From positions 62,001 to 126,000 of IMG/VR virus record IMGVR_UViG_3300009104_001210: 64,000 nt of DNA, one strand, 5' to 3'. The stretch comes from a virus. Shown piece by piece: positions 1-64,000 of this stretch. A model generated the notes under the pieces. It saw nothing but the letters and a program-made list of their open reading frames with translations. It was not told the DNA's origin and searched no databases. The position numbers were made by a program, and so were the translations under genes. Each line of letters begins with the position of its first letter. The first letter of the stretch is position 1.

Positions 1-84
1 TATTGGAAACGAACTCATTCTGCTATGAAAAAAATTAGTGAAAGGTTAGTAAAATTAGCTAATAAAGTCGGCCAATTACACTAA
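1..84 (+). CDS. C-terminal fragment of an upstream gene
   Basis: The frame starting at base 1 is open to a TAA at 82-84 and encodes 27 residues rich in Lys, a short amphipathic helix. The rest lies outside the window. In T4 the portal gene 20 and small genes 67/68 precede gene 21, so this could be the end of one of those, but the residues shown do not allow recognition. Confidence 0.4.
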   Translation, partial: YWKRTHSAMKKISERLVKLANKVGQLH

Positions 85-90
85 CTTTTT

Positions 91-306
91 ATGAAGTTGA
101 AAGAAAAGCCAAAATGGGAACATTTTAGGTTTCAACTTATTTACAAACTTTTGGATATTATAACTATAACAAAAAAGTTTTGTGAAGAATCGCTGAAACA
201 GGGAAAACGAAATAGTTTTAGTAAGGTGGAAGCGTTAGAAAAAGTTGACAAGCTAATAGAAGAGCTTGAAGAGGTTAGAACTGAAATTATTAAAGTTAAA
301 AGCTAA
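91..306 (+). CDS. Small helical protein upstream of gp21
   Basis: A 71-residue, Lys/Glu-rich protein with no signal peptide or membrane segment. The second half (about residues 40-70) looks like a single charged helix or coiled coil. It starts 7 nt after the preceding stop without a clear ribosome site, so translational coupling is likely, and ends 16 nt before gp21. Its place matches the small prohead core genes 67/68 of T4, which sit between portal and protease; I infer a head-core role from position only. Confidence 0.5.
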   Translation: MKLKEKPKWEHFRFQLIYKLLDIITITKKFCEESLKQGKRNSFSKVEALEKVDKLIEELEEVRTEIIKVKS

Positions 307-321
307 TAAGGTGAGATAAAT

Positions 322-975
322 ATGAGACAACTTATAGTAGACTACTTACCATTTGAAGTAAGGCCAGAGACAATAACTGAATCCATGAAATCCAATAATG
401 GGAAATTAATGGTTAAGGGTGTATTGCAGAGAGCAAATGCTGAAAATCAAAATGGTAGAATCTACCCTAAAGAAATTCTAGTAAGGGAAGCAAAAAAATA
501 TGGTCAATCATTTATAAAAGAACGTAGAGCAATGGGTGAATTAGACCATCCCGAAAGCTCGGTAGTCAACTTATCAAATGTTTCTCATAATATAAGAGAA
601 ATGTGGTGGGAAAATGATGATTTAGTAGGAAAGGTAGAAGTTCTACCTACGCCCGCAGGAAACATTTTAAAAGAATTATTCAGATCAGGTATTAAATTAG
701 GTATCTCTTCAAGAGGTATGGGTTCAGTAGAAACTATAGATGAAAAAGATGATGAAGACCCAAGTAAACAAACTGTAGCAGTACAACCTGATTTTGAACT
801 TATAGCATTTGATTTTGTATCTAATCCATCTACACAAGGCGCTTTCTTACACCCAACAAACGAGGGTAGACTTAATGAAAGTGTAGATTATAGAGTAGAT
901 GAAAGAAATCCGAATGAATGTGGACAATGGTGTAAAGTAGAAACTATTGCTAACGATATTATTAGAGAGATGTAA
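322..975 (+). CDS. gp21: Prohead core protease (gp21-like)
   Basis: T4-type prohead protease of 217 residues (T4 gp21 has 212). In the family it is packaged in the prohead core, cleaves scaffold, capsid and internal proteins, then degrades itself. Visible family landmarks are the NGRIYPK segment (about 44-50), MGELDHP (71-77) with the candidate catalytic His76, the MWW segment (about 94-96), and GISSRGMGS (127-135) with the candidate Ser in S129-S130. These match T4 GELNHP and GVSSRGLGS. The tail contains R-L-N-E-S-V-D, which fits the (I/L/V)-x-E cleavage rule and could be an autoprocessing site. Ribosome site AAGGTGAG; ends 2 nt before the next gene. Confidence 0.93.
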   Translation: MRQLIVDYLPFEVRPETITESMKSNNGKLMVKGVLQRANAENQNGRIYPKEILVREAKKYGQSFIKERRAMGELDHPESSVVNLSNVSHNIREMWWENDDLVGKVEVLPTPAGNILKELFRSGIKLGISSRGMGSVETIDEKDDEDPSKQTVAVQPDFELIAFDFVSNPSTQGAFLHPTNEGRLNESVDYRVDERNPNECGQWCKVETIANDIIREM

Positions 976-977
976 TT

Positions 978-1220
978 ATGCCGAAAACAAAAATAGATAA
1001 AATGTGGGAAACGTGGAAAGATTTTAGATTAGATGATATACCACCTATGTATGAAGGAGCAAAATCTTCAGCTTTAAAAGATGTATCAAGTCTTGAGAAA
1101 AACTTGAAAATGATGATTAAAGATATACATGAAAGTGGTGATAAGAAAAAAGCTGTACGTTTAATGGGGTTATATAAGGAATATGTTCTTGAATTGAAAC
1201 TTGCTTTATCGGAAATGTAA
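978..1220 (+). CDS. Hypothetical 80-residue protein in the head module
   Basis: Small, soluble, mostly helical protein (W-rich start M-W-E-T-W-K-D-F, then charged helices). It starts 2 nt after gp21 and its stop overlaps the next start, so it is translated within the head operon. I do not recognise a family. Position between protease and scaffold suggests a prohead core or internal component, by inference only. Confidence 0.6.
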   Translation: MPKTKIDKMWETWKDFRLDDIPPMYEGAKSSALKDVSSLEKNLKMMIKDIHESGDKKKAVRLMGLYKEYVLELKLALSEM

Positions 1221-1597
1221 TGTCTGTATTACACCGAATAGTCAAGGAATCTATAGCAAATGGCTGGTTTGATGAAGTAACTGAAGATATTCTTAATGAC
1301 GAACAAGAATTCAACACAATGGTTGATGTTTTTGTTAGTGAAATAATGAATAACTTACAAGAATTCAGAAAAAAGAGAGTTATTCGTAATAAAAAACTCA
1401 AACTCAGAGTTATTTGTCCAAAAAATAAAAGATATGTCGCATCAAAAAAGCAATGCGTAAGAGTTTCGGGTGCACAAAGAGTTAAAAAAAGAAGGGCTAT
1501 GAAAAGAGCAGCTATTAAGAAAAGAGGAAAGTCTGCTATGATTAGAAGAAAGAGAATGAAGTCTATGAGAAAAAGACGGGCTATGGGATTACGATAA
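1220..1597 (+). CDS. Very basic head-module protein with Lys/Arg tail
   Basis: A 125-residue protein with two parts: a neutral helical N-terminus (1-50), then about 75 residues extremely rich in Lys and Arg, with repeated R-A-M-K/K-R-R-A patterns from residue 85 on. Two cysteines flank the middle segment (near 66 and 79). The composition resembles DNA-binding or condensing tails, so a packaged internal protein is plausible. It overlaps its neighbours by one base on both sides (ATGs sharing the previous TAA). No known family recognised. Confidence 0.6.
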   Translation: MSVLHRIVKESIANGWFDEVTEDILNDEQEFNTMVDVFVSEIMNNLQEFRKKRVIRNKKLKLRVICPKNKRYVASKKQCVRVSGAQRVKKRRAMKRAAIKKRGKSAMIRRKRMKSMRKRRAMGLR

Positions 1598-3624
1598 TGA
1601 GTGAACGTAACTATAAAGCAGAATACAAGAAATTTCAATCATCTACTAAAGCAAAGAAATATAGAGCTGAGTTAAATCAGTATAATAGAAAAAAAGGTAC
1701 TTATGGTAATGGTGATGGTAAAGATGCTTCACATAAAGGTGGTAGAATAGCAGGATTTGAAGCAGAATCTAAAAATCGTGGTAGAGCAGAAAAAAGTAGA
1801 TTAAAAAAAGAAGCTATAACTATGTTAGAAGCTAAGTTTACTGATGATACTTTAGTTAGTAGAATTAAACATTGGAGTAAACAACATAAAGGTACAGGAA
1901 TCGGATATGGTCATGTACTTGGTCAATTAGCAGTTCATATGAAAGAAATGGGTTGGAATAAAAGTTATAAAGAGGTTGCAAGAATTGCAGTGGAATTAGG
2001 TAAAAAGAAAAAGGTTGAATCCGTAAAAGAAGGTGGACCAGGTAGTGGACCAAAACCAGAAAATGGGTCTTCAAAAGATAAATCAAAAAAAGATGCAGCT
2101 AAAAGTAAAGCAAAAGAAAAAGATTTAGAAGATGATGCCATGAAACAGGCATTTAAAGATATGGAAGATGAATTTGGTGATTTAGAAGAAGGTACAAAAG
2201 CATTTCTTGCTTATCGTGAAATGAAGGAAGCATTAAACGTTGCTATTTATGGAATTAAAAAAATAAGAAAATTTATTGATGACGCTCCATATAATCCAAA
2301 ATTTAATATGATTACAAAAGAATTATATAAGTGGGAAATAGAGTTAGAGAAAAAATGGCGTAGAGTTGTTCCACAAATATCAAAAATTTCTAAAGATAAA
2401 ATGTTAGAATCCGTAAATGAACGTTGGAATCCAAACAAAATAAAAAGTCATAGTGCTAAAGCTATTAATTTTCTAAAACAAGCTCAACAATTTGCTAAAC
2501 AAGGTCAAAAAGGAGCAGTTTGGAATAGACTTAAAGATGCTGGATGGGAATTAAAACAAGTAATGGCTTTTACAGAATCCGTAAATGAAGGAAAGAAAAG
2601 ATACTACCAACAAGATAGAGTTGGTTCAGCAAAATATACAATCTCTTATCATGATGGAAAAAAGAAACACAAAGATGGTAGTGATTTCTTTGATATCAAA
2701 ACTTTTAGAAACAAAAAAGATTTAGCAAAGTTCGTAAACACTTTAAGTAAGAGTGGATATGTTTATGGGTTTAATGAATCCGTAAATGAAGCTGAAAGAA
2801 AAATGAGTTCATTGGAAATGCAACAGATTATATTGTTAGCAAAAGCTATGAAACAATTACCTGGTAGTCCAGCACAGAAAAAAATTAAAAAACAAATTAA
2901 TGTTATCAGAAAAAAATTAGGACAAGCACCAGTAAAAGAATCCGTAAATGAAGCAAAAGCAAATATTTATGGTATAGAGTTTCGTAAATCACCTAAAGAT
3001 AGAAAATTTAAAAAAGCATCTCTTACAATATCGTCAACTCAAGGATTAAGAGCTCATAGAAATATGACTATGGCAATATTAAAGAAAGCAGAAAAACTCA
3101 AGAAACAGTCTAAGTGGGCAGAGTATAGAATTACAGTTAATGGACAACCTTATATGATGGGGCTTGGTGCTAAAAGAATTACAAGGTTTCCAAGACCAAA
3201 AATTAATGATAATATTGATATTGATGAGGGATTTTACGACGGCACTAAAAAATTTGAAAAGAACAGAAAGAAAAATGCAGAACAATTAGGTTATAAAGTA
3301 ACAGGTATTTCAGACATTAAAACAGATTTACAGAGTACTATAAATGAAGATGATGTAGTGGAAGAAGAATGTTGTGATAATTGTCATGAAGGTAAAGAAT
3401 GTTGTTCAGTACATGAAGCAAAAGAAACAGGTATTGATGTAGCAAAACGAGTTCTTAAAAATAAACAATATGAAAAGGGTCCAGGTTGGGCATTAGATTT
3501 AACTACAGCAGGATTTATTATGAAAATATATAATGCATATAAATCTCATCCAAATTTACAAAGACAGATGAAAAATTTACCTGTAAAGAAAATGGTTAAT
3601 TTAGCATATAAGGTAATGAAATGA
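1597..3624 (+). CDS. 675-residue multi-domain head-module protein with ESVNE tags
   Basis: Residues about 15-70 (K-Y-R-A-E-L-N-Q-Y-N-R, G-T-Y-G-N-G-D-G-K-D) belong to a segment I have seen in many phage proteins; it is followed by dissimilar, mostly basic mini-domains. Five tags E-S-V-(N/K)-E end at residues 145, 275, 331, 398 and 452. Further I-D-E, I-N-E and V-H-E sites end at 544, 584 and 607. Each fits the (I/L/V)-x-E rule of T4-type prohead proteases, so the protein could be cut by the gp21 encoded 0.6 kb upstream into peptides of roughly 50-130 residues. Residues 585-607 would be a Cys-rich peptide (C-C-x2-C-x5-C-C). The first tag is followed by GGPGSGPKP, common in phage head proteins. 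Function unknown; a substrate or polyprotein of internal head peptides is inferred. Confidence 0.75.
   Translation: MSERNYKAEYKKFQSSTKAKKYRAELNQYNRKKGTYGNGDGKDASHKGGRIAGFEAESKNRGRAEKSRLKKEAITMLEAKFTDDTLVSRIKHWSKQHKGTGIGYGHVLGQLAVHMKEMGWNKSYKEVARIAVELGKKKKVESVKEGGPGSGPKPENGSSKDKSKKDAAKSKAKEKDLEDDAMKQAFKDMEDEFGDLEEGTKAFLAYREMKEALNVAIYGIKKIRKFIDDAPYNPKFNMITKELYKWEIELEKKWRRVVPQISKISKDKMLESVNERWNPNKIKSHSAKAINFLKQAQQFAKQGQKGAVWNRLKDAGWELKQVMAFTESVNEGKKRYYQQDRVGSAKYTISYHDGKKKHKDGSDFFDIKTFRNKKDLAKFVNTLSKSGYVYGFNESVNEAERKMSSLEMQQIILLAKAMKQLPGSPAQKKIKKQINVIRKKLGQAPVKESVNEAKANIYGIEFRKSPKDRKFKKASLTISSTQGLRAHRNMTMAILKKAEKLKKQSKWAEYRITVNGQPYMMGLGAKRITRFPRPKINDNIDIDEGFYDGTKKFEKNRKKNAEQLGYKVTGISDIKTDLQSTINEDDVVEEECCDNCHEGKECCSVHEAKETGIDVAKRVLKNKQYEKGPGWALDLTTAGFIMKIYNAYKSHPNLQRQMKNLPVKKMVNLAYKVMK
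2017..2952 (+). repeat. Five spaced 15-nt direct repeats encoding ESV(N/K)E
   Basis: The 15-mer gaatccgtaaatgaa occurs identically at 2407-2421, 2575-2589, 2776-2790 and 2938-2952. A one-base variant (aaa for aat, Lys for Asn) lies at 2017-2031. All are in frame within the 675-residue gene, with irregular spacing of 162-390 nt. Identity at the DNA level, including the TCC serine codon, is stronger than protein selection alone needs. Confidence 0.9.
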
Positions 3625-3992
3625 TTAAATTAAAAAAATTAATAAACGAAAGAAAATTTGGTGAACCTTTACCAAAATTAGAACGTAGTGATTGGCCAAA
3701 TATGAGTAAACAAACTCAAATTTCTGAGAAAAAAGAACTTGGTGGAGCTAAGATACATATGATTGATATGGCAACTGATAGAAATAATCATAATGAAGCT
3801 CGAAGACTATTAGCTGTATATATGGGGAATAAAAAGTTAGCAAAAGTTTATACAGCCATAGAGGATTTAAATATGGCACTTGGTCATTTACCACCAGAGT
3901 TAAGTAAACTTCGTATGAAAATGGATAAAGAATTATTTAAACAATCTTACAGCAAGTATTCAGATCATAATATTATAGTTGGAGTATTTTAG
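3621..3992 (+). CDS. Candidate internal head protein with cleavable leader
   Basis: A 123-residue protein beginning M-I-K-L-K-K-L-I-N-E-R. A short amphipathic leader ending in I-x-E is the hallmark of T4 internal proteins, whose capsid-targeting leader ends in F-I-A-E and is removed by gp21. Cleavage after E10 would release a basic 113-residue product. Residues 50-85 (N-E-A-R-R-L-L-A-V-Y-M-G) resemble the E-A-R/K-R-L-L/M motif of the 80-residue protein at 978. Its ATG overlaps the previous stop (ATGA). The internal-protein role is inferred from leader and position. Confidence 0.6.
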   Translation: MIKLKKLINERKFGEPLPKLERSDWPNMSKQTQISEKKELGGAKIHMIDMATDRNNHNEARRLLAVYMGNKKLAKVYTAIEDLNMALGHLPPELSKLRMKMDKELFKQSYSKYSDHNIIVGVF

Positions 3993-4672
3993 TGCCTTTT
4001 AAATCTGAAAAACAGAGAAAATGGATGCACGCTAATAAACCTAAAATGGCTAAGAAGTGGGAAAAGAAAAAGAAATCTGAAATAAAAGAATTCGCAGTAA
4101 GTGCTAATTTAGATAAAATATTAAAAAATCCAAAAGTAAAACAACTTTTTTCACGATTAGGGTTAAAAAGAAATTCTAAAGAAGATGTTATAAAGGTTAT
4201 GAATTATTTTGCAAGAAATCCACAAGCACTTAATGCACTTAGAGTAGCATTAGTTGGTGAAGCATGGCCACCCCAGAAAAAAGATAAAGATAATGGGGAA
4301 GAGCCAGAAAAAGAAGAACCTAAAGATAAAAAATTGAGTAAAGGAATGGATGACGAAGAAGATTACGAAAGAGATCTTGATGAAGCACCAATAGGTACAC
4401 CACCACCTTTTAGTTCACCAGAAGCAAAAAATCATGTGGATAGAGATTTAACTGTAATGTCAAAACATTTAGGAAAAGCGTCATATGAAATTATTAAAAT
4501 GATGATGCAAGGTGTTAAAAGTGGTAAATATGATGCATTAGATTTAGCAAGGGGAATCAAAACTGGTTCAACTAAAAGAACACATTATGGCGAAGAAGAT
4601 TTTATACAACAATTATGGAGTAAAGTAAGAGATAAATTTAGAAGGTATTCAAAAAGAGGAAAACTTCGATAA
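3992..4672 (+). CDS. Phage head-module protein, PFKSEKQRKWMHANKP family
   Basis: 226 residues from a GTG start overlapping the previous TAG. The N-terminus (P-F-K-S-E-K-Q-R-K-W-M-H-A-N-K-P) is a segment common to many phage proteins of unknown function. Next come a basic linker with a possible protease site (S-E-I-K-E, about 30-34), a helical domain (about 40-90), an acidic stretch rich in Glu/Asp/Lys (about 97-130) and a basic helical C-terminus. The alternation of charged linkers and small domains resembles the neighbouring tagged protein. Role unknown. Confidence 0.6.
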   Translation: MPFKSEKQRKWMHANKPKMAKKWEKKKKSEIKEFAVSANLDKILKNPKVKQLFSRLGLKRNSKEDVIKVMNYFARNPQALNALRVALVGEAWPPQKKDKDNGEEPEKEEPKDKKLSKGMDDEEDYERDLDEAPIGTPPPFSSPEAKNHVDRDLTVMSKHLGKASYEIIKMMMQGVKSGKYDALDLARGIKTGSTKRTHYGEEDFIQQLWSKVRDKFRRYSKRGKLR

Positions 4673-4677
4673 ACTTA

Positions 4678-4685
4678 TATTTATA
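4678..4685 (+). promoter_or_regulatory. TATTTATA late-promoter-like box
   Basis: TATTTATA lies 18 nt before the ATG at 4703, followed by an AGGAG ribosome site. The same 8-mer precedes many structural genes in this window. It is the reverse complement of the T4 late promoter TATAAATA but sits in the forward position here. Confidence 0.45.
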
Positions 4686-4702
4686 CTTATAGGAGTTAAA
4701 TT

Positions 4703-5368
4703 ATGGCTAAAAATATAAAATTAAAAGATTTAATAAACGAAAGTACTTCTTTCACAGGTATAGGGGGATTTGTACCTCTTGCACCAATTAATTCTACATC
4801 AATGACAAGAATATCAGATTTGGTAGAAGCTTCATGGGTAGAAGAAGATAAAAAGAAAGTAGATAGAGGTTCTTTTATTGATGAAGTAAAAGCTTTTGGT
4901 AATATAGGTGAAAAAGTTTATAGAAAAACTTCTTTACAAAAAGTAGCAAAATCTTTATCAGAATTAGCTGAAAAAGCTCGGGTTGCTACATTACAAGAAA
5001 CAGATGATTGGTTTGATAAAGTTACTATCAATAAAAATATGAAATCATTAGGTAATGCTTCAGGGGAATTTACAAAGATAGCAAAAGAAGCAAATTCTTT
5101 ACAACAAAGAATGGAATCACTATATGAAGATATGGGACACATTCTTGGTAGGTATTATGATTTAGATGAAGCTGAAATAGCAGTTAAAGAAGCAGGTGAG
5201 GATCCAGCTGGACCACAAAGTGGTGGTGGTGAAGAATATGAGAAATTCTTTAGAGCAGCTTTGAAGAAATTCGGAGTTTCAGAACCAGATAAACTTCCTG
5301 ATGAGAAAAAAGCAGAGTTTTATAACTATGTTGACGCCAATTGGAAGGGTGATAACGAATCTGATTAA
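4703..5368 (+). CDS. Candidate internal head protein with LINE-S leader
   Basis: A 221-residue protein starting M-A-K-N-I-K-L-K-D-L-I-N-E-S, with a 13-residue leader ending in I-N-E like that of the gene at 3621. Gp21 cleavage after E13 is predicted. A second acidic site lies at V-E-A-S (about 42-45). The remainder is helical and soluble, with an acidic Gly-rich stretch (about 168-178) and a small C-terminal domain. It has its own TATTTATA box and strong AGGAG, so it is probably made in quantity late. Homology not recognised; internal or core head protein is inferred. Confidence 0.6.
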   Translation: MAKNIKLKDLINESTSFTGIGGFVPLAPINSTSMTRISDLVEASWVEEDKKKVDRGSFIDEVKAFGNIGEKVYRKTSLQKVAKSLSELAEKARVATLQETDDWFDKVTINKNMKSLGNASGEFTKIAKEANSLQQRMESLYEDMGHILGRYYDLDEAEIAVKEAGEDPAGPQSGGGEEYEKFFRAALKKFGVSEPDKLPDEKKAEFYNYVDANWKGDNESD

Positions 5369-5378
5369 GAGGTTTTGA

Positions 5379-5573
5379 TTGATATACGTAAAAGTCCGTA
5401 AAGGACAATCAATAGAAAGAGCACTTTCTATTTTCAAGAAAAAAGTAAAAGATAGTAAAATTCTCTATGAATTAAAAGAAAGAGAATATTATACTAAACC
5501 TTCTCAGCTTAGAAAAGAAAAAAAGGCTAGAGCAAGGGCAAGAATTAGAAAAATTCAGTCGCAAACTGACTGA
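5379..5573 (+). CDS. rpsU: Viral ribosomal protein bS21
   Basis: A 64-residue basic protein with the bS21 pattern: V-K-V-R-K-G-Q-S-I-E-R-A-L at the N-terminus, F-K-K-K, then the R-E-Y-Y-T-K-P-S-x-x-R-K-E-K-K-A segment (about 36-53) matching R-E-F/Y-Y-x-K-P-x-x-x-R-K in bacterial S21. Cellular bS21 sits near the anti-Shine-Dalgarno end of 16S rRNA on the 30S subunit and helps initiation. Phage copies are known and are thought to bias host ribosomes to phage mRNA. The TTG start has a well-placed AAGAGG (5367-5372). It lies between internal-head and scaffold genes, so late co-expression is likely. Confidence 0.9.
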   Translation: MIYVKVRKGQSIERALSIFKKKVKDSKILYELKEREYYTKPSQLRKEKKARARARIRKIQSQTD

Positions 5574-5589
5574 TTTTTTAGTTTTTATA

Positions 5590-5597
5590 TATTTATA
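5590..5597 (+). promoter_or_regulatory. TATTTATA box upstream of scaffold gene
   Basis: TATTTATA followed by TAA lies 117 nt before the gp22 start, just after the bS21 stop. The distance is much longer than for other copies, leaving an approximately 110-nt leader that contains a hairpin. Confidence 0.45.
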
Positions 5598-5607
5598 TAA
5601 AACAAAA

Positions 5608-5641
5608 TACACTATTGGCATTTCTGCTATCATATAGTGTA
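5608..5641 (+). promoter_or_regulatory. Inverted repeat in the gp22 leader
   Basis: TACACTAT at 5608-5615 is perfectly complementary to ATAGTGTA at 5634-5641, giving an 8-bp stem with an 18-nt loop inside the only long leader of the head module. It lacks a T-run, so a regulatory or mRNA-stability role is more likely than termination. Confidence 0.4.
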
Positions 5642-5713
5642 CCAGAGAATAGGTCGAATTTTATTATATCTCTCAATAGATATACTGAATCCAATTGATT
5701 ATGGAGAAATAAA

Positions 5714-6889
5714 ATGGATGAACTTTTAAAAGACGCTATTGCCGATGCAAAAGCAGTTAGAGAAACTGCCCTTGCAAATGCGAAGTTGGCTCTTGAAGAA
5801 GCTTTCACACCTCGTTTAAAATCTATGCTTTCTAAGAAGATCCAGGCTGAGATGGAAGATGAAGTCGAAGAACAGGATGACGAAGAAATGGAAGATGACG
5901 AAGAAGCTCCTGAAGAAGCTCCCGAAGAAGGACATTATTCTGAAGATGAAGAAGAAGCTGAAGAAGCTCCTGCTGAAGATGAAGAAGAATGGTCTGATGA
6001 AGAAGCTCCTGAAGATGAAGCTGGCGAAGAAGAGATGGAAGATGAATCTTTTGACGAATCTGAAGTGATTGAAATAAATGGTGTAAAATATGCACCTATC
6101 GCTGAACAAGATGATGAAGAAGAGGAAGCTCCTGAAGAAGACGAGGAAGAAGACATGGAAGAGGAAGAACTTGATATAGAAGAAATTCTAAGAGAACTTG
6201 AAGCTGAAGTTGATGAAGCTGAAGATCATGATCTTGAAGAAGAAAAAGAAGTTGACGAATCGAAAGAGGAAGTTGACGAAGCTGATGAAACTAAAGAAGT
6301 TGATGAAGCCGATAAAGCTGAAGAAGTTGATGAAACTGAAAAAGTTGATGAAACTGATAAAGCTGAAGAAGTTGATGAAACTAAAGAAGTTGATGAAGCT
6401 GATGAATCTAAAGAAGTTGATGAATCTGACGAAACTGAAGTAGAAGAAGACATTGATCTTGAAGAAGTGCTTAAAGCACTTTCTGAAGATGAAGAAGTTG
6501 AAGAAGCTGCTGAAGAGTCTGATAAGCTTCGCTCTGAGTTAGCAGAGCATCGCAAAGTAGTAAAATACTTACGCGAAAAACTAAATGAAGTCAATCTACT
6601 TAATGCTAAACTCTTGTTTACCAATAAACTTTTTAAAGCTTTTGGTATGAACAATGAGCAGAAGATGAAAGTAGTTGAGACTTTTGATCGAGCAAAGACT
6701 TTGAGAGAGATTAAATTAGTGTATACTACTCTCGCAGAGTCATTTGATAGTAAACAAAGTAAACCGATTAAAGAATCTAAAGGCTCAGCATCTAAAGCTG
6801 TTGCATCTACGAAATCTGACAAGCAGGAGATAATTACTGAAGCAGATGAAATTAAGCAACGCTTCCAGAAGCTAGCAAATATTCTTTAA
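5714..6889 (+). CDS. gp22: Prohead scaffold core protein (gp22-like), expanded acidic
   Basis: 391 residues (T4 gp22 has 269). An Ala-rich helical start (1-48) is followed by about 220 residues dominated by Glu and Asp, including tandem E-V-D-E-(A/S/T) units around 175-250. A helical C-terminal part follows (K-L-R-S-E-L-A-E-H-R onward), with a coiled coil near 270-300. The end I-I-T-E-A-D-E-I-K-Q-R-F resembles the T4 gp22 end and contains a predicted gp21 site (I-T-E/A). It directly precedes the capsid gene, as in T4, and should form the core around which gp23 assembles before being digested. Clear GGAG ribosome site; codon choice looks less AT-extreme than in neighbours. Confidence 0.85.
   Translation: MDELLKDAIADAKAVRETALANAKLALEEAFTPRLKSMLSKKIQAEMEDEVEEQDDEEMEDDEEAPEEAPEEGHYSEDEEEAEEAPAEDEEEWSDEEAPEDEAGEEEMEDESFDESEVIEINGVKYAPIAEQDDEEEEAPEEDEEEDMEEEELDIEEILRELEAEVDEAEDHDLEEEKEVDESKEEVDEADETKEVDEADKAEEVDETEKVDETDKAEEVDETKEVDEADESKEVDESDETEVEEDIDLEEVLKALSEDEEVEEAAEESDKLRSELAEHRKVVKYLREKLNEVNLLNAKLLFTNKLFKAFGMNNEQKMKVVETFDRAKTLREIKLVYTTLAESFDSKQSKPIKESKGSASKAVASTKSDKQEIITEADEIKQRFQKLANIL
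6243..6440 (+). repeat. Acidic tandem repeat within gp22
   Basis: Degenerate tandem units of about 12-24 nt built on gaagttgatgaa (E-V-D-E) followed by gct/act/tct and gataaa/aaagaa variants. They encode a repetitive Glu/Asp-rich helix and produce spurious overlapping frames on both strands. Confidence 0.8.
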
Positions 6890-6912
6890 TAACTCTTATT
6901 TGGAGAAATGCA

Positions 6913-8565
6913 ATGAGTGAAAATATTGGCAATTTAAGTAAATTAATGGAGGGTTACAACCCTCAGCGCCAGTTGCTCGAGCAAACACGTAAATTGGTTA
7001 AGAAATGGGAGCCAACAGGCCTTTTAGAGGACTGTGGTGGTGAGATTAAAACTCACGGCATGGCTGTCTTACTTGAAAACCAAGCTCGTCAGATAATTGA
7101 CGAAGCAAGCCGTACAGGTACATCAGCGAATTCAGAAGAATGGAGTGGCGTAGCCCTTCCATTAGTTCGTAGAATCTTTGGTGAATTGGCAGCACAGGAA
7201 TTCGTTTCTGTTCAGCCTATGAACCTTCCTTCAGGACTGATCTTCTATCTTGATTACAAATACGGCTCTGCACAAACAGGTCATCACACAGCAAATGCTG
7301 ATGTATATGGTAATACATCTGCTTCTGGTGATGCTTCCGGCGGTCTTTATGGCGCTGGTAAGTTTGGATATTCTATAAATGATAGAGAAACAGGCGCACT
7401 AAGTATTCACGCATCTAATGTTGATGCTGATGAATATACTTCAGGTTCTGTTTCTTGGGCAGATGTAGATTTCGAACCCGACTTGTCTTCTTCTGTTTCC
7501 AGCGGAAACGGAGCAGACAATGGTTTGTGTAAAATTACTGTAGCTACAGCAGCTATGACGCGTCCTGATGCAGATGGTGTGAGAGCATTCTCAATATCAG
7601 GTTCTGGCTTTGATGAATTTTTCCCTGCGTATACCAGCATTAATGCTGCGGAAACGGAGATAACATTTATCGTCAGAAAAGATAAAGCAGGCACTACAGG
7701 TGATCTTAAAGTGAAATATCACAGAGCACCAACCGATATCACCAGAGGTGATTTCGAACAGACTGCAGCAGGATTTGACGCAAATCCTGAATCAGATATT
7801 GATATCCCAGAGATTGATATATCTTTGAAATCAATTCCAATCGTTGCGAAAACACGTAAATTGAAAGCCGTTTGGTCACCTGAGTTAGCTCAGGACTTAA
7901 ACGCTTATCATAGTGTTGACGCCGAAGCTGAATTGACAGCAATGTTAAGTGAATATATTTCGATGGAAATCGATCTAGAAATCCTTGATATGCTTATGGC
8001 TGGCGCATCTGCTAAGACAGAACGCTGGACAGCACGTGTTGGCTATGAATACGATTCTGCAACTTCATTGTTCGCAGAAGCATCAGGTGCCTCGAACGCT
8101 TACACTAAAGGTGAGTGGTTCCAGACATTAGGAAATAAGGTACAATCTGTATCTAACGCTATCCATCAGAAGACACTTCGTGGTGGAGCTAATTTCATGG
8201 TGGTATCACCTGAAACTTCAACAATCATAGAAAGTATCCCTGGCTATGCCTCTGATACTTCCGCTGATTCGTCTGAAAAATCGTACGCAATGGGTGTACA
8301 AAAAGTTGGCGCATTGAATAATCGCTTTACTGTCTATAAGAATCCGTATATGTTAGAAAATACGATCCTTATGGGTTTCAGAGGAAGTAACTTCCTTGAA
8401 ACAGGCGCAGTATATGCACCTTATGTACCGCTTATTATGACACCTCTAGTCTACGATCCTAAAAACTTTCAACCCCGCAAGGGCGTAATGACAAGGTATG
8501 CTAAGAAAATGGTAAGACCTGAATTTTACGGTAAAGTTGTCGTAGCAGACGTGAATTACGTATAA
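6913..8565 (+). CDS. gp23: Major capsid protein (gp23-like)
   Basis: 550 residues (T4 gp23 has 521). Recognisable blocks are A-L-P-L-V-R-R-I-F-G-E-L (about 81-92), V-S-V-Q-P-M-N-L-P-S-G (about 98-108) matching T4 I-C-G-V-Q-P-M-N-S-P-T-G, and the C-terminal M-T-R-Y-A-K-K-M-V-R-P-E-F-Y-G. The N-terminal 64 residues form a delta-domain ending I-I-D-E/A-S-R, so gp21 cleavage after E64 is predicted, almost the T4 position (E65). The central insertion (about 130-260) is Gly/Ser/Asp-rich. Codon use is richer in GC-ending codons than in most of the window, fitting very high expression. It is followed by a strong terminator. Confidence 0.96.
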   Translation: MSENIGNLSKLMEGYNPQRQLLEQTRKLVKKWEPTGLLEDCGGEIKTHGMAVLLENQARQIIDEASRTGTSANSEEWSGVALPLVRRIFGELAAQEFVSVQPMNLPSGLIFYLDYKYGSAQTGHHTANADVYGNTSASGDASGGLYGAGKFGYSINDRETGALSIHASNVDADEYTSGSVSWADVDFEPDLSSSVSSGNGADNGLCKITVATAAMTRPDADGVRAFSISGSGFDEFFPAYTSINAAETEITFIVRKDKAGTTGDLKVKYHRAPTDITRGDFEQTAAGFDANPESDIDIPEIDISLKSIPIVAKTRKLKAVWSPELAQDLNAYHSVDAEAELTAMLSEYISMEIDLEILDMLMAGASAKTERWTARVGYEYDSATSLFAEASGASNAYTKGEWFQTLGNKVQSVSNAIHQKTLRGGANFMVVSPETSTIIESIPGYASDTSADSSEKSYAMGVQKVGALNNRFTVYKNPYMLENTILMGFRGSNFLETGAVYAPYVPLIMTPLVYDPKNFQPRKGVMTRYAKKMVRPEFYGKVVVADVNYV

Positions 8566-8612
8566 TCGTAGTTTAAGCAACATATTTAGGAATTTCGATT
8601 TCTAAATTACTT

Positions 8613-8644
8613 AAAAAAGGGAGACTTCGGTCTCCCTTTTTTTA
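8613..8644 (+). terminator. Rho-independent terminator after capsid gene
   Basis: Stem GGGAGAC (8619-8625), tetraloop TTCG (8626-8629) and GTCTCCC (8630-8636), with six A before and a run of T after. It is the strongest terminator in the window and isolates gp22-gp23 expression from the neck genes. Confidence 0.93.
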
Positions 8645-8667
8645 TGCTTTCTTATTTTTATGATATT

Positions 8668-8675
8668 TATTTATA
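8668..8675 (+). promoter_or_regulatory. TATTTATA box before neck operon
   Basis: A double form, TATTTATTTATA (8664-8675), lies 34 nt before the gp13-like start and just after the capsid terminator, where a new late promoter is needed. Confidence 0.5.
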
Positions 8676-8709
8676 GATATATCTAATTCTTAATATTAAG
8701 GAGAATCAT

Positions 8710-9867
8710 ATGGCTCAACAGCCAATATGGCCAGGTAGTGGTTCAGCAGTAAGTGGAAATACACCATTTGGCTTTTACGACACAGATACTACATTTCAGT
8801 CAGAAGCACCGAAGTTTGCATCTTGGTGTGCTAAACGATTGGGTTATCCAATTATGTCAGTTGAGATGCAAGATTCACAGTTTTATGCTGTTTTAGAGGA
8901 ATCGGTTAGTGAATATTCAGCACAAGTTAATCAATTTAATATAAAAGATAATTTATTAGCTTTGCAAGGAGAATCTACTGCTTCTGATTATACACATAAA
9001 AATGTTGTACCAAATATGAGTAGAACAATAGAACTTTCTAACCAATATGGTACAGAAGCTGGTGTTGGTGGAGATGTACAATGGAAACGTGGACAAATTA
9101 CACTACAAAGTGGTTCACAAGTATATAATTTGAACTCTTTATTCTCAGAAGTGAGTGAAAGTAGCAAAGCAATAGAGGTTAAAAGAATATCCTATGAAGC
9201 AAGTCCTGCAATAGCGAGATATTTTGATCCATATGCAACTACGGGATATGGTTCTATGAATTTTATTAGTGATTTTGGTTTTGGTAATTACTCACCCGCA
9301 GTTTCGTTTACTTTAATGCCTATTAATGAAGATTTATTAAGATTACAGGCAATTGAATTGAATGATAAAATTAGAAAATCTGCTTATACTTTTGAGTTGA
9401 CAAATAACCAATTGAGAATATTTCCTATACCAACGGCTACAGGTCCTTTATTTTTTGATTATGTTGTAAAATCAGATAGAGATCCTTTACAAAGACCATT
9501 TGGTACAGCTAGCGGTTCAGGAGTAGTTGCTGATTATTCTAATATTTCATATGATAACATGAAATATAAATTTATTAATTCAGTTGGAAGACAATGGATT
9601 AGAAAATATGGATTAGCATTAGCCAAAGAATTGCTTGGTACAATTAGAGGTAAATATGGTCAAATTCCTATTCCTGGAGGAGAACAAACATTAGATGGTG
9701 AGACATTGAGACAAGAAGCACAAACTGATAAAGAGTACTTAGTTTCTCAGTTAAGAGAGATGTTAGAGTTAACAGGAAGAAAAGCACTAATGGAACAGGA
9801 AAGAGACGAATCTCAAGCACTACAGGAGAAATTACAGAAAATTCCTTATCCAATATACATAGGATAG
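8710..9867 (+). CDS. gp13: Neck protein (gp13-like)
   Basis: 385 residues. The segment F-A-S-W-C-A-K-R-L-G-Y-P-I-M-S-V-E-M-Q-D (about 37-56), followed by F-Y-A-V-L-E-E-S-V-S-E-Y, is characteristic of the T4-type neck/head-completion family in marine phages (T4 gp13 has 309 residues). These proteins seal the DNA-filled head and receive the tail with gp14. The C-terminal about 60 residues are helical and Glu/Gln-rich. AGGAG ribosome site; first gene after the capsid terminator, 4 nt before the next gene. Confidence 0.7.
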   Translation: MAQQPIWPGSGSAVSGNTPFGFYDTDTTFQSEAPKFASWCAKRLGYPIMSVEMQDSQFYAVLEESVSEYSAQVNQFNIKDNLLALQGESTASDYTHKNVVPNMSRTIELSNQYGTEAGVGGDVQWKRGQITLQSGSQVYNLNSLFSEVSESSKAIEVKRISYEASPAIARYFDPYATTGYGSMNFISDFGFGNYSPAVSFTLMPINEDLLRLQAIELNDKIRKSAYTFELTNNQLRIFPIPTATGPLFFDYVVKSDRDPLQRPFGTASGSGVVADYSNISYDNMKYKFINSVGRQWIRKYGLALAKELLGTIRGKYGQIPIPGGEQTLDGETLRQEAQTDKEYLVSQLREMLELTGRKALMEQERDESQALQEKLQKIPYPIYIG

Positions 9868-9871
9868 TTAA

Positions 9872-10357
9872 ATGGCTACAAGATTTTTTTCACAAACAGA
9901 TACTAATTTTTTCGATAGAATTAATGATGAACTTATTGGTGATCTTACAAAAAATGTAGATGGTGTTGTCGCACAAAATGTTGTACTTTATCAAGTTGGA
10001 GTACAAGAAACAAAAACAAATATGTATGGTGAATCAGCAGCTGGAAAAGTGTATAAGCCAGGGGTAAAAGTTTCATGTTTAATAGATTCTGAAGATATGG
10101 ATTATAATACAGATGAATTTGGGCCAGATTTACGACAAAATACTGTTTTTCGTTTTCTTAGACAACATTTATTAGATGCAGATATAAGACCAGAACTTGG
10201 TGATGTTATGGATTGGAATTTAGGTCATTGGGAAATCAGTAACATAAATGAAAATCAGTTAGTTGGTGGAGATTACAATAAAAATTGGGCAGTAATATGC
10301 AACGCATTTTTAGTTCGAAGATCTAATTTACAAATAGAAAGAGTTAGGAGTATTTAG
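9872..10357 (+). CDS. Neck or connector protein (gp14-like, tentative)
   Basis: 161 residues without membrane segments, mixed alpha/beta. It begins M-A-T-R-F-F-S-Q-T-D-T-N-F-F-D-R-I-N and contains a conserved-looking centre F-G-P-D-L-R-Q-N-T-V-F-R-F (about 88-100). It lies between the gp13-like and gp15-like genes, where T4 has gene 14 (256 residues), so a neck role is inferred mainly from synteny. It is shorter than T4 gp14, and another head-tail connector is possible. Confidence 0.5.
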   Translation: MATRFFSQTDTNFFDRINDELIGDLTKNVDGVVAQNVVLYQVGVQETKTNMYGESAAGKVYKPGVKVSCLIDSEDMDYNTDEFGPDLRQNTVFRFLRQHLLDADIRPELGDVMDWNLGHWEISNINENQLVGGDYNKNWAVICNAFLVRRSNLQIERVRSI

Positions 10358-11733
10358 TGGCTAGACTTAAACCATTACCAAGAAGTGAGAGATACATAAG
10401 ATTTGGTGGTGTTAAAAATAGAGGTACTGTAAAGAAAAGATCCGATGATAAAGTTCAAAATGTAGAAGTTGGATTGCTAGATGTTGATGCTTCTATTATG
10501 TATTACTTTAATGATGTAATAAAACCTACGGTGATGGAACAAGGAGAGGAAGTAAAAGTTCCTTTAATGTATGCTAATCCTGAAAGGTGGGCTTCAATTC
10601 GTAAAACTGGCTTTTTAAGAGATAAAAAAAGACAGTTAATAACACCTCTTATAGTTTTTCGTAGAATTTCAATGTCTAAGGATCCTGAATTAGCAGTTGA
10701 TAAACTTGATGCAAATGATCCAACGTTATTTTATACTTTTGAAAAGAAATATAGTCAACAAAATAGATATAATAGATTTTCAAAAGATCAAGGATTGTTA
10801 CCACAAAGAGAGTTATATAATGTAGCTATGCCTGATTATGTTACACTTAGTTATGAATGTATGATATGGACAGCATATATTGAACAAATGAATAAAATTA
10901 TTGAAAAGATAAATTGGTCTGATGGTTCATATTGGGGAGAGCCAGGAAAATTAAAATTTAAAGTTAATATAGAATCATTCGAAGATTCTACAGAGATGAG
11001 TGATAATGAAAGAATGATTAAAACTACATTTTCATTACAATTAAGAGGTTATTTAGTACCTGAAGCATTTAATAATGCAATAAATACTCAAAAATATATT
11101 ACACCTAAAAAAATTGATATAGTAGATGAAACTGATATGAGTATTTCGTCAATTTATAGTCCTGATACAAGAGCTCAAGTTGTAAAATATACTCAACAAG
11201 GTGGGACCAGCAAAAATAGTGGATTAGCAGGTGCAACAGATTTTATTAGAGGTAAAACATATACAGTAGGACAAGAAATACAAGATTTAGAATTTACAAA
11301 TATATATGGTGGTGAGACGATATATGTTATGAGAAATAGTGGTGCACCAACAAGTTCTTTGGATACAAAAGCAGTTATTAATATGGAATATGGTGATTTA
11401 TTTTATCATCAAAAATCAATTAACATTTCAGGATCACAATCTTCATCTTTACATGGTACAACACAATTATATGATTTACAACTTGGTACATTTTCAGCGA
11501 GTTATCATGTAATGACAGGAAGTTTACAAGTAGTAGCTAATGGTATAAATTTAGTATCTAATGACAACCAAGTTAGTAGTGCAGATCCAGCAGATTTTTA
11601 TTTAACAGGTTCTGCTACATATTCTAATACACATTTGGCAGTAAAAGCAAATACTTCTAATTTGAGTCCTGGATTTAATTTAAGAACAAATGATAATTTA
11701 AATATAAATTATCAAAAAACATTGAGACCATAA
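10357..11733 (+). CDS. gp15: Tail terminator / sheath stabiliser (gp15-like), extended
   Basis: 458 residues (T4 gp15 has 272). The first about 250 residues show the gp15 pattern: V-K-V-P-L-M-Y-A-N-P-E-R-W (about 67-79), T-P-L-I-V-F-R-R, L-S-Y-E-C-M-I-W-T-A-Y-I-E-Q-M (about 165-180), and the L-R-G-Y-L-V-P strand (about 229-235). In the family it caps the tube and last sheath ring and docks the neck. The remaining about 200 residues are Ser/Thr/Asn-rich and fibre-like, an unusual extension that could be surface decoration. GTG start preceded by TTAGGAG; the stop overlaps the next ATG. Confidence 0.65.
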   Translation: MARLKPLPRSERYIRFGGVKNRGTVKKRSDDKVQNVEVGLLDVDASIMYYFNDVIKPTVMEQGEEVKVPLMYANPERWASIRKTGFLRDKKRQLITPLIVFRRISMSKDPELAVDKLDANDPTLFYTFEKKYSQQNRYNRFSKDQGLLPQRELYNVAMPDYVTLSYECMIWTAYIEQMNKIIEKINWSDGSYWGEPGKLKFKVNIESFEDSTEMSDNERMIKTTFSLQLRGYLVPEAFNNAINTQKYITPKKIDIVDETDMSISSIYSPDTRAQVVKYTQQGGTSKNSGLAGATDFIRGKTYTVGQEIQDLEFTNIYGGETIYVMRNSGAPTSSLDTKAVINMEYGDLFYHQKSINISGSQSSSLHGTTQLYDLQLGTFSASYHVMTGSLQVVANGINLVSNDNQVSSADPADFYLTGSATYSNTHLAVKANTSNLSPGFNLRTNDNLNINYQKTLRP

Positions 11734-12230
11734 TGAGAGAATTTTTACAAGGATATAAAGGATCAACAAGAAATTTTATGGCTCCTGTTAGTGAGTCAAA
11801 ATTTAATGCTGATGTTATGGCATTTAAAGATTCTAATGGGAAAAGAGTTCCTTATGATATGTCAAATAGATTAGGTTATGCTACAAAGAATGTAGATGTT
11901 ATTGCTTACGGTGATGGTAATATTAGGTATTATAAAAAACACAAAAATTATAAATTAAGTGATTTTTCAGAAGAATCTACATATTATCAATTAGATTTAG
12001 GGTTAGCTGCTTCTGATAAGGTAGGTACAATTAACTTGAGTGTAAATAGTATACAACAAACACCAAGTCCTAAAGGTAATACTTCTACTTTTGAAGCAGA
12101 CTTTTACTTAGTTGATAATTATAGACAAGTTAGATTATTTAAAAGATACGGACAAAATAGTAAACCTTTTGGGGTAGATTTAAATAGTAGTGATGATATT
12201 GAAATACAATATCAGTTAGGAAGAACATAA
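11733..12230 (+). CDS. Virion-associated hypothetical protein
   Basis: 165 residues, soluble, beta-rich with many aromatic residues (Y-Y-K-K-H-K-N-Y), no signal peptide. It overlaps the gp15-like gene and the following fibre gene by one base each, which ties it to late structural expression. I do not recognise the family. A small structural or fibre-connector protein is inferred from context. Confidence 0.5.
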   Translation: MREFLQGYKGSTRNFMAPVSESKFNADVMAFKDSNGKRVPYDMSNRLGYATKNVDVIAYGDGNIRYYKKHKNYKLSDFSEESTYYQLDLGLAASDKVGTINLSVNSIQQTPSPKGNTSTFEADFYLVDNYRQVRLFKRYGQNSKPFGVDLNSSDDIEIQYQLGRT

Positions 12231-13219
12231 TGGCATATATTGATTTAGAACGACAATCACAACCAGAACAAAGACCAAATGAAATAATTGTAAGTACTGC
12301 AGCTACTGCTTCTAGTGGTTTATATGAATGGGAACAAAAAGCTTTAATACCTGAAAATATTGCTACAGGTTCATTAGATTTAGGATCTTCAGGAAATATA
12401 GTTGCTAATGATGGTTATTTCTATAATAGTAACATATATCAAACAGGAAGTTTTGGATCTAAACTAATACTGTCAATGAATCCTGATGGATACATGACAG
12501 GTTCACTTAAAATATGGGGTGATTTGATTGTTGAAGGTAGTCAGAGTATTTCAAATACTGCTACATTGACAGTAGAAGACCCAATTATTGATTTAAATTT
12601 TACAGGTTCAACTGCTTTAGGTTCTCAAGATTCAGGAATAAGAGTTGGTAGAGTAGGTAGTACAAATGCACAATTAGTATTTGACCATAGTGAAACAAGA
12701 TGGGCTATAGATAATGCAGCTGGTAGTAATATCAATATAGTTGGTGAATCTACTACAGATACATTAACTAATAAAACAATTACAGGGTTAGCATCTTCTA
12801 CAATGGCAAGTAATGCTGATTTGACATTTAGTGGTGGTGGAGAAGTATTAGGATTACCGAGTACACCATCTGCGAATAACGCTGCAACATCTAAAACTTA
12901 TGTTGTTGATTTTACTTCCTATCTACGCAAACAATTTGTTAAAAAGGCTGTATCTTACTCAGGTTCTGCTACTTTCGGAGATTTCTCAGGATTTCAAACA
13001 GCGAGTTTTAACGCGGTAACAGCATCAGCACCTAGTGGATTTGTTGCAACTTCTGAAAATGATTTTATATTCTTTTTAAATGGACAATATATGGAACACG
13101 ACGCTTTGAAGGTAAAACAAAGTGGTAGTTTGTTTCAAGTTTTAGTAGATACTGATAGTATAGGTTATGTATTAGAGTCAAGTGATGAAATTTTATCGTG
13201 GGGGAAATTTGATGCCTAA
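12230..13219 (+). CDS. Tail-fibre-like structural protein 1
   Basis: 329 residues, rich in Ser/Thr/Gly/Asn with repeated short beta segments (T-G-S-L, L-T-V-E-D-P-I-I-D-L). It carries a 'label plus window' module (I-I-D-L-N-F ... W-A-I-D, about 115-165) related to modules in the 603- and 1575-residue fibre proteins, and the T-L-T-N-K-T-I-T-G segment shared with the latter. No S74 or collagen-type domain. Likely a distal or adaptor fibre subunit; the receptor is unknown. Confidence 0.6.
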   Translation: MAYIDLERQSQPEQRPNEIIVSTAATASSGLYEWEQKALIPENIATGSLDLGSSGNIVANDGYFYNSNIYQTGSFGSKLILSMNPDGYMTGSLKIWGDLIVEGSQSISNTATLTVEDPIIDLNFTGSTALGSQDSGIRVGRVGSTNAQLVFDHSETRWAIDNAAGSNINIVGESTTDTLTNKTITGLASSTMASNADLTFSGGGEVLGLPSTPSANNAATSKTYVVDFTSYLRKQFVKKAVSYSGSATFGDFSGFQTASFNAVTASAPSGFVATSENDFIFFLNGQYMEHDALKVKQSGSLFQVLVDTDSIGYVLESSDEILSWGKFDA

Positions 13220-13244
13220 CCACTTTTCTTTTACCATTCCTCGA

Positions 13245-13252
13245 TATTTATA
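13245..13252 (+). promoter_or_regulatory. TATTTATAATAGA box
   Basis: TATTTATA followed by ATAGA. The same extended form occurs at 16689 and 27287. It ends 6 nt before the ATG of the zinc-finger gene, so it may drive that gene with a very short leader or the fibre gene beyond it. Confidence 0.4.
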
Positions 13253-13258
13253 ATAGAT

Positions 13259-13549
13259 ATGAGGAAACGATATTGGCCAAATAGAAAAAATAGAAGATGT
13301 CCCGATTGTAGTAGGATGATTACGTATACGAGAAAGGATGCTTTTGATAGGGCTGTAGGAAATAATTCTGTTTGTAAATCGTGCGCTCAGATGGATAGAA
13401 AACTTACAGTAGAGACTATTGAAAAAATGAAACAACCAAAAACCGTTCAACATAAAAAGAAAATTTCAAAATCAATTACATCTTGGTGGGAAGAAAGAAA
13501 ATATGAGGAACAACGGGAAACACTTAGAATGGTAGATTTAAATGGCTAG
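13259..13549 (+). CDS. Zinc-finger, homing-endonuclease-like small protein
   Basis: 96 basic residues. A C-P-D-C ... C-K-S-C four-cysteine site (about 14-17 and 37-40) is followed by M-K-Q-P-K-T-V-Q-H-K-K-K-I-S-K-S (about 58-73), typical of NUMOD3-like DNA-binding repeats found in GIY-YIG and HNH homing endonucleases. No nuclease motif is visible, so it may be a remnant or a free-standing DNA-binding protein. It sits between two fibre genes, overlaps the next by 8 nt, and lacks any fibre-like composition. Confidence 0.55.
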   Translation: MRKRYWPNRKNRRCPDCSRMITYTRKDAFDRAVGNNSVCKSCAQMDRKLTVETIEKMKQPKTVQHKKKISKSITSWWEERKYEEQRETLRMVDLNG

Positions 13550-15752
13550 AGTCAAACTAAAACAATTAGGTAGTGTCTTAACAGGCTCATTAAAGATTTC
13601 TGGCTCAGAACACATATCTGGTAGTATGAGGGTTAATGTACCACTTACAAGTTCTACTGCAATATACGCAACTAATGTTCAAGTTGGGTATCCAACTTCC
13701 AATAAATGGAAAGAAAATTTAGATGGTTCTTATTTTAATAGATTTAGTAACACAACCCATGTTTCAGAAGCATTAAGATTTGTAGCAGGAATTTTAAGTC
13801 ATTCTTTAGATGTTCGTGATGCTGAAGCTAATAGTAAAACTTATAATAGTATAGATACAAATGTAGCTAATTTAGGTAGTACTGATAGTATAAATGGTTA
13901 TCTACCACAAAATTTTGGTTCAATAAGTAATGCAACATTAGATTATTTGGCATTTAAAGATTGGGTATCCGAAGGTTCAACAATTTTTAGTGGAATAACA
14001 ACTTATTATCAAAATCCTACTACATATACTATAGATTTTGATTCAAATAGTGCTGGCTCATCAAATGTAAGTTCATCAGTTGATTCAGAGTTATTTGGTT
14101 TGGGTGAATTGACAAGTGGTGGTGCAACGGCTTTTAAAGTTAGAGTTGTAGCAACACAATCGTTTAGTGATACAGGAAGTGTTTCTGCACCAACAGCAGC
14201 ATCTAATACACACACTACACAATCATATTTAGATTATACATTAAGTTCATTTGGAACATCAAATGGAATAACATTAGCAAAAATTGAAACTTCACAACCA
14301 GCAGTTATACCTGCAGGATTTCAAGATGGTAAATTTGTAGATGTAGGTGGAACAGATATGACAGGTACATTAACAAGAAAATATCATGCAAGTAAAACAA
14401 GTATGACAAGTGTATCTTCAAGTGGTTATTATAGATTTCATGATTTAAAAGTTGGTATAGCAACAGGTTCACAATCAGATTATACTTTTAAGGGTGGAAC
14501 TACACAAAATCGTTTTTGGGCACCAACATCCACTATGGACACATCCATTGGAACTAATACATTAACAGATGTTGGTACAACACATAAAGCATTAACTGCA
14601 ACCTCAAGAAGTTTAAGTGGAGTACCTTATTTAATAGATGCTACATATGAGGTATCAACAAAAATTACAGGATTATTTAATCCAATGTATGCAGCAACAA
14701 CCACATTAGTAGATATGGCAGCAGGTTCAGTTGGAAGTGGTACTGCGGGTGGTAGTGTTACAATAAGTGGAGATACAGTTTCTACAAGTGGTGGAACTGT
14801 ACAAACAAGTGGTAAATTATTTCAAAGTGATGGAACTACTGCAGTAAATAGTGGTGTTCCAAGATATAATGATATAGCTATAATAACGGCTTCAGTTAGT
14901 TACGATAGTAGTAATTCTGATAGTATAGATCAAACAGGAGTTGCAGATACAACATTTACTGTAGCAACAAAGGCTAGAAATAGAAATAGTTCACAATCTA
15001 CATTAGATACCCAAACTATTTCATATCATACTGCGGGAACATTTGGTCAACCAGCTTCAAGTGGTAGTTTGGCAATATATGGTAGAGCACAAGGATATGA
15101 TGGTAATAGTTTAGCAGATACAACTGAAACATTTAGTGGTGAAGATTGGAGAATACAGATAGCAGATAATGTTCAAGCATTTAATGGAACTGCTTGGGTT
15201 ACAACATATAATGTTAGTAGACCATTTTTAGGGGATTATGATTTACAAGTTAAACCAGGATATTTGGTGGATCCAGGTGGAACATATAGATATTGGTATC
15301 CATCAGGTTATGGTAGTGGAACATATAAATTTTATATAAGAAGATTTCAAACAAGTGGAACAAAAACATCTATGACAGTTGATGTGGGTAAAACATTGGT
15401 TAATTGGAATTCAACTTCAAATGGAGTAGCAGTAGCTATATTATTTGAGAGTTCAGGAAATGGAAGTGGTAATAATAGTTCATTAAGTACGGCAAGAATT
15501 TATGATCCATCAGCACTTGTAAGTAATGTGATAGAAACAGATGTGGCAGCGGATAACTTTAAAAATCCATTTACAACGGCAATAGATTTGTATGGTAATA
15601 CAGGTGGTAGTTTAAGTAGTACAGAATATACAGTTCCAATGAGAAATGCTGATGGAATGTACTTAGATGCGAGTGATAACGAGTTCTATCTGATAGTTAG
15701 ATATAAGGGAGATCCTTCTCCTGTAACAAGTATAACAATTTCAAGTTCATAG
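13542..15752 (+). CDS. Tail-fibre-like structural protein 2 (large)
   Basis: 736 residues, start M-A-R-V-K-L-K-Q-L-G, then Ser/Thr/Gly-rich beta sequence throughout with no membrane or catalytic motif recognised. The N-terminal repeats L-T-G-S-L-K-I-S-G-S-E-H-I-S-G-S resemble the T-G-S-L units of the other adhesins. The C-terminal half (about 540-736) looks like carbohydrate-binding jelly-roll strands with many Tyr, Trp and Gly. Probably a receptor-binding or side-fibre protein; no chaperone domain is seen. Confidence 0.6.
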   Translation: MARVKLKQLGSVLTGSLKISGSEHISGSMRVNVPLTSSTAIYATNVQVGYPTSNKWKENLDGSYFNRFSNTTHVSEALRFVAGILSHSLDVRDAEANSKTYNSIDTNVANLGSTDSINGYLPQNFGSISNATLDYLAFKDWVSEGSTIFSGITTYYQNPTTYTIDFDSNSAGSSNVSSSVDSELFGLGELTSGGATAFKVRVVATQSFSDTGSVSAPTAASNTHTTQSYLDYTLSSFGTSNGITLAKIETSQPAVIPAGFQDGKFVDVGGTDMTGTLTRKYHASKTSMTSVSSSGYYRFHDLKVGIATGSQSDYTFKGGTTQNRFWAPTSTMDTSIGTNTLTDVGTTHKALTATSRSLSGVPYLIDATYEVSTKITGLFNPMYAATTTLVDMAAGSVGSGTAGGSVTISGDTVSTSGGTVQTSGKLFQSDGTTAVNSGVPRYNDIAIITASVSYDSSNSDSIDQTGVADTTFTVATKARNRNSSQSTLDTQTISYHTAGTFGQPASSGSLAIYGRAQGYDGNSLADTTETFSGEDWRIQIADNVQAFNGTAWVTTYNVSRPFLGDYDLQVKPGYLVDPGGTYRYWYPSGYGSGTYKFYIRRFQTSGTKTSMTVDVGKTLVNWNSTSNGVAVAILFESSGNGSGNNSSLSTARIYDPSALVSNVIETDVAADNFKNPFTTAIDLYGNTGGSLSSTEYTVPMRNADGMYLDASDNEFYLIVRYKGDPSPVTSITISSS

Positions 15753-15761
15753 GAAGAGAAA

Positions 15762-16673
15762 ATGGGATTAATAGCAGAATTATCAAAGGCAATACGATTA
15801 CTTGGTGGTAGAAGATATACAAGTGGTGATTTAACTACAGGTCAAGAAGCGTTCACAAGTGTTTTAGATGTTAATGCTAGTGAAGTTTTTTCTCAACAAA
15901 ATTTAATACCAACCGCATCTTTACCTTTTAGTGGAAGTTCTCAAATTAATAGTACATATAGTACTAGTGGTTTTAGTATTATGAAATATTGGTACAGACA
16001 CCCACTTACAAAGTCAAATGTAGACAGAGATGTGTGGTTTTTTGTAAATCCATCAGGAAGTTCAGATGGTATAACACCACAGTTAATTAGCGCAAATCAA
16101 CAAACAAGTTTTATATCAAATAAGTATTCGGATGTAAGTTTGGCTAACGCCGTAGCAGAAGATGCTACACCAGGATATAATGTAGTAGTATATAAATCTA
16201 CTTCAGCAGATTCGAGTTCATTAGATAATGATGATAAAGTATCAGGAAATGATTATCAGTTTGATTATAAAACAGGAGTATTACAGTTTGATGCTAATAA
16301 ACCAGGAGCTACTCATAGGGTTTATATGACTGCATATCAATATGTAGGTAGAACTTTAGATACATCTCTTTCAACAATAAAAACTGATACACCATTTAGA
16401 CAGACAGGTTCATACTTTTCTACAGGAAGAGGAAGAGATTTAAGAGTAAGTGGTTCGGTGTTAATTTCAGGTTCATTAGAGGTAAGAGGACAAACTTTGA
16501 TGGATAGTTACGACGCATCAACAAAGACATTGATAATTAGTGGAGCTATGGATTTAGTTGATCAAAAAGTAGGTACTGCTGTTGCTAGTGCTTCATTAAC
16601 TTTAGAAAACTTAGGAACTATAGCAAATAAAAGTCAAGCAGGAGTATTGGATTTAGGAGACAATTTTAATTAA
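15762..16673 (+). CDS. Tail-fibre-like structural protein 3
   Basis: 303 residues. An N-terminal helix (L-I-A-E-L-S-K-A-I-R-L-L-G-G-R-R) is followed by a beta-rich body and the same short V-S-G-S-V-L-I-S-G-S-L-E-V-R units (about 228-242) seen in the neighbouring fibres. G-V-L-Q-F-D (about 173-178) suggests a beta-sandwich. Its start lies 9 nt after the preceding stop with a GGAAGAG ribosome site. Likely a fibre or fibre-hinge subunit. Confidence 0.55.
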   Translation: MGLIAELSKAIRLLGGRRYTSGDLTTGQEAFTSVLDVNASEVFSQQNLIPTASLPFSGSSQINSTYSTSGFSIMKYWYRHPLTKSNVDRDVWFFVNPSGSSDGITPQLISANQQTSFISNKYSDVSLANAVAEDATPGYNVVVYKSTSADSSSLDNDDKVSGNDYQFDYKTGVLQFDANKPGATHRVYMTAYQYVGRTLDTSLSTIKTDTPFRQTGSYFSTGRGRDLRVSGSVLISGSLEVRGQTLMDSYDASTKTLIISGAMDLVDQKVGTAVASASLTLENLGTIANKSQAGVLDLGDNFN

Positions 16674-16688
16674 AATTAGTAATTTATA

Positions 16689-16696
16689 TATTTATA
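16689..16696 (+). promoter_or_regulatory. TATTTATAATAGA box before fibre gene
   Basis: TATTTATA followed by ATAGA, 34 nt before the ATG at 16731, in a 57-nt intergenic gap with a GGAG ribosome site. Confidence 0.5.
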
Positions 16697-16730
16697 ATAG
16701 AATAGAAGCATTACTATTTGGAGACAATTA

Positions 16731-18542
16731 ATGGCACAAATTATAAAACTTAGACGAGGAACGTTAGCACAGTTAAATAGCGTAACTTTACAGAATGGTG
16801 AACTTGGTGTAGTAACCAGTTCAGTATCAAATATAGGCGATTCTGTATTAAAAACTGCAATTGTTGCGGGTCACTCTGATGGTACAAATCGTTTAAGTAT
16901 AGCAAGAATTATAACAGGTAATGCAACACCAGATTTAAGTGGAGTAACAGGCGGATCAAATTTCAATGATATGTTATATCATGAAACTGACGCTAAAACA
17001 CTTTACGTTTTAAATACTGGTGGTAATACAAATTTAGATTTAACAGGTAATATTAAAGATAGAGAAATCGGTGGTGCATTAGATGTTACAGGTAGATTAG
17101 ATGCACAAGCAGGACTTCAAGTAACAGGGTCATTAAGTGTAAGTGGCAATGGAACGTTTGGTGGAAATTTAACATTTGGAGATGCCGATACTGATCTCGT
17201 TACTTTTAGTGCAGATATAGGTTCTAATCTTTTACCAAATACAGATGATACATATGATATAGGTTCAGCTACACAGGCATGGCAAGATTTATTTTTAGAA
17301 GGGGATATAACCTTATCAGATGCTGGAGCAGTACAGTCTACAGCAGGTAATTTAACAGTAGATAGTAAAGCAGCTACTTTAGTATTAGACGGACATACAG
17401 GAGTAGATATTGACGCATCAAATAGTGGTAAAGTTTCTATTGATGGTGCAGGTGGTATTGATATTGGTGTTGCGGCAGATGTTGCGATAGATATTGATTC
17501 AGCAGCATTAGATATTGATGCAAGTGGTGCTATTACTATTGACGGCACATCTACATTCTCCTTAGATGCCGCTGGAAATACTAATATTGATACATCTACA
17601 GGTACTATATCTGTAGGTACTGCTAATAGTGGTATCGCAGTAAATATTGGACACTCAACATCCGAAGTAACGATAGGTGATAATCTTACTGTAAATGGTG
17701 ATGCAGCGTTCACAGGTGACTTGACTGTAAATGGCACAACTACATTTATTTCAAGTAGCCAATTAGATATTGGCGACAATATTGTTCAAGTTAATGCTGT
17801 AAGTCCAGTTAGGTATGGTGGTTTACAAGTAAATGATGTAAATGCTAATACAACTGGTTCAATAGTATGGGATAGTACTAATGATTATTGGTTGGCTGGA
17901 TTTTCGGGTTCAGAATATAGAGTACCAATACAAAATACTACTACGGCTTTAACAAATAATAGAGTAGTAATAGCACAAGGTAATGGTAGAATTGAATCTT
18001 CAGCTAATATTACTGATGATGGTTCTACGGTAGATTTTAATGATGTTGATTTAACATCACTTGATAAATTAGAAGGTGTAGATACTAATACTTATATAGA
18101 TATTGGTGGTTCTGGACTAATTGTAACTAAAGGTACAATACAACCATCAGCACATAATGGAAATGATTTAGGTGCAACTGGTACAAGATATAAAGATTTG
18201 TGGTTACAAGGAAATGCAGATTTAGAAGGTGATATTGATGTAAATGGCACGGCCAACCTGGATAATACAGATATAGATGGAACACTTGATGTAGCAGGAG
18301 TGGCAGATTTTCAATCAAGAGTAGATGCTCAAGCAAGTTTAGCAGTAACAGGTTCAGTTTATGTAAGTGCTGGGGCTAGTGTAGCAGCAAGTTCTGCAAG
18401 TTTAGTAGCATTTAGAAATGCTAATACACAACTTGGATATTTAGCATCAGCTAATACTCAAGCAATAACCGTTGGATTGATTGGATATAATACAAGTGGA
18501 AACTTAACTGTTAGTTCATTAATTGACGGGGGAAGTTTCTAA
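16731..18542 (+). CDS. Tail-fibre-like structural protein 4
   Basis: 603 residues. The start M-A-Q-I-I-K-L-R-R-G-T-L-A-Q resembles that of the 106-residue protein at 18606, suggesting a shared virion-attachment or folding domain. The body has repeated beta units with Asp-Ile pairs (I-D-I-G, D-I-D-A), a D-D-T-Y-D-I-G-S-A-T-Q-A-W segment (about 170-182) and an L-D-I-G-D-N-I-V-Q-V-N window module (about 340-390). Both have close relatives in the 1575-residue protein. A beta-helix or needle fibre is likely. Confidence 0.6.
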   Translation: MAQIIKLRRGTLAQLNSVTLQNGELGVVTSSVSNIGDSVLKTAIVAGHSDGTNRLSIARIITGNATPDLSGVTGGSNFNDMLYHETDAKTLYVLNTGGNTNLDLTGNIKDREIGGALDVTGRLDAQAGLQVTGSLSVSGNGTFGGNLTFGDADTDLVTFSADIGSNLLPNTDDTYDIGSATQAWQDLFLEGDITLSDAGAVQSTAGNLTVDSKAATLVLDGHTGVDIDASNSGKVSIDGAGGIDIGVAADVAIDIDSAALDIDASGAITIDGTSTFSLDAAGNTNIDTSTGTISVGTANSGIAVNIGHSTSEVTIGDNLTVNGDAAFTGDLTVNGTTTFISSSQLDIGDNIVQVNAVSPVRYGGLQVNDVNANTTGSIVWDSTNDYWLAGFSGSEYRVPIQNTTTALTNNRVVIAQGNGRIESSANITDDGSTVDFNDVDLTSLDKLEGVDTNTYIDIGGSGLIVTKGTIQPSAHNGNDLGATGTRYKDLWLQGNADLEGDIDVNGTANLDNTDIDGTLDVAGVADFQSRVDAQASLAVTGSVYVSAGASVAASSASLVAFRNANTQLGYLASANTQAITVGLIGYNTSGNLTVSSLIDGGSF

Positions 18543-18551
18543 AAGATTTTT

Positions 18552-18591
18552 GGGGTATATACCCCGTAACGTGATAACAATATATATTGTT
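18552..18591 (+). promoter_or_regulatory. Two perfect palindromes between fibre genes
   Basis: GGGGTATATACCCC at 18552-18565 and AACAATATATATTGTT at 18576-18591 are both self-complementary. The first can form a GC-clamped hairpin and follows TTTTT, not the usual terminator order. The second contains the ACAATATATATT string found again upstream of the RNR gene. They could be a terminator plus promoter or a protein-binding site. Confidence 0.4.
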
Positions 18592-18605
18592 GGAGAATAT
18601 GCCAA

Positions 18606-18926
18606 ATGGCACAAACTGTAAAACTCAAAAGGAGTTCTACCGCAGGTAAAATTCCTACGACAAGTAATTTAGCATTGGGTGAGCTAGCTATCAATACAAG
18701 TGATGGTAAAGTTTATTTCGAAAAAAATGATGGTTCAGCGACTATTCAGTCCATTCTTACAACAAATACAAAAAAACCAATAACAGGATCACTTAATATG
18801 AGTGGAAGTGCTACTTATGTGGTTGGCGTTACGGGAAGTATAAATACTAAAAGTGGAAGAGTTTATGAACAAGGAAGCGCTGTTGTAGATACAGCTATGG
18901 CGTTTTCAATAGTATTTGGAGGATAA
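18606..18926 (+). CDS. Short fibre-family protein (shared N-terminal domain)
   Basis: 106 residues beginning M-A-Q-T-V-K-L-K-R-S-S-T-A-G-K. This and L-A-L-G-E-L-A-I-N-T-S-D-G-K-V-Y-F (about 24-40) form the phage fibre N-terminal domain seen as 'hyaluronidase-type' or virion-binding repeats, also at the start of the 603-residue protein. Here it is followed only by a T-G-S-L-N-M-S-G-S unit. Likely a fibre base or small adaptor; GGAG is 13 nt upstream of the start. Confidence 0.55.
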   Translation: MAQTVKLKRSSTAGKIPTTSNLALGELAINTSDGKVYFEKNDGSATIQSILTTNTKKPITGSLNMSGSATYVVGVTGSINTKSGRVYEQGSAVVDTAMAFSIVFGG

Positions 18927-18929
18927 TAA

Positions 18930-19256
18930 GTGGCTAATACATTTAAAAATGCAGCAACAGGATCGGATACGACTATAAATAAATTTTATCAATGTCCTGC
19001 CGCTACTACTGCAGTTGTACACGCAATTTATGTAAGTAATGTTGATGGTTCAAATGATGCAACAATTAATCTTACTGTTAGTGGTAGTGCAAATTTTTCA
19101 ACAAGAAGACATATAGCTAAAACTGTAAATGTACCCGCAGACTCAACACTTATTATTGAAAAACCAGTTAATTTGGGAGCGGGGGATAAGTTAGAAAGTC
19201 AAGCATCAGCAAATAATGATTTAGAAGTATTTGCTAGTATATTGGAGATTACCTAA
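18930..19256 (+). CDS. Small beta-sandwich virion protein
   Basis: 108 residues from GTG, with GGAGG 7 nt upstream. The pattern (A-T-T-A-V-V-H-A-I-Y-V-S-N-V-D ... I-N-L-T-V ... L-I-I-E-K-P-V-N-L-G-A-G-D-K-L) is that of small phage beta-sandwich decoration or fibre-associated proteins. It is 4 nt from the previous gene and its stop overlaps the next start. Precise role not known. Confidence 0.5.
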   Translation: MANTFKNAATGSDTTINKFYQCPAATTAVVHAIYVSNVDGSNDATINLTVSGSANFSTRRHIAKTVNVPADSTLIIEKPVNLGAGDKLESQASANNDLEVFASILEIT

Positions 19257-19492
19257 TGAGTGATTTAACATTTCTTGGCTATAAAAGAATTAATAGTGAT
19301 ACCGACGTTGATGGTAATCTTGTTGTATCAGGCTCAATTACCTCTACGGGAGCTATAAAAGAAGGCACTACTTCTTTAGTTAGTTTTAGTGCATTAGAAA
19401 AAATGGTTGTAACAGAAGCAACAACAAATATTTTGAATTTTGAACTAATAACAGATTCTACGGGAGATGTTGTAGTTTATACAGCATTGTAA
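19256..19492 (+). CDS. Small fibre-cluster protein
   Basis: 78 residues, starts inside the previous stop. It contains the V-D-G-N-L-V-V-S-G-S-I-T-S unit common to the neighbouring fibres and ends in a hydrophobic strand. No family recognised. Probably a small structural or assembly partner for the giant fibre that follows 14 nt downstream. Confidence 0.45.
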   Translation: MSDLTFLGYKRINSDTDVDGNLVVSGSITSTGAIKEGTTSLVSFSALEKMVVTEATTNILNFELITDSTGDVVVYTAL

Positions 19493-19506
19493 TTAAGGAA
19501 TAAGAA

Positions 19507-22500
19507 ATGGCAAAAGTACATTCGAGTTTATCAGGAGCAGAACTACACAATCCTAAAGGTATTGATGCTTTAAATACATCAACTGCTTTAGTAATGAGCC
19601 AATCGGCACAGACTATACACGCAAGTAGTTCTATTTTACCAAACGCACAAAACACATATGATTTAGGTTCAGCAACCCGTGCTTGGAAAACAGCATACAT
19701 ATCTACAGGCTCACTTAAATTTGTAAATCCAGGAAATAATTCAGTAGTAGCATCAATATCAGCATCGGCAGATGGTAATTTTGATTTTGGTAATGCACAG
19801 ATTAGTGGTAGTGCTAATTCTACAGGTTCTTTTGGTAGATTAGAAGTAGCAGGTAATACAAATCTTACAGGAGACATTACAGTTGGTGGAAATTTAACAC
19901 TTGGTGATGCAGCATCTGATTCTGTTTCAATATCAGCAGATTTAACTTCTCATCTTATTCCAAATGCAGACGCCACTTATGATTTAGGTTCAAGTTCTCA
20001 AGGTTGGAATGATTTACATTTAGGTAGTGGTGGAGTTATTAATTTAGATGGTGGAGATGTAACTCTTACACATAGTGCTAATACAATTACAGTTGCAGGT
20101 GGTACTTTAGCCGCAGCAGCTATAACTGGTACAACAATTGATGCGTCAACGGATTTTACTATAGGTTCAACTGTTATTACGGATGATTCAATTGTGATGA
20201 CTCCATCAACAAGTGATACAGTTACTATTGCTGGAGCAACTAACGGAATTCTTAATATCACTACAGTAGATGCAGCAGGAACAGCAGGAGATATTAATGT
20301 AACCGCTGATGGTCAGATTGAATTTAGAGCTAATGACGCAGCAGGACACATTTTTGATATTAATGGAACAAATCAAGTATCAATTATAGATGGTTCAATA
20401 TTACCAATAACTAATAATGATATTGATTTAGGTTCTGATGCTAAAGAATTTAAAGATATATGGATTGATGGTACTGCATACTTAGATACTGTAGATATAG
20501 ATGCTGGAGCAATTGACGGAACTACTATTGGGGCCAATTCAGCTGCAGCTGGTACATTTGGCGCAATAGTTGGTACAACACTTTCAGCGACTGGAGATGT
20601 TGATTTAGGAAATGCAACAAGTGATACAATTACAGCAACGGGTAGATTTGATTCTGATATAGTACCATCTACAGATAGTGCTAGAGATTTAGGAACTTCT
20701 GCATTACAATTCGCAGAAGCTCATATTGATACAGGTCATATAGATGATATTACTGCTACAGGAACTTCAACACTTACAACAGTTGATATTAATGGTGGAG
20801 CAATTGATGGAACTACTATTGGTGCTAGTTCAGCAGCAGCTGGTACATTTACAAATTTAACAGTAACTACAGATGTTAATATTGATGACTCTGGTGGTGA
20901 TGGAGCAATGGATGGTGTTATTATTGGAGCATCAAGCGCAGCCGCTGGTACATTCACAACATTAAACACAACAGGACTTACCACGATAGGAGATGCGTCG
21001 GGTGATTCTTTAGTTATTAACGCAGCAACTATTAACCCAGCTAATATAGCAGCAGGAACAGATAATTCAGTTGTTGTTTATAATGGTTCAACATTAGTTA
21101 CAGATGAAATTGATTCAAGAGTTTGGGGAAGTACTTTAGTAGATACTGATGGTTCAGGAACAAATAATGAATTGGTAACTTGGTCTGATTCAGATACTAT
21201 AATTGGAGAAGGTAATTTAACTTTTAATGGTTCAGTATTAGCAGTTACAGGTGATCAAACAATATCAGATACATTATCTGTAACAAACAGTATTACAGGT
21301 TCTATAGTTAGTGCTTCAACTGGTCAATTTACATCAATAACTGGCGTAACAACATTAACCGCTGGTGGAAATTTAGATATTGGAGCTCACGATTTAAGAG
21401 CAGCGACAATCACCGCAGACGGATTATCAAGTGGTAGAGTTGTATTCGCTGGAACAGCTGGAGTCTTATCAGACGATTCTGATTTAACATTTAGTGGTGA
21501 TACTTTAACCGCTACAAAGATAGGAGCTTTCACATTATCTGGAAAACTCACGGCGGGAAGCACAGAGATCGAAGGTTCGGCTTTTGATATTGATGGTGGA
21601 GATATTGCAAGTGGAGTAACAATTAATAAATCACCTGTAGTTAATTTTAATAGTGGTGATGTTCAAGGTTCAATAACTTTAAGTAATTTAGCAAGTGGTA
21701 CAGGAGCACTAACAATTCAAGCCGATTCAGTTGAACATTCTATGATTAATGATAATTTAATTAGTGGATTTTCGAATTTAGGTAGTGCAGGAGTCGCTCA
21801 AGGTGATGAATTTTTATTCTCTGATAATGGAACTTTAAAAGCATTAACTTTTTCAAACCTTGAAGATACTATATTCGGTAATGTAAGTGGAGATGCCACA
21901 ATCGCAGCAGGTGGTGCTTTAACAATTGGCGCAGGAGCAGTAGAAAACTCAATGTTGGCAAACTCAACAATTAGTGGAGTAGCACTTGGTAGTAACTTAA
22001 ATAGTTTATCCATTACTGCAAATGGTGGTATTGGAATGACAAGTTATAATGGTTCTGCAGCAGTATCAAACTTAGCATTAGATATTGATGGTATGACTGA
22101 TATTGGAGCCGCAATTGTAGATGCAGATTTACTAATTATAGATGACGGAGCTAATGGTACAAATAGAAAAGCTACCATGTCAAGATTGAAATCCTATATG
22201 GGTGATATATCTGGTGGTTCTACATTAGGTAATGTTCAAGTTGGTGTAACTGCTGGTGGTGAAATAGATACATCAAGTGGTAATTTAACAATAGATTCCG
22301 CAGGTGGAACAATTACGTTAGATGACCATGTAACAATTTCAGGTAATCTTACAGTCAATGGCGGCTCTACCGTTGTTTCAAGTAGTTTATTAGATATTGG
22401 TGATAGAATTATCACATTAAATGCAAATTCTGCAGCAGGAGATGGTGGACTTTATGTAAATGATGCCGATTCAGCAGAAACAGGTTCATTACTTTGGGAT

Positions 22501-24234
22501 GTGAGTGAAGATAGATGGGTAGGTGGATTGAAAGGTGCTGAAGCTAATGTAGTTTTAATTAATACAACGGATACACTTACAAACAAAACTTTAACAAGTC
22601 CTGATATTAATACACCAGATATTGATGGTGGTACTGTAGATGGGGCAACAATAGCAACTTCAGATATTACAGTTGGTTCAGGTAAAACTTTAGATGTTAG
22701 TGGTGGTACATTAACATTAGCCGCTGATCAAATAAGTGGTAATGCCATTAATGGTGGAACGATTGGTTCTACAACAATTACATCATTGACGACTTCAGGA
22801 ATAACTATTGGTGGACACACAGTTGATGACATTGATATTACTTCAGAAGCTTCAGACGCTGATGACCACTTAATGACAGCAGCAGCGATTAAGGCTAGAA
22901 TAGATGATTTAAAAGGTGTTACTTCAAATGTAGCAGGAACAGGTATAAGTGTAAGTGGAGCAACTGGAGCCGTTACAATTTCAACAAATGATGGTCAGAT
23001 TGTTCATGATAGTTTAAGTGGATTTGTAGCAAATGAACATATAGACCATAGTGGAGTTGATTTAACCGCTGGTTCAGGTATGACTGGTGGTGGTACAATA
23101 GCAGCAAGTAGAACATTTAATGTAATTGGCGGAGATGGAATTACAGCAAACGCTAATGATGTTGCTGTAACAGCAGCACAAACTACTATTACTTCAGTTG
23201 TAAATTCAAGTTTAGAAATAGGTAGAGATGCCGATAATAGAATTAAGTTTGGTACTGATAACCAAATAATTTTTGAAGTAGATGGTGGTGATAATGTAGT
23301 AATGAAAACAAGTGGTGAAATTGAGGCCACTTCATTAGATATTAGTGGGGATGTAGATGTAGACGGTACACTCGAAACCGACGCATTAACAATCGGGGGA
23401 GTAACATCAGTTCCTTTTGAAAGTGCAGATCATAGTAAATTAGATGGAATAGAAGCATCTGCAGATGTAACCGATACAGCAAATGTAACTGCAGCAGGTG
23501 CGTTAATGGATAGTGAATGTACTGACTTAGCCGCAGTTAAGGCAACAGAAGATGCATTTACAGCCGCACTTAAATCCAAACTTGATGGTATTGAAGCGTC
23601 AGCTACCGCAGACCAAACAATTACTTCTGGAACTGGTATGACAGGAGGTGGAAGTGGTGATATTACTCTTAATGTAGTAGGTGGAGATGGAATTACAGCA
23701 AATGCTAATGATATGGCAATCACACCAGCTCAAACAACTATTACAGGTATACACAACACCTCACTTCAAATTGGTAGAGACTCACATAATGAATTTGATT
23801 TCTCTACAGACAATGTAATAAAAGTTTCGGTTGATGCAGTTGATGATGAATTTAGATTTGCAGCAGGTGGAACATTTCACGCAGACGCAGATGTAGTTGC
23901 ATATTCTTCAACTACTGCTTCGGATATAAGTTTGAAGAAAAATATTACAGATACAAAATATGGTTTAGATGATATTATGAAACTTCGTGGTGTTGATTAT
24001 GATTGGAAACGAGAAGATATGGGACATGACGTTGGTGTGTTAGCACAAGAAGTTGAAGCAGTTATTCCTGAAATTGTGAAAGAATATGATGGTATGAAGG
24101 GAAGAGAAAAGTTTAAAGCAGTGGATTATAATAAGTTAGTTCCTGTTTTAATAGAATCTATTAAAGAACTTAAATTTAAATTAGATGAGCAAGAAGCTAT
24201 CATTAATGATATTAAAAGTATTGAACTCAACTAA
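19507..24234 (+). CDS. Giant tail fibre with S74 intramolecular chaperone
   Basis: 1575 residues, the largest gene here. The body is a long array of beta modules: D-A-T-Y-D-L-G-S-S-S-Q-G-W windows, three related copies of G-T-T-I-G-A-x-S-A-A-A-G-T-F around 340-480, an L-D-I-G-D-R-I-I-T-L-N module near 960-1000, and paired G-M-T-G-G-G segments near 1195 and 1380. The last about 110 residues are a peptidase S74 chaperone: S-D-I-S-L-K-K-N-I with the Ser/Lys of the autocleavage site, V-G-V-L-A-Q-E-V-E, then V-D-Y-N-K-L-V-P-V-L-I-E-S-I-K-E-L. In the family this domain trimerises and folds the fibre, then cuts itself off. Probably the main receptor-binding fibre. Confidence 0.85.
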   Translation: MAKVHSSLSGAELHNPKGIDALNTSTALVMSQSAQTIHASSSILPNAQNTYDLGSATRAWKTAYISTGSLKFVNPGNNSVVASISASADGNFDFGNAQISGSANSTGSFGRLEVAGNTNLTGDITVGGNLTLGDAASDSVSISADLTSHLIPNADATYDLGSSSQGWNDLHLGSGGVINLDGGDVTLTHSANTITVAGGTLAAAAITGTTIDASTDFTIGSTVITDDSIVMTPSTSDTVTIAGATNGILNITTVDAAGTAGDINVTADGQIEFRANDAAGHIFDINGTNQVSIIDGSILPITNNDIDLGSDAKEFKDIWIDGTAYLDTVDIDAGAIDGTTIGANSAAAGTFGAIVGTTLSATGDVDLGNATSDTITATGRFDSDIVPSTDSARDLGTSALQFAEAHIDTGHIDDITATGTSTLTTVDINGGAIDGTTIGASSAAAGTFTNLTVTTDVNIDDSGGDGAMDGVIIGASSAAAGTFTTLNTTGLTTIGDASGDSLVINAATINPANIAAGTDNSVVVYNGSTLVTDEIDSRVWGSTLVDTDGSGTNNELVTWSDSDTIIGEGNLTFNGSVLAVTGDQTISDTLSVTNSITGSIVSASTGQFTSITGVTTLTAGGNLDIGAHDLRAATITADGLSSGRVVFAGTAGVLSDDSDLTFSGDTLTATKIGAFTLSGKLTAGSTEIEGSAFDIDGGDIASGVTINKSPVVNFNSGDVQGSITLSNLASGTGALTIQADSVEHSMINDNLISGFSNLGSAGVAQGDEFLFSDNGTLKALTFSNLEDTIFGNVSGDATIAAGGALTIGAGAVENSMLANSTISGVALGSNLNSLSITANGGIGMTSYNGSAAVSNLALDIDGMTDIGAAIVDADLLIIDDGANGTNRKATMSRLKSYMGDISGGSTLGNVQVGVTAGGEIDTSSGNLTIDSAGGTITLDDHVTISGNLTVNGGSTVVSSSLLDIGDRIITLNANSAAGDGGLYVNDADSAETGSLLWDVSEDRWVGGLKGAEANVVLINTTDTLTNKTLTSPDINTPDIDGGTVDGATIATSDITVGSGKTLDVSGGTLTLAADQISGNAINGGTIGSTTITSLTTSGITIGGHTVDDIDITSEASDADDHLMTAAAIKARIDDLKGVTSNVAGTGISVSGATGAVTISTNDGQIVHDSLSGFVANEHIDHSGVDLTAGSGMTGGGTIAASRTFNVIGGDGITANANDVAVTAAQTTITSVVNSSLEIGRDADNRIKFGTDNQIIFEVDGGDNVVMKTSGEIEATSLDISGDVDVDGTLETDALTIGGVTSVPFESADHSKLDGIEASADVTDTANVTAAGALMDSECTDLAAVKATEDAFTAALKSKLDGIEASATADQTITSGTGMTGGGSGDITLNVVGGDGITANANDMAITPAQTTITGIHNTSLQIGRDSHNEFDFSTDNVIKVSVDAVDDEFRFAAGGTFHADADVVAYSSTTASDISLKKNITDTKYGLDDIMKLRGVDYDWKREDMGHDVGVLAQEVEAVIPEIVKEYDGMKGREKFKAVDYNKLVPVLIESIKELKFKLDEQEAIINDIKSIELN

Positions 24235-24264
24235 AAAAAACGAAGTTTTTATTGTTTGAATTTA

Positions 24265-24272
24265 TATTTATA
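24265..24272 (+). promoter_or_regulatory. TATTTATA box
   Basis: TATTTATA followed by TATAAT, 21 nt before the ATG at 24294, in the gap after the giant fibre. A short A/T hairpin (AAAAAC-GAA-GTTTTT, 24236-24250) precedes it. Confidence 0.45.
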
Positions 24273-24293
24273 TATAATAAATAAGGAAATGTT

Positions 24294-24620
24294 ATGGCGA
24301 CAGCAAAAAAAGAAGAATCAAAGTTAGTAAGTCAATTAGAGGAAGCACAAAAAGAAACTAAATTTTCACAAGAAGAGATGGATTCTTTATCAAGTCTTCA
24401 GCAAAGATATCTTGAATGTCAAACCACATTTGGTCAAATATCAGTTCAGAAGTTACAACTTCAGCAACAGATAGATGGATTGTCCAAAGCTGAACAAGAT
24501 AATGTCGAAGCGTATCAACAAGTTCAACAAGATGAACAAGAGATGGCCAAAAAGCTGAATGAAAAGTACGGAGACGGTACTCTAGATCCTCAAACTGGTG
24601 TATTTACACCAAATAGTTAA
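24294..24620 (+). CDS. Coiled-coil small protein before tail sheath
   Basis: 108 residues, almost entirely one Gln/Glu-rich coiled coil (about 5-90) with a short acidic-Gly tail. It looks prefoldin-like in shape and has no catalytic residues. It has its own TATTTATA box and an AAGGA ribosome site. An assembly chaperone or structural filament for fibre or sheath is plausible from position; not otherwise recognised. Confidence 0.55.
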   Translation: MATAKKEESKLVSQLEEAQKETKFSQEEMDSLSSLQQRYLECQTTFGQISVQKLQLQQQIDGLSKAEQDNVEAYQQVQQDEQEMAKKLNEKYGDGTLDPQTGVFTPNS

Positions 24621-24650
24621 AGTTTTTTATAAAATATAGATAAAAATTAC

Positions 24651-24675
24651 CTCAGAATTGTATTTTGAGAATTTT
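24651..24675 (+). terminator. Weak hairpin terminator candidate before gp18
   Basis: CTCAGAAT (24651-24658) pairs with ATTTTGAG (24662-24669) around a TGT loop with one wobble. It is flanked by AAAATT and AATTTT, which can extend the stem. It is AT-rich, so termination strength is uncertain. Confidence 0.35.
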
Positions 24676-24680
24676 ACATA

Positions 24681-24688
24681 TATTTATA
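24681..24688 (+). promoter_or_regulatory. TATTTATA box before sheath gene
   Basis: TATTTATA followed by TTTAAT, 51 nt before the gp18 ATG and immediately after a hairpin. Confidence 0.45.
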
Positions 24689-24739
24689 TTTAATAAGATA
24701 AAACTTTTTATCTAAAATATATCATTTAGGAGAAAATCA

Positions 24740-27151
24740 ATGGCGGAAAGAATTGTAAGTCCAGGTGTCTTTACACGTGAACGAGACCTATCATTTCTTC
24801 CTCAAGGAATTGCAGAAATAGGGGCAGCAATTATAGGTCCAACTAAAAAAGGACCCGCATTCGTTCCAACTTTAATTCGCAATTTTTCTGAGTTTGAAGA
24901 AATGTTCGGTACACTCGACAAACGGTATTATACACCATATACTGTTCAGCAATATTTAAGAAGTGCTGGTACAGTAACAGTTGTGAGAGTATTAGGAATT
25001 GGTGGATATAAACCTGATGTTGTTGTTTTATCAGCAGTACGTAAGAACGGAGCGGGAGCTTCAGGCGCTAGAGGCACATTAGCTGTTTTAGCACCATCAC
25101 GTGGTGGTTCAAACGGAACTGCAGATTTAACACCATCTACAGGAAGTGGCACTTGGGGATCATATTCGTTAGTAGTGAGTGGAAGTGGTGTAACCACTTT
25201 TTCAAAATCTATTTCGTTTAATACTGCAAGTGCAAATTATATCGGAGAAGTTCTTAGTAGAGACCCACAAGTTAATACAGACGGTAGTACCACACACCCT
25301 GTATATCTTTATAAAGAGTTTAAAGGATTCGCATCCTCTACAGGTTCAAATGGTTGGCTTGGAGTAGTTACTGCTTCAGCAACTACACTTGATTTAAATT
25401 CAGGTGTAACTACATTTGGAGCAAATGGAGATGCAGATACTTGGACAGGTAATAAAGATTATAGTGTAGCAAGAACACCGTATATTCAATCACAAAAAGT
25501 TTCAGGAGCTAGATATAATCTATTTAGATTTTATACACGCTCACATGGAACAGGTATAAGTAGCAAATATAAAGTTAATGTGTTGAATGTTAAGGCAGCA
25601 GCTTCGATACCAGGTTCAGACTATGGTGCATTTTCAGTTCAAGTTAGGACTCATAATCCAGGACAAACTGACGATAATCAAATAGTAGAACAATGGGATA
25701 ATTTAAGTACTGATCCTGATTCAGCAAACTATTTTGCTAGAGTAATTGGTGATAGGTTTGTTGAAATTGATTCAAATGGCAAGTTAACCTATAAAGGTGA
25801 TTGGCCAAATATGAGTAAACATATTCGTATTGGTGATTACGCTAATTTAGAATCAATGCCTAAAACAGTTGTTCCTATGGGATTCGCAGCTTGTAATATA
25901 CCTGTATCAGGTGCACCTAGTGCTTCTTTTGTAACTTCGCAGGTTAATAGTAATGGTGATTTCGATTCAAATATATTTTATGGATTTGATTTTAGTTCAA
26001 CGAACTATGACAATTTAGAATATTTAGCACCAATACCAAAATCTGCAGCTACTACAGGTAACGTAACTATGTCTCTTGAAGATATGTTAGGTGCTAACGA
26101 TGCAAGCACATTGGCTAGTACTTATTCAGATGCTACAGAGAAAGTTACATTATCATTATCAGCAATTGGACAGAGAAAATTTTCAGTACCTTTCCAATGG
26201 GGATTTGATGGAGATAATCCTGGAAATCCAAAATTAACAGGTAATGATATTACTGCAGCAAATACTATGGGATTTGACTGTTCAAGTGCAACAACAAGTG
26301 GTTCAATAGCATATAAAAGAGCTATTAACGCAATAAGTAATCCTGATGAATTTGATATCAACTTATTGGTAACACCTGGTATTATTCATAGATTACATCC
26401 AAAAGTAACAAATCATTCAATCTTGAAAATAGAAGCAAGAGCGGATGCTTTTTATGTTATGGATGCAGCATCATGTGGAGATACTATAGCAGTAGTAACA
26501 AATACTGTAAGTGCACTTGATACAAATTACGCAGGAACATATTATCCCTGGGTTAAGATAGTTGACTCTAACACAAATAGACCTGTTTGGGTCCCACCTT
26601 CAGTTGTATTACCTGGAGTAATCGCATTTACTGATAAAGTGGCACATGAATGGTTCGCACCAGCTGGTCTAAATCGTGGTGGTTTAACTACAGTATTAGA
26701 AGCTAAAACAAGATTAACACACGCTGAAAGAGATGATCTTTATGAAGAAAGAGTTAATCCAATAGCTTCATTTCCTGGTCAGGGAGTTGTGGTATTCGGA
26801 CAGAAAACACTACAATCCAAACCATCAGCATTAGATAGAATCAATGTTCGTAGATTGTTGATTGCATTGAAGAAATTCATCGCATCATCTTCAAGATACT
26901 TAGTATTCGAACAGAATACAGTAGCAACAAGAAACAGATTCTTGAATATTGTTAATCCATATCTCGAAAGTGTACAGGCTAATAGTGGTCTAAGTGCATT
27001 TAAAGTAGTAATGGATGAATCAAATAACACACCTGATGTTGTGGATAGAAACAAATTGGTAGGACAGATATTTATTCAACCTACGAGAACTGCAGAGTTT
27101 ATCGTACTTGATTTCGTTGTTCAACCTACAGGGGCAGCATTCCCTGAATAA
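24740..27151 (+). CDS. gp18: Contractile tail sheath protein (gp18-like)
   Basis: 803 residues (T4 gp18 has 659). The N-terminus S-P-G-V-F-T-R-E-R-D-L-S (about 7-18) is the sheath signature. The C-terminal domain (D-R-I-N-V-R-R-L-L-I-A-L-K-K-F, about 693-707, and the final strand F-I-V-L-D-F-V-V-Q-P-T) is the conserved core that links neighbouring subunits. The middle is an enlarged surface domain rich in Gly, Ser and Thr. The sheath polymer contracts to drive the tube into the host. AGGAG ribosome site, strong terminator after the gene. Confidence 0.95.
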   Translation: MAERIVSPGVFTRERDLSFLPQGIAEIGAAIIGPTKKGPAFVPTLIRNFSEFEEMFGTLDKRYYTPYTVQQYLRSAGTVTVVRVLGIGGYKPDVVVLSAVRKNGAGASGARGTLAVLAPSRGGSNGTADLTPSTGSGTWGSYSLVVSGSGVTTFSKSISFNTASANYIGEVLSRDPQVNTDGSTTHPVYLYKEFKGFASSTGSNGWLGVVTASATTLDLNSGVTTFGANGDADTWTGNKDYSVARTPYIQSQKVSGARYNLFRFYTRSHGTGISSKYKVNVLNVKAAASIPGSDYGAFSVQVRTHNPGQTDDNQIVEQWDNLSTDPDSANYFARVIGDRFVEIDSNGKLTYKGDWPNMSKHIRIGDYANLESMPKTVVPMGFAACNIPVSGAPSASFVTSQVNSNGDFDSNIFYGFDFSSTNYDNLEYLAPIPKSAATTGNVTMSLEDMLGANDASTLASTYSDATEKVTLSLSAIGQRKFSVPFQWGFDGDNPGNPKLTGNDITAANTMGFDCSSATTSGSIAYKRAINAISNPDEFDINLLVTPGIIHRLHPKVTNHSILKIEARADAFYVMDAASCGDTIAVVTNTVSALDTNYAGTYYPWVKIVDSNTNRPVWVPPSVVLPGVIAFTDKVAHEWFAPAGLNRGGLTTVLEAKTRLTHAERDDLYEERVNPIASFPGQGVVVFGQKTLQSKPSALDRINVRRLLIALKKFIASSSRYLVFEQNTVATRNRFLNIVNPYLESVQANSGLSAFKVVMDESNNTPDVVDRNKLVGQIFIQPTRTAEFIVLDFVVQPTGAAFPE

Positions 27152-27182
27152 GTTTGACTTATAAACAACGCTGACGTATAAT

Positions 27183-27216
27183 GAAAAACCCTGATTTCGG
27201 TTGGGGTTTTTCTTTT
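27183..27216 (+). terminator. Rho-independent terminator after sheath gene
   Basis: GAAAAACCC (27183-27191) pairs with GGGTTTTTC (27204-27212). The inner TGAT/GTTG pairs extend the stem to a TTCG loop (27196-27199), and TTTTT follows. It separates gp18 from the tube gene. Confidence 0.88.
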
Positions 27217-27286
27217 TATATAAAAACTTCAATAAAACTAATAAGAAGTCTTATTTTCTAATATTGTTATTTTTTTAATTTTTTGA

Positions 27287-27294
27287 TATTTATA
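27287..27294 (+). promoter_or_regulatory. TATTTATAATAGA box before tube gene
   Basis: Same 13-mer form as at 13245 and 16689, 39 nt before the gp19 ATG. It lies inside the longest open frame, which argues against the upstream TTG start for gp19. Confidence 0.5.
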
Positions 27295-27333
27295 ATAGAA
27301 GAAGATATAATAATTGCTTTTAGGAGAAAAATA

Positions 27334-27822
27334 ATGCCTGATATCCTCGACACTAATGAGATATTTTTTACGCCGTTTGAACCGAAAACGAAAAATCGGT
27401 ATATCATGTACATTGAAGGTATACCATCCTATTTAGTTAAGACGGCAGGAAGACCTCAAATACAATTTGAAGAATTGGTTTTAGATCATATTAATGTCAA
27501 AAGACATTTAAAAGGTAAAGGTACTTGGCAACCTGTAGACATTATGTTATATGATCCAATAGTTCCAAGTGGTGCGCAAGCAGTAATGGAATGGGTTAGG
27601 TTGTCTCATGAATCTGTAACAGGCCGTGATGGTTATGCAGATTTTTATAAGAAAGATGTAACTTTTAATATGTTAGGTCCAGTAGGAGATATTGTTGAGG
27701 AGTGGACTTTAAAGGGCGCTTTTATATCAACCGCAAATTTTGGTGAAGTTGGATTCGCAGAAAATGATCCAGCAGAAATTACATTAACTTTGCAGTATGA
27801 TTACGCAGTCTTACAATTCTAA
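27334..27822 (+). CDS. gp19: Tail tube protein (gp19-like)
   Basis: 162 residues, almost exactly T4 gp19 (163). I chose the ATG at 27334 with TAGGAG 9 nt upstream, although the frame is open to a TTG at 27283: the extra 17 residues are isoleucine-rich and overlap the promoter-like box. The pattern N-R-Y-I-M-Y-I-E-G-I-P (about 21-31), the L-D-H-I-N-V-K-R-H-L-K-G-K segment (about 51-63) and W-T-L-K-G-A-F-I (about 124-131) fit the tube fold. It stacks into the hexameric tube within the sheath. Confidence 0.92.
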   Translation: MPDILDTNEIFFTPFEPKTKNRYIMYIEGIPSYLVKTAGRPQIQFEELVLDHINVKRHLKGKGTWQPVDIMLYDPIVPSGAQAVMEWVRLSHESVTGRDGYADFYKKDVTFNMLGPVGDIVEEWTLKGAFISTANFGEVGFAENDPAEITLTLQYDYAVLQF

Positions 27823-27840
27823 TTTAAACGGAGAATAAAA

Positions 27841-27993
27841 ATGAGCGAATGGCTAGCAGCAAATTGGGAATGGGTACTTTTGGGATTCTACACAGTAGAA
27901 AAAATCGTGCGTCTTTCCCCGTCTAAAAAGGACGACGTCATTTTCGATATGGTACTAAAACCAATATGGGATGCAGTATCTAAGAAAAAGTAA
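27841..27993 (+). CDS. 50-residue protein between tube and gp26
   Basis: A short gene with ACGGAG 9 nt upstream of ATG. It encodes M-S-E-W-L-A-A-N-W-E-W-V-L-L-G-F-Y-T-V-E-K-I-V, a Trp-rich amphipathic or membrane-associated helix, then a charged tail ending K-K-K. Codons such as CCG, CGT and GTC differ from the AT-ending norm. Similar tiny Trp-rich proteins occur in other phages, but no function is known to me. Confidence 0.6.
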   Translation: MSEWLAANWEWVLLGFYTVEKIVRLSPSKKDDVIFDMVLKPIWDAVSKKK

Positions 27994-28043
27994 TCTTATA
28001 GGGTTATAAAATTTTAAAAAACATTCAAATTACGGAGTAAAAT

Positions 28044-28802
28044 ATGAGTGAAGTTACATTTCCTACGGAAGAGGTTAATCTTCCATCTAAGGGTTTGTAC
28101 TATGACAAATCCAACCCATTATCAAGTGGTAAAGTAGAAATAAAATATATGACAGCTAAAGAGGAAGATATTCTTACCTCAATAAACCTTATTCGTAAGG
28201 GAACTGTTATAGATAAAGTTCTTGAAGCTTTGATAGTTGATAAAAAAATCAAAATAGATGATTTATTGGTTGGGGATAAAAATGGTTTAGTCATAGCTAC
28301 TAGAATTCTTGCTTACGGTAAAAATTACGAAATTCAGGCATTTTGTGATGATTGTCAAGAAGTAAGTCAATTAGTAGTTGATTGTACAAAACTTTCCGAT
28401 AAGGAAATATCAACTAAAACAAAAGAAAATAAGTTCTCTATGGAACTTCCAAGAACAAAAGTTAGAATAGAATTCAAACTTTTAACTAGTGGTGAAGAGA
28501 AGTTGGTTGAAAAAGATGTAGTGGCTATGCAAAAAGCACAACCTGACCATGATTATACTAACACTTTCAGATTCAAACGAATGATTACTTCAGTAGATGG
28601 AGACACTAAACAAACGGTTATTAACGATTTTGTTGATAATAGATTTTTAGCACAAGATTCGTTGGCATTTAGAAAGCATTTACAAGACGTAACTCCTGAT
28701 GTAAATATGGGTTATCCTTTTGAATGTGTTAAATGTGATCATGAACAGGAGGTAACGGTGCCATTGGGCACCACGTTTCTTTGGCCTGACACATCTCAAT
28801 AG
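28044..28802 (+). CDS. gp26: Baseplate hub protein (gp26-like)
   Basis: 252 residues matching the T4 gp26 baseplate family (PF12322 as I recall it): L-P-S-K-G-L-Y-Y (about 13-20), I-K-Y-M-T-A-K-E-E-D-I-L (about 33-44), K-G-T-V-I-D-K-V-L-E and L-V-G-D-K-N-G-L-V-I-A-T-R-I (about 74-87). Four cysteines form two pairs, C-D-D-C (about 100-103) and C-V-K-C (about 231-234), a probable zinc site absent from T4 gp26. In T4 gene 26 acts in hub assembly and is followed by gene 51; here too a gp51-like frame follows. An internal AGGAGG (28747-28752) is followed by an in-frame GTG near the end. Confidence 0.85.
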   Translation: MSEVTFPTEEVNLPSKGLYYDKSNPLSSGKVEIKYMTAKEEDILTSINLIRKGTVIDKVLEALIVDKKIKIDDLLVGDKNGLVIATRILAYGKNYEIQAFCDDCQEVSQLVVDCTKLSDKEISTKTKENKFSMELPRTKVRIEFKLLTSGEEKLVEKDVVAMQKAQPDHDYTNTFRFKRMITSVDGDTKQTVINDFVDNRFLAQDSLAFRKHLQDVTPDVNMGYPFECVKCDHEQEVTVPLGTTFLWPDTSQ

Positions 28803-28995
28803 ACTTCAAGTACACGAAGAAATATTTAATCTTTTAAATTACGGTAATGGTGGTTACACTTTTAACGAAGTGTATAATATGCCTATATATCTAAGAAGGT
28901 TTTATCTAAAAAGACTCAATAAGGAATATAAAGATATTGCAGCTGAAAGAGATAAAGCTAATAGAAAGTCTCAACAAGTCTTGAAAAAGAAATAA
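28756..28995 (+). CDS. gp51-like baseplate hub assembly frame without standard start
   Basis: Open frame from after a TAA at 28753-28755 to TAA at 28993, overlapping the end of gp26 in the +1 frame. It encodes L-T-H-L-N-R-L-Q-V-H-E-E-I-F-N-L-L, then Y-G-N-G-G-Y-T-F-N-E-V-Y-N-M-P-I-Y-L-R-R-F-Y, then a charged Lys-rich tail. This is the short hub-assembly or chaperone type that follows gp26 in T4-like phages. No ATG, GTG or TTG precedes the conserved part; a CTG lies at 28786. Expression by +1 frameshift from gp26 or a rare start is likely. The 5' end is uncertain. Confidence 0.6.
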   Translation, partial: RCHWAPRFFGLTHLNRLQVHEEIFNLLNYGNGGYTFNEVYNMPIYLRRFYLKRLNKEYKDIAAERDKANRKSQQVLKKK

Positions 28996-29010
28996 AATCT
29001 TATATTTCGA

Positions 29011-29018
29011 TATTTATT
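29011..29018 (+). promoter_or_regulatory. TATTTATT box before 29062 gene
   Basis: TATTTATT followed by ATTGACA, 43 nt before the ATG at 29062. It has one mismatch to the TATTTATA consensus of the window. Confidence 0.35.
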
Positions 29019-29061
29019 ATTGACACAATCCTGTAACTAAAATTCAATTCGGAGTTAAACA

Positions 29062-29292
29062 ATGTCAAAGAAGATAAATGAAGGTATTGTTGATAAGGTT
29101 TTTGGTAAAGTCATAAATCTTGTTATGAAAGGGCAATCTAGAAAAGCTATGAATGCCTTCAAAAAAGATAAAAAACTACAGAGAGATATAAAAGCCGCTG
29201 CTGATGCGCAAGATACTCTGAAGAAAAGTATTGAAAAATTAAGAAAAGACCCCGAATTCGAAAAGGAATATCAAAAGAGTTTAAAATTATAA
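29062..29292 (+). CDS. Small basic protein with KINE-G start
   Basis: 76 residues, start M-S-K-K-I-N-E-G-I-V-D-K-V, strongly basic and helical. The I-N-E/G at residues 5-8 matches the predicted gp21 cleavage rule used by the head-module leaders, although this gene is in the baseplate region. Similar short proteins are frequent in aquatic T4-like phages without a known role. Clear GGAG ribosome site. Confidence 0.5.
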   Translation: MSKKINEGIVDKVFGKVINLVMKGQSRKAMNAFKKDKKLQRDIKAAADAQDTLKKSIEKLRKDPEFEKEYQKSLKL

Positions 29293-29304
29293 AAAGGGTA
29301 ATGC

Positions 29305-30951
29305 ATGCCAACTAAACGGGAACAACAGCAGTTAAATGATGCGTTAAACCAAACTAAAGAACTAATATCATCTATCAATAAATCAGTAGGTGAGATGGAT
29401 GGTGGATTTTCGGATATTGGTGGATCAATAAAAAAGAACGCTAGTGCTTTGAATGCGTTTTTGAAAGTTTCTGCTAAAAATAATGAAGTAACAAAAGCAA
29501 CAGTAAAAACTGGTAATCTTATAGCGGAAGCATATGATGATGTTGCTGAAAATCTTGAAGATGTTCTTAAAGGTAATAAACAATTTAAAGTAAGTTCAAA
29601 ACAAATTGGTGATTTAATAAATGGTAGTATAAAGGGTGGAGCTTCAAAAAATGCTGAACATATGAGAGAACAAGCAGAAAATGTTCAGAAAATGTTGAAG
29701 GTGTTTGAAAATCCAAAATTCCAAACAGCTTTTTCAGGAATAGAAAAGGGTGCAGATAGGTTAACAGGTTTTATTAATAAACTCCCAGGTGGTCAAACGA
29801 TGTCAAAAGCCTTTGGAGTAGATAAACAAATAGCTGCTAATACTAAGCAAATGCAAGGAAATATGTTGAAATTTGCTAAAAGTGGAAAAGTATCGGCTAA
29901 GGGTATAGGTGGTTTACTTAAAGGTACTAAGTTTCTTAAAATTGGAGTTCTTGGTGCAGCATTAGCGATGATATCTTTTGGATTAGAAGCTAATAAAACA
30001 CAAAAAGCATTAGGTGGAACTTATACACAGGCAGCAAAGGTACTTGCTACGTCTAAAGCAATAGCTGCAGCAAATAAACTTAACGGTATGACTCAAGAAG
30101 AATCAATGGATTTGATGATGGGTATTAATCGTGAGTTTGGTAATATGGATAAAGCTGCTTTAGGTGTAACTATGAAAGCAAGTAATTTAACTGCCAATTT
30201 TGGTTTGAGTGCAGGAAATGTTGGTAAGTTAGCTAGACAGATGCAGGCAGTTGGTTCTACAAGTTTAGAAGCATCTATAAATACTATAGAAATGGGTGGA
30301 GAGTTAGCAAGAGCAGCAAATGTTCCTGTAGCTGACGTGATGAATGATGTTGCACAGAATACAGAATTTTTCGCTAGATTTGCTAAAGATGGTGGAGTTA
30401 ATATAATAGCAGCAGGAATAGCAGCTAAGAAATTAGGTTTGGAAATGGCTAATCTTGCTTCTATAGCAGATAGTTTATTAGACTTCGAAAGCTCAATAAC
30501 TAAACAAATGGAAGCTGAGGTTTTATTAGGTAAAGAATTAAATCTTGAAAAAGCAAGAGAGATGGTATTCAATAATGACATAGCAGGAGCTATGGCAGAA
30601 GTATCAAAGTTAGTTTCTCCTGAAGAATTTCAAAAGATGGATGCAGTTAGAAGAAGTACATTAGCAGGTGCCGTAGGTTTAGATGCAGCAACTTTTGCAA
30701 AAGCTATTAGTGGTGATACGACAGGAGTAGGAGATGCAGTTATTGCACCAGGAGGAAAAGTTATTTCAACATCACCACAAGATTATTTAATAGCAACTAC
30801 AAATCCAGGAACATTAGGTGGTGGAATGGATACTTCAAAACTTGAAGGTTTGATGGCACAAGTAGCAGCGTCTGTAGATGGACTTAGAAATGATACAGTA
30901 GACGGAACTTATCAAACTAAAATAGCAATAGAAAGACAAGGAATAGCATAA
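29305..30951 (+). CDS. Tape-measure-like hub protein (gp29-like)
   Basis: 548 residues (T4 gp29 has 590). Gln-rich helical N-terminus, then a tape-measure-like region: an Ala/Gly-rich hydrophobic helix (about 211-230) and long amphipathic helices with S-S-I-T-K-Q-M-E-A-E-V-L-L-G-K-E-L-N-L (about 396-414). The helix-forming, Ala-rich composition and the position between hub genes fit the protein that sets tail length inside the tube. The start is 12 nt after the previous stop; the stop overlaps the next ATG. Confidence 0.65.
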   Translation: MPTKREQQQLNDALNQTKELISSINKSVGEMDGGFSDIGGSIKKNASALNAFLKVSAKNNEVTKATVKTGNLIAEAYDDVAENLEDVLKGNKQFKVSSKQIGDLINGSIKGGASKNAEHMREQAENVQKMLKVFENPKFQTAFSGIEKGADRLTGFINKLPGGQTMSKAFGVDKQIAANTKQMQGNMLKFAKSGKVSAKGIGGLLKGTKFLKIGVLGAALAMISFGLEANKTQKALGGTYTQAAKVLATSKAIAAANKLNGMTQEESMDLMMGINREFGNMDKAALGVTMKASNLTANFGLSAGNVGKLARQMQAVGSTSLEASINTIEMGGELARAANVPVADVMNDVAQNTEFFARFAKDGGVNIIAAGIAAKKLGLEMANLASIADSLLDFESSITKQMEAEVLLGKELNLEKAREMVFNNDIAGAMAEVSKLVSPEEFQKMDAVRRSTLAGAVGLDAATFAKAISGDTTGVGDAVIAPGGKVISTSPQDYLIATTNPGTLGGGMDTSKLEGLMAQVAASVDGLRNDTVDGTYQTKIAIERQGIA

Positions 30952-33900
30952 TGGCATTAGTAGATATGAAATCAAATTTAGCTATTGGTGTTGGTTCAAA
31001 AGAATCACCTCAATCTTTTGCTGATGGTCATTCAGCGTATACTGTTACGGGACAAAGAAAATTTGAAACTGCAATAAGACATGATGTTGAAAAAGATGTA
31101 TTTACTTCTTATAATCGTAAAGGTGATGAATTAAAATGGATGTTTAATGATGCTTTTTCAGGACAAGGTAGTATGTTAGTTCAAGCAAAAGAGTTTGACT
31201 TACGTGCATATTATGATAGAGCACTTAAAAATACAGATGTTTTAGGTGCAAGAAATAATAATAGATTAGGTTTTGACGAACCATTTATTCTTAAACCAAT
31301 TGGTGATAGATGGGGACCTGATACTTGGTCTGTAGATGAAGGAATGGTTAGAGCAGGTATACTTACACAATCAGCAAGAACTGTAGCCGATGTTCAAAGA
31401 ATAGGTAAGTTTTTATTGACACCAAGAGGTGTTGGTTTTATAGCGAAACAAGAGGTTTTACAAATGCTGAATGCAGGTGGTTCAGTTTCAATGTCTACAT
31501 TAAAAAGTAGAATAAATCAAGCATTAGGAAAAGATGTTTTAAGACAAGATTCAGTACCACAAAGATTTTCAGCAGGTAGAGATATATTTAAGAGTTCTTT
31601 TGCTAAAGTTGATGCAAAAACTGGTCATTATATGGGTGGTGGTCCAACCGTACAAAATTGGGAAGGTAGTGATATTAGAACTTGGAGAGGGCCAGAATCT
31701 ATTATAGCATCACTTCCTATAGGAGCACATTTTGTAAGGCATAAAACACCAGTAGGATCTCCTACTATTAAATTAATTAACAATGTTGGTAACTTTATTG
31801 TTGATGCAGGTGGTGGAGTATTATCTTTATTGGATGGTATTCAAGTTGCTTGGCCTCATATTAGTATGAATCCAGATTTTAGAGCAGGTAGTTTACTAAC
31901 AGGATTAGGTAATATAGCAGCAAATGTTGGTAGAGGTATGGGTGATATCTTTCCTAATATTTTTGAGAATGCTAAAACAGGGGTAGGAAATATTGCTGAT
32001 GCATTAGGTAACGCATTTTCAAATGTAACTTTACCAAAAGTAAGTTTGGGTAGGGTTTCTGATTCACTATCAGGATTATTTCCAGGATTAATAGGTGTAC
32101 AAGGAATAGGAACTCCTGATTTTAGTGGAATGATGAGTTTGTTGGGTGGATTATCAAATAAATTAGGTAATTTAGTAAGTAGTCTACCTATACCAAGTAT
32201 AAGTTTACCGCCATTACCAAGTTTACCATCTTTACCAAAAATAGATTTACCAGATTTAGGGAATCCATTTTCAGGTATATCAAGTTTTGTAAGTGGGATT
32301 AAATTACCAGGAATAAAATTTTCAGGAAGAGGTGGATTAGGATTAGGTAGTTTAAAAGGAGTATTACCTGCTATTAATTTTGGATTAAAAATTAAAGGTG
32401 GTAATTTAGGATTTGATTTATCTGCTTTTGATGATTTTAAATTTGGTTTTAATAAAGGATTAAAAGGATTAATTGATTTACCTGGATTTGATCTTAATAT
32501 GGTAACAGCAAGAGGAATTCCACAACCAGGCGTACCTCTTTATGCAAGAAAAGGAGCATCAGGTCGTTATGGTGAAGATATAGCAAGTTTGAAAGAAGGT
32601 GTAGGTGGATCTCAACATTTAAATAGAGACGAAATAGAAGCTTATGGAGTACCAAAGTTATGGTATACAACTGCAAAAGATATTGGAGACAATAGAGGTT
32701 CATTAGCAAATCTTTATGATGCGGATTTTCCATATACAAAATTGATATTAGGTAAAACAACTAAATCCGTATTATGGACTTTTGGCATTGGCTTTTCAGA
32801 CAAGATAAAGACAGACAATAAAATAACTGGAATACCATATGCAATAGGTGCTGGGTTTGCTGGTGGTAGGTTGGATCCAATAAATACCCCCAACTTTCCA
32901 TTAAATCAGACAAAAGTATATAGGGATATTATTACACCCGAATTTCCTACAAATGTTCAAGATTCAAGTGGAACTAAAAATAAGATACAAAAATATGAAA
33001 TGTTATCTTATGGACAATTAGGTGGTGAAGCAGAGGGTTATGGTAAGAAGAATGAAAAAAATTCCGCTGATATTACAAGAGGAATAGGTTCTTATGGTAA
33101 AGCTGCTAGATTTATTCCAGCACCGGCAAAGGATGGAAAACCTCTTACTGATGTAGTGGCATCTGATGGTACAGGTGTATATAAAACAACGTTACAAGAT
33201 ACAATAAATTTACATCCATATGGTGGTTCAATTGCTTCTCAACACGTTAATAATGAAAATAGCGACTTTGTTCCATTTAAGTTTAGAGATATGGTAAATG
33301 GTAAGTGGATTATATTTAGAGCAATTATTGAGAGTGTTTCAGATACTTCATCCCCACAATTTGCAGAAGAAAGATACATTGGTAGACCAGATAAAGTTTA
33401 TACATATCAAGGTTCTGATAGAAATGTTAATATTACTTTTAAAGTTATGCCAAAATCTGCACAAGAATTAGTTACTCTTTGGGAAAAGTTAAATTATTTG
33501 AGAGGATTAACTTATCCTACAGTAAAAAATAATCGTATGATAGCACCATTTTTTAGTTTGACATTAGGTGATATGTTTGATAGTCAACCAATGATATTTC
33601 AGAGTTTAAATTTTAGTATTGATCAATCATCTTTATGGGAAATTAGACCAGGTTTAAGATTACCAAAATTAATACAATGTTCTGCAGATATGAGAATAAT
33701 TGAGAAAACTTTACCAACTTCTATAGGTAAACATTATGATTTAGATTGGTTACATGATGGACAGAATACAATTGGTGGAGATCCAATGACTGATCCTACT
33801 TTAGTAGAACCCGATAGAAAAAAATATATAGATTTATGGAAAGAGTTGGGAATGAATGGAATGAGTGGTGAAGTTATGGATAATTTAATGGCAGCAGCAG

Positions 33901-34010
33901 AAACGGTAGAGGCTTTACAAGAAGCGATAGATGCTGCTAAAAGTGTAGATGCTGGTATTGGCGCAGGAGCTTTGGATGCACCAAATATAAATTTTAGTAT
34001 CAGTAAGTAG
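30951..34010 (+). CDS. Large baseplate/tail-tube initiator protein
   Basis: 1019 residues. The N-terminal 300 residues are mixed alpha/beta. A low-complexity Pro/Leu/Ser-rich linker follows (repeats of L-P-S-L-P, L-P-P-L-P, about 410-450). The C-terminal region (about 765-940) contains F-V-P-F-K-F-R-D-M-V-N-G-K-W-I-I-F-R-A-I-I and T-F-K-V-M-P-K-S-A-Q-E-L, recalling tube-fold initiators of the gp48/gp54 type. It precedes gp53 directly. The size and Pro-rich linker are unlike T4 gp48 or gp54, so it may combine an initiator with a structural arm. Confidence 0.55.
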   Translation: MALVDMKSNLAIGVGSKESPQSFADGHSAYTVTGQRKFETAIRHDVEKDVFTSYNRKGDELKWMFNDAFSGQGSMLVQAKEFDLRAYYDRALKNTDVLGARNNNRLGFDEPFILKPIGDRWGPDTWSVDEGMVRAGILTQSARTVADVQRIGKFLLTPRGVGFIAKQEVLQMLNAGGSVSMSTLKSRINQALGKDVLRQDSVPQRFSAGRDIFKSSFAKVDAKTGHYMGGGPTVQNWEGSDIRTWRGPESIIASLPIGAHFVRHKTPVGSPTIKLINNVGNFIVDAGGGVLSLLDGIQVAWPHISMNPDFRAGSLLTGLGNIAANVGRGMGDIFPNIFENAKTGVGNIADALGNAFSNVTLPKVSLGRVSDSLSGLFPGLIGVQGIGTPDFSGMMSLLGGLSNKLGNLVSSLPIPSISLPPLPSLPSLPKIDLPDLGNPFSGISSFVSGIKLPGIKFSGRGGLGLGSLKGVLPAINFGLKIKGGNLGFDLSAFDDFKFGFNKGLKGLIDLPGFDLNMVTARGIPQPGVPLYARKGASGRYGEDIASLKEGVGGSQHLNRDEIEAYGVPKLWYTTAKDIGDNRGSLANLYDADFPYTKLILGKTTKSVLWTFGIGFSDKIKTDNKITGIPYAIGAGFAGGRLDPINTPNFPLNQTKVYRDIITPEFPTNVQDSSGTKNKIQKYEMLSYGQLGGEAEGYGKKNEKNSADITRGIGSYGKAARFIPAPAKDGKPLTDVVASDGTGVYKTTLQDTINLHPYGGSIASQHVNNENSDFVPFKFRDMVNGKWIIFRAIIESVSDTSSPQFAEERYIGRPDKVYTYQGSDRNVNITFKVMPKSAQELVTLWEKLNYLRGLTYPTVKNNRMIAPFFSLTLGDMFDSQPMIFQSLNFSIDQSSLWEIRPGLRLPKLIQCSADMRIIEKTLPTSIGKHYDLDWLHDGQNTIGGDPMTDPTLVEPDRKKYIDLWKELGMNGMSGEVMDNLMAAAETVEALQEAIDAAKSVDAGIGAGALDAPNINFSISK

Positions 34011-34019
34011 GAATATAAT

Positions 34020-34316
34020 ATGAATAGATATGAAAATATAAGAGTGAAGATTAATAAACAAGGTAAAAGAGTTCGTGTATCAACTTTATATCCACAAATT
34101 CCTATATCCGATGAGGATAAATTTATATATCCAAAGTATGGTGAACGATTAGATTTAATTGCACATAGACAATACAAAGATTCTACTTTGTGGTGGGTTA
34201 TAGCAAAAGCAAATGGTTTAGGTAAAGGTAGAACAACTTTAAATCCAAATTTTCAAATAAGAATACCTGGTAATATAGAAAAAATAATTGCTGACTATAA
34301 TGCATTGAATAGGTAA
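34020..34316 (+). CDS. gp53: Baseplate wedge protein (gp53-like, LysM-type)
   Basis: 98 residues, compact version of T4 gp53 (196). Y-P-K-Y-G-E-R-L-D-L-I-A-H-R-Q-Y-K-D-S-T-L-W-W-V-I-A-K-A-N (about 39-67) is the LysM-like core shared by gp53-type wedge proteins, which clamp the wedge to the hub. It lies between two large baseplate genes with 3-9 nt gaps. Confidence 0.75.
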   Translation: MNRYENIRVKINKQGKRVRVSTLYPQIPISDEDKFIYPKYGERLDLIAHRQYKDSTLWWVIAKANGLGKGRTTLNPNFQIRIPGNIEKIIADYNALNR

Positions 34317-34319
34317 GTT

Positions 34320-37154
34320 ATGATTCAGTTAAAACCAATTGATTCAGAAGTTCAAAAAACTTTATTAGAAAAAATAAAAATGTCTGGTAAACAAGGTAAG
34401 GCTGTAACCGAACCATTATCAGGTGAAAAGTCTGATTATCTATCAGCAAGAACCGTTTGGGCAAGAATGATTGCACTTAGTACTTCTACAAATAATCCAA
34501 GAACACCAATAGTAATTTCAGCAGGAGAAGAATCTGTAGAACCAATAGAATCTACAACTGATCCTATAACTGGCGGAACTGCACAATTTTCTCCAATTAA
34601 AGGTAGAATTCGTGGAACTTTTGATGAAGTTTATGATAGAACAAATTTACATAGACCAATAGCTGGTTTAAAAAGTATATCTACAGGTATTGAAGGTGCA
34701 TATAAAGCAGTAAGAAAAGCTGATATAAGATGGATATGTTGGGATTTTGATACATTAGAAAGGTTGACACCATTCTTTTTATCACCTGGAGTATCAGTAG
34801 CATTAGAGTTTGGTTGGATGTGGCCAGGTCACATACCACAAGAATTTATTTATGATAATTGGGCTGAAATGGATGCAAGAAAAATAGGTTCTTTAAGTGA
34901 TGTTGTTAGAAAACAAGGTCAAGGACACCAAGATATGGTGTATGGAATTGTTAAAAACTTTTCGTGGACAGGAAGAGATGATGGTGGATTTGATTGTTCT
35001 ACTCAAATAATATCACCATCTATGAATGTTTTTAGTACACCATTGGGAGATTCAGAAAAAGCACCAACTTTTGAAATTCCAGAAGACTTAAAAAATCAAA
35101 TAAGAGGTAAAAGAGAATGGTATCGGTCACGTAAAGGTGAACAAGAAGTAATTTTAAGTGATGAAGACATGATGGCAAGACTTAAAGAAGTAGGGCTTGG
35201 GGGCGATGAAGACAATAGTTATATAGAAAATGTTCCACCAAGATTATTATTTGATAATTTTAAACAAATGTTATTAGATCTTAGGTATGGTGATCAAATG
35301 GAATCTTATATAAATACTATTATATGTTATAAAACTGATCTTAATGTTTCTAAACCACATATAGGACCATATGTTTCTTATGGTTGGTTTGAAGATAATA
35401 TTTTAAATACGTGTGTTGGAAAAGTTGTTGATGGAGATAAATTAAGTTATTCTGTACGATCAGTAGATTTTTTTACTGAAAAGGGTGATGGAGAAAAATG
35501 GTATAGAAGTACTACGATAAGTAATGATACAACAAGTCTTATTACTATAGATGCAGAAAAAGTTATTATTCCAGGACAGTTTCCATATTCAACAAATTTT
35601 GAGAAAGAACTTAATAGAATGGAAGGTAAAGATGAAGGTAAGGATCGTAAAGATAAAGACTACGAATTTGAAACTCATTGGAAACGAAAAGTATGGAAAA
35701 AAATAGAAGAAAAGGTAAGGGAACTACCAGCATTTGCAGTAAAAGCGGAAGGTGAAGAAAAAGATGAAGATACTTTCGAAAGTTTTTCAGAAAGAGGGAA
35801 AAAATTACTTAAAGCAACTAAAGGTGAGGATAAAGATGGAGATTTTAAATATGGTAAAGAAAAGGGATATTTAAGAAATTTACTTATTCACGCAGATTTA
35901 ATTAGTGAATCTATGAAAACTAGCAATACCTTTGAAGGTGGATTAAAAAATTTATTAGCTAATATAAGTGATGCTTGTGGTGGAATTTGGGATTTTGAGT
36001 TAGCAACTAGCGAAGACGGTAGTACGGTTAGGGTTATAGAAAAAGGTTCGCCAGAAAAACCTGTAAGAGCTTTACTTGATAATCAGAGTATAAATTTGGA
36101 AACAGGTAATGTTAAAGATAAATATAATAATAAAGGTTTAATGATATTTCCAACTTGGCAAACTAATTCTATAGTATTTAATCAAAATATGGTTACTAAA
36201 TTACCATCACAGATGGCAACAGTAGCAATGTATGGAAGAAATTTATCTGCTAAAGAAGCTTCGAATGAAGAAATGTCAGGAGATAAAGCAGCAAGGACTT
36301 TAGGAAAGTTATTTAATTCTAAATTAAATAATGTAGAAGATGTTATTAATAAAAATATTGAGAGAATTTTAGGAAATACTGAAATTAATAAGTTTGGATT
36401 AAATGAACTAAGTGGGTATCATGGTCTGACAAAAGAAATAGATGTGTCAGCCGAAAAAGGAATAGTAATAGATGCAGCAGAAATTATCAAACAATATACA
36501 GAAAAACAAATTATGGATATTTTAAATGATGGTATTGATTATGATAAAGAAAAAGACCCAACCGTTGAAGGAAAAAGAGAAAAAGACTCAACAGCATTAG
36601 ATTATACATTTTTATATGATAGAAATGGTAAAATAAGAAAACATTATAAAGATGCTTTATTACATTTTTTACATCAAAGCCCAGGTTCTATAAAACAAAC
36701 AGAAGATATTTTAACACCAATTGAGTTTGAAGTAACTATTGACGGTACAGGAGGAATTTTTCCAGGAGAGGCATTTTCAAGTACATATATTCCAAAAAGA
36801 TATAGAGATGCAACAGTTTTTCAAATTATGGATATAAATCACAGAGTAGATGGTAGTGGTTGGAAAACTACATTAAGAGGTTTAATGAGAATTGATTATG
36901 GTTTGGGGGAAAAAAAACCAATGAGTGAAATGCTTGAAGAAATATATGCAGATAAAAAGGGTGATTCAAAAGCACCACCATATTTATCATTTGCGGAATA
37001 TTTAACAGCTAATGTAGGAAAGATATCTAAATATAAGATAACTCCTGAAAAACAAAAAGAAATTGATGCATCAGAGCAGTCTGATCAACCTGAACCTTCC
37101 CCTGGCCTCAACAAAAATAACAGACCTATGGGCGGTGGTGGCAGGAACGTTTAA
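34320..37154 (+). CDS. Large baseplate hub/structural protein
   Basis: 944 residues. The N-terminal part contains R-P-I-A-G-L-K-S-I-S-T-G-I (about 112-124), R-K-A-D-I-R-W-I-C-W-D-F-D-T-L-E-R-L-T-P-F-F-L (about 131-153) and V-A-L-E-F-G-W-M-W-P-G (about 159-169), a pattern I associate with hub proteins of aquatic T4-like phages (gp27-type role). The middle (about 440-520) is a charged Lys/Glu linker, and the C-terminus (from about 800) is a compact beta domain. The tail after 915 is Pro/Asn/Gly-rich. No lysozyme motif is seen, unlike T4 gp5. Confidence 0.5.
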   Translation: MIQLKPIDSEVQKTLLEKIKMSGKQGKAVTEPLSGEKSDYLSARTVWARMIALSTSTNNPRTPIVISAGEESVEPIESTTDPITGGTAQFSPIKGRIRGTFDEVYDRTNLHRPIAGLKSISTGIEGAYKAVRKADIRWICWDFDTLERLTPFFLSPGVSVALEFGWMWPGHIPQEFIYDNWAEMDARKIGSLSDVVRKQGQGHQDMVYGIVKNFSWTGRDDGGFDCSTQIISPSMNVFSTPLGDSEKAPTFEIPEDLKNQIRGKREWYRSRKGEQEVILSDEDMMARLKEVGLGGDEDNSYIENVPPRLLFDNFKQMLLDLRYGDQMESYINTIICYKTDLNVSKPHIGPYVSYGWFEDNILNTCVGKVVDGDKLSYSVRSVDFFTEKGDGEKWYRSTTISNDTTSLITIDAEKVIIPGQFPYSTNFEKELNRMEGKDEGKDRKDKDYEFETHWKRKVWKKIEEKVRELPAFAVKAEGEEKDEDTFESFSERGKKLLKATKGEDKDGDFKYGKEKGYLRNLLIHADLISESMKTSNTFEGGLKNLLANISDACGGIWDFELATSEDGSTVRVIEKGSPEKPVRALLDNQSINLETGNVKDKYNNKGLMIFPTWQTNSIVFNQNMVTKLPSQMATVAMYGRNLSAKEASNEEMSGDKAARTLGKLFNSKLNNVEDVINKNIERILGNTEINKFGLNELSGYHGLTKEIDVSAEKGIVIDAAEIIKQYTEKQIMDILNDGIDYDKEKDPTVEGKREKDSTALDYTFLYDRNGKIRKHYKDALLHFLHQSPGSIKQTEDILTPIEFEVTIDGTGGIFPGEAFSSTYIPKRYRDATVFQIMDINHRVDGSGWKTTLRGLMRIDYGLGEKKPMSEMLEEIYADKKGDSKAPPYLSFAEYLTANVGKISKYKITPEKQKEIDASEQSDQPEPSPGLNKNNRPMGGGGRNV

Positions 37155-37708
37155 TGGCTATATTACAAAACGATAACAGAATAGAACAAATAGAATATTC
37201 AGCAGGAATTACTGATATACAAGAGTTTGTGTATGAAAATAATCCAGATATTGCAGTTCCAAGTGGTATAGAATTTCATAAAATAATAACTAAAAATAAA
37301 CAAATTGTATATCAAACTCTTTCTTCACCAGCAAAGCATTCAGAAATAATTATTAGAAAGAGAAACCTAACAGATTTTGAAGGTTACTTAGAAGCCACAG
37401 ATAATAATCCACCAACATCTTTTTATTTTCGAAATAAAAAAGTAGAACCAAAACCAGTTAATTATAAAAAAGGATTTTTTGATAGATTTTTTGTACAGTT
37501 AGCATCAGATACACACGCACCTATTTTGGAAATAGAAGGCAAAGATTTTAAAGTAGCAGACGCTACTTATGCCAAAGTTAAAATAAGGTGGTCTTTAAGT
37601 AGTAATCCAGAGGAGCAAGAAGAGTTAAATCGTAGAGCAGTAGATTTGGCAGAAGAAAAATTTCCACAAATTAGACATAAGATATATAATTTAATTGAAT
37701 TTGGGTAA
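37154..37708 (+). CDS. Hypothetical protein ending the tail operon
   Basis: 184 residues, mixed alpha/beta with no recognised motif; W-S-L-S-S-N-P-E-E-Q-E-E-L-N-R-R-A (about 146-162) looks like a conserved end helix. It overlaps the previous stop and is the last gene before a TATTTATG box, which suggests it belongs to the baseplate operon. Confidence 0.5.
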   Translation: MAILQNDNRIEQIEYSAGITDIQEFVYENNPDIAVPSGIEFHKIITKNKQIVYQTLSSPAKHSEIIIRKRNLTDFEGYLEATDNNPPTSFYFRNKKVEPKPVNYKKGFFDRFFVQLASDTHAPILEIEGKDFKVADATYAKVKIRWSLSSNPEEQEELNRRAVDLAEEKFPQIRHKIYNLIEFG

Positions 37709-37717
37709 TAAGCTTTA

Positions 37718-37725
37718 TATTTATG
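37718..37725 (+). promoter_or_regulatory. TATTTATG box before PolA-like operon
   Basis: TATTTATG followed by ATCC, 19 nt before the TTG start at 37745. It has one mismatch to the box seen upstream of structural genes, suggesting late expression of the following operon. Confidence 0.4.
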
Positions 37726-37744
37726 ATCCAATAAAGGTTATAAA

Positions 37745-39022
37745 TTGAAATTTATAGAAAATAGCATGGAATTCAATGCTTTCTTGCAAGACTATGAGGA
37801 AGCAAATCAAATCATAGCACTTCCCGTTCCCGTTGATTACAAAAAACATCCTGTAGAAACAAAATTATCTTTTGTTCTTTTTTTAATTGATGGAAAACCT
37901 TTCACACTTACATTTAATCATACAGATGCAAAAAATCTTCAGTTTGAAGATTTACGTATAATAAATAATAAAAACAAACCAATATACACTCTTGATAAAA
38001 AACAAGCATATCATCTTACACATTTAGATAATTTCATTGATGTAAATTTACTTAACTATTGGAATACAGGTGAGAAAACTAATTTAGATTTATATCTTAA
38101 TGATACAATTCGAGATTATCATATGAAATATTATGAGAAAGAAGATATAAACGCATCTATTCCTATAATGAAATTCACATATCATTTATATAAGATAGCA
38201 ATGGAAATGCAGGTTATTCTTTCAAAATATGACACTTCTGACATTTTGACATATAATGATGAAATGTTTGATAACTTTATACATATAGAAAAAAATGGTT
38301 TACAAACAACTGATGGTATGGTATATTCAGAGTATAATCCATTCACATCTACAGGTCGTCCATCAAATAGATTTGGTGGAGTTAATTTCGCAGCATTAAA
38401 TAAGAGTGATCGTAGTAGAGAAAAATTTATTAGTAGATTTGGTAGTGAGGGTAAATTGGTTGAGTTTGATTATGATGCATATCACTTGAGATTAATAGCA
38501 GATAAAGTAGAATATGAATTCCCCGAAGGTTCAGTACATGAGCATATGGCAAAATATTATAATTGTGATTATGAAGAATCAAAAAGGAGATCATTTCAGT
38601 ATCTTTATGGTGGAATACCGATAGAAGTGTGGCAACTAAATCCATTTTTTTCAAGTGTATATGACTATGTAAATAATCTTTGGAATATATATAAAGAAGA
38701 ACATTTTATCAAATCAGATATTTATAGTAGAGAAATAAAGGGAAGTAATTTTAACGCCAACAAATTGTTTAATTATTACATTCAATTATTGGAAACTGAA
38801 ACAAATGTGGTAGTTATAAAAAAGGTTAGACAATTAATGAATAAATATAAAAGTAAGTTTATATTGTACAGTTACGATTCATTTTTATTTGATATGCATA
38901 TAGAAGATGGATTACCATTTTTAAAAGAATTGAAAGATGTTTTGGAAAATAATAAGTTTCCAACAAAAGTTGCTTGGGGTAAAAACTATGATGACCTTGT
39001 AGATATTACGGAGAAATTTTAA
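37745..39022 (+). CDS. PolA-family-like polymerase palm protein
   Basis: 425 residues from a TTG with AAAGG upstream. It keeps the family A DNA polymerase motifs: S-T-G-R (T203-R205), motif A F-D-Y-D-A-Y-H-L-R-L (D242 as the metal ligand), motif B S-K-R-R-S-F-Q-Y-L-Y-G-G (K280, F284, Y288 in the K-x3-F-x3-Y spacing of Taq K663/F667/Y671), and motif C Y-S-Y-D-S-F-L-F (D378). Differences: Tyr where Taq has R659, H247 for steric-gate E615, and S379 for the second acid of motif C. There is no 5' nuclease domain and no recognisable 3' exonuclease. The N-terminal 200 residues are novel to me. The phage also encodes a complete family B polymerase. It may be an active, altered or structural relic. 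Confidence 0.75.
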   Translation: MKFIENSMEFNAFLQDYEEANQIIALPVPVDYKKHPVETKLSFVLFLIDGKPFTLTFNHTDAKNLQFEDLRIINNKNKPIYTLDKKQAYHLTHLDNFIDVNLLNYWNTGEKTNLDLYLNDTIRDYHMKYYEKEDINASIPIMKFTYHLYKIAMEMQVILSKYDTSDILTYNDEMFDNFIHIEKNGLQTTDGMVYSEYNPFTSTGRPSNRFGGVNFAALNKSDRSREKFISRFGSEGKLVEFDYDAYHLRLIADKVEYEFPEGSVHEHMAKYYNCDYEESKRRSFQYLYGGIPIEVWQLNPFFSSVYDYVNNLWNIYKEEHFIKSDIYSREIKGSNFNANKLFNYYIQLLETETNVVVIKKVRQLMNKYKSKFILYSYDSFLFDMHIEDGLPFLKELKDVLENNKFPTKVAWGKNYDDLVDITEKF

Positions 39023-41163
39023 TGTTTGAATGGAAAACTTTTTTCAACGATTTTGCAGAAGAGTACTATTCAGTACCATACTTAGATAAGAAAGAGCACA
39101 TATACGCTTTACAAAACTATCTTATAGCAAAAGGTATGTTAGTAGAGGATGTTGATTATGCCATTAAAACTCTTTTGGGTGAAGAAACACCTGTAAATTC
39201 TTGGAGTGATAGAAAAACACATAAAGAAGAAGAAAGAAAAAGAGTAGCCGAAGAGAAACCTAAGTACGCTAAGGCATCGGGTGGAAAATATTATGTGAAA
39301 AATAAAGAAACAGGAAATGTTTATTCAGTTGTTAAACCTAATCCCGAAAAACATGATCCAATTAGCAGAGAGAAAGCAGAAAAAGAAGTAGAGAAAGATG
39401 GTGGTGGAAAAGAAGATAAAGCTCAAAGTTTCGCCAGAGAAAAATTTAAAAAGGCTTTAGATCATCAAATGAGTACAATAGAATTTGAGCCAGAAAGTGA
39501 TAAAGAAGTTTTTCAAAAAGTTATTGATAAAGTAAGTAATCAAGATGCCAATTTTTCAGACGAGGAAAAGAAAATTGCTGGAAAATATATTGCTAAAAGT
39601 GATTCAGATAAAACAGCAAAACTTTATATTGCTAAAGTTGGTCCGCAAACTTTTGATGATAAAGCTAGACGTGGACAAGTTAATTATGCAAAAAGTAAGG
39701 CTGGAAGACAATATATAGATAAATTACAAAAAGTACTTAATCTTCCAACAACTGCTGCTCAAGCTAAGAAAACAGATGCGGGTAGAGTGGCTTCTAAAAT
39801 TAGAACAAAAGATATATCACCCACAGATATAAATAAAGAAATTGAAGTTGGTGTATCTAGAGTAAAGGATTCCAAAGGTAATATTACAGCAGTTAAGTTT
39901 GGTAATAAAGAACATAAATTAGCATCTGTACCTGATAAACAAAAATTAAAACAAACTTTTATGGATAAAGGTATGTCTGACGAACAGGCAGAACTTAGAG
40001 CTAAAAAAGTTAGACGTTCAATTAGAAAACACAATGAATATTTAGTAGATTTAACACAAACTCTTGATAAAGAGTCGGGTGAATTTGTACCTCGAAAAAA
40101 CTTTAAAGTAGCAAGTATGATAAAAGGTGCTGATCCATCAACTGAAGAGGGTAGACAGAAAATTCTTGAAGAATATCCTAAAAAAATACATCGTATTTTT
40201 AAAGACATTGTGGCAAAAAGTCCTGGTGGAATAACAGAAGATGAAAAAAGAGCTTTAAATACATTAAGAGATTTAAATTCTAATCTTTCAACTGAAGAGT
40301 ATGAGAAAGAATGTCTAAATGTTATACATACTATTTTAAGGACTCCTTCACTTGCTTCTGGTGGTGCAGATTTGGCTGAAAGTATAACAGGTTTGATACA
40401 AACTAAAAAAGGACATGAGATTTATTTTCCAAGTGATGTTACTTATAAAGTAGGTGATATGATTTCTTTGGGTGATTTAGGTGATTTAAATCCTACTGAT
40501 CCTGATTATTATAATAAAGTTGCTGACGCTGCATCTTCTATTATAGTAACAGTTGAAGCTGAAGGACCTGCTAGTGTTAAAGTGGGTGCAGGAGCAGCTA
40601 GTTCTGCTGAAGAAAAAGTAAGAATGACAGAGTATGAGAATCCAAAAACAAGGTCAGCGTTAAGTGGTTTAGTATCAACTCATAAGTTAATGTTTGATAA
40701 ACCTCAAGATTTAAATAAAGCAGATGAGAATATTCAGAAAGCAAGAGATCATGCTCTATCTATTGGTATTACACAAGAAGAGCTTGATAAGATAGATGAA
40801 AAGGCAAAAGCACAATCAGCAAAATGGAAAGAACTTTGGAAAGGAAGAGCAAAGAAAGGTACTGAAGATTGGTCAGATGAAGATTGGGATAAAATGGAAC
40901 AAACTTTGGTTAGATTTGCACAATCTCACTTATTAATTCAAGATATTAATAATAAGGATATGATATACCAAAAATTTACAAACTATAGGTATAATGATAA
41001 AGTAAGTGGAACAGAAGTGGATAGAACTGATGGTGTTAATTGTTTAGGATCTATTAAAGCTGCTATGAATATGGGATTTACTTGGAGTGAAGGTGGTGGA
41101 GTGAGACCGCAGAATACTTTTTCAAGTAGAATTGGTAATACCTGTAAGGATGTGAAAAAATAA
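39022..41163 (+). CDS. Large hypothetical protein co-operonic with PolA-like gene
   Basis: 713 residues starting inside the PolA-like stop (TAATG). N-terminus: a small helical domain ending in Y-L-D-K-K-E-H-I-Y-A-L-Q-N-Y-L-I-A-K-G (about 20-38), then a long Lys/Glu/Asp-rich region (about 75-330), and a globular C-terminus (about 500-713) with V-D-R-T-D-G-V-N-C-L-G (about 667-677). No membrane segment and no known catalytic motif. Overlapping translation suggests it works with the polymerase-like protein. I do not recognise the family. Confidence 0.5.
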   Translation: MFEWKTFFNDFAEEYYSVPYLDKKEHIYALQNYLIAKGMLVEDVDYAIKTLLGEETPVNSWSDRKTHKEEERKRVAEEKPKYAKASGGKYYVKNKETGNVYSVVKPNPEKHDPISREKAEKEVEKDGGGKEDKAQSFAREKFKKALDHQMSTIEFEPESDKEVFQKVIDKVSNQDANFSDEEKKIAGKYIAKSDSDKTAKLYIAKVGPQTFDDKARRGQVNYAKSKAGRQYIDKLQKVLNLPTTAAQAKKTDAGRVASKIRTKDISPTDINKEIEVGVSRVKDSKGNITAVKFGNKEHKLASVPDKQKLKQTFMDKGMSDEQAELRAKKVRRSIRKHNEYLVDLTQTLDKESGEFVPRKNFKVASMIKGADPSTEEGRQKILEEYPKKIHRIFKDIVAKSPGGITEDEKRALNTLRDLNSNLSTEEYEKECLNVIHTILRTPSLASGGADLAESITGLIQTKKGHEIYFPSDVTYKVGDMISLGDLGDLNPTDPDYYNKVADAASSIIVTVEAEGPASVKVGAGAASSAEEKVRMTEYENPKTRSALSGLVSTHKLMFDKPQDLNKADENIQKARDHALSIGITQEELDKIDEKAKAQSAKWKELWKGRAKKGTEDWSDEDWDKMEQTLVRFAQSHLLIQDINNKDMIYQKFTNYRYNDKVSGTEVDRTDGVNCLGSIKAAMNMGFTWSEGGGVRPQNTFSSRIGNTCKDVKK

Positions 41164-41164
41164 T

Positions 41165-41587
41165 ATGAAGACACAATTATTAGCAACATTTTGTAAAAGA
41201 AATAAACTATACGAAACTATAGATTTAATTATAGTGTGTAATGAAATCATTTTTGATAAGATATATGTATTTCAAAATGAAAATGATTATCATCAATTGA
41301 TTTGTACATATAATGTAGAAGCAACAGATGAATTTACAGATGGCACTATAGATACTATTTCTATACATAGAAAGAAACAATCCAATACATTGTACACTAT
41401 AAATGCACTTAATGAATTGGTTAAAGAATTGAACAACGGGGTTTTGAATAATAAATTTCCAGTTCCCTGGGAGAATTATAGAAATCGTTTGCTATTGACA
41501 AACGATGAAGGACTATATGAGATACCTACAAGGGTATATTCAATAATACATACTAAGTCTTGGGAATCCAAATTAGACGAAAAATAA
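41165..41587 (+). CDS. Hypothetical protein, third gene of PolA-like operon
   Basis: 140 residues, alpha/beta with no known motif; a segment I-S-I-H-R-K-K-Q-S-N-T-L-Y-T-I-N-A-L-N-E-L (about 74-94) looks like a conserved beta-turn-helix. It starts 1 nt after the preceding stop. A hairpin and a promoter-like region before gp32 follow it, so it ends this operon. Confidence 0.5.
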   Translation: MKTQLLATFCKRNKLYETIDLIIVCNEIIFDKIYVFQNENDYHQLICTYNVEATDEFTDGTIDTISIHRKKQSNTLYTINALNELVKELNNGVLNNKFPVPWENYRNRLLLTNDEGLYEIPTRVYSIIHTKSWESKLDEK

Positions 41588-41588
41588 A

Positions 41589-41609
41589 TTGTATTTTCAG
41601 AAAGTACAA
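41589..41609 (+). terminator. AT-rich hairpin after the PolA-like operon
   Basis: TTGTATTTT (41589-41597) pairs with AAAGTACAA (41601-41609) around CAG, 9 bp with one wobble. No T-run follows. It lies at the boundary between the late operon and gp32 and may act as a weak terminator or 3' end stabiliser. Confidence 0.4.
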
Positions 41610-41679
41610 TGATATATATTATTGATGTTAATTGTTACACTAAGTAAAACAATAATAAATGACAAATAGGAGATAGAAA

Positions 41680-42459
41680 ATGGATATTAGCGCAATCAAG
41701 AAGCGTCTTAATCAGCTTCAAACTACAAACACTCGTACATCAAATCTTTGGAAACCTCAACCAGGTACAACTCAGATTAGAATTGTTCCTTATAAACATA
41801 ATAAGGAAAATCCTTTTATTGAGTTATTTTTCCATTATGATTTGGGTAGAAAATCTTATCTTTCACCCGTTTCATTTGGTCGTCCAGACCCGATTGAAGA
41901 ATTCGCACAGAAACTAAAATCTTCTGGTAATAAAGAAGACTATCGTTTAGGTAGAAAAATTGAAGCAAAAATGAGAACTTTTGCTCCAGTTGTAGTTCGT
42001 GGTGAAGAAAATGAAGGTGTTAAGTATTGGGGCTTTGGAAAAACAGTTTATCAAGAACTGTTATCTATAATCGCAGATCCTGATTACGGAGATATCACAG
42101 ATCCAATGAATGGTCGTGATGTTTCTGTAGAATTCAAGACAGCAGAAGAGACAGGCGGTTCGTTTCCGAAAACGACTATTAGGGTTAAACCTAATCAGAC
42201 TCCAGTTACGGAAGATGCTGATGTTCTTGAACTAATGACTAACAACCAAACAGACATTCGTGAGATTTATAAGGAACAAACTTATGAAGAACTTACAGAA
42301 GTACTTAACGATTGGTTAAATCCTTCTGAAGACGAAACAGAAAAAAATGGTGTTAAGGCAGAGAGTTCGGATAAATCGGTAACACAATCTGTAGTTAAAG
42401 AAGATGTAAAATCTACAGAAGATGTGTCGGCAGCATTTGACGATCTATTTAATAAATAA
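41680..42459 (+). CDS. gp32: Single-stranded DNA-binding protein (gp32-like)
   Basis: 259 residues (T4 gp32 has 301). The core W-K-P-Q-P-G-T-T-Q-I-R-I-V-P-Y (about 24-38), S-Y-L-S-P-V-S-F-G-R-P-D-P-I-E (about 59-73) and Y-W-G-F-G-K-T-V-Y-Q-E-L (about 111-122) is the gp32 OB-fold. The C-terminal tail is acidic and ends A-A-F-D-D-L-F-N-K, the usual protein-interaction tail. It coats ssDNA for replication and recombination with UvsX, the next gene. The leader (41610-41679) holds ATATATTATTG and a GGAG site. Codon choice is relatively unbiased, fitting high expression. Confidence 0.92.
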   Translation: MDISAIKKRLNQLQTTNTRTSNLWKPQPGTTQIRIVPYKHNKENPFIELFFHYDLGRKSYLSPVSFGRPDPIEEFAQKLKSSGNKEDYRLGRKIEAKMRTFAPVVVRGEENEGVKYWGFGKTVYQELLSIIADPDYGDITDPMNGRDVSVEFKTAEETGGSFPKTTIRVKPNQTPVTEDADVLELMTNNQTDIREIYKEQTYEELTEVLNDWLNPSEDETEKNGVKAESSDKSVTQSVVKEDVKSTEDVSAAFDDLFNK

Positions 42460-42476
42460 AAAACAGACAATAAGTT

Positions 42477-42500
42477 GGGGAGTGATTGGTTTCGCTCCCC
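42477..42500 (+). terminator. GC-rich hairpin between gp32 and uvsX
   Basis: GGGGAGTGA (42477-42485) pairs with TCGCTCCCC (42492-42500) around TTGGTT, 9 bp with one wobble. It is followed by TAGGTTTTG, a weak T-tract. It may attenuate transcription and protect the abundant gp32 mRNA 3' end. Confidence 0.7.
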
Positions 42501-42529
42501 TAGGTTTTGAATTGAAACGGAGTTTATAG

Positions 42530-43627
42530 ATGTCTACAAGAGACAAATTAGCAGGGGCTCTAGCTGAAAGTTTAAACAAAACATTCAAAGATACAAAAGT
42601 TGCATACTTTCTTGATGGTTCTGGCACAACACCTACAGATATAAAAGAATTTATTTCTACAGGTTCTACATTATTAGATTTAGCAATATCAAATAAAGCA
42701 AATGGTGGTATTGCAGTTGGTAGAATTACAGAACTTAATGGATTGGAATCAAGTGGTAAATCTTTGGTTGGTGCACATCTTTTAGCAGAGACTCAAAAAA
42801 AGGGTGGAGTAGCAGTTTATATTGATACAGAAACCTCAGTAAGCCAAGACTTTTTAAAAGTTATTGGTGTAGATGTAGGTACAATGTTATATCTACATTT
42901 AGAAACAGTTGAAGATATATTCGCAGCAGTAGAAGAGATTGTAGCAAAAGTTAGAGAGTCAGATAAAGATAGGTTAGTAACTATTCTTGTAGATTCACTT
43001 GCAGCTGCATCAACAAATGTAGAGATGGAAGCTGACTTTGATAAAGATGGTTGGGCTACAAGTAAAGCAATCATTATATCTAAAGCTATGAGAAAAATAA
43101 CACAAATGATTGGTAGACAGAGAGTAGCTCTTGTGTTTACAAATCAACTCAGACAAAAACTTGGTGTGATGTTCGGAGACCCCTGGACTACAAGTGGTGG
43201 TAAAGCATTACCATTTCACGCATCTACAAGAATTAGATTGAAGAACAAAGGTCAAATCAAAGATACTAAAAAGAATACAATTGGTATGACGATACTTGCA
43301 CAAGTTATTAAGAATCGTTTAGGTCCACCTTTGAGAAGTTGTGAGTTCCCTCTATATTTTGAGAGTGGAATTGATGATGTGGGTAGTTGGTTAAAAGTGA
43401 TGAAAGATCATAAGATAGTGAAACAGGCTGGTGCTTGGTATACTATAACTGACCATTTAGGTGAAGAACATAAATTTCAATCAAAAGAATTCGCACATAA
43501 GTTATCAGACCCAGACTTTAAATCATATGTATATGACCAAATTTGTGAAAAGGTAATATTAAAGTATGATATAAAAGATTTAGGTATTGATGATGTTATT
43601 GAGACAGATGAGGTGGTTGGTGAATAA
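42530..43627 (+). CDS. uvsX: Recombinase UvsX (RecA family)
   Basis: 365 residues (T4 UvsX 390). Walker A G-L-E-S-S-G-K-S (71-78), the acidic E-T-S strand (I-D-T-E-T, about 96-100), Walker B-type L-V-D-S-L-A-A (about 152-158) and the loop region F-T-N-Q-L-R (about 203-208) are present. It catalyses strand exchange for recombination-dependent replication and repair, with gp32 as partner. ACGGAG ribosome site; its stop overlaps the RNase H start. Confidence 0.95.
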   Translation: MSTRDKLAGALAESLNKTFKDTKVAYFLDGSGTTPTDIKEFISTGSTLLDLAISNKANGGIAVGRITELNGLESSGKSLVGAHLLAETQKKGGVAVYIDTETSVSQDFLKVIGVDVGTMLYLHLETVEDIFAAVEEIVAKVRESDKDRLVTILVDSLAAASTNVEMEADFDKDGWATSKAIIISKAMRKITQMIGRQRVALVFTNQLRQKLGVMFGDPWTTSGGKALPFHASTRIRLKNKGQIKDTKKNTIGMTILAQVIKNRLGPPLRSCEFPLYFESGIDDVGSWLKVMKDHKIVKQAGAWYTITDHLGEEHKFQSKEFAHKLSDPDFKSYVYDQICEKVILKYDIKDLGIDDVIETDEVVGE

Positions 43628-44691
43628 TGTCAAATGCCAAATATCTGTCTATATTTGAAGAGATAAAGAAAAAGGGGGGATCTGTAGATTTTGATAACCC
43701 CGACAAAAAAGTTTTAATAGTTGACGGCTTGAACACTTTCATTAGGGTGTTCAGCGTAATGCCAACTCTAAACGAAAACGGTGTTCATGTTGGTGGTATT
43801 GTTGGTTTTCTTAAAAGCATAGGATTTGCCATTAATATGTTTAATCCCACCCGTACTATCATTGTATTTGACGGTAAGGGTGGGAGTAACCGCCGTCGTA
43901 AATTATATTCCGATTATAAAAATAAACGTAGAACTTCTTACAGAGTCAATAGAGTAGAAAGTATTGGTGGAAATGTTGATGAAGAAAGAAAGAATATGTA
44001 TATGCAGCTTAGAAGAGTTGCAGACTATCTTGAACTATTACCATTAACCACTATATCCGTAGATGGTATCGAAGCAGATGATGCTATAGCATATATTGCA
44101 AAGAGTGTAATACCAAATGGTAAGAAAGTCATTATGTCAACCGACAAAGATTTCTTACAGTTAGTATCTGATGATATCAAGGTTTGGTCTCCTACAAAAA
44201 AGAAATTATATGACAAAGAAGCAGTTTTAGAAGAGTATGGATTGACGCCTGAAAACTTTATTCTTAATAAGATAATTGAAGGAGATAAATCAGATAATAT
44301 ACCTGGTGTAAATGGAGTAGCAAATAAAACTTTGATAAAAAATATACCAACTTTGGCTGAAGATAATACTAATTATAGAATAGATGAACTACTTAAATAT
44401 TCTCATGAAAATAAGGATAGTGGTGGTAGTTTTTTTATAAAAATATTACAAAGTAAAGATATACTTGAACGAAACTATAAGTTAATGCAATTAGAAAATG
44501 TTGAAATTAGTGCTTCAACTAAAACTAAATTGATTGATTTAATCAGAGGTCCTATCAGACGATTAGTTAAATATAAATTCGAATCCATGTTCATGGAAGA
44601 TAGATTATTTCAGAATTTACCAAATGTAAGTAGTTGGTTAGCTCAGAACTTTACTACTATGGATAAGTACGCGGAGAAAACCAATGGGTAG
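43627..44691 (+). CDS. rnh: RNase H / flap 5' nuclease (T4 Rnh-like)
   Basis: 354 residues (T4 Rnh 305). FEN-type acidic motifs: V-L-I-V-D-G-L-N-T-F (about 28-37), I-V-F-D-G-K-G-G (about 78-85), V-D-G-I-E-A-D-D-A-I-A (about 144-154), S-T-D-K-D-F-L-Q (about 167-174) and G-D-K-S-D-N-I-P-G-V (about 220-229, helix-hairpin-helix entry). It removes RNA primers from lagging strands. It overlaps UvsX by a base and the next small gene by 8 nt. Confidence 0.93.
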   Translation: MSNAKYLSIFEEIKKKGGSVDFDNPDKKVLIVDGLNTFIRVFSVMPTLNENGVHVGGIVGFLKSIGFAINMFNPTRTIIVFDGKGGSNRRRKLYSDYKNKRRTSYRVNRVESIGGNVDEERKNMYMQLRRVADYLELLPLTTISVDGIEADDAIAYIAKSVIPNGKKVIMSTDKDFLQLVSDDIKVWSPTKKKLYDKEAVLEEYGLTPENFILNKIIEGDKSDNIPGVNGVANKTLIKNIPTLAEDNTNYRIDELLKYSHENKDSGGSFFIKILQSKDILERNYKLMQLENVEISASTKTKLIDLIRGPIRRLVKYKFESMFMEDRLFQNLPNVSSWLAQNFTTMDKYAEKTNG

Positions 44692-44863
44692 AAAAAGAAA
44701 ATATTTTACTGCTAAAGAAAAGAAAGAAGCACAACGAAAATGGCAGATGGAACACTATGAGAGAAATAAAGAAGTTATTCTCAAGAAAATGAAAGAGAAA
44801 TATAGACTTAAAAAGGTTAATGCATTGAAATCAGAAAAAATGAAGACGATATATGGAGAGTAA
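44684..44863 (+). CDS. 59-residue basic helical protein between rnh and 41
   Basis: Short gene starting at ATG 44684 inside the end of rnh and ending inside the helicase start (11-nt overlap). Sequence pattern K-Y-F-T-A-K-E-K-K-E-A-Q-R-K-W-Q, then Y-E-R-N-K-E, a charged single helix type found in many phages. CGGAG lies 12 nt upstream. Tight double overlap argues for real translation. Function unknown; DNA or helicase interaction is possible. Confidence 0.65.
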   Translation: MGRKRKYFTAKEKKEAQRKWQMEHYERNKEVILKKMKEKYRLKKVNALKSEKMKTIYGE

Positions 44864-46229
44864 TACATTACATACGTATGGAAATGCCTTTCAATCAAAA
44901 ACTATTTCTGCATTTTTAACTGATAGTTTATTTTTACAAACTATTATAGAGATTGTTAAGCCAGAGTATTTTGAATCGGAAGCAAATAAATGGCTAGTTA
45001 CAGAAATACATAAATATTTTATTAATTATAAAACTTCACCTACATTAGAAGCATTGAAAATTGAAGTTAATAGTGTAGAGAATGAAGTTTTTCGTCTTAC
45101 TATAATAGAAGCACTTAAAGAAGCTTGGAAACACAAAGATTCTACAGATTTAAAATATGTTCAAGAAAAAACATTAGATTTTTGTAAGAATCAAGTTCTA
45201 AAATCTGCTATTATGGAATCTGTAAGTCTATTAGAAAACCAAAACTATGATGGTATTAAAACTGTTATAGATAGTGCTATGAAGGCAGGAACTGCTGTTG
45301 ATATAGGACATGAATATAATATAGGTATAGAAGAAAGATTAACTAAGTCTACAAGAACTACTATAAAAACGCCATGGGATGTGATAAATGATATAATGGA
45401 TGGTGGTCTTGGAGAAGGTGAGTTGGGGGTGGTTGTTGCGCCTGCAGGTATTGGTAAAACATGGTTATTGCAAAGTATTGCTGCAGGCGCAATTAAAAAA
45501 GGATTTACAGTAGTACATTATACTTTAGAATTAAATGAAAATTATGTTGGGTTGAGGTATGATACAGTTCTTAGTGGTATAACTACTCAAAATATAAAAT
45601 ATCATAAAGATGAAGTAAAGAAAATAATTGAAAGTGTCCCAGGTAAGATGGTTATTAAATATTATCCAACACGGGCAGCAACAGTTAATACAATTTCAGC
45701 ACATTTAAAACAATTAGAATTAAAAGATATAAAACCTGATTTAGTTATAGTAGATTATGCAGATATATTGAGAGATGTTAGTGGTATGAGAGAAGTTAGA
45801 CACCAATTAGGTAGTATTTATGAAGATTTAAGAGGGTTAGCGGGCGAGTTTGAAATTCCAGTGTGGACTGCATCTCAGGCTAATCGTTCAGCACTTGAAG
45901 AAGAAGTTATTGAAGCAACAAAAGTTGCTGAAGCATATAGTAAAGTTATGATTGCTGATTTTGTGTTAAGTATTAGTAGACAAGCACAAGATAAAATAAG
46001 TCATACTGCTAGGTGTCATATTATTAAGAATAGATTTGGTGTTGATGGTTTAACTTATCCAATGGGTATGAATACTAACATTGGTAAGATAGATATTTAT
46101 GAAAGCACGAGTAAACCAGGCAAAGAACAACAAGGTAAAATGGATAATAGAGAAGAGTTTAGAAGAAAATTGTTAGCTAGTAAGTATAACGACATGAAGG
46201 ATGAAAAAACTTCAGAAGGATTTGAATAA
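44853..46229 (+). CDS. gp41: Replicative DNA helicase (gp41-like, DnaB family)
   Basis: 458 residues (T4 gp41 475). N-terminal helical domain (1-150), then a RecA-like ATPase: Walker A A-P-A-G-I-G-K-T (196-203), H-Y-T-L-E-L-N-E (about 220-227), Walker B D-L-V-I-V-D-Y-A-D-I-L (about 294-304) and the W-T-A-S-Q-A-N-R motif (about 337-344). It unwinds DNA 5'-3' as a hexamer and works with a primase that is not in this window. Confidence 0.94.
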   Translation: MESNTLHTYGNAFQSKTISAFLTDSLFLQTIIEIVKPEYFESEANKWLVTEIHKYFINYKTSPTLEALKIEVNSVENEVFRLTIIEALKEAWKHKDSTDLKYVQEKTLDFCKNQVLKSAIMESVSLLENQNYDGIKTVIDSAMKAGTAVDIGHEYNIGIEERLTKSTRTTIKTPWDVINDIMDGGLGEGELGVVVAPAGIGKTWLLQSIAAGAIKKGFTVVHYTLELNENYVGLRYDTVLSGITTQNIKYHKDEVKKIIESVPGKMVIKYYPTRAATVNTISAHLKQLELKDIKPDLVIVDYADILRDVSGMREVRHQLGSIYEDLRGLAGEFEIPVWTASQANRSALEEEVIEATKVAEAYSKVMIADFVLSISRQAQDKISHTARCHIIKNRFGVDGLTYPMGMNTNIGKIDIYESTSKPGKEQQGKMDNREEFRRKLLASKYNDMKDEKTSEGFE

Positions 46230-46315
46230 AGTCATTAAGAATACAATATATATTATACTTACTTATAGTGGGAATTAAAAAACCAGAAGGTATTAGATTA
46301 TAGGAGATTGGTAAA

Positions 46316-48307
46316 TTGGATAAGTTTTTTTTGTCTGAAAATTTTGTAAGTAAATACAAAAGAAAAAAACCACCATTCGGTTTCAACGGTTTAGGTGAAT
46401 TAGTTTATATGAGAACTTACTCTCGTATTAAAAAAAACGGTAAAAACGAGAGATGGTGGGAAACAGTTCGTAGGGTTGTAGAAGGTACTTACTCTATGCA
46501 AAAGGCATGGATAGATCAACACCAACTCGGTTGGAATGCTTGGCAGGCTCAAGCATCAGCACAAGAAATGTACGATAGAATTTTTAATATGAAATTCCTA
46601 CCACCTGGCCGAGGTCTTTGGGCTATGGGAACACCAATTACAGAAGAAAAGAATTTATATGCAGCACTAAACAATTGTGCATTCGTATCCACTTCCACAC
46701 TTAAAGAAGATTATTCAAAACCATTTTGTTTTCTAATGGATGCCTCTATGTTAGGTGTTGGTGTTGGTTTTGACACTAAAGGTGCAGGTGAAATTGTTAT
46801 TAAAGGTGTAAACCGTGATAGAAATGAAGAAATATTTATGATACCTGATACAAGAGAAGGTTGGGTAGAATCTTTAAAGTTATTATTAGAGAGTTATTTT
46901 CATGGAACAGGGCCTATTACGTTTGACTATAATCAAATTAGAGATGAAGGTGAACCAATCAAAGGTTTTGGTGGTGTCTCAAGTGGTCATGAACCATTAA
47001 AAGAAATACATGAAGATATTCAGAATGTTTTAGAAGACAATACAGGCGAACCAATTTCAGTTACAACAATAGTAGATATAATGAATTTGATTGGTAAATG
47101 TGTTGTAGCAGGTAATGTTCGTAGAACTGCTGAGATCGTTTTTGGTGATCCAAAAAACGAAGAATATTTAAATTTAAAGAACTATAAAGTGAATCCACAT
47201 AGAGAAATGTATGGGTGGACTTCTAATAATTCAGTATTTGCTGAACTTGGTATGGATTATACAGATATCTGTAAAAGAATTGTAGACAACGGTGAACCAG
47301 GACTTGCTTGGTTACAAAATATGAGACACTTTTCTCGTATGAAAAATGGTGGAGATGACAAAGACCATAGGGTAGCAGGTGGAAATCCTTGTTTAGAACA
47401 ATCATTAGAAAGTTATGAATTATGTTGTTTAGTAGAAACATTTCCAAACAATCATGAAAATTTAGAGGATTATAAGAGGACACTTAAATATGCTTATTTG
47501 TATGCCAAGACAGTAACACTTGGTAAAACTCATTGGAGTGAAACTAATCGTGTTATGTTAAGAAACAGACGTATTGGATGTTCAGTTAGTGGTGTTGCAC
47601 AATTTATTACAAATAGAGGTTTAGAAGAATTAAGAAATTGGTTGGAGAATGGTTATGATACTATTCAAGATTGGGATTGTGTGTATTCTGATTGGTTAGC
47701 AGTACCAAAGTCAATTAAAACTACTTCAGTTAAGCCAAGTGGTACAGTTTCATTGTTAGCAGGAGCGACACCAGGACTTCATTACCCTGAGAGTCGTTTT
47801 TATATTCGTAGGATAAGACTATCCAAACATTCAGAATTAGTAACACCATTAAAAAAGGCAGGATATAAAATAGAACCCGCATTTGGTTCAGAAGATTCTA
47901 CAGTTGTTGTAGAAGTGCCAGTTGATGTAGGAAAGGGTATCAGAACTGCCGCTGAATTGTCTATTTGGGAACAATTTAGTTTAGCAGCATTCATGCAACG
48001 CCATTGGGCTGACAATCAAGTAAGTTGTACCGCAACATTTGATCCAGATACAGAAGCTGAAGAACTACCATATGTGTTGAATTATTTTCAATACAGATTA
48101 AAAGGTATATCATTATTGCCACGACACGACTTAGGTGCGTATAAACAAATGCCTTATGAAGCAATAGATAAAAAAGAGTATAATAAGCAAGTAAAACAAC
48201 TTAATAAACTAACTTTCGGTGTAATCAAAAACGAAGAGGCAGAAATAGACAAATTCTGCAATAATGATGTATGTGAAATACCAGGGGAAACTTTAGAAAA
48301 AGCTTGA
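46316..48307 (+). CDS. nrdJ: Adenosylcobalamin-dependent ribonucleotide reductase (class II, monomeric)
   Basis: 663 residues in the style of the monomeric Lactobacillus RTPR. N-N-C (C121) is the first redox cysteine; G-N-P-C-L-E (N357, C359, E361) is the catalytic Asn/Cys/Glu set; C370 is the second redox cysteine; and C648-x4-C653 forms the C-terminal shuttle pair. It reduces ribonucleoside triphosphates to deoxyribonucleotides using B12 from the host and needs no oxygen, replacing the NrdAB of T4. TTG start with TAGGAG. The leader contains ACAATATATATTATAC (46243-46258), a probable promoter unlike the late box. Confidence 0.95.
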   Translation: MDKFFLSENFVSKYKRKKPPFGFNGLGELVYMRTYSRIKKNGKNERWWETVRRVVEGTYSMQKAWIDQHQLGWNAWQAQASAQEMYDRIFNMKFLPPGRGLWAMGTPITEEKNLYAALNNCAFVSTSTLKEDYSKPFCFLMDASMLGVGVGFDTKGAGEIVIKGVNRDRNEEIFMIPDTREGWVESLKLLLESYFHGTGPITFDYNQIRDEGEPIKGFGGVSSGHEPLKEIHEDIQNVLEDNTGEPISVTTIVDIMNLIGKCVVAGNVRRTAEIVFGDPKNEEYLNLKNYKVNPHREMYGWTSNNSVFAELGMDYTDICKRIVDNGEPGLAWLQNMRHFSRMKNGGDDKDHRVAGGNPCLEQSLESYELCCLVETFPNNHENLEDYKRTLKYAYLYAKTVTLGKTHWSETNRVMLRNRRIGCSVSGVAQFITNRGLEELRNWLENGYDTIQDWDCVYSDWLAVPKSIKTTSVKPSGTVSLLAGATPGLHYPESRFYIRRIRLSKHSELVTPLKKAGYKIEPAFGSEDSTVVVEVPVDVGKGIRTAAELSIWEQFSLAAFMQRHWADNQVSCTATFDPDTEAEELPYVLNYFQYRLKGISLLPRHDLGAYKQMPYEAIDKKEYNKQVKQLNKLTFGVIKNEEAEIDKFCNNDVCEIPGETLEKA

Positions 48308-48333
48308 CAAGTACCTGGTTTTTGTCGTATATT
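48304..48333 (+). promoter_or_regulatory. Sigma70-like promoter before DNA polymerase
   Basis: TTGACA (48304-48309) and TATATT (48328-48333) are separated by 18 nt. The -35 box overlaps the RNR stop codon. This resembles a host-type early promoter and is the only clear consensus pair I noticed. Confidence 0.55.
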
Positions 48334-48360
48334 CAGATATCAAATTGAAGAGGTATAGTC

Positions 48361-50862
48361 ATATATCAAAATATCTTTTATCAGATAAGTAAAAGTAGAA
48401 TACATATTTGGGATGATAAAAAAGGATATGCAGTTTATCCATTTAAACCATATGCTTATATAAAAGACTCAAAAGGTACGTTTACTTCTTTATATGGTGA
48501 TAAGGTAAGAAGAATTGCTAAATCACAAATAGAAGAATATGATACTTCTTTTGAATCTGATGTGTTAGCAGAAACAAGGTTTTTAGTAGATAACTATACA
48601 GATTCAGATGATGTATCAGAGGGTCATAGAGTTATGTTTTTTGATATTGAAGTAGAGGTTACAGAAGGTTTCCCTTCAGTAGAAAAAGCTGACAATGCAA
48701 TTACTTCTATTGCTTTATATGATAAATTAACTAAAGAATATCATTGTTATGTACTTGACGCTGAAAATGCAGTTAATAGTGAAAATTTTGATAATGCTAC
48801 AGTAATAAAGTTTAAAGAAGAGAGAGATTTATTAAATAAATTTTATCAAAAATATCTTGAGATATCACCAACAATTATTAGTGGTTGGAATAGTGATAGA
48901 TTTGACATTCCTTATTTATATAATCGTTCTCGGAGGTTATTAGGTGAGGATGTTGCTAAATGTTTATCACCAATAGGTATTGTAGACTATAATAAACATA
49001 GAGGTGCTTATAAAATAGCAGGTGTATCTAGCTTAGATTATCTTGAACTATATAAAAAACTTACTTTTGGTGAAAGGTCTTCATATAGATTAGATGATAT
49101 TGGAAATTATGAAGTAGGTATAAAAAAAGTTTCATATGATGGTACATTGGATGATTTATATTATAATAATAGGAATAAGTTTGTAGAGTATAATATAAAT
49201 GACGTTGTTATTCTTGAAAAACTTGATGAGAAGTTAGATTTTATTGGTATTGCTAGAGCTATTTGTCATTTGGGTCATGTTCCATATGAAGATGTATATT
49301 ATTCATCACGATTTTTAGAAGGTGCTATTCTTGTATATCTTAAAAAACTTGATATTGTTGCGCCAGATAAGAAAAAAGTAAATAAAGAATTAATGAACAA
49401 TGGTGATAAGTTTTCAGGAGCATATGTACAAGAACCAATAAAAGGTAGACATGAGTGGATTTATGATTTAGATATTACTTCAATGTATCCATCAATTATT
49501 ATGACATTGAATATTTCTCCTGAAACAAAACTTGGAAGGTTAACAGGTTGGAATTCAGAAGAATTTGTTAAAGGAGTAGATAAAACATATACTATAGAAG
49601 ATGATTCAGGAAAAGAAAGTGCTAAACTAACTACAGCAGAGTTTAAGAACTTTTTAAAAAATAATAATGTATCTGTATCTACTAATGGTGTGTTATATAC
49701 ACAAGATAAAAGAGGGTTAATTCCAACTTTGTTGGAAAAATGGTTTGATGATAGAGTAGAATTTAGAAAATTAGCAAAGAAGTTCGCTGAAGAGGGTGAT
49801 AAAGAGAAATATGCATACTTTGATAGACGACAGTATATTCAAAAGGTTGTTCTAAATTCATTGTATGGTGTGTTGGGTTTACCTGTGTTTCGTTTTTATG
49901 ACTTAGATAATGCAGAAGCAACAACGACAACGGGTGTTGAGTTAATTAAATATACTAAGAAGATAGCTAATTATTATTATAATTCTGTTTTGGAAGATTC
50001 GGAAGATCATTGTATATACATTGATACAGATTCAGTTTTTTATTCTGCTGTTTCTATGATTCAAAAGAAATATCCACACATTAATATTAAAGATGAAAAT
50101 CTAATGATGGATAAGATTTTAGATATTGCCTCAGAGGTTCAAGAATATTTAAATAGTTCATATGATTTATTTGCTAAAAAGTTTCTTAATGTAGATAAAC
50201 ATAGATTTGAGATTAAGCAGGAATTGATTGCTAGAAGTGGGTTATTTGTTACAAAGAAAAGATATGGATTGAAAGTTGTTAATGATAATGGTGTTAAGAT
50301 AAATAAACTTCATGTAAAAGGTTTAGATATTGTTCGTTCAAGTTTTCCAATAGCTATGAAAGAATGTTTAACAAAAGTATTAGAAGATATATTAGCAAAT
50401 GTACCTCAGAATAAGATTAATGAGTTTATTCTTAATTTTAAGAAATCTATGAAGTTGAAAAACTATGATACTATTGCAATGCCAACTTCAGTTAAAAATG
50501 TTAAAAAATATGTTCAGAGGGGTGATGGTAGATTGTTAGCTAAAAAGGGTGCACCTGTTCATGTTAAATCAGCAATAAATTATAATAACTTTTTATTGTC
50601 AAGTAAACTTGAAGCAAAGTATCCTTTAATTGGAAACGGTGAAAAGATTAAGTGGACTTATCTAAAAGACAATCCATTTAAATTTGAGACTTTATGTTAT
50701 AAAGGACATGAGGATCCTCAACAAGTGTTAGATTATATAAAAGAGTATATTGATACCGATAAGATATATAAGCAAGCACTTAGTAAAAAAATAGTAATGT
50801 TATATGATGCATTAAAATGGGAAGAACCAAATGATGATTTTGGTTTTAATAAATTCTTTTAA
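48361..50862 (+). CDS. gp43: Family B DNA polymerase (gp43-like), probable ATA start
   Basis: 833 residues from ATA 48361 (T4 gp43 898). The first GTG (48562) would remove 67 residues that clearly belong to the family (Y-Q-N-I-F-Y-Q-I-S ... Y-P-F-K-P-Y-A-Y-I-K ... S-L-Y-G-D-K). AAGAGG (48348-48353) sits 7 nt before the ATA, in the position of the expected Met. Exonuclease motifs: F-F-D-I-E (about 93-97), S-G-W-N-S-D-R-F-D (about 174-182), Y-N-I-N-D (about 277-281). Polymerase motifs: D-I-T-S-M-Y-P-S (from D371), K-V-V-L-N-S-L-Y-G (about 495-503), Y-I-D-T-D-S (about 553-558). It copies the genome with gp45/44/62. Confidence 0.95.
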   Translation: MYQNIFYQISKSRIHIWDDKKGYAVYPFKPYAYIKDSKGTFTSLYGDKVRRIAKSQIEEYDTSFESDVLAETRFLVDNYTDSDDVSEGHRVMFFDIEVEVTEGFPSVEKADNAITSIALYDKLTKEYHCYVLDAENAVNSENFDNATVIKFKEERDLLNKFYQKYLEISPTIISGWNSDRFDIPYLYNRSRRLLGEDVAKCLSPIGIVDYNKHRGAYKIAGVSSLDYLELYKKLTFGERSSYRLDDIGNYEVGIKKVSYDGTLDDLYYNNRNKFVEYNINDVVILEKLDEKLDFIGIARAICHLGHVPYEDVYYSSRFLEGAILVYLKKLDIVAPDKKKVNKELMNNGDKFSGAYVQEPIKGRHEWIYDLDITSMYPSIIMTLNISPETKLGRLTGWNSEEFVKGVDKTYTIEDDSGKESAKLTTAEFKNFLKNNNVSVSTNGVLYTQDKRGLIPTLLEKWFDDRVEFRKLAKKFAEEGDKEKYAYFDRRQYIQKVVLNSLYGVLGLPVFRFYDLDNAEATTTTGVELIKYTKKIANYYYNSVLEDSEDHCIYIDTDSVFYSAVSMIQKKYPHINIKDENLMMDKILDIASEVQEYLNSSYDLFAKKFLNVDKHRFEIKQELIARSGLFVTKKRYGLKVVNDNGVKINKLHVKGLDIVRSSFPIAMKECLTKVLEDILANVPQNKINEFILNFKKSMKLKNYDTIAMPTSVKNVKKYVQRGDGRLLAKKGAPVHVKSAINYNNFLLSSKLEAKYPLIGNGEKIKWTYLKDNPFKFETLCYKGHEDPQQVLDYIKEYIDTDKIYKQALSKKIVMLYDALKWEEPNDDFGFNKFF

Positions 50863-50876
50863 TTTGGAGAAATAAT

Positions 50877-50921
50877 ATGATACTTATATATATGTATATA
50901 AAGGAGTTACAAAATGGATAA
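50877..50921 (+). other. Possible 14-codon leader peptide before gp45
   Basis: An ATG at 50877, with GGAG 9-12 nt upstream, opens a 14-codon frame ending at TAA 50919, overlapping the gp45 start (ATGGATAA). It could couple translation from the polymerase to the clamp. The stretch ATATATATGTATAT is also promoter-like, so the peptide may be incidental. Confidence 0.3.
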
Positions 50922-51645
50922 ACAAACGTTGATGGGATTCATCAATAGGTTTTATTTAGGTGGGCAAACTCAATCAGCACCTGTAAAATCAACAAAAGAC
51001 ACACTTAGTTGTGCATTTATCAACTCAGCAAAAAGTTGTGTTGGTGATATTGTTTTAGCTAAGAATGGAATTGGTGATTATGAAATGGGGCTGTATGAGA
51101 TTCAAGACTTAATTAAACTAATTAGTGTATTGGATGGTGATATGGATGTTGATGTTAAAACTGTAGGTGAAGTAGCATCACAGTTAGTCCTTTCACAAAA
51201 AAATACTAAAGCAAGAATAAATTATGGTCTTGCTAGATTGGATGTAGTTCAGAAGAAACCAGATTTATCAAATGTTCCTGAGTTCACATTAGAACTTAAA
51301 CTTGATAAGAAGTTCATTAGCACATTTATTTCAGGTAAAAGTGCGTTAAGTGAAGTTGCAACATTTGCTGTATTAGCAGATGGTAAAGAAGCAAAGGTTG
51401 TAATAGGTTATAGTTCTACAACACAATCTAATAAAGTTACAATCCCTGTAGAATGTAGTAAAGTAGATAGTTTTGAAGAGGCTGTATTATTTGATGCAGA
51501 TACTTTCAAAGAGATATTACTTGCTAACAGAGATTGTGAATCTTCAACTCTTTACATTTCAGATAAAGGGTTAGCTAAAGTTAATTTCAAGGTAGATAAT
51601 TTCGATTCTACATACGTACTAGTTGCAAAAACAACAGTAGACTAA
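50914..51645 (+). CDS. gp45: Sliding clamp (gp45-like)
   Basis: 243 residues (T4 gp45 228). Beta-rich, with alternating hydrophobic strands and an acidic overall charge, typical of the trimeric ring that tethers the polymerase and, in T4, also activates late promoters. F-T-L-E-L-K-L-D-K-K-F-I (about 125-136) is a representative strand-helix. AAGGAG ribosome site 8 nt upstream of the start. Position after gene 43 and before the clamp loader supports the call. Confidence 0.85.
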   Translation: MDKQTLMGFINRFYLGGQTQSAPVKSTKDTLSCAFINSAKSCVGDIVLAKNGIGDYEMGLYEIQDLIKLISVLDGDMDVDVKTVGEVASQLVLSQKNTKARINYGLARLDVVQKKPDLSNVPEFTLELKLDKKFISTFISGKSALSEVATFAVLADGKEAKVVIGYSSTTQSNKVTIPVECSKVDSFEEAVLFDADTFKEILLANRDCESSTLYISDKGLAKVNFKVDNFDSTYVLVAKTTVD

Positions 51646-52397
51646 TGGAAAATACTGTAGATAAATCAAAAGTTTATCTACAAGAGATAGACAAAAAGAC
51701 TGCGAAGGAAATGATTGTAAAACATCATTATTCGCATAGAGGTTCTTCTTGTAGATACGCTATAGGAATATATTATAAGTCAGATAATCCTCATCCTTTT
51801 TTTAAGGATACGAGTGAGGAAAAACTCATTGGGTGTATGACTTATGGTTATCCTGTAGGAAGAACTGTATTGGGATCTATGTTTAATGAAAACGTTAAAT
51901 TAGAAACTAATAATATTTTGGAATTGACAAGATTATTTATACATGATGGTTATGGTAAAAATATTGAATCATATTGTATTTCTCAATCATTTAAATGGTT
52001 GAAAAAACATGATGAAAATGTTAAAACATTAATAAGTTATGCAGATCCTGATGTATTACATTTAGGTGGTATTTATAAAGCTACTAATTGGTTGTATCAG
52101 GGTGCAGGATTAAATTTAATGCCAAATTATTCAATATCTTTAACAAAGGATCCATATGAATGGATACATAGTAGAACTGTTTCATCAAGATTTGGTAGTC
52201 ATAATATAATAAAGTTAAAAGAAGCAATTGGACATACGTTTTGGAGAAGAAGAGAACCTGAAAAACATAGGTACATTTACTTTTTGGGTAGTAAAAAAGA
52301 GAATAAAAAGTTTATGAAGAATTTGAAGTATGAAACTAAACCGTATCCTACAAATGCAGAAGAGTATTTACCGCCAATAGAAGAACATAAAGTATGA
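51645..52397 (+). CDS. Mom-like DNA modification protein (GNAT-type) 1
   Basis: 250 residues. The pattern I-V-K-H-H-Y-S-H-R (about 24-32), I-G-C-M-T-Y-G-Y-P-V-G-R (about 62-73), I-L-E-L-T-R-L-F-I (about 90-98), I-S-Y-A-D-P (about 128-133) and G-I-Y-K-A-T-N-W (about 140-147) is that of Mu Mom relatives, which modify adenine in phage DNA (methylcarbamoylation) to resist restriction. It starts inside the gp45 stop. A second related gene lies at 55667. Substrate here is unknown. Confidence 0.7.
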   Translation: MENTVDKSKVYLQEIDKKTAKEMIVKHHYSHRGSSCRYAIGIYYKSDNPHPFFKDTSEEKLIGCMTYGYPVGRTVLGSMFNENVKLETNNILELTRLFIHDGYGKNIESYCISQSFKWLKKHDENVKTLISYADPDVLHLGGIYKATNWLYQGAGLNLMPNYSISLTKDPYEWIHSRTVSSRFGSHNIIKLKEAIGHTFWRRREPEKHRYIYFLGSKKENKKFMKNLKYETKPYPTNAEEYLPPIEEHKV

Positions 52398-53119
52398 ACT
52401 TAGATAAAAAACAATTATCTGACAATGGTTATCTATTTTTTGAATTAGATGATAATGATAAAGAGATATTAAAATCTTTGAGAGACGAATATTTAAATTA
52501 TGGTAATATAATATGTGCGACTTTTAAATATCTTCATAATGATTTAAATTTTAGTTTAAATATAACACCTGGAGTAACTAGCTATGCTAATTTTTCTTCA
52601 CTATTTGATGATATAGTAGAATGGCGTAGAGTTCAAGATGAAATTGATTCTATTACAAATATGAATTCATATTTATACGATGCGAGATGTGAAGTTGGTG
52701 GAGATTTTACAAGTTTACACTCACTATTAGAAAATATTTATAACACAAGTTATTCTACTGAAGAAAAAATAATAACAACAGCAGATGGATCTTGTAGTCA
52801 AAATTTAAAATTTGATATTAATGGTAGAATAATGATTGCTAAAATGTTATTATCTACCCATCGTGATGGATCATATGTTGAGGAAAATATAGCTTCTTAT
52901 AAAAGACCATGTACTATGTTGATTTATACAAATGAAGATTGGAAACCTGGTGATGGTGGTGAATTAGTAGTAGAAGGTGAAGTTTTAGAACCAACTTTAG
53001 GTAATGCAGCTATATTAGATTTTACACAAGGTAATGATGTTGAACATGGTGTTAATCCAGTTTTAACAGATTTTGTAAGAAAAAGTTTTACAATATTTGT
53101 TGATAAGAAAGAGTTTTAA
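52394..53119 (+). CDS. 2-oxoglutarate/Fe(II)-dependent oxygenase
   Basis: 241 residues with the prolyl-4-hydroxylase-type pattern: S-T-H-R-D (H156, D158 of the HxD), V-E-H-G-V-N-P-V (about 216-223, the distal iron-binding His) and R-K-S-F (about 229-232, 2-OG-binding Arg). It hydroxylates a protein or possibly a nucleobase; the substrate is not evident. It overlaps the Mom-like gene by 4 nt (ATGA), so joint function in DNA or virion modification is possible. Confidence 0.72.
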   Translation: MNLDKKQLSDNGYLFFELDDNDKEILKSLRDEYLNYGNIICATFKYLHNDLNFSLNITPGVTSYANFSSLFDDIVEWRRVQDEIDSITNMNSYLYDARCEVGGDFTSLHSLLENIYNTSYSTEEKIITTADGSCSQNLKFDINGRIMIAKMLLSTHRDGSYVEENIASYKRPCTMLIYTNEDWKPGDGGELVVEGEVLEPTLGNAAILDFTQGNDVEHGVNPVLTDFVRKSFTIFVDKKEF

Positions 53120-53122
53120 AAT

Positions 53123-53464
53123 ATGAATAAATTATTAGCAGCTATGATATTGTCTGTATTGGGGCATATAATAGCATTTTTTCACATGAATGCACAGTTT
53201 AAATGGGAATGGGCTAAATCTCAATGGTGGGTAATATTAGTAGGGCTTCCAATAAGTTATCTATTTTATTATTCAACAAGATATTCATTTGAATATTTTG
53301 GATATTATTGGAACATAAGATTGATTGGTTTTGGTATGGGAACATTTATATTTGGTTTAATGACGTGGGGAATATTAGGAGAAGCACCAAATGCGAAAGT
53401 TATGGTAAGTTTAGCTTTAGCATTAATAATAATTTTAATACAAATGACTAATGTGGTGAAATGA
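53123..53464 (+). CDS. Four-helix membrane protein (DMT-like)
   Basis: 113 residues with four predicted transmembrane helices (about 3-20, 33-50, 65-83 and 90-110) and a W-W-V-I-L-V-G-L-P-I-S-Y-L-F segment common to small membrane proteins in marine bacteria and phages. No signal peptide cleavage site. It overlaps the next gene (ATGA). An auxiliary membrane function is inferred; not a typical holin pattern. Confidence 0.6.
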   Translation: MNKLLAAMILSVLGHIIAFFHMNAQFKWEWAKSQWWVILVGLPISYLFYYSTRYSFEYFGYYWNIRLIGFGMGTFIFGLMTWGILGEAPNAKVMVSLALALIIILIQMTNVVK

Positions 53465-54033
53465 AAGTTAAAACAAGAATAGGTATAGATATAGATGGAG
53501 TGCTTAGAGATTTTTCTTGGCAATTACATAACTATATGTCCGTTAATTACCCCGAATCAATTATAAAAGATGCTATAGATGATTGGGATTATCAGAATTG
53601 TTTTAAAGGTTGGGATAAAAAATCTTTACAAGAATTATATTGGGATAAGTATCCAGAATTGTTTTTTAGAGATTCACCACCTATATATGGTGCTATAGAA
53701 CAAATGCATGCTTTATTTGAGTGGGGTAGTGGAAAAGGTTATAAATTTGTTTGTATATCTTCTCAGAGAACACCAGGAACTTATGCTTCTTTAGAGTGGT
53801 TGGGAAAACACGCATTAAGTTTTAGAGAAGTATATTTTGTTAGTGGTAGTGATAAGTGGAAAATAGATGTTGATTGGTTAGTAGATGATTCACCATCCAA
53901 TTATCAGGCTTGGTTAAAGGGTAGAGGTGATGATTACGGATATATTTTAATGGATGCACTATATAATCAACACATTAAACCTACTAATAGGGTAAAAGAA
54001 TTAAAAGAGATAAAGGAAATAATAGAATGGTAA
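53461..54033 (+). CDS. HAD-superfamily 5'-nucleotidase-like hydrolase
   Basis: 190 residues. D-I-D-G-V-L-R-D-F (about 9-17) is the nucleophile motif of 5'(3')-deoxyribonucleotidase-type HAD enzymes, I-S-S-Q-R-T (about 99-104) is motif II, and W-L-V-D-D-S-P (about 139-145) is motif IV. It probably dephosphorylates nucleotides and could balance dNTP pools with the RNR. Between the membrane protein and gp44, overlapping both. Confidence 0.65.
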   Translation: MKVKTRIGIDIDGVLRDFSWQLHNYMSVNYPESIIKDAIDDWDYQNCFKGWDKKSLQELYWDKYPELFFRDSPPIYGAIEQMHALFEWGSGKGYKFVCISSQRTPGTYASLEWLGKHALSFREVYFVSGSDKWKIDVDWLVDDSPSNYQAWLKGRGDDYGYILMDALYNQHIKPTNRVKELKEIKEIIEW

Positions 54034-54944
54034 ATCATAGTTTATGGGTAGAACAGTATAGACCAACTGAATTAGAAAACTATGTTGGTAATACACATTT
54101 AAAATCTAAGGTAGAAGCTTATCTTACAAATAGTGATATTCCTCATTTATTATTATATGGAAGAGCAGGTACAGGTAAAACAACACTTGCTAAACTGATT
54201 GTTAAGAATATTAAATGTGATTATCTATACATTAATGCTAGTGATGAGAATAATGTAGAAACTGTAAGAACAAAAGTAAAACAGTTCGCATCTACGATTG
54301 GTTTTACAGATATGAAGGTAATTATCTTAGATGAATGTGATTACATTACACCTAACGCACAAGCCGCTTTGCGTAACCTTATGGAGACTTTTAGTAAGTA
54401 CTGTAGGTTTATTCTAACCTGTAACTATGCAGAGAGAATCATTAATCCGATACAAAGTCGTTGTCAAATTTTTGAAATTATACCACCATCTAAGACAGAA
54501 GTAGCTCAAAGATTGAATCAGATTTTAAAAGAGGAAGGTGTTAAACACGAGTTAGAAGATTTAAAAATATTGATTGATTCTAATTATCCTGATATTCGTA
54601 GAACAATTAACGCAGCTCAAAGAAATGTGGTTGATTTACAATTAAAATTAGATGTAGAGAGTATTACTCAAAATGATTATAAGTTAAAAGTGTTAGATAT
54701 TTTAGAGAATCAAGATAAGAAAAACGCATTTAAAAATATAAGACAGTTATTAGCAGATAATGCTATTAGAGACTTTTCAGATTGTTTTCGTTTGTTATAT
54801 GATAATGTAGATTCTTATGGTAAAGGTCATATAGCAGAAATAATATTAATATTAGCGAGATATGAACTATCAGATAGCCAGGTAGTTGATAAAGAAATAA
54901 ACTTTATGGCTATGTTAATTGAAGTATTGGGAGTTATAAAATGA
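54027..54944 (+). CDS. gp44: Clamp loader ATPase subunit (gp44-like)
   Basis: 305 residues (T4 gp44 319). AAA+ motifs: W-V-E-Q-Y-R-P (7-13), Walker A G-R-A-G-T-G-K-T (45-52), Walker B I-I-L-D-E-C-D (99-105), sensor 1 L-T-C-N-Y (about 129-133) and the S-R-C arginine-finger motif (about 143-145). It loads gp45 onto primed DNA with gp62. Overlaps the nucleotidase by 7 nt and the zinc protein by 4 nt. Confidence 0.95.
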   Translation: MVNHSLWVEQYRPTELENYVGNTHLKSKVEAYLTNSDIPHLLLYGRAGTGKTTLAKLIVKNIKCDYLYINASDENNVETVRTKVKQFASTIGFTDMKVIILDECDYITPNAQAALRNLMETFSKYCRFILTCNYAERIINPIQSRCQIFEIIPPSKTEVAQRLNQILKEEGVKHELEDLKILIDSNYPDIRRTINAAQRNVVDLQLKLDVESITQNDYKLKVLDILENQDKKNAFKNIRQLLADNAIRDFSDCFRLLYDNVDSYGKGHIAEIILILARYELSDSQVVDKEINFMAMLIEVLGVIK

Positions 54945-55195
54945 GTACAAAACCAATGAAACCACTAAAGAAACCAGCACAAAAGGTTGATTTATCACAA
55001 GCAGATACTATGAAATGTGAGAAATGTTCTAATTATCTTTTTATCACATCATATGTATTAAAAAGAATATCTGCTTTAATATCACCCACAGGGCAAGAAG
55101 GTATAGTTCCAATTCAAGTTTATAGTTGTGGTAATTGTGGCCATGTACCTGCTAAGTTAATGGAAGGTAGTGGAGTTGAAGAAGAACTTAGTTAA
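54941..55195 (+). CDS. Zinc-ribbon protein between clamp-loader genes
   Basis: 84 residues with two C-x2-C pairs, C-E-K-C (26-29) and C-G-N-C (64-67), making a zinc ribbon after a Pro/Lys-rich start. It lies between the two clamp loader genes and overlaps both (4 nt and 26 nt). A replisome or transcription accessory is plausible; the family has no known function to me. Confidence 0.6.
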   Translation: MSTKPMKPLKKPAQKVDLSQADTMKCEKCSNYLFITSYVLKRISALISPTGQEGIVPIQVYSCGNCGHVPAKLMEGSGVEEELS

Positions 55196-55670
55196 GAGAA
55201 AAGGATTATTCGATCATATTAAGCACATAACATCTGTACAAAGTTCCAATTATTGGGATACTATTACAGATGAAGATAAGAAAACGTGGTCGAATTATAT
55301 GGTTCATAGATTTTTATCTATGAGAACAGATTTTTTAGATGTGGTGAACGAGATACAGATGTATAATTTATCACCAGAAATAATATATAAATTTTATTCT
55401 GATATTATTCCAAAGGGAAAATATTGGTTAAAATATATTAAAGGGAGAAAACAAATGGATTATCCAAGATGGTTGTTAGATGTTGTGGCAAAAGAGTTAG
55501 AGGTAAGTTTAAGAGAAGCTGTAGATGCAGTTGATATGTATATGTTAACTGAAGGTGGTCAAGTAGAACTTACTGAGTTGTTACAATCATATGGTGTAGA
55601 TCGCAAGAAGTTAAAAGAAGTGGGCTTGCAATCTGATACTTGGTTAAGTGAAATCAAAGAAGACGAATGA
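55170..55670 (+). CDS. gp62: Clamp loader small subunit (gp62-like)
   Basis: 166 residues (T4 gp62 187). The pattern Y-M-V-H-R-F-L-S-M (about 43-51), I-Y-K-F-Y-S-D-I-I-P-K-G-K-Y (about 72-85) fits gp62, whose family has (N/K)-x-F/Y and P-x-G-K-R-Y. GTG start inside the zinc gene, with GGAAGG upstream; a TTG two codons on is an alternative. It overlaps the second Mom-like gene by 4 nt. Confidence 0.8.
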   Translation: MELKKNLVKRKGLFDHIKHITSVQSSNYWDTITDEDKKTWSNYMVHRFLSMRTDFLDVVNEIQMYNLSPEIIYKFYSDIIPKGKYWLKYIKGRKQMDYPRWLLDVVAKELEVSLREAVDAVDMYMLTEGGQVELTELLQSYGVDRKKLKEVGLQSDTWLSEIKEDE

Positions 55671-56305
55671 GTTTAGACGGTTATACCGTAGATCAAGTAC
55701 CTAGAAAATCCATTCAATCCTTTATAGAAAAGTATCATTATAGTCATAGTTGTAATGGTATACAAGGTTTAGAATGTTTTGCTTTGTTTAGACCAGGTAA
55801 ATTTAATATACCTGAAATGGTAGGTGCTATGATGTATGCTATACCATCAATGCCAAATACGGCTAAGAAGTATAATCCTATAAATCCCGATAGATGTGTA
55901 GAATTGAGAAGATTAGTTAACGTAGATGAGGCTCCCCCGAATAGTGAAAGTTTTTTTGTAGGAAAAACTATTAAATGGTTAAGACAAAATACAAATTATG
56001 AAGTTATAGTTTCCTTTGCAGATTTACACTATGGACATTCAGGAGTTATTTATAGAGCTAGTAATTTTGAATATGTCGGACAAACATCTCCAGGTAGAGT
56101 TTTAATGGTAGATGGTAAGGAATATCATAGTAGGTCTTTAAGTCAACCGATTAAACCATACAGTAGAGAAATTAGACGTAGGTGGGAAGCTAAAGATCCT
56201 AATATATTTTTTGTAAACAGAAAGTGTAAAAATATTTATGTTTATTATTTGAACAAAGGTATTAAGAAGAAGATAAAAAGAATAGAAGCTAATGAAAAGA
56301 ATTAG
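55667..56305 (+). CDS. Mom-like DNA modification protein (GNAT-type) 2
   Basis: 212 residues, shorter relative of the gene at 51645: I-E-K-Y-H-Y-S-H-S (about 19-27), M-V-G-A-M-M-Y-A (about 51-58), C-V-E-L-R-R-L-V-N (about 81-89), S-E-S-F-F-V-G-K-T-I-K-W-L (about 98-110), V-S-F-A-D-L-H-Y-G-H-S-G-V-I-Y-R-A-S-N-F (about 120-139). The two share spacing and motif order but diverge widely, so they may act on different substrates or as partners. The C-terminus is very basic. Overlaps gp62 by 4 nt and the nuclease by 14 nt. Confidence 0.7.
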   Translation: MSLDGYTVDQVPRKSIQSFIEKYHYSHSCNGIQGLECFALFRPGKFNIPEMVGAMMYAIPSMPNTAKKYNPINPDRCVELRRLVNVDEAPPNSESFFVGKTIKWLRQNTNYEVIVSFADLHYGHSGVIYRASNFEYVGQTSPGRVLMVDGKEYHSRSLSQPIKPYSREIRRRWEAKDPNIFFVNRKCKNIYVYYLNKGIKKKIKRIEANEKN

Positions 56306-57155
56306 TTATAGTCAATACAGCCAATGGGCTGTGTGTCCTCATAAATGGAAATTAAATTATATAGATGAATTGAGGACATTTAAGGGTAATATACATACGT
56401 TGTTTGGTTCTGCTATGCATGATGTATTACAGACTTATTTAACTATAATGTATAATGATACAATTAAGAAAGCTGATTCATTACCATTAGCAGATATGTT
56501 ACTACATCGAATGAAACATTACTACAAAGAAATAGTAAAAGATTTACATGGTGAGGAAATATCAAGTCAAGAAGAAATGCAAGAATTTTATGTACATGGT
56601 ATGGCTATAATAGAATGGTTTGTTAAGAAAAGAGGAATGTATTTTAATAAAAAAGGATATGAGTTAATAGGCATTGAAGTTCCTATTGAATATAAATTAC
56701 CGAATGATATTGAGTTTGTTGGATATATAGATGTTCTTTTATACGATACTGTAAGAGATAAGTATAAAATCATAGATATCAAGACTTCCACAATGGGTTG
56801 GAATAAGTGGGCTAAAGCAGATAAGACTAAGACAGATCAATTATTATTATATAAACAGTTCTATGGTGCTCAACATGATATACCATTGGATAAGATTGAG
56901 ATAGAGTATTTTATTGTAAAACGTAAACTATATGAGAAAGTAGATTTCCCTCAACGTAGAGTACAAACTTTTGTACCTGCAAATGGAACACCAAGTCTTA
57001 ATAAAGTTACACGTAATGTTAAATCTTTTATTGATGAATGTTTTATTGGTGGAGAATACAACCAATCACATATTTATAGAAAAGAAGCATCAAAGAAAAA
57101 TTGTAGATTCTGTGAGTTTAATCAAACTGAATATTGTGATGCAGGAGTCAAATAA
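56292..57155 (+). CDS. PD-(D/E)XK nuclease, Cas4/RecB-like with Fe-S cysteines
   Basis: 287 residues. S-Y-S-Q-Y-S-Q-W-A-V-C-P-H-K-W (about 5-19) starts a RecB-family fold. G-S-A-M-H-D-V (about 39-45), F-V-G-Y-I-D-V (about 139-145) and I-I-D-I-K-T-S (about 157-163) are the active-site elements (GxxxH, GxxD, DxK). Four cysteines (C15 and a C-terminal C-x2-C-x8-C) would hold a 4Fe-4S cluster, as in Cas4. No cas neighbours, so it is a recombination or DNA-processing nuclease rather than CRISPR adaptation. Confidence 0.8.
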   Translation: MKRISYSQYSQWAVCPHKWKLNYIDELRTFKGNIHTLFGSAMHDVLQTYLTIMYNDTIKKADSLPLADMLLHRMKHYYKEIVKDLHGEEISSQEEMQEFYVHGMAIIEWFVKKRGMYFNKKGYELIGIEVPIEYKLPNDIEFVGYIDVLLYDTVRDKYKIIDIKTSTMGWNKWAKADKTKTDQLLLYKQFYGAQHDIPLDKIEIEYFIVKRKLYEKVDFPQRRVQTFVPANGTPSLNKVTRNVKSFIDECFIGGEYNQSHIYRKEASKKNCRFCEFNQTEYCDAGVK

Positions 57156-57157
57156 AT

Positions 57158-57613
57158 ATGTACAATAGATATAATGTAGGTTTAAGATTACCATTACATT
57201 CTTTTATAGGAGCTGATTGTGAATCAGAAATAATTGCAAAAATAGAAGATTCTTATACAAAAATACCAGTGAATTGGGAATTACATATGTGGTTTGATGA
57301 TAATCAAGTAACATACAAAGAAGTATCAGAATTTACAAAGAAACACGAAGATAGTTTTAAATACAGAACATTTATAAAAGCAAAAGATGCTTGTCAAAAT
57401 CCAAATTATTATGTTCAGTTTGAGGTAGAAGATATAAATAATCCTATGATAGATAAGTCAAATCAATGTACATCAAATCACAGATTTAAATATAGTATAC
57501 TATCAGGTGGACAAATAATAAAGGGATTAGATAAGTTTATTGAAATAAGTAATTTTATTCTCACAGTAAATGAAAGGACTAGTTATAAACCAAGAAAGAA
57601 ATATGAACGTTAA
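57158..57613 (+). CDS. Hypothetical protein
   Basis: 151 residues, acidic and aromatic-rich, no membrane segment. GGAG 12 nt upstream of the start, 2 nt after the nuclease. Family not recognised. The end overlaps the SLOG gene by 11 nt. Confidence 0.5.
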   Translation: MYNRYNVGLRLPLHSFIGADCESEIIAKIEDSYTKIPVNWELHMWFDDNQVTYKEVSEFTKKHEDSFKYRTFIKAKDACQNPNYYVQFEVEDINNPMIDKSNQCTSNHRFKYSILSGGQIIKGLDKFIEISNFILTVNERTSYKPRKKYER

Positions 57614-58010
57614 AATAGCAATTGTTGGATCAAGGGATTATACAAATAAATCAAAGATTAAAGATTTTATTTATAAATTAAAAGAGGAACATGGAAAATT
57701 AATAGAAATAGTTAGTGGTGGAGCAAAATATGGTGCGGATAAGTATGCAAGGAAATATGCATTGGAATTTAATATGAAATATACAGAGTTTCCACCATAT
57801 CACGAACCACATAACATATATTGCGTAGAAAATAGATTTAAGTATGATAAAAAGTATAATGTTAAACATTATTTTATAAGAAATGAGGAAATTGTAAAGT
57901 ATTCTGATGCAGTTATTGCATTTATTACTGATGGGGAAATGTCTTCAGGAACAAATAATACTATAGGTCATGCTAAAAGACATAAGAAAAAATATATACT
58001 AATTTCTTAG
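57603..58010 (+). CDS. SLOG-fold nucleotide-binding protein (YspA/DprA-like)
   Basis: 135 residues from ATG 57603; a longer open frame reaches an ATG at 57570, but its extra residues are unlike the fold. I-A-I-V-G-S-R-D-Y (about 5-13), V-S-G-G-A-K-Y-G-A-D-K-Y-A (about 38-50) and S-S-G-T-N-N-T-I (about 113-120) are the Rossmann-like SLOG elements that bind nucleotide or lysine-decarboxylase-type ligands. Phage members may sense or process nucleotides. It overlaps the preceding gene. Confidence 0.62.
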   Translation: MNVKIAIVGSRDYTNKSKIKDFIYKLKEEHGKLIEIVSGGAKYGADKYARKYALEFNMKYTEFPPYHEPHNIYCVENRFKYDKKYNVKHYFIRNEEIVKYSDAVIAFITDGEMSSGTNNTIGHAKRHKKKYILIS

Positions 58011-58018
58011 TATATTCA

Positions 58019-58026
58019 TATTTATA
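58019..58026 (+). promoter_or_regulatory. TATTTATA box before glycan cluster
   Basis: TATTTATA followed by TATATACATG, 26 nt before the start at 58053. It separates the replication operon from the glycosyltransferase operon and suggests late expression of the latter. Confidence 0.45.
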
Positions 58027-58052
58027 TATATACATGAATGGAGTTACTACAT

Positions 58053-58244
58053 ATGGAAAGTAAATTAACGTCGGTTAAAGTTCTTACCGATTTATATAAA
58101 AAATTCAAAACTAAGAGCATAGAGGATGAGTTTACACTTCAAAAATTGGTAAATCGCTCAATGGACTTATATTGTCATGATATGAGTTTTGAAAAAGTTA
58201 TCAATGAATATTCAAACTTAATACAAAGCGGCAGTAGATACTAA
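58053..58244 (+). CDS. Ribbon-helix-helix-like small protein
   Basis: 63 residues from ATG 58053 with GGAG nine bases upstream; an ATG at 58038 overlaps that site and is less likely. T-S-V-K-V-L-T-D-L-Y-K-K-F-K (about 6-19) is a beta-strand/helix start of RHH proteins, followed by L-Q-K-L-V-N-R-S-M-D-L-Y. Such proteins bind DNA as dimers. It may regulate the downstream glycan operon, which its stop overlaps. Confidence 0.55.
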   Translation: MESKLTSVKVLTDLYKKFKTKSIEDEFTLQKLVNRSMDLYCHDMSFEKVINEYSNLIQSGSRY

Positions 58245-59632
58245 TGCCAAAGAAGAAAATCCTCTTACTGTCAGATGACCTACGAATGTCTAGCGGGGTT
58301 GGAACAATGTCAAGAGAATTTGTCATGGGAACTATACATCATTACGATTGGGTACAGTTAGGTGGTGCTATAAAACATCCTGAAGAGGGCAAAGTTGTAG
58401 ACATGAATGAATCTGTTAGAGAAGAAACAGGTGTTGAAGATGCTAATCTTAAAATATTTCCTATCAATGGGTATGGTAATGAAGAGTTAATAAGACAATT
58501 AATGTTTCACGAACGACCCGATGCCATTTTGCATTATACCGATCCAAGATTTTGGCAGTGGTTATATCAAATGGAACATGAAATTAGACAAAATATACCT
58601 ATTTTTTATTATAATATATGGGATGATTTACCTTATCCATTTTATAATGAAAACTATTATGAATCTTGTGATTTGATTATGAACATATCTAGACAGACAG
58701 ATAATATTGTTAGGAATGTTTGTAGGAATAAACCAAGAACTGATTGGGATTGTACTTATGTTCCTCATGGTATAAATGAGAAATGGTTTCATCCTATAGA
58801 TAAAAGTCATGAAGACTATTCAAATTTACAAAAGTTTAGAAATCATATTTTTAATAATAAAGATTATAAATTTGTAGTTTTTTGGAACAACAGAAATATT
58901 CGTAGAAAATTGCCTGGTGATGTTGTTATGGCATTCAAGACATTATGTGAAATGGTAGGTGAAGAAAATCATAAACATTGTGCATTAATTATGCACACAT
59001 CACCTATAGATGATAATGGTACAGATTTACCTAAACTTATAGATCATTTATTACCTGCCAGTATAGGAGATAATATATATTTTTCACATGATAAGTTAGA
59101 TAATAAACAAATGAATTTTATGGTTAATGTAGCAGATGTAACAATTAATATAGCATCTAATGAGGGATTTGGATTAGGTACTTGCGAATCATTGATGGCA
59201 GGAACACCAATTGTTGTGAATGTTACAGGTGGATTACAAGATCAATGTGGGTTTAAAAAGGAAGATGGTTCGTATCTTACTGTAGACGATTATACAGATG
59301 AATTTCAATCAAATCATACAGGTCGTTATAAAGATCATGGTGAATGGGTAAAACCTATATGGCCCGCTTGTCGTTCACTACAAGGTTCACCACCTACACC
59401 ATATATTTTTGATGATAGACCAAAATTTGAAGAAGCAGGAGAAGCTTTGAAATATTGGTATGATATGACACCTGAGAAGAGAAAAGAATGTGGTTTAAAA
59501 GGTATGGAATATGTTAAACGTGAGGATATTGGTATGACGGCTGAACATATGAGTAACAGATTTATAAAAGATATGGATACTGCATTTGATAAATGGGAAC
59601 GACGTAAACGATACGCCATGTATAAGGTATAG
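58244..59632 (+). CDS. GT-B glycosyltransferase 1
   Basis: 462 residues. N-terminal L-L-L-S-D-D-L-R-M-S-S-G-V-G-T-M-S-R (about 6-23) resembles the donor/acceptor loop of GT4-type enzymes; I-A-S-N-E-G-F-G-L-G-T-C-E-S-L-M-A-G-T-P (about 303-322) is the E-x7-E nucleotide-sugar motif. It transfers a sugar from a nucleotide donor; acceptor may be DNA, glycan or virion protein. First large gene of a cluster that includes a second GT-B and a GT-A enzyme. Confidence 0.85.
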   Translation: MPKKKILLLSDDLRMSSGVGTMSREFVMGTIHHYDWVQLGGAIKHPEEGKVVDMNESVREETGVEDANLKIFPINGYGNEELIRQLMFHERPDAILHYTDPRFWQWLYQMEHEIRQNIPIFYYNIWDDLPYPFYNENYYESCDLIMNISRQTDNIVRNVCRNKPRTDWDCTYVPHGINEKWFHPIDKSHEDYSNLQKFRNHIFNNKDYKFVVFWNNRNIRRKLPGDVVMAFKTLCEMVGEENHKHCALIMHTSPIDDNGTDLPKLIDHLLPASIGDNIYFSHDKLDNKQMNFMVNVADVTINIASNEGFGLGTCESLMAGTPIVVNVTGGLQDQCGFKKEDGSYLTVDDYTDEFQSNHTGRYKDHGEWVKPIWPACRSLQGSPPTPYIFDDRPKFEEAGEALKYWYDMTPEKRKECGLKGMEYVKREDIGMTAEHMSNRFIKDMDTAFDKWERRKRYAMYKV

Positions 59633-59640
59633 GAGTTAGA

Positions 59641-60996
59641 ATGACAAAACCTTTTATTTTATTTCAAGCACCAGTAGCAACAAGAAGTGGTTATGGTGCA
59701 CATAGTAGAGATTTAGTTTTAGAGTTATTAAAAACTGATAAGTATGATATTAAAATAGCATCACTTCGTTGGGGAAATACACCAATGAATGCGTTAAATT
59801 CAAAGAATCCAGATGATAAGTTAATACTTGAGAATTTATTAGATACTCCTGAATTACCTAGACAACCAGATTTAGGTATTCAAGTAACAGTTCCAAATGA
59901 ATTTAATCCCATTGGTAAAAAGAATCTTGGAATTACTGCAGGTCTTGAATCAACTGCTATACCAAAACATTGGATAGATGGTTTTGATAGAATGGATTTA
60001 AATATTGTACCTTCTCAATTTGTAAAAAAAGTTTGTGAGTCAACGGAATATGAAGAAAATAGAGATGGAGAAACTACTCGTAAAGGTATAAAAATTCAGA
60101 AGCCAGTAGAAGTTTTATTTGAGGGTTACGATGAAAATGTTTATGGCAAAACCAATAAGTTCAGTCCAGAAATAGTAAAAGAGTTTAATAATATAAGAGA
60201 AAATTTTTGTTTTTTGTTTGTAGGGCATTGGTTACAAGGAAATATGGGTGAAGATAGAAAAGATGTTGGTATGTTAATTAAGACATTCTTAGAAACTTTT
60301 AAAAATAAAGGTAAAAAGAAGAGACCAGCACTAATTGTAAAAACAGGTGGTGCTACATTTTCAGTAATAGATAGAGAAGAAGTTCTTGATAAGATTAGGT
60401 CAATTAAAAAATCAGTTGATGCTAAGATAATGCCTAATATTTATTTTATACATGGAGATTTTGATGATGATGAGATGAATCAACTGTATAACCACCCTAA
60501 AGTAAAAGCACATATTACTTTTACACACGGTGAAGGATTTGGTCGTCCACTACTTGAGGCATCATTAAGTGGTAAACCTATTATATTTCCTAATTGGAGC
60601 GGTCATGTAGATTTCTTACCACCAAGTTTAAAGACGGCATTAAAGGGTAGTGTAATACAAACACCAAAAAGAGCATTTCCAAAGGAAATGTTTGTTGATG
60701 GTATGGGTTGGTATGGAATTGATTATAATAATGCAACTAATGTTATGAGAGATGTGTTTTTAAACTATAAAAAATATACACCAATATTTAATCAGTTAGC
60801 TAAGTCAAATAAAGCTAAGTTTACAAGAACTATAATGGGAAAGAAATTGGTAGAGATAGTTGATAGTATGGTTGGTGAAATTCCACAAGAAGTTAGTTTG
60901 AAGTTACCAAAATTGAAAAAGATTAGTGGTGGACAGACAGGTGCTATTAAACCACCACCACAAAGTATAAAATTACCTAAATTAAGGAAGATGTAA
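59641..60996 (+). CDS. GT-B glycosyltransferase 2
   Basis: 451 residues. R-S-G-Y-G-A-H-S-R-D-L (about 16-26), L-F-V-G-H-W (about 194-199), and H-G-E-G-F-G-R-P-L-L-E-A-S-L-S-G-K-P (about 297-314) are GT4-type donor-binding elements. The C-terminal about 30 residues are a Lys/Pro linker with two related tags (S-L-K-L-P-K-L-K-K, S-I-K-L-P-K-L-R-K), unlike the family core. AGGAG ribosome site; the next start overlaps its stop. Confidence 0.85.
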   Translation: MTKPFILFQAPVATRSGYGAHSRDLVLELLKTDKYDIKIASLRWGNTPMNALNSKNPDDKLILENLLDTPELPRQPDLGIQVTVPNEFNPIGKKNLGITAGLESTAIPKHWIDGFDRMDLNIVPSQFVKKVCESTEYEENRDGETTRKGIKIQKPVEVLFEGYDENVYGKTNKFSPEIVKEFNNIRENFCFLFVGHWLQGNMGEDRKDVGMLIKTFLETFKNKGKKKRPALIVKTGGATFSVIDREEVLDKIRSIKKSVDAKIMPNIYFIHGDFDDDEMNQLYNHPKVKAHITFTHGEGFGRPLLEASLSGKPIIFPNWSGHVDFLPPSLKTALKGSVIQTPKRAFPKEMFVDGMGWYGIDYNNATNVMRDVFLNYKKYTPIFNQLAKSNKAKFTRTIMGKKLVEIVDSMVGEIPQEVSLKLPKLKKISGGQTGAIKPPPQSIKLPKLRKM

Positions 60997-61490
60997 TGGA
61001 AAGAGTAATAGTATGTTCTGTATGTAAAGATATGGATTCATGTTTTGAAGAGATACAAGATAATTTTAGTAGTTTTATGTGTTTTAATTGTGGTTTTATG
61101 AGTGATACGAGATATAGAGCAGGTAGTGTTGAGTTATTGGATAATTTAAACAAGAGTCCACAATTGATACAAGATTTGCAGTATCATGATGAACAAAAAG
61201 ATATAGTTTGGTTTCCTTGTGTTATTAATATGGGAGAATTAGGAGTAATTTATCCCGATGAAGACCTACAAGAGAAAGCTGCGTTTAGAGCTAAAGAAAA
61301 GAAAAGTTATGTTTGGAAATATGCTAAAGTTGTGGATGTTCCTGAAGATGAACGTGAGAAGTATAATAATTATGATAAGAGACTTGATGTAGAAAATGCA
61401 CAAGTCTATGATAAACATGAATTTTTAAACGCTTGTCAAGATATGGGTATAATTAAGGATTTGAAAGATGGCATTTCTACCCCGACATAG
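60996..61490 (+). CDS. Zinc-ribbon hypothetical protein
   Basis: 164 residues with an N-terminal four-cysteine site: C-S-V-C (7-10) and C-F-N-C (29-32). The remainder is charged and mixed alpha/beta. Not recognised further. It overlaps GT-B 2 by one base and the next gene by 23 nt. Conservation in glycan clusters cannot be tested here. Confidence 0.5.
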   Translation: MERVIVCSVCKDMDSCFEEIQDNFSSFMCFNCGFMSDTRYRAGSVELLDNLNKSPQLIQDLQYHDEQKDIVWFPCVINMGELGVIYPDEDLQEKAAFRAKEKKSYVWKYAKVVDVPEDEREKYNNYDKRLDVENAQVYDKHEFLNACQDMGIIKDLKDGISTPT

Positions 61491-61956
61491 ATCAAGAATA
61501 CTGAATAGAGTTCCCGTTTCAAAAAGTACATTAAGAAATGGAACTATAATTGAGTTTCGTTATCAGAAAAAAGATGGTACAGGTGGTTTATATATGGCTA
61601 TTGTTTTGAGTGTGTGGCCACCCGCAGGTGGTATTACACAAAAAAAGGTTCACGCATTATCTTTAGATGAGGTTTCAGATAATAGATTAATGAGATTTGT
61701 TAAACAAATTGGAAGACCATCTTTGGATGAAGATGTTAGAACAAAAACTGAACAAGAAATAAGTAAGTTTATTTTACCAAAAGGTCGTTCAGCACCAAAA
61801 AGATTTTATAAAATAAAGTTAGATAAGATACCAGGCATGACAGCAGGAGCATATAGAACATTTCACTTAAAAAATATGAGTCAAATAAGACTTATAGATT
61901 ATGATTTTGAAAACGTTGTACCTGAAAGGTTTATGGGTCAAATAAGTGAAGATTAG
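61468..61956 (+). CDS. Basic hypothetical protein, SH3-like
   Basis: 162 basic residues. G-T-I-I-E-F-R-Y-Q-K-K-D-G-T-G-G-L-Y-M-A-I-V-L (about 25-47) followed by V-H-A-L-S-L-D-E-V (about 61-69) reads as a beta-barrel/SH3-like core, a pattern I have seen in T4-like phage proteins of unknown role. It overlaps both neighbours. A DNA-binding function is possible. Confidence 0.5.
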   Translation: MAFLPRHRSRILNRVPVSKSTLRNGTIIEFRYQKKDGTGGLYMAIVLSVWPPAGGITQKKVHALSLDEVSDNRLMRFVKQIGRPSLDEDVRTKTEQEISKFILPKGRSAPKRFYKIKLDKIPGMTAGAYRTFHLKNMSQIRLIDYDFENVVPERFMGQISED

Positions 61957-62593
61957 TTATGCAATTACAGTTTGTAATGAATTACAAGAGCTCAAAAAGT
62001 TAGTTACTTTTTTATTGGATCATAAGAGAAAAGATGATGAGATAGTTATAACTTATGATTCCAATAATGGTAATGAAGAAGTAGAGGATTATCTTAGATA
62101 TAATCATATTAATGCAGGTCCTTGTGAACCTGGCTATGATATTCAATTTGTTTGGGAAGGTTTTGAGTTTAAAGGAAACTTTTCAGATTTAAAAAATCAT
62201 ACGAAATCAATGTGTAGTGGAGATTATATATTTCATTTAGACGCAGATGAATATCCACATGAAATATTAATGGAACAATTACCAAGTATAATAGAAATGA
62301 ATGATGTAGATTTAATATGGGTGCCAAGAGTAAATACAGTAACAGGTATTAATGATGAATGGATACAAAAGTGGGGTTGGAGAGTTAGTGAAAAAGGTTG
62401 GGTAAATTATCCTGATTACCAAGCAAGAGTTTTTATAAATAAAGAGGATATTAAATGGAAAGGAAAAGTACATGAGGTTATAGGTGGATGTAAAACATAT
62501 GCACATTTACCACCACATGAAGAGTTATCATTATATCATCCTAAAACAATAGAGAAACAGATAAAACAGAATGAACTTTACCAAAGTTTATGA
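61946..62593 (+). CDS. GT-A family 2-like glycosyltransferase
   Basis: 215 residues from GTG. S-Y-A-I-T-V-C-N-E-L-Q-E-L (about 4-16) is the GT2 start, and F-H-L-D-A-D-E-Y (about 95-102) is the metal-binding D-x-D. W-K-G-K-V-H-E-V-I (about 170-178) is the common C-terminal acceptor motif. It is compact for the family (usually 250 or more), suggesting a minimal transferase. Overlaps the next gene by 23 nt. Confidence 0.8.
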   Translation: MKISYAITVCNELQELKKLVTFLLDHKRKDDEIVITYDSNNGNEEVEDYLRYNHINAGPCEPGYDIQFVWEGFEFKGNFSDLKNHTKSMCSGDYIFHLDADEYPHEILMEQLPSIIEMNDVDLIWVPRVNTVTGINDEWIQKWGWRVSEKGWVNYPDYQARVFINKEDIKWKGKVHEVIGGCKTYAHLPPHEELSLYHPKTIEKQIKQNELYQSL

Positions 62594-64000
62594 ATTTGAA
62601 TCTTTAATCGGAGATACTTATGGTGTTTTCAAATATGAAGATTTAGATTTTAATAGTTACAAACAAGTCAAACATAAAGATAGTCGTTGGGGAGAAGAAA
62701 ATCACAATAGAACTATCTATCAGACAGATGAATACTTTGTCAAAGTATGGGATGAAGATTATATCAGAGCAAACACATTACAAAGTGCATTCGCAAGTGG
62801 TTTTTATGACAGTACAATTGTACCAAATTTTGTTGGTATAATATATGATGAAAATGATATTTGTAGAGGTTATATAACTAAAGAATCTACACCATCAGAA
62901 GAACATTTTGAAGAACTTTTCAAAAGAATAAAATTAAAAACTATAAATACTAATTACTTTACTTACGATTTTTGTAAAAACCACACATATGAATTTGAAG
63001 GAAAGCCAACTCTAATAGATTTAGAAGGAATATATCATATAGACGAGTACACTAATCTAAATAAACATCACTACGAAACTTATCTTTCAGCTGGAAATTT
63101 TATAGAGGATAATACTTATAAAACATTTATTGAAAACTTATTGATTACAGTACCAATCAACTTAGAATATTTTCTGAATATGGAGTTACAACATGGTAGT
63201 GGTGGTAAAGAGATTATACATAATGACAAACAAATCAAAACTGTAAGAGAAGCTTTAGAATATTTTTCGAATAAGAATAATGTAAAAGAAACTGAAAAGA
63301 AAGTTAATAAAGAAAATCATCAATATTGGAATGGTATGTGGGCTGAATTTAGAAATGATGTTCAAGGTCATCACGAAAGAGGTTGGGTGAATATGACTAA
63401 AGAATATTATGATTCTTTAGAACCAATGACTGATGAAGAAATAAAGATAACTTTGATTGATGATCCTGTTAATTTTGATGGTGGATGGATAAAACATAGT
63501 TATCATAGAGCAGTTGCTATGATTGGTAGATTAATTAATGGTAAAAAATATATTCCATTTCATATGCTGAAGCATAAGATTTATGAAACAAAGACAGGTA
63601 ATAAAAATTGTATAGATACGGTAGATTATATAAATTATATTGAAATGATGGATGTAATGGGATTTCCAAGAGAAGAGTATGCAATTTGTAATAGTGCTAT
63701 CTTAGCAGTTATGGGTGTTGATGCAAGAAAAAATAAGAATGGTGATTTAGATTTAGTCTTCAGTAGTAAGTTAAGAAAACAAATTGAAGATGAGAATATA
63801 GAGTTACCAAAAGAGATACATCCATTTGGTAAAGATAGTGATAAGTTTAGATTCTTTGGTTGTAAGGATGATGATGATTTGGTATATAACTATAGTGTAA
63901 ACATTAATGGATATAATTTCGCAGAACCAAGATTCTATTTTAGTAGAATGCATATGTTAAAACCATCAGCACATAGAAGTTTAGAAGAGAATAGAAAGAT
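62571..64000 (+). CDS. Partial kinase-like/nucleotidyltransferase-like protein
   Basis: Open from ATG 62571 to the window edge (476 codons shown), overlapping the GT2 gene. The N-terminal part has a kinase-like look: Y-F-V-K-V-W-D-E-D-Y (about 56-65), G-Y-I-T-K-E (about 100-105) and L-I-D-L-E-G-I (about 148-154, a possible catalytic D-x-E). The later part contains N-S-A-I-L-A-V-M-G-V-D (about 383-393), then G-D-L-D-L-V-F-S (about 399-406), a nucleotidyltransferase-like S...DxD pattern. It may activate or phosphorylate a glycan; both assignments are tentative. Confidence 0.5.
   Translation, partial: MNFTKVYEFESLIGDTYGVFKYEDLDFNSYKQVKHKDSRWGEENHNRTIYQTDEYFVKVWDEDYIRANTLQSAFASGFYDSTIVPNFVGIIYDENDICRGYITKESTPSEEHFEELFKRIKLKTINTNYFTYDFCKNHTYEFEGKPTLIDLEGIYHIDEYTNLNKHHYETYLSAGNFIEDNTYKTFIENLLITVPINLEYFLNMELQHGSGGKEIIHNDKQIKTVREALEYFSNKNNVKETEKKVNKENHQYWNGMWAEFRNDVQGHHERGWVNMTKEYYDSLEPMTDEEIKITLIDDPVNFDGGWIKHSYHRAVAMIGRLINGKKYIPFHMLKHKIYETKTGNKNCIDTVDYINYIEMMDVMGFPREEYAICNSAILAVMGVDARKNKNGDLDLVFSSKLRKQIEDENIELPKEIHPFGKDSDKFRFFGCKDDDDLVYNYSVNINGYNFAEPRFYFSRMHMLKPSAHRSLEENRK

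Follow-up and report, generated by a model that had tools for sequence, protein, structure and literature searches.

A divPolA1-type family A polymerase homologue, with a predicted thumb deletion and an inactive exonuclease-type domain, in a phage whose replicase is of family B

A 64,000-nucleotide stretch of an IMG/VR virus record (IMGVR_UViG_3300009104_001210, positions 62,001 to 126,000; hereafter the window) encodes a 425-residue protein that almost certainly belongs to divPolA1, a group of divergent family A polymerases, in a phage whose regular polymerase is a family B enzyme (Table 1). Our main explanation is that the protein is an active, non-proofreading, and probably distributive polymerase that would synthesize short patches in recombination-dependent replication and repair. 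We give this explanation as a whole a probability of about 0.55, and this weight, like those behind the wording chosen for its rivals, is a judgement and not a computed value.

The divPolA1 group was named by Yutin et al. (2024, Virol J 21:200; PMC11348598; preprint PMC11188092), who described it from 14 phages, Flavobacterium phage immuto included. Its members were reported to retain the main catalytic residues in the palm, to have a shortened thumb and an inactivated 3'-5' exonuclease domain, to be encoded beside a regular DNA polymerase of family A, B, or C, and to have replication genes downstream in a conserved arrangement; the same authors held that divPolA1 most likely retains polymerase activity and inferred a role in replication (PMC11348598). 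Since every one of these described features was found in the window protein, we regard it as a member of this known family. An earlier sequence-only reading of the window had correctly recognized that this phage, with its family B replicase, encodes a further, divergent protein of the PolA type, but had known of no described system of this kind; the system is divPolA1, and the immuto homologue is among its founding members (PMC11348598). In the literature searched, we found no use of the name beyond Yutin et al. 2024. New here are the size of the family, a 127-member census of the active site, the gene order in 107 loci, and a co-conserved protein that we call z.

Table 1. Features of the window, numbered from its first letter, with examples from relatives in the last row. 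Fractions count loci of divPolA1 relatives.
Feature	Position	Strand	Evidence or remark
Exact TATTTATA sites	4678, 8668, 13245, 16689, 24265, 24681	+	
Major capsid protein	6913-8565		
Baseplate wedge-like protein	34020..34316	+	PHROG 7145, E 1e-8; upstream in 70/71 loci that reach
Large baseplate hub-like protein	34320..37154	+	Named from position only; upstream in 81/81 loci that reach
184-aa protein, no assigned function	37154..37708	+	Directly upstream of divPolA1; 87/102 loci that reach
divPolA1-type family A polymerase	37745..39022	+	TTG start, 425 aa; homology, model, alignment
Putative degenerate 3'-5' exonuclease-type domain	37745..38287 (residues ~1-181)	+	Acids replaced; global hhalign to Klenow, model
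Junction, thumb missing	38288..38350 (residues 182-202)	+	~20 residues vs ~122
Palm and fingers	38351..39019 (residues 203-425)	+	TGR R205; motif A D242/H247; motif B Y276/K280/F284/Y288; motif C Y377-D378-S379
713-aa ORF	39022..41163	+	ATG overlaps divPolA1 stop; body variable among relatives
z, 140-aa protein	41165..41587	+	Co-conserved with divPolA1; 89/89 loci that reach
gp32-like single-stranded DNA binding protein	41680..42459	+	Pfam gp32, 57 bits; 66/70 loci
UvsX/RecA recombinase	42530..43627	+	Pfam RecA, 184 bits; 60/63 loci
Separate 5'-3' exonuclease/FEN	43627..44691	+	Pfam 5_3_exonuc_N, 113 bits; 55/59 loci
DnaB-type replicative helicase	44853..46229	+	Pfam DnaB_C, 66 bits; 46/59 loci, flanks short here
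Regular family B DNA polymerase (exonuclease and polymerase domains)	48562..50862	+	Pfam DNA_pol_B, 122 bits; DNA_pol_B_exo1, 78 bits; PHROG 262, 613 bits
Mom-like DNA modification genes (two)	51645-52397 and 55667-56305		PHROG 1384, E 1e-45 and 1e-50
Downstream-gene examples in relatives	L013:9032-9940, L015:7221-8162, L021		N terminus of EWxYR or MIKLKDLLxE type

The TTG start of the open reading frame is supported by its relatives, which align from this codon and share a conserved, MxIIE-type N terminus. Searched alone, the window protein had no match to Pfam DNA_pol_A, its best profile match was PHROG 2573 ("DNA polymerase", E 6e-4), and phmmer against the PDB returned nothing relevant. 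A tblastn search matched 6 of 50,697 phage records, namely those of immuto (four records), Microcystis phage Mel-JY01, and the metagenomic phage LR756508 (484 kb). The immuto homologue, annotated as "DNA polymerase family A" in its four records, scores 42.7 bits against DNA_pol_A (cut-off 34.3), the LR756508 homologue matches PHROG 17 ("DNA polymerase", E 2e-10), and DNA_pol_A is matched by 22 of 59 relatives. By way of these homologues, the relation to family A is firm. The immuto divPolA1 itself (gp001, YP_010114413) is 28% identical to the window protein over 85% of the query (tblastn E 1e-39), and the columns that are invariant in the family are so in both.

Comparison of profiles by hhalign with E. 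coli PolA and the regular PolA of immuto gave a local alignment (E 1e-5) over residues 190-415 that brings motifs A, B, and C into register, and a forced global alignment to the Klenow fragment (E 6e-11) kept the same register. The AlphaFold2 model of the window protein (mean pLDDT 94, pTM 0.90) found the Klenow fragment and other Pol I structures as its best Foldseek matches in the PDB (E 2e-16, TM 0.73-0.75 by query length); as regards a PolA-type RNA polymerase such as T7 RNAP, the top structural matches were DNA polymerases. Every landmark noted in the sequence-only reading was found at its proper place along the protein (T203-G-R205; D242 in motif A; K280/F284/Y288-G289 in motif B; D378 in motif C). 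Taken together, the alignments and the model indicate that the window protein is a family A polymerase homologue and that its motifs are not chance matches.

The model covers both domains of the Klenow fragment. Palm and fingers make up ~54% of the query, and at a TM of 0.73-0.75 much of the N-terminal domain should therefore superpose as well, as a 3'-5' exonuclease-type fold. In the global alignment, the motif I acids of this fold (D355 and E357 in E. coli) fall opposite P27 and P29; motifs II and III were placed by visual inspection only and otherwise rest on the analysis of Yutin et al. 2024. From the conserved E182 to T203 of the TGR motif there are 20 to 38 residues among members, as compared to ~122 in E. 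coli Pol I. As judged from alignment and model, the thumb of the window protein is truncated or missing, and its 3'-5' exonuclease domain is kept as a fold but inactive. The protein had been described as lacking its nuclease domains, which holds for the 5' nuclease, found as a separate gene, but not for the 3'-5' exonuclease fold, which is present without its acids; the part that is absent, overlooked at the time, is the thumb. The window protein thus shares with the Klenow fragment an exonuclease-type domain, palm, and fingers, in which motifs A, B, and C line up, and differs from it in the missing thumb and the replaced exonuclease acids.

Active-site residues were counted in 127 distinct full-length members. 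D242, H247, F284, Y288-G289, Q347, Y377-D378, and D383 are invariant, and both metal-binding aspartates (D242 and D378) are accordingly kept in 127/127; K280 is present in 126, the remaining sequence having an X. Residue 379 is Ser in 113 members and Ala in 14; at position 276, 106 members have Tyr and 20 keep Arg. In terms of the characterized enzymes, the steric-gate Glu (Taq E615, E. coli E710) is replaced by His247 in all 127 members, the site of Taq R659 (E. coli R754) is Tyr276 in the window protein, and that of Taq E786 (E. coli E883) is Ser379, so that motif C throughout the family reads Tyr-Asp-Ser/Ala against the canonical His-Asp-Glu (H881-D882-E883). The sequence-only reading had reported all three replacements, and each is found in the window protein, although the loss of the Arg is not family-wide. 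Eleven close pairs of divPolA1 gave dN/dS of ~0.03-0.11, which indicates purifying selection.

The PolA of Thermus phage Tt72 is informative on these replacements. It carries a natural Ser at the E883 site, is fully active, and keeps 76% of its activity as S616A (PMC9324360); loss of E883 is therefore no bar to activity. In the same enzyme, E389A, at the E710 site, keeps 35% activity and mutation of either catalytic Asp leaves 4% (PMC9324360). Unlike divPolA1, Tt72 PolA is proofreading-competent and retains the Glu that corresponds to E710. The change of the steric-gate Glu to His and, usually, of the triphosphate-binding Arg to Tyr counts against our main explanation, and we know of no tested family A enzyme with both changes. 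Arguing for activity are the metal-binding Asp pair, the O-helix K/F/Y-G, and Q347, which are kept in essentially all 127 members, and on this basis we predict that divPolA1 probably has DNA polymerase activity.

Other family A enzymes were also compared. A canonical replicase of the Pol I or T7 type does not fit the window protein, which lacks the thumb and has H247 for Glu and Y377-D378-S379 for H-D-E. The regular PolA of immuto (gp199, 777 aa; Pfam DNA_pol_A 193 bits) is a family A polymerase encoded in the same genome as a divPolA1, but it keeps the exonuclease acids, E710, R754, H881, and D882. A second group, divPolA2 (AUR84708, from barbaviruses and others), is likewise a divergent, additional PolA that lacks a normal thumb, but has a different N-terminal domain and a variable gene neighborhood (PMC11348598). 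Identity with divPolA2 was rejected, as hhalign detected no sequence relation to AUR84708 (probability 0.1%).

The gene context of divPolA1 is well conserved. The order is baseplate wedge, hub, divPolA1, z, gp32, UvsX/RecA, FEN, and DnaB, and from hub to DnaB it has 0 exceptions in the 107 loci that hold at least four of these genes. All of the fixed downstream neighbors of known function are replication or recombination proteins. It is true, as the sequence-only reading had it, that the gene lies behind baseplate genes, but the same block runs on into gp32, UvsX/RecA, FEN, and DnaB. The genes between divPolA1 and z vary among relatives. These variable genes and the baseplate genes upstream weigh against our main explanation, and co-transcription of divPolA1 with the replication genes would be conjectural.

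A regular polymerase was found in 9/9 records searched whole, PolB in eight and canonical PolA in immuto, and divPolA1 is thus retained beside either. The immuto system resembles the one described here in its kept palm, truncated thumb, dead exonuclease, regular polymerase, and downstream replication genes; it differs in having PolA where the window has PolB, and divPolA1 beside PolB has also been reported (PMC11348598). The described divPolA1 phages have genomes of 155-190 kb, as compared to the 216-kb record here.

In family A enzymes the thumb grips duplex DNA and the exonuclease proofreads. An enzyme with neither would therefore be expected to carry out distributive, unedited synthesis, suited to short patches. 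In the mechanism that we propose, divPolA1, a Klenow-type enzyme that retains the palm, the fingers, and an inactive exonuclease-type domain but has lost the thumb, would add dNTPs to a primer by two-metal nucleotidyl transfer. Together with gp32, UvsX/RecA, and FEN, it would fill gaps or extend the 3' ends of D-loops in the setting of recombination-dependent replication, repair, or Okazaki-fragment processing, and copying of the genome would be left to PolB, or to a different regular polymerase in some relatives. We consider gap filling or D-loop extension the most economical role because gp32, UvsX/RecA, and FEN are fixed neighbors, and we give a role in gap filling or recombination roughly even odds.

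The gene order by itself cannot separate gap filling from lesion bypass, in which an open, thumbless, non-proofreading site would allow synthesis across damaged or modified bases of the template at which PolB comes to a halt. The missing thumb and the lack of an active proofreading site are in keeping with such a polymerase, as are the adjoining recombination and repair genes. Several carrier phages modify their DNA: immuto carries a 7-deazaguanine pathway and DpdA, and the two Mom-like genes in the window suggest that this phage's DNA is modified too. However, insertion loops of the lesion-bypass kind were not identified in divPolA1, and we consider this role unlikely.

A further alternative is an altered substrate, in which the steric-gate His would permit the use of rNTPs or untemplated addition, making the protein a primer maker or an end-tailing enzyme. 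In E. coli Pol I, E710 excludes rNTPs (PMC9324360), the residue at this site is His in 127/127 members, and PolA-type RNA polymerases are known in T7-like phages (PMC11348598). His, however, is bulky enough that the gate may still function. In T7-type RNA polymerases the site is occupied by Gly, which we count against this alternative. DnaG-type primases, moreover, coexist with divPolA1 in 4/9 records searched whole, where a primer-making role is not required. Such a substrate change seems to us quite unlikely, and replacement of the primase was rejected as a general role of divPolA1. As for the 216-kb record that holds the window, it has a DnaB helicase, PolB, and a clamp loader, and searches of it for DnaG_N, Toprim_2, and PHROG 47 gave no match to a primase; this record, classed as linear, could lack part of the genome, or its primase could be of an unusual kind.

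The sequence-only reading had also raised a non-catalytic virion or DNA-binding protein. The rival considered here is a protein that is catalytically dead, binds DNA or serves in the virion or in packaging, borrows the polymerase fold, and is expressed late. The replaced active-site residues and the baseplate genes upstream would suit such a protein, as would a partial late-type box and, in some relatives, a downstream neighbor with a capsid-targeting-like N terminus. For a packaging or virion role, the baseplate neighbors are the sole positive evidence, to be set against the replication and recombination genes downstream. Neither an invariant catalytic Asp pair nor a dNTP-binding K/F/Y would be expected to persist in a dead protein, and the low dN/dS likewise disfavors a non-catalytic role. 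A capsid-targeting peptide on divPolA1 itself (MxIIE) was rejected, as these residues form the first strand of the exonuclease fold. The box (TATTTATG, 27 nt upstream of divPolA1) is indeed a 7/8 match to the late-type box TATTTATA, but it is unspecific: of the 56 gene starts in the window, 15 match at 7/8 or better, those of RNR and PolB among them, and the box therefore says little about divPolA1. A search of the literature for virion proteomics of immuto found no paper. Overall, a dead protein appears improbable. Lastly, a decaying remnant of an old PolA replicase swapped for PolB would agree with documented polymerase swapping in phages and with the loss of thumb and exonuclease activity, but it is largely refuted already, and is very improbable, given purifying selection, an invariant active site, hundreds of members, and retention in immuto despite the complete canonical PolA of that phage.

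Our main explanation leaves room for z as a partner of divPolA1. Of 50,697 phage records, a search for z matched precisely the six that were matched by divPolA1; the baseplate wedge gene matched these six and three others, and gp32 matched 98, and shared phage descent explains part of the co-occurrence. The protein has invariant residues, e.g., H68-R69-K70, N74, and W102, and an AlphaFold model (pLDDT 91) with no match to PDB folds at E 0.001. From this conservation, z may be a partner of divPolA1, and as a fixed neighbor it is a concrete protein to seek in that capacity. In an improbable elaboration, the two would form a two-part enzyme in which z supplies the grip on DNA and the steric-gate His leads to an unusual nucleotide choice or product, used at recombination intermediates. 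In 88/144 loci, the adjacent downstream gene begins no more than 10 nt from the divPolA1 stop. In many relatives its product begins with an EWxYR-type or MIKLKDLLxE-type N terminus, followed by a variable body, and we take the latter type to resemble T4 capsid-targeting peptides.

Relatives of divPolA1 were found in at least 513 IMG/VR stretches, a count of stretches in contigs and not of species; a more divergent query found 587, a set that overlaps the first. Plasmids gave no match, and among 84,980 bacterial and archaeal genomes only two MAG contigs, probably misbinned phage, carried divPolA1. A host or plasmid origin was rejected on these results, and the family is essentially viral. Described from 14 genomes, divPolA1 is thus common in phages of environmental metagenomes and tied to one recombination block. 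As a family A polymerase with a kept metal site and no thumb, it offers a natural test of the role of the thumb, and the need for a second, patch-making polymerase beside a full replicase is a question open to test in cultured immuto.

Two minor observations concern other parts of the window. Its major capsid protein shares 50-57% identity with the capsid proteins of immuto, Mel-JY01, and LR756508 and 37% with that of Rhodothermus phage RM378; this distant capsid relative gave no match to divPolA1, and two separate genes encode its split family B polymerase. The exact T4 late box, TATAAATA, occurs 26 times against 15.8 expected, a mild enrichment. Its reverse complement, TATTTATA, stands as an 8/8 match on the + strand ahead of six genes, at distances of 14-59 nt; all six belong to the structural half, and the sequence is perhaps a late promoter element.
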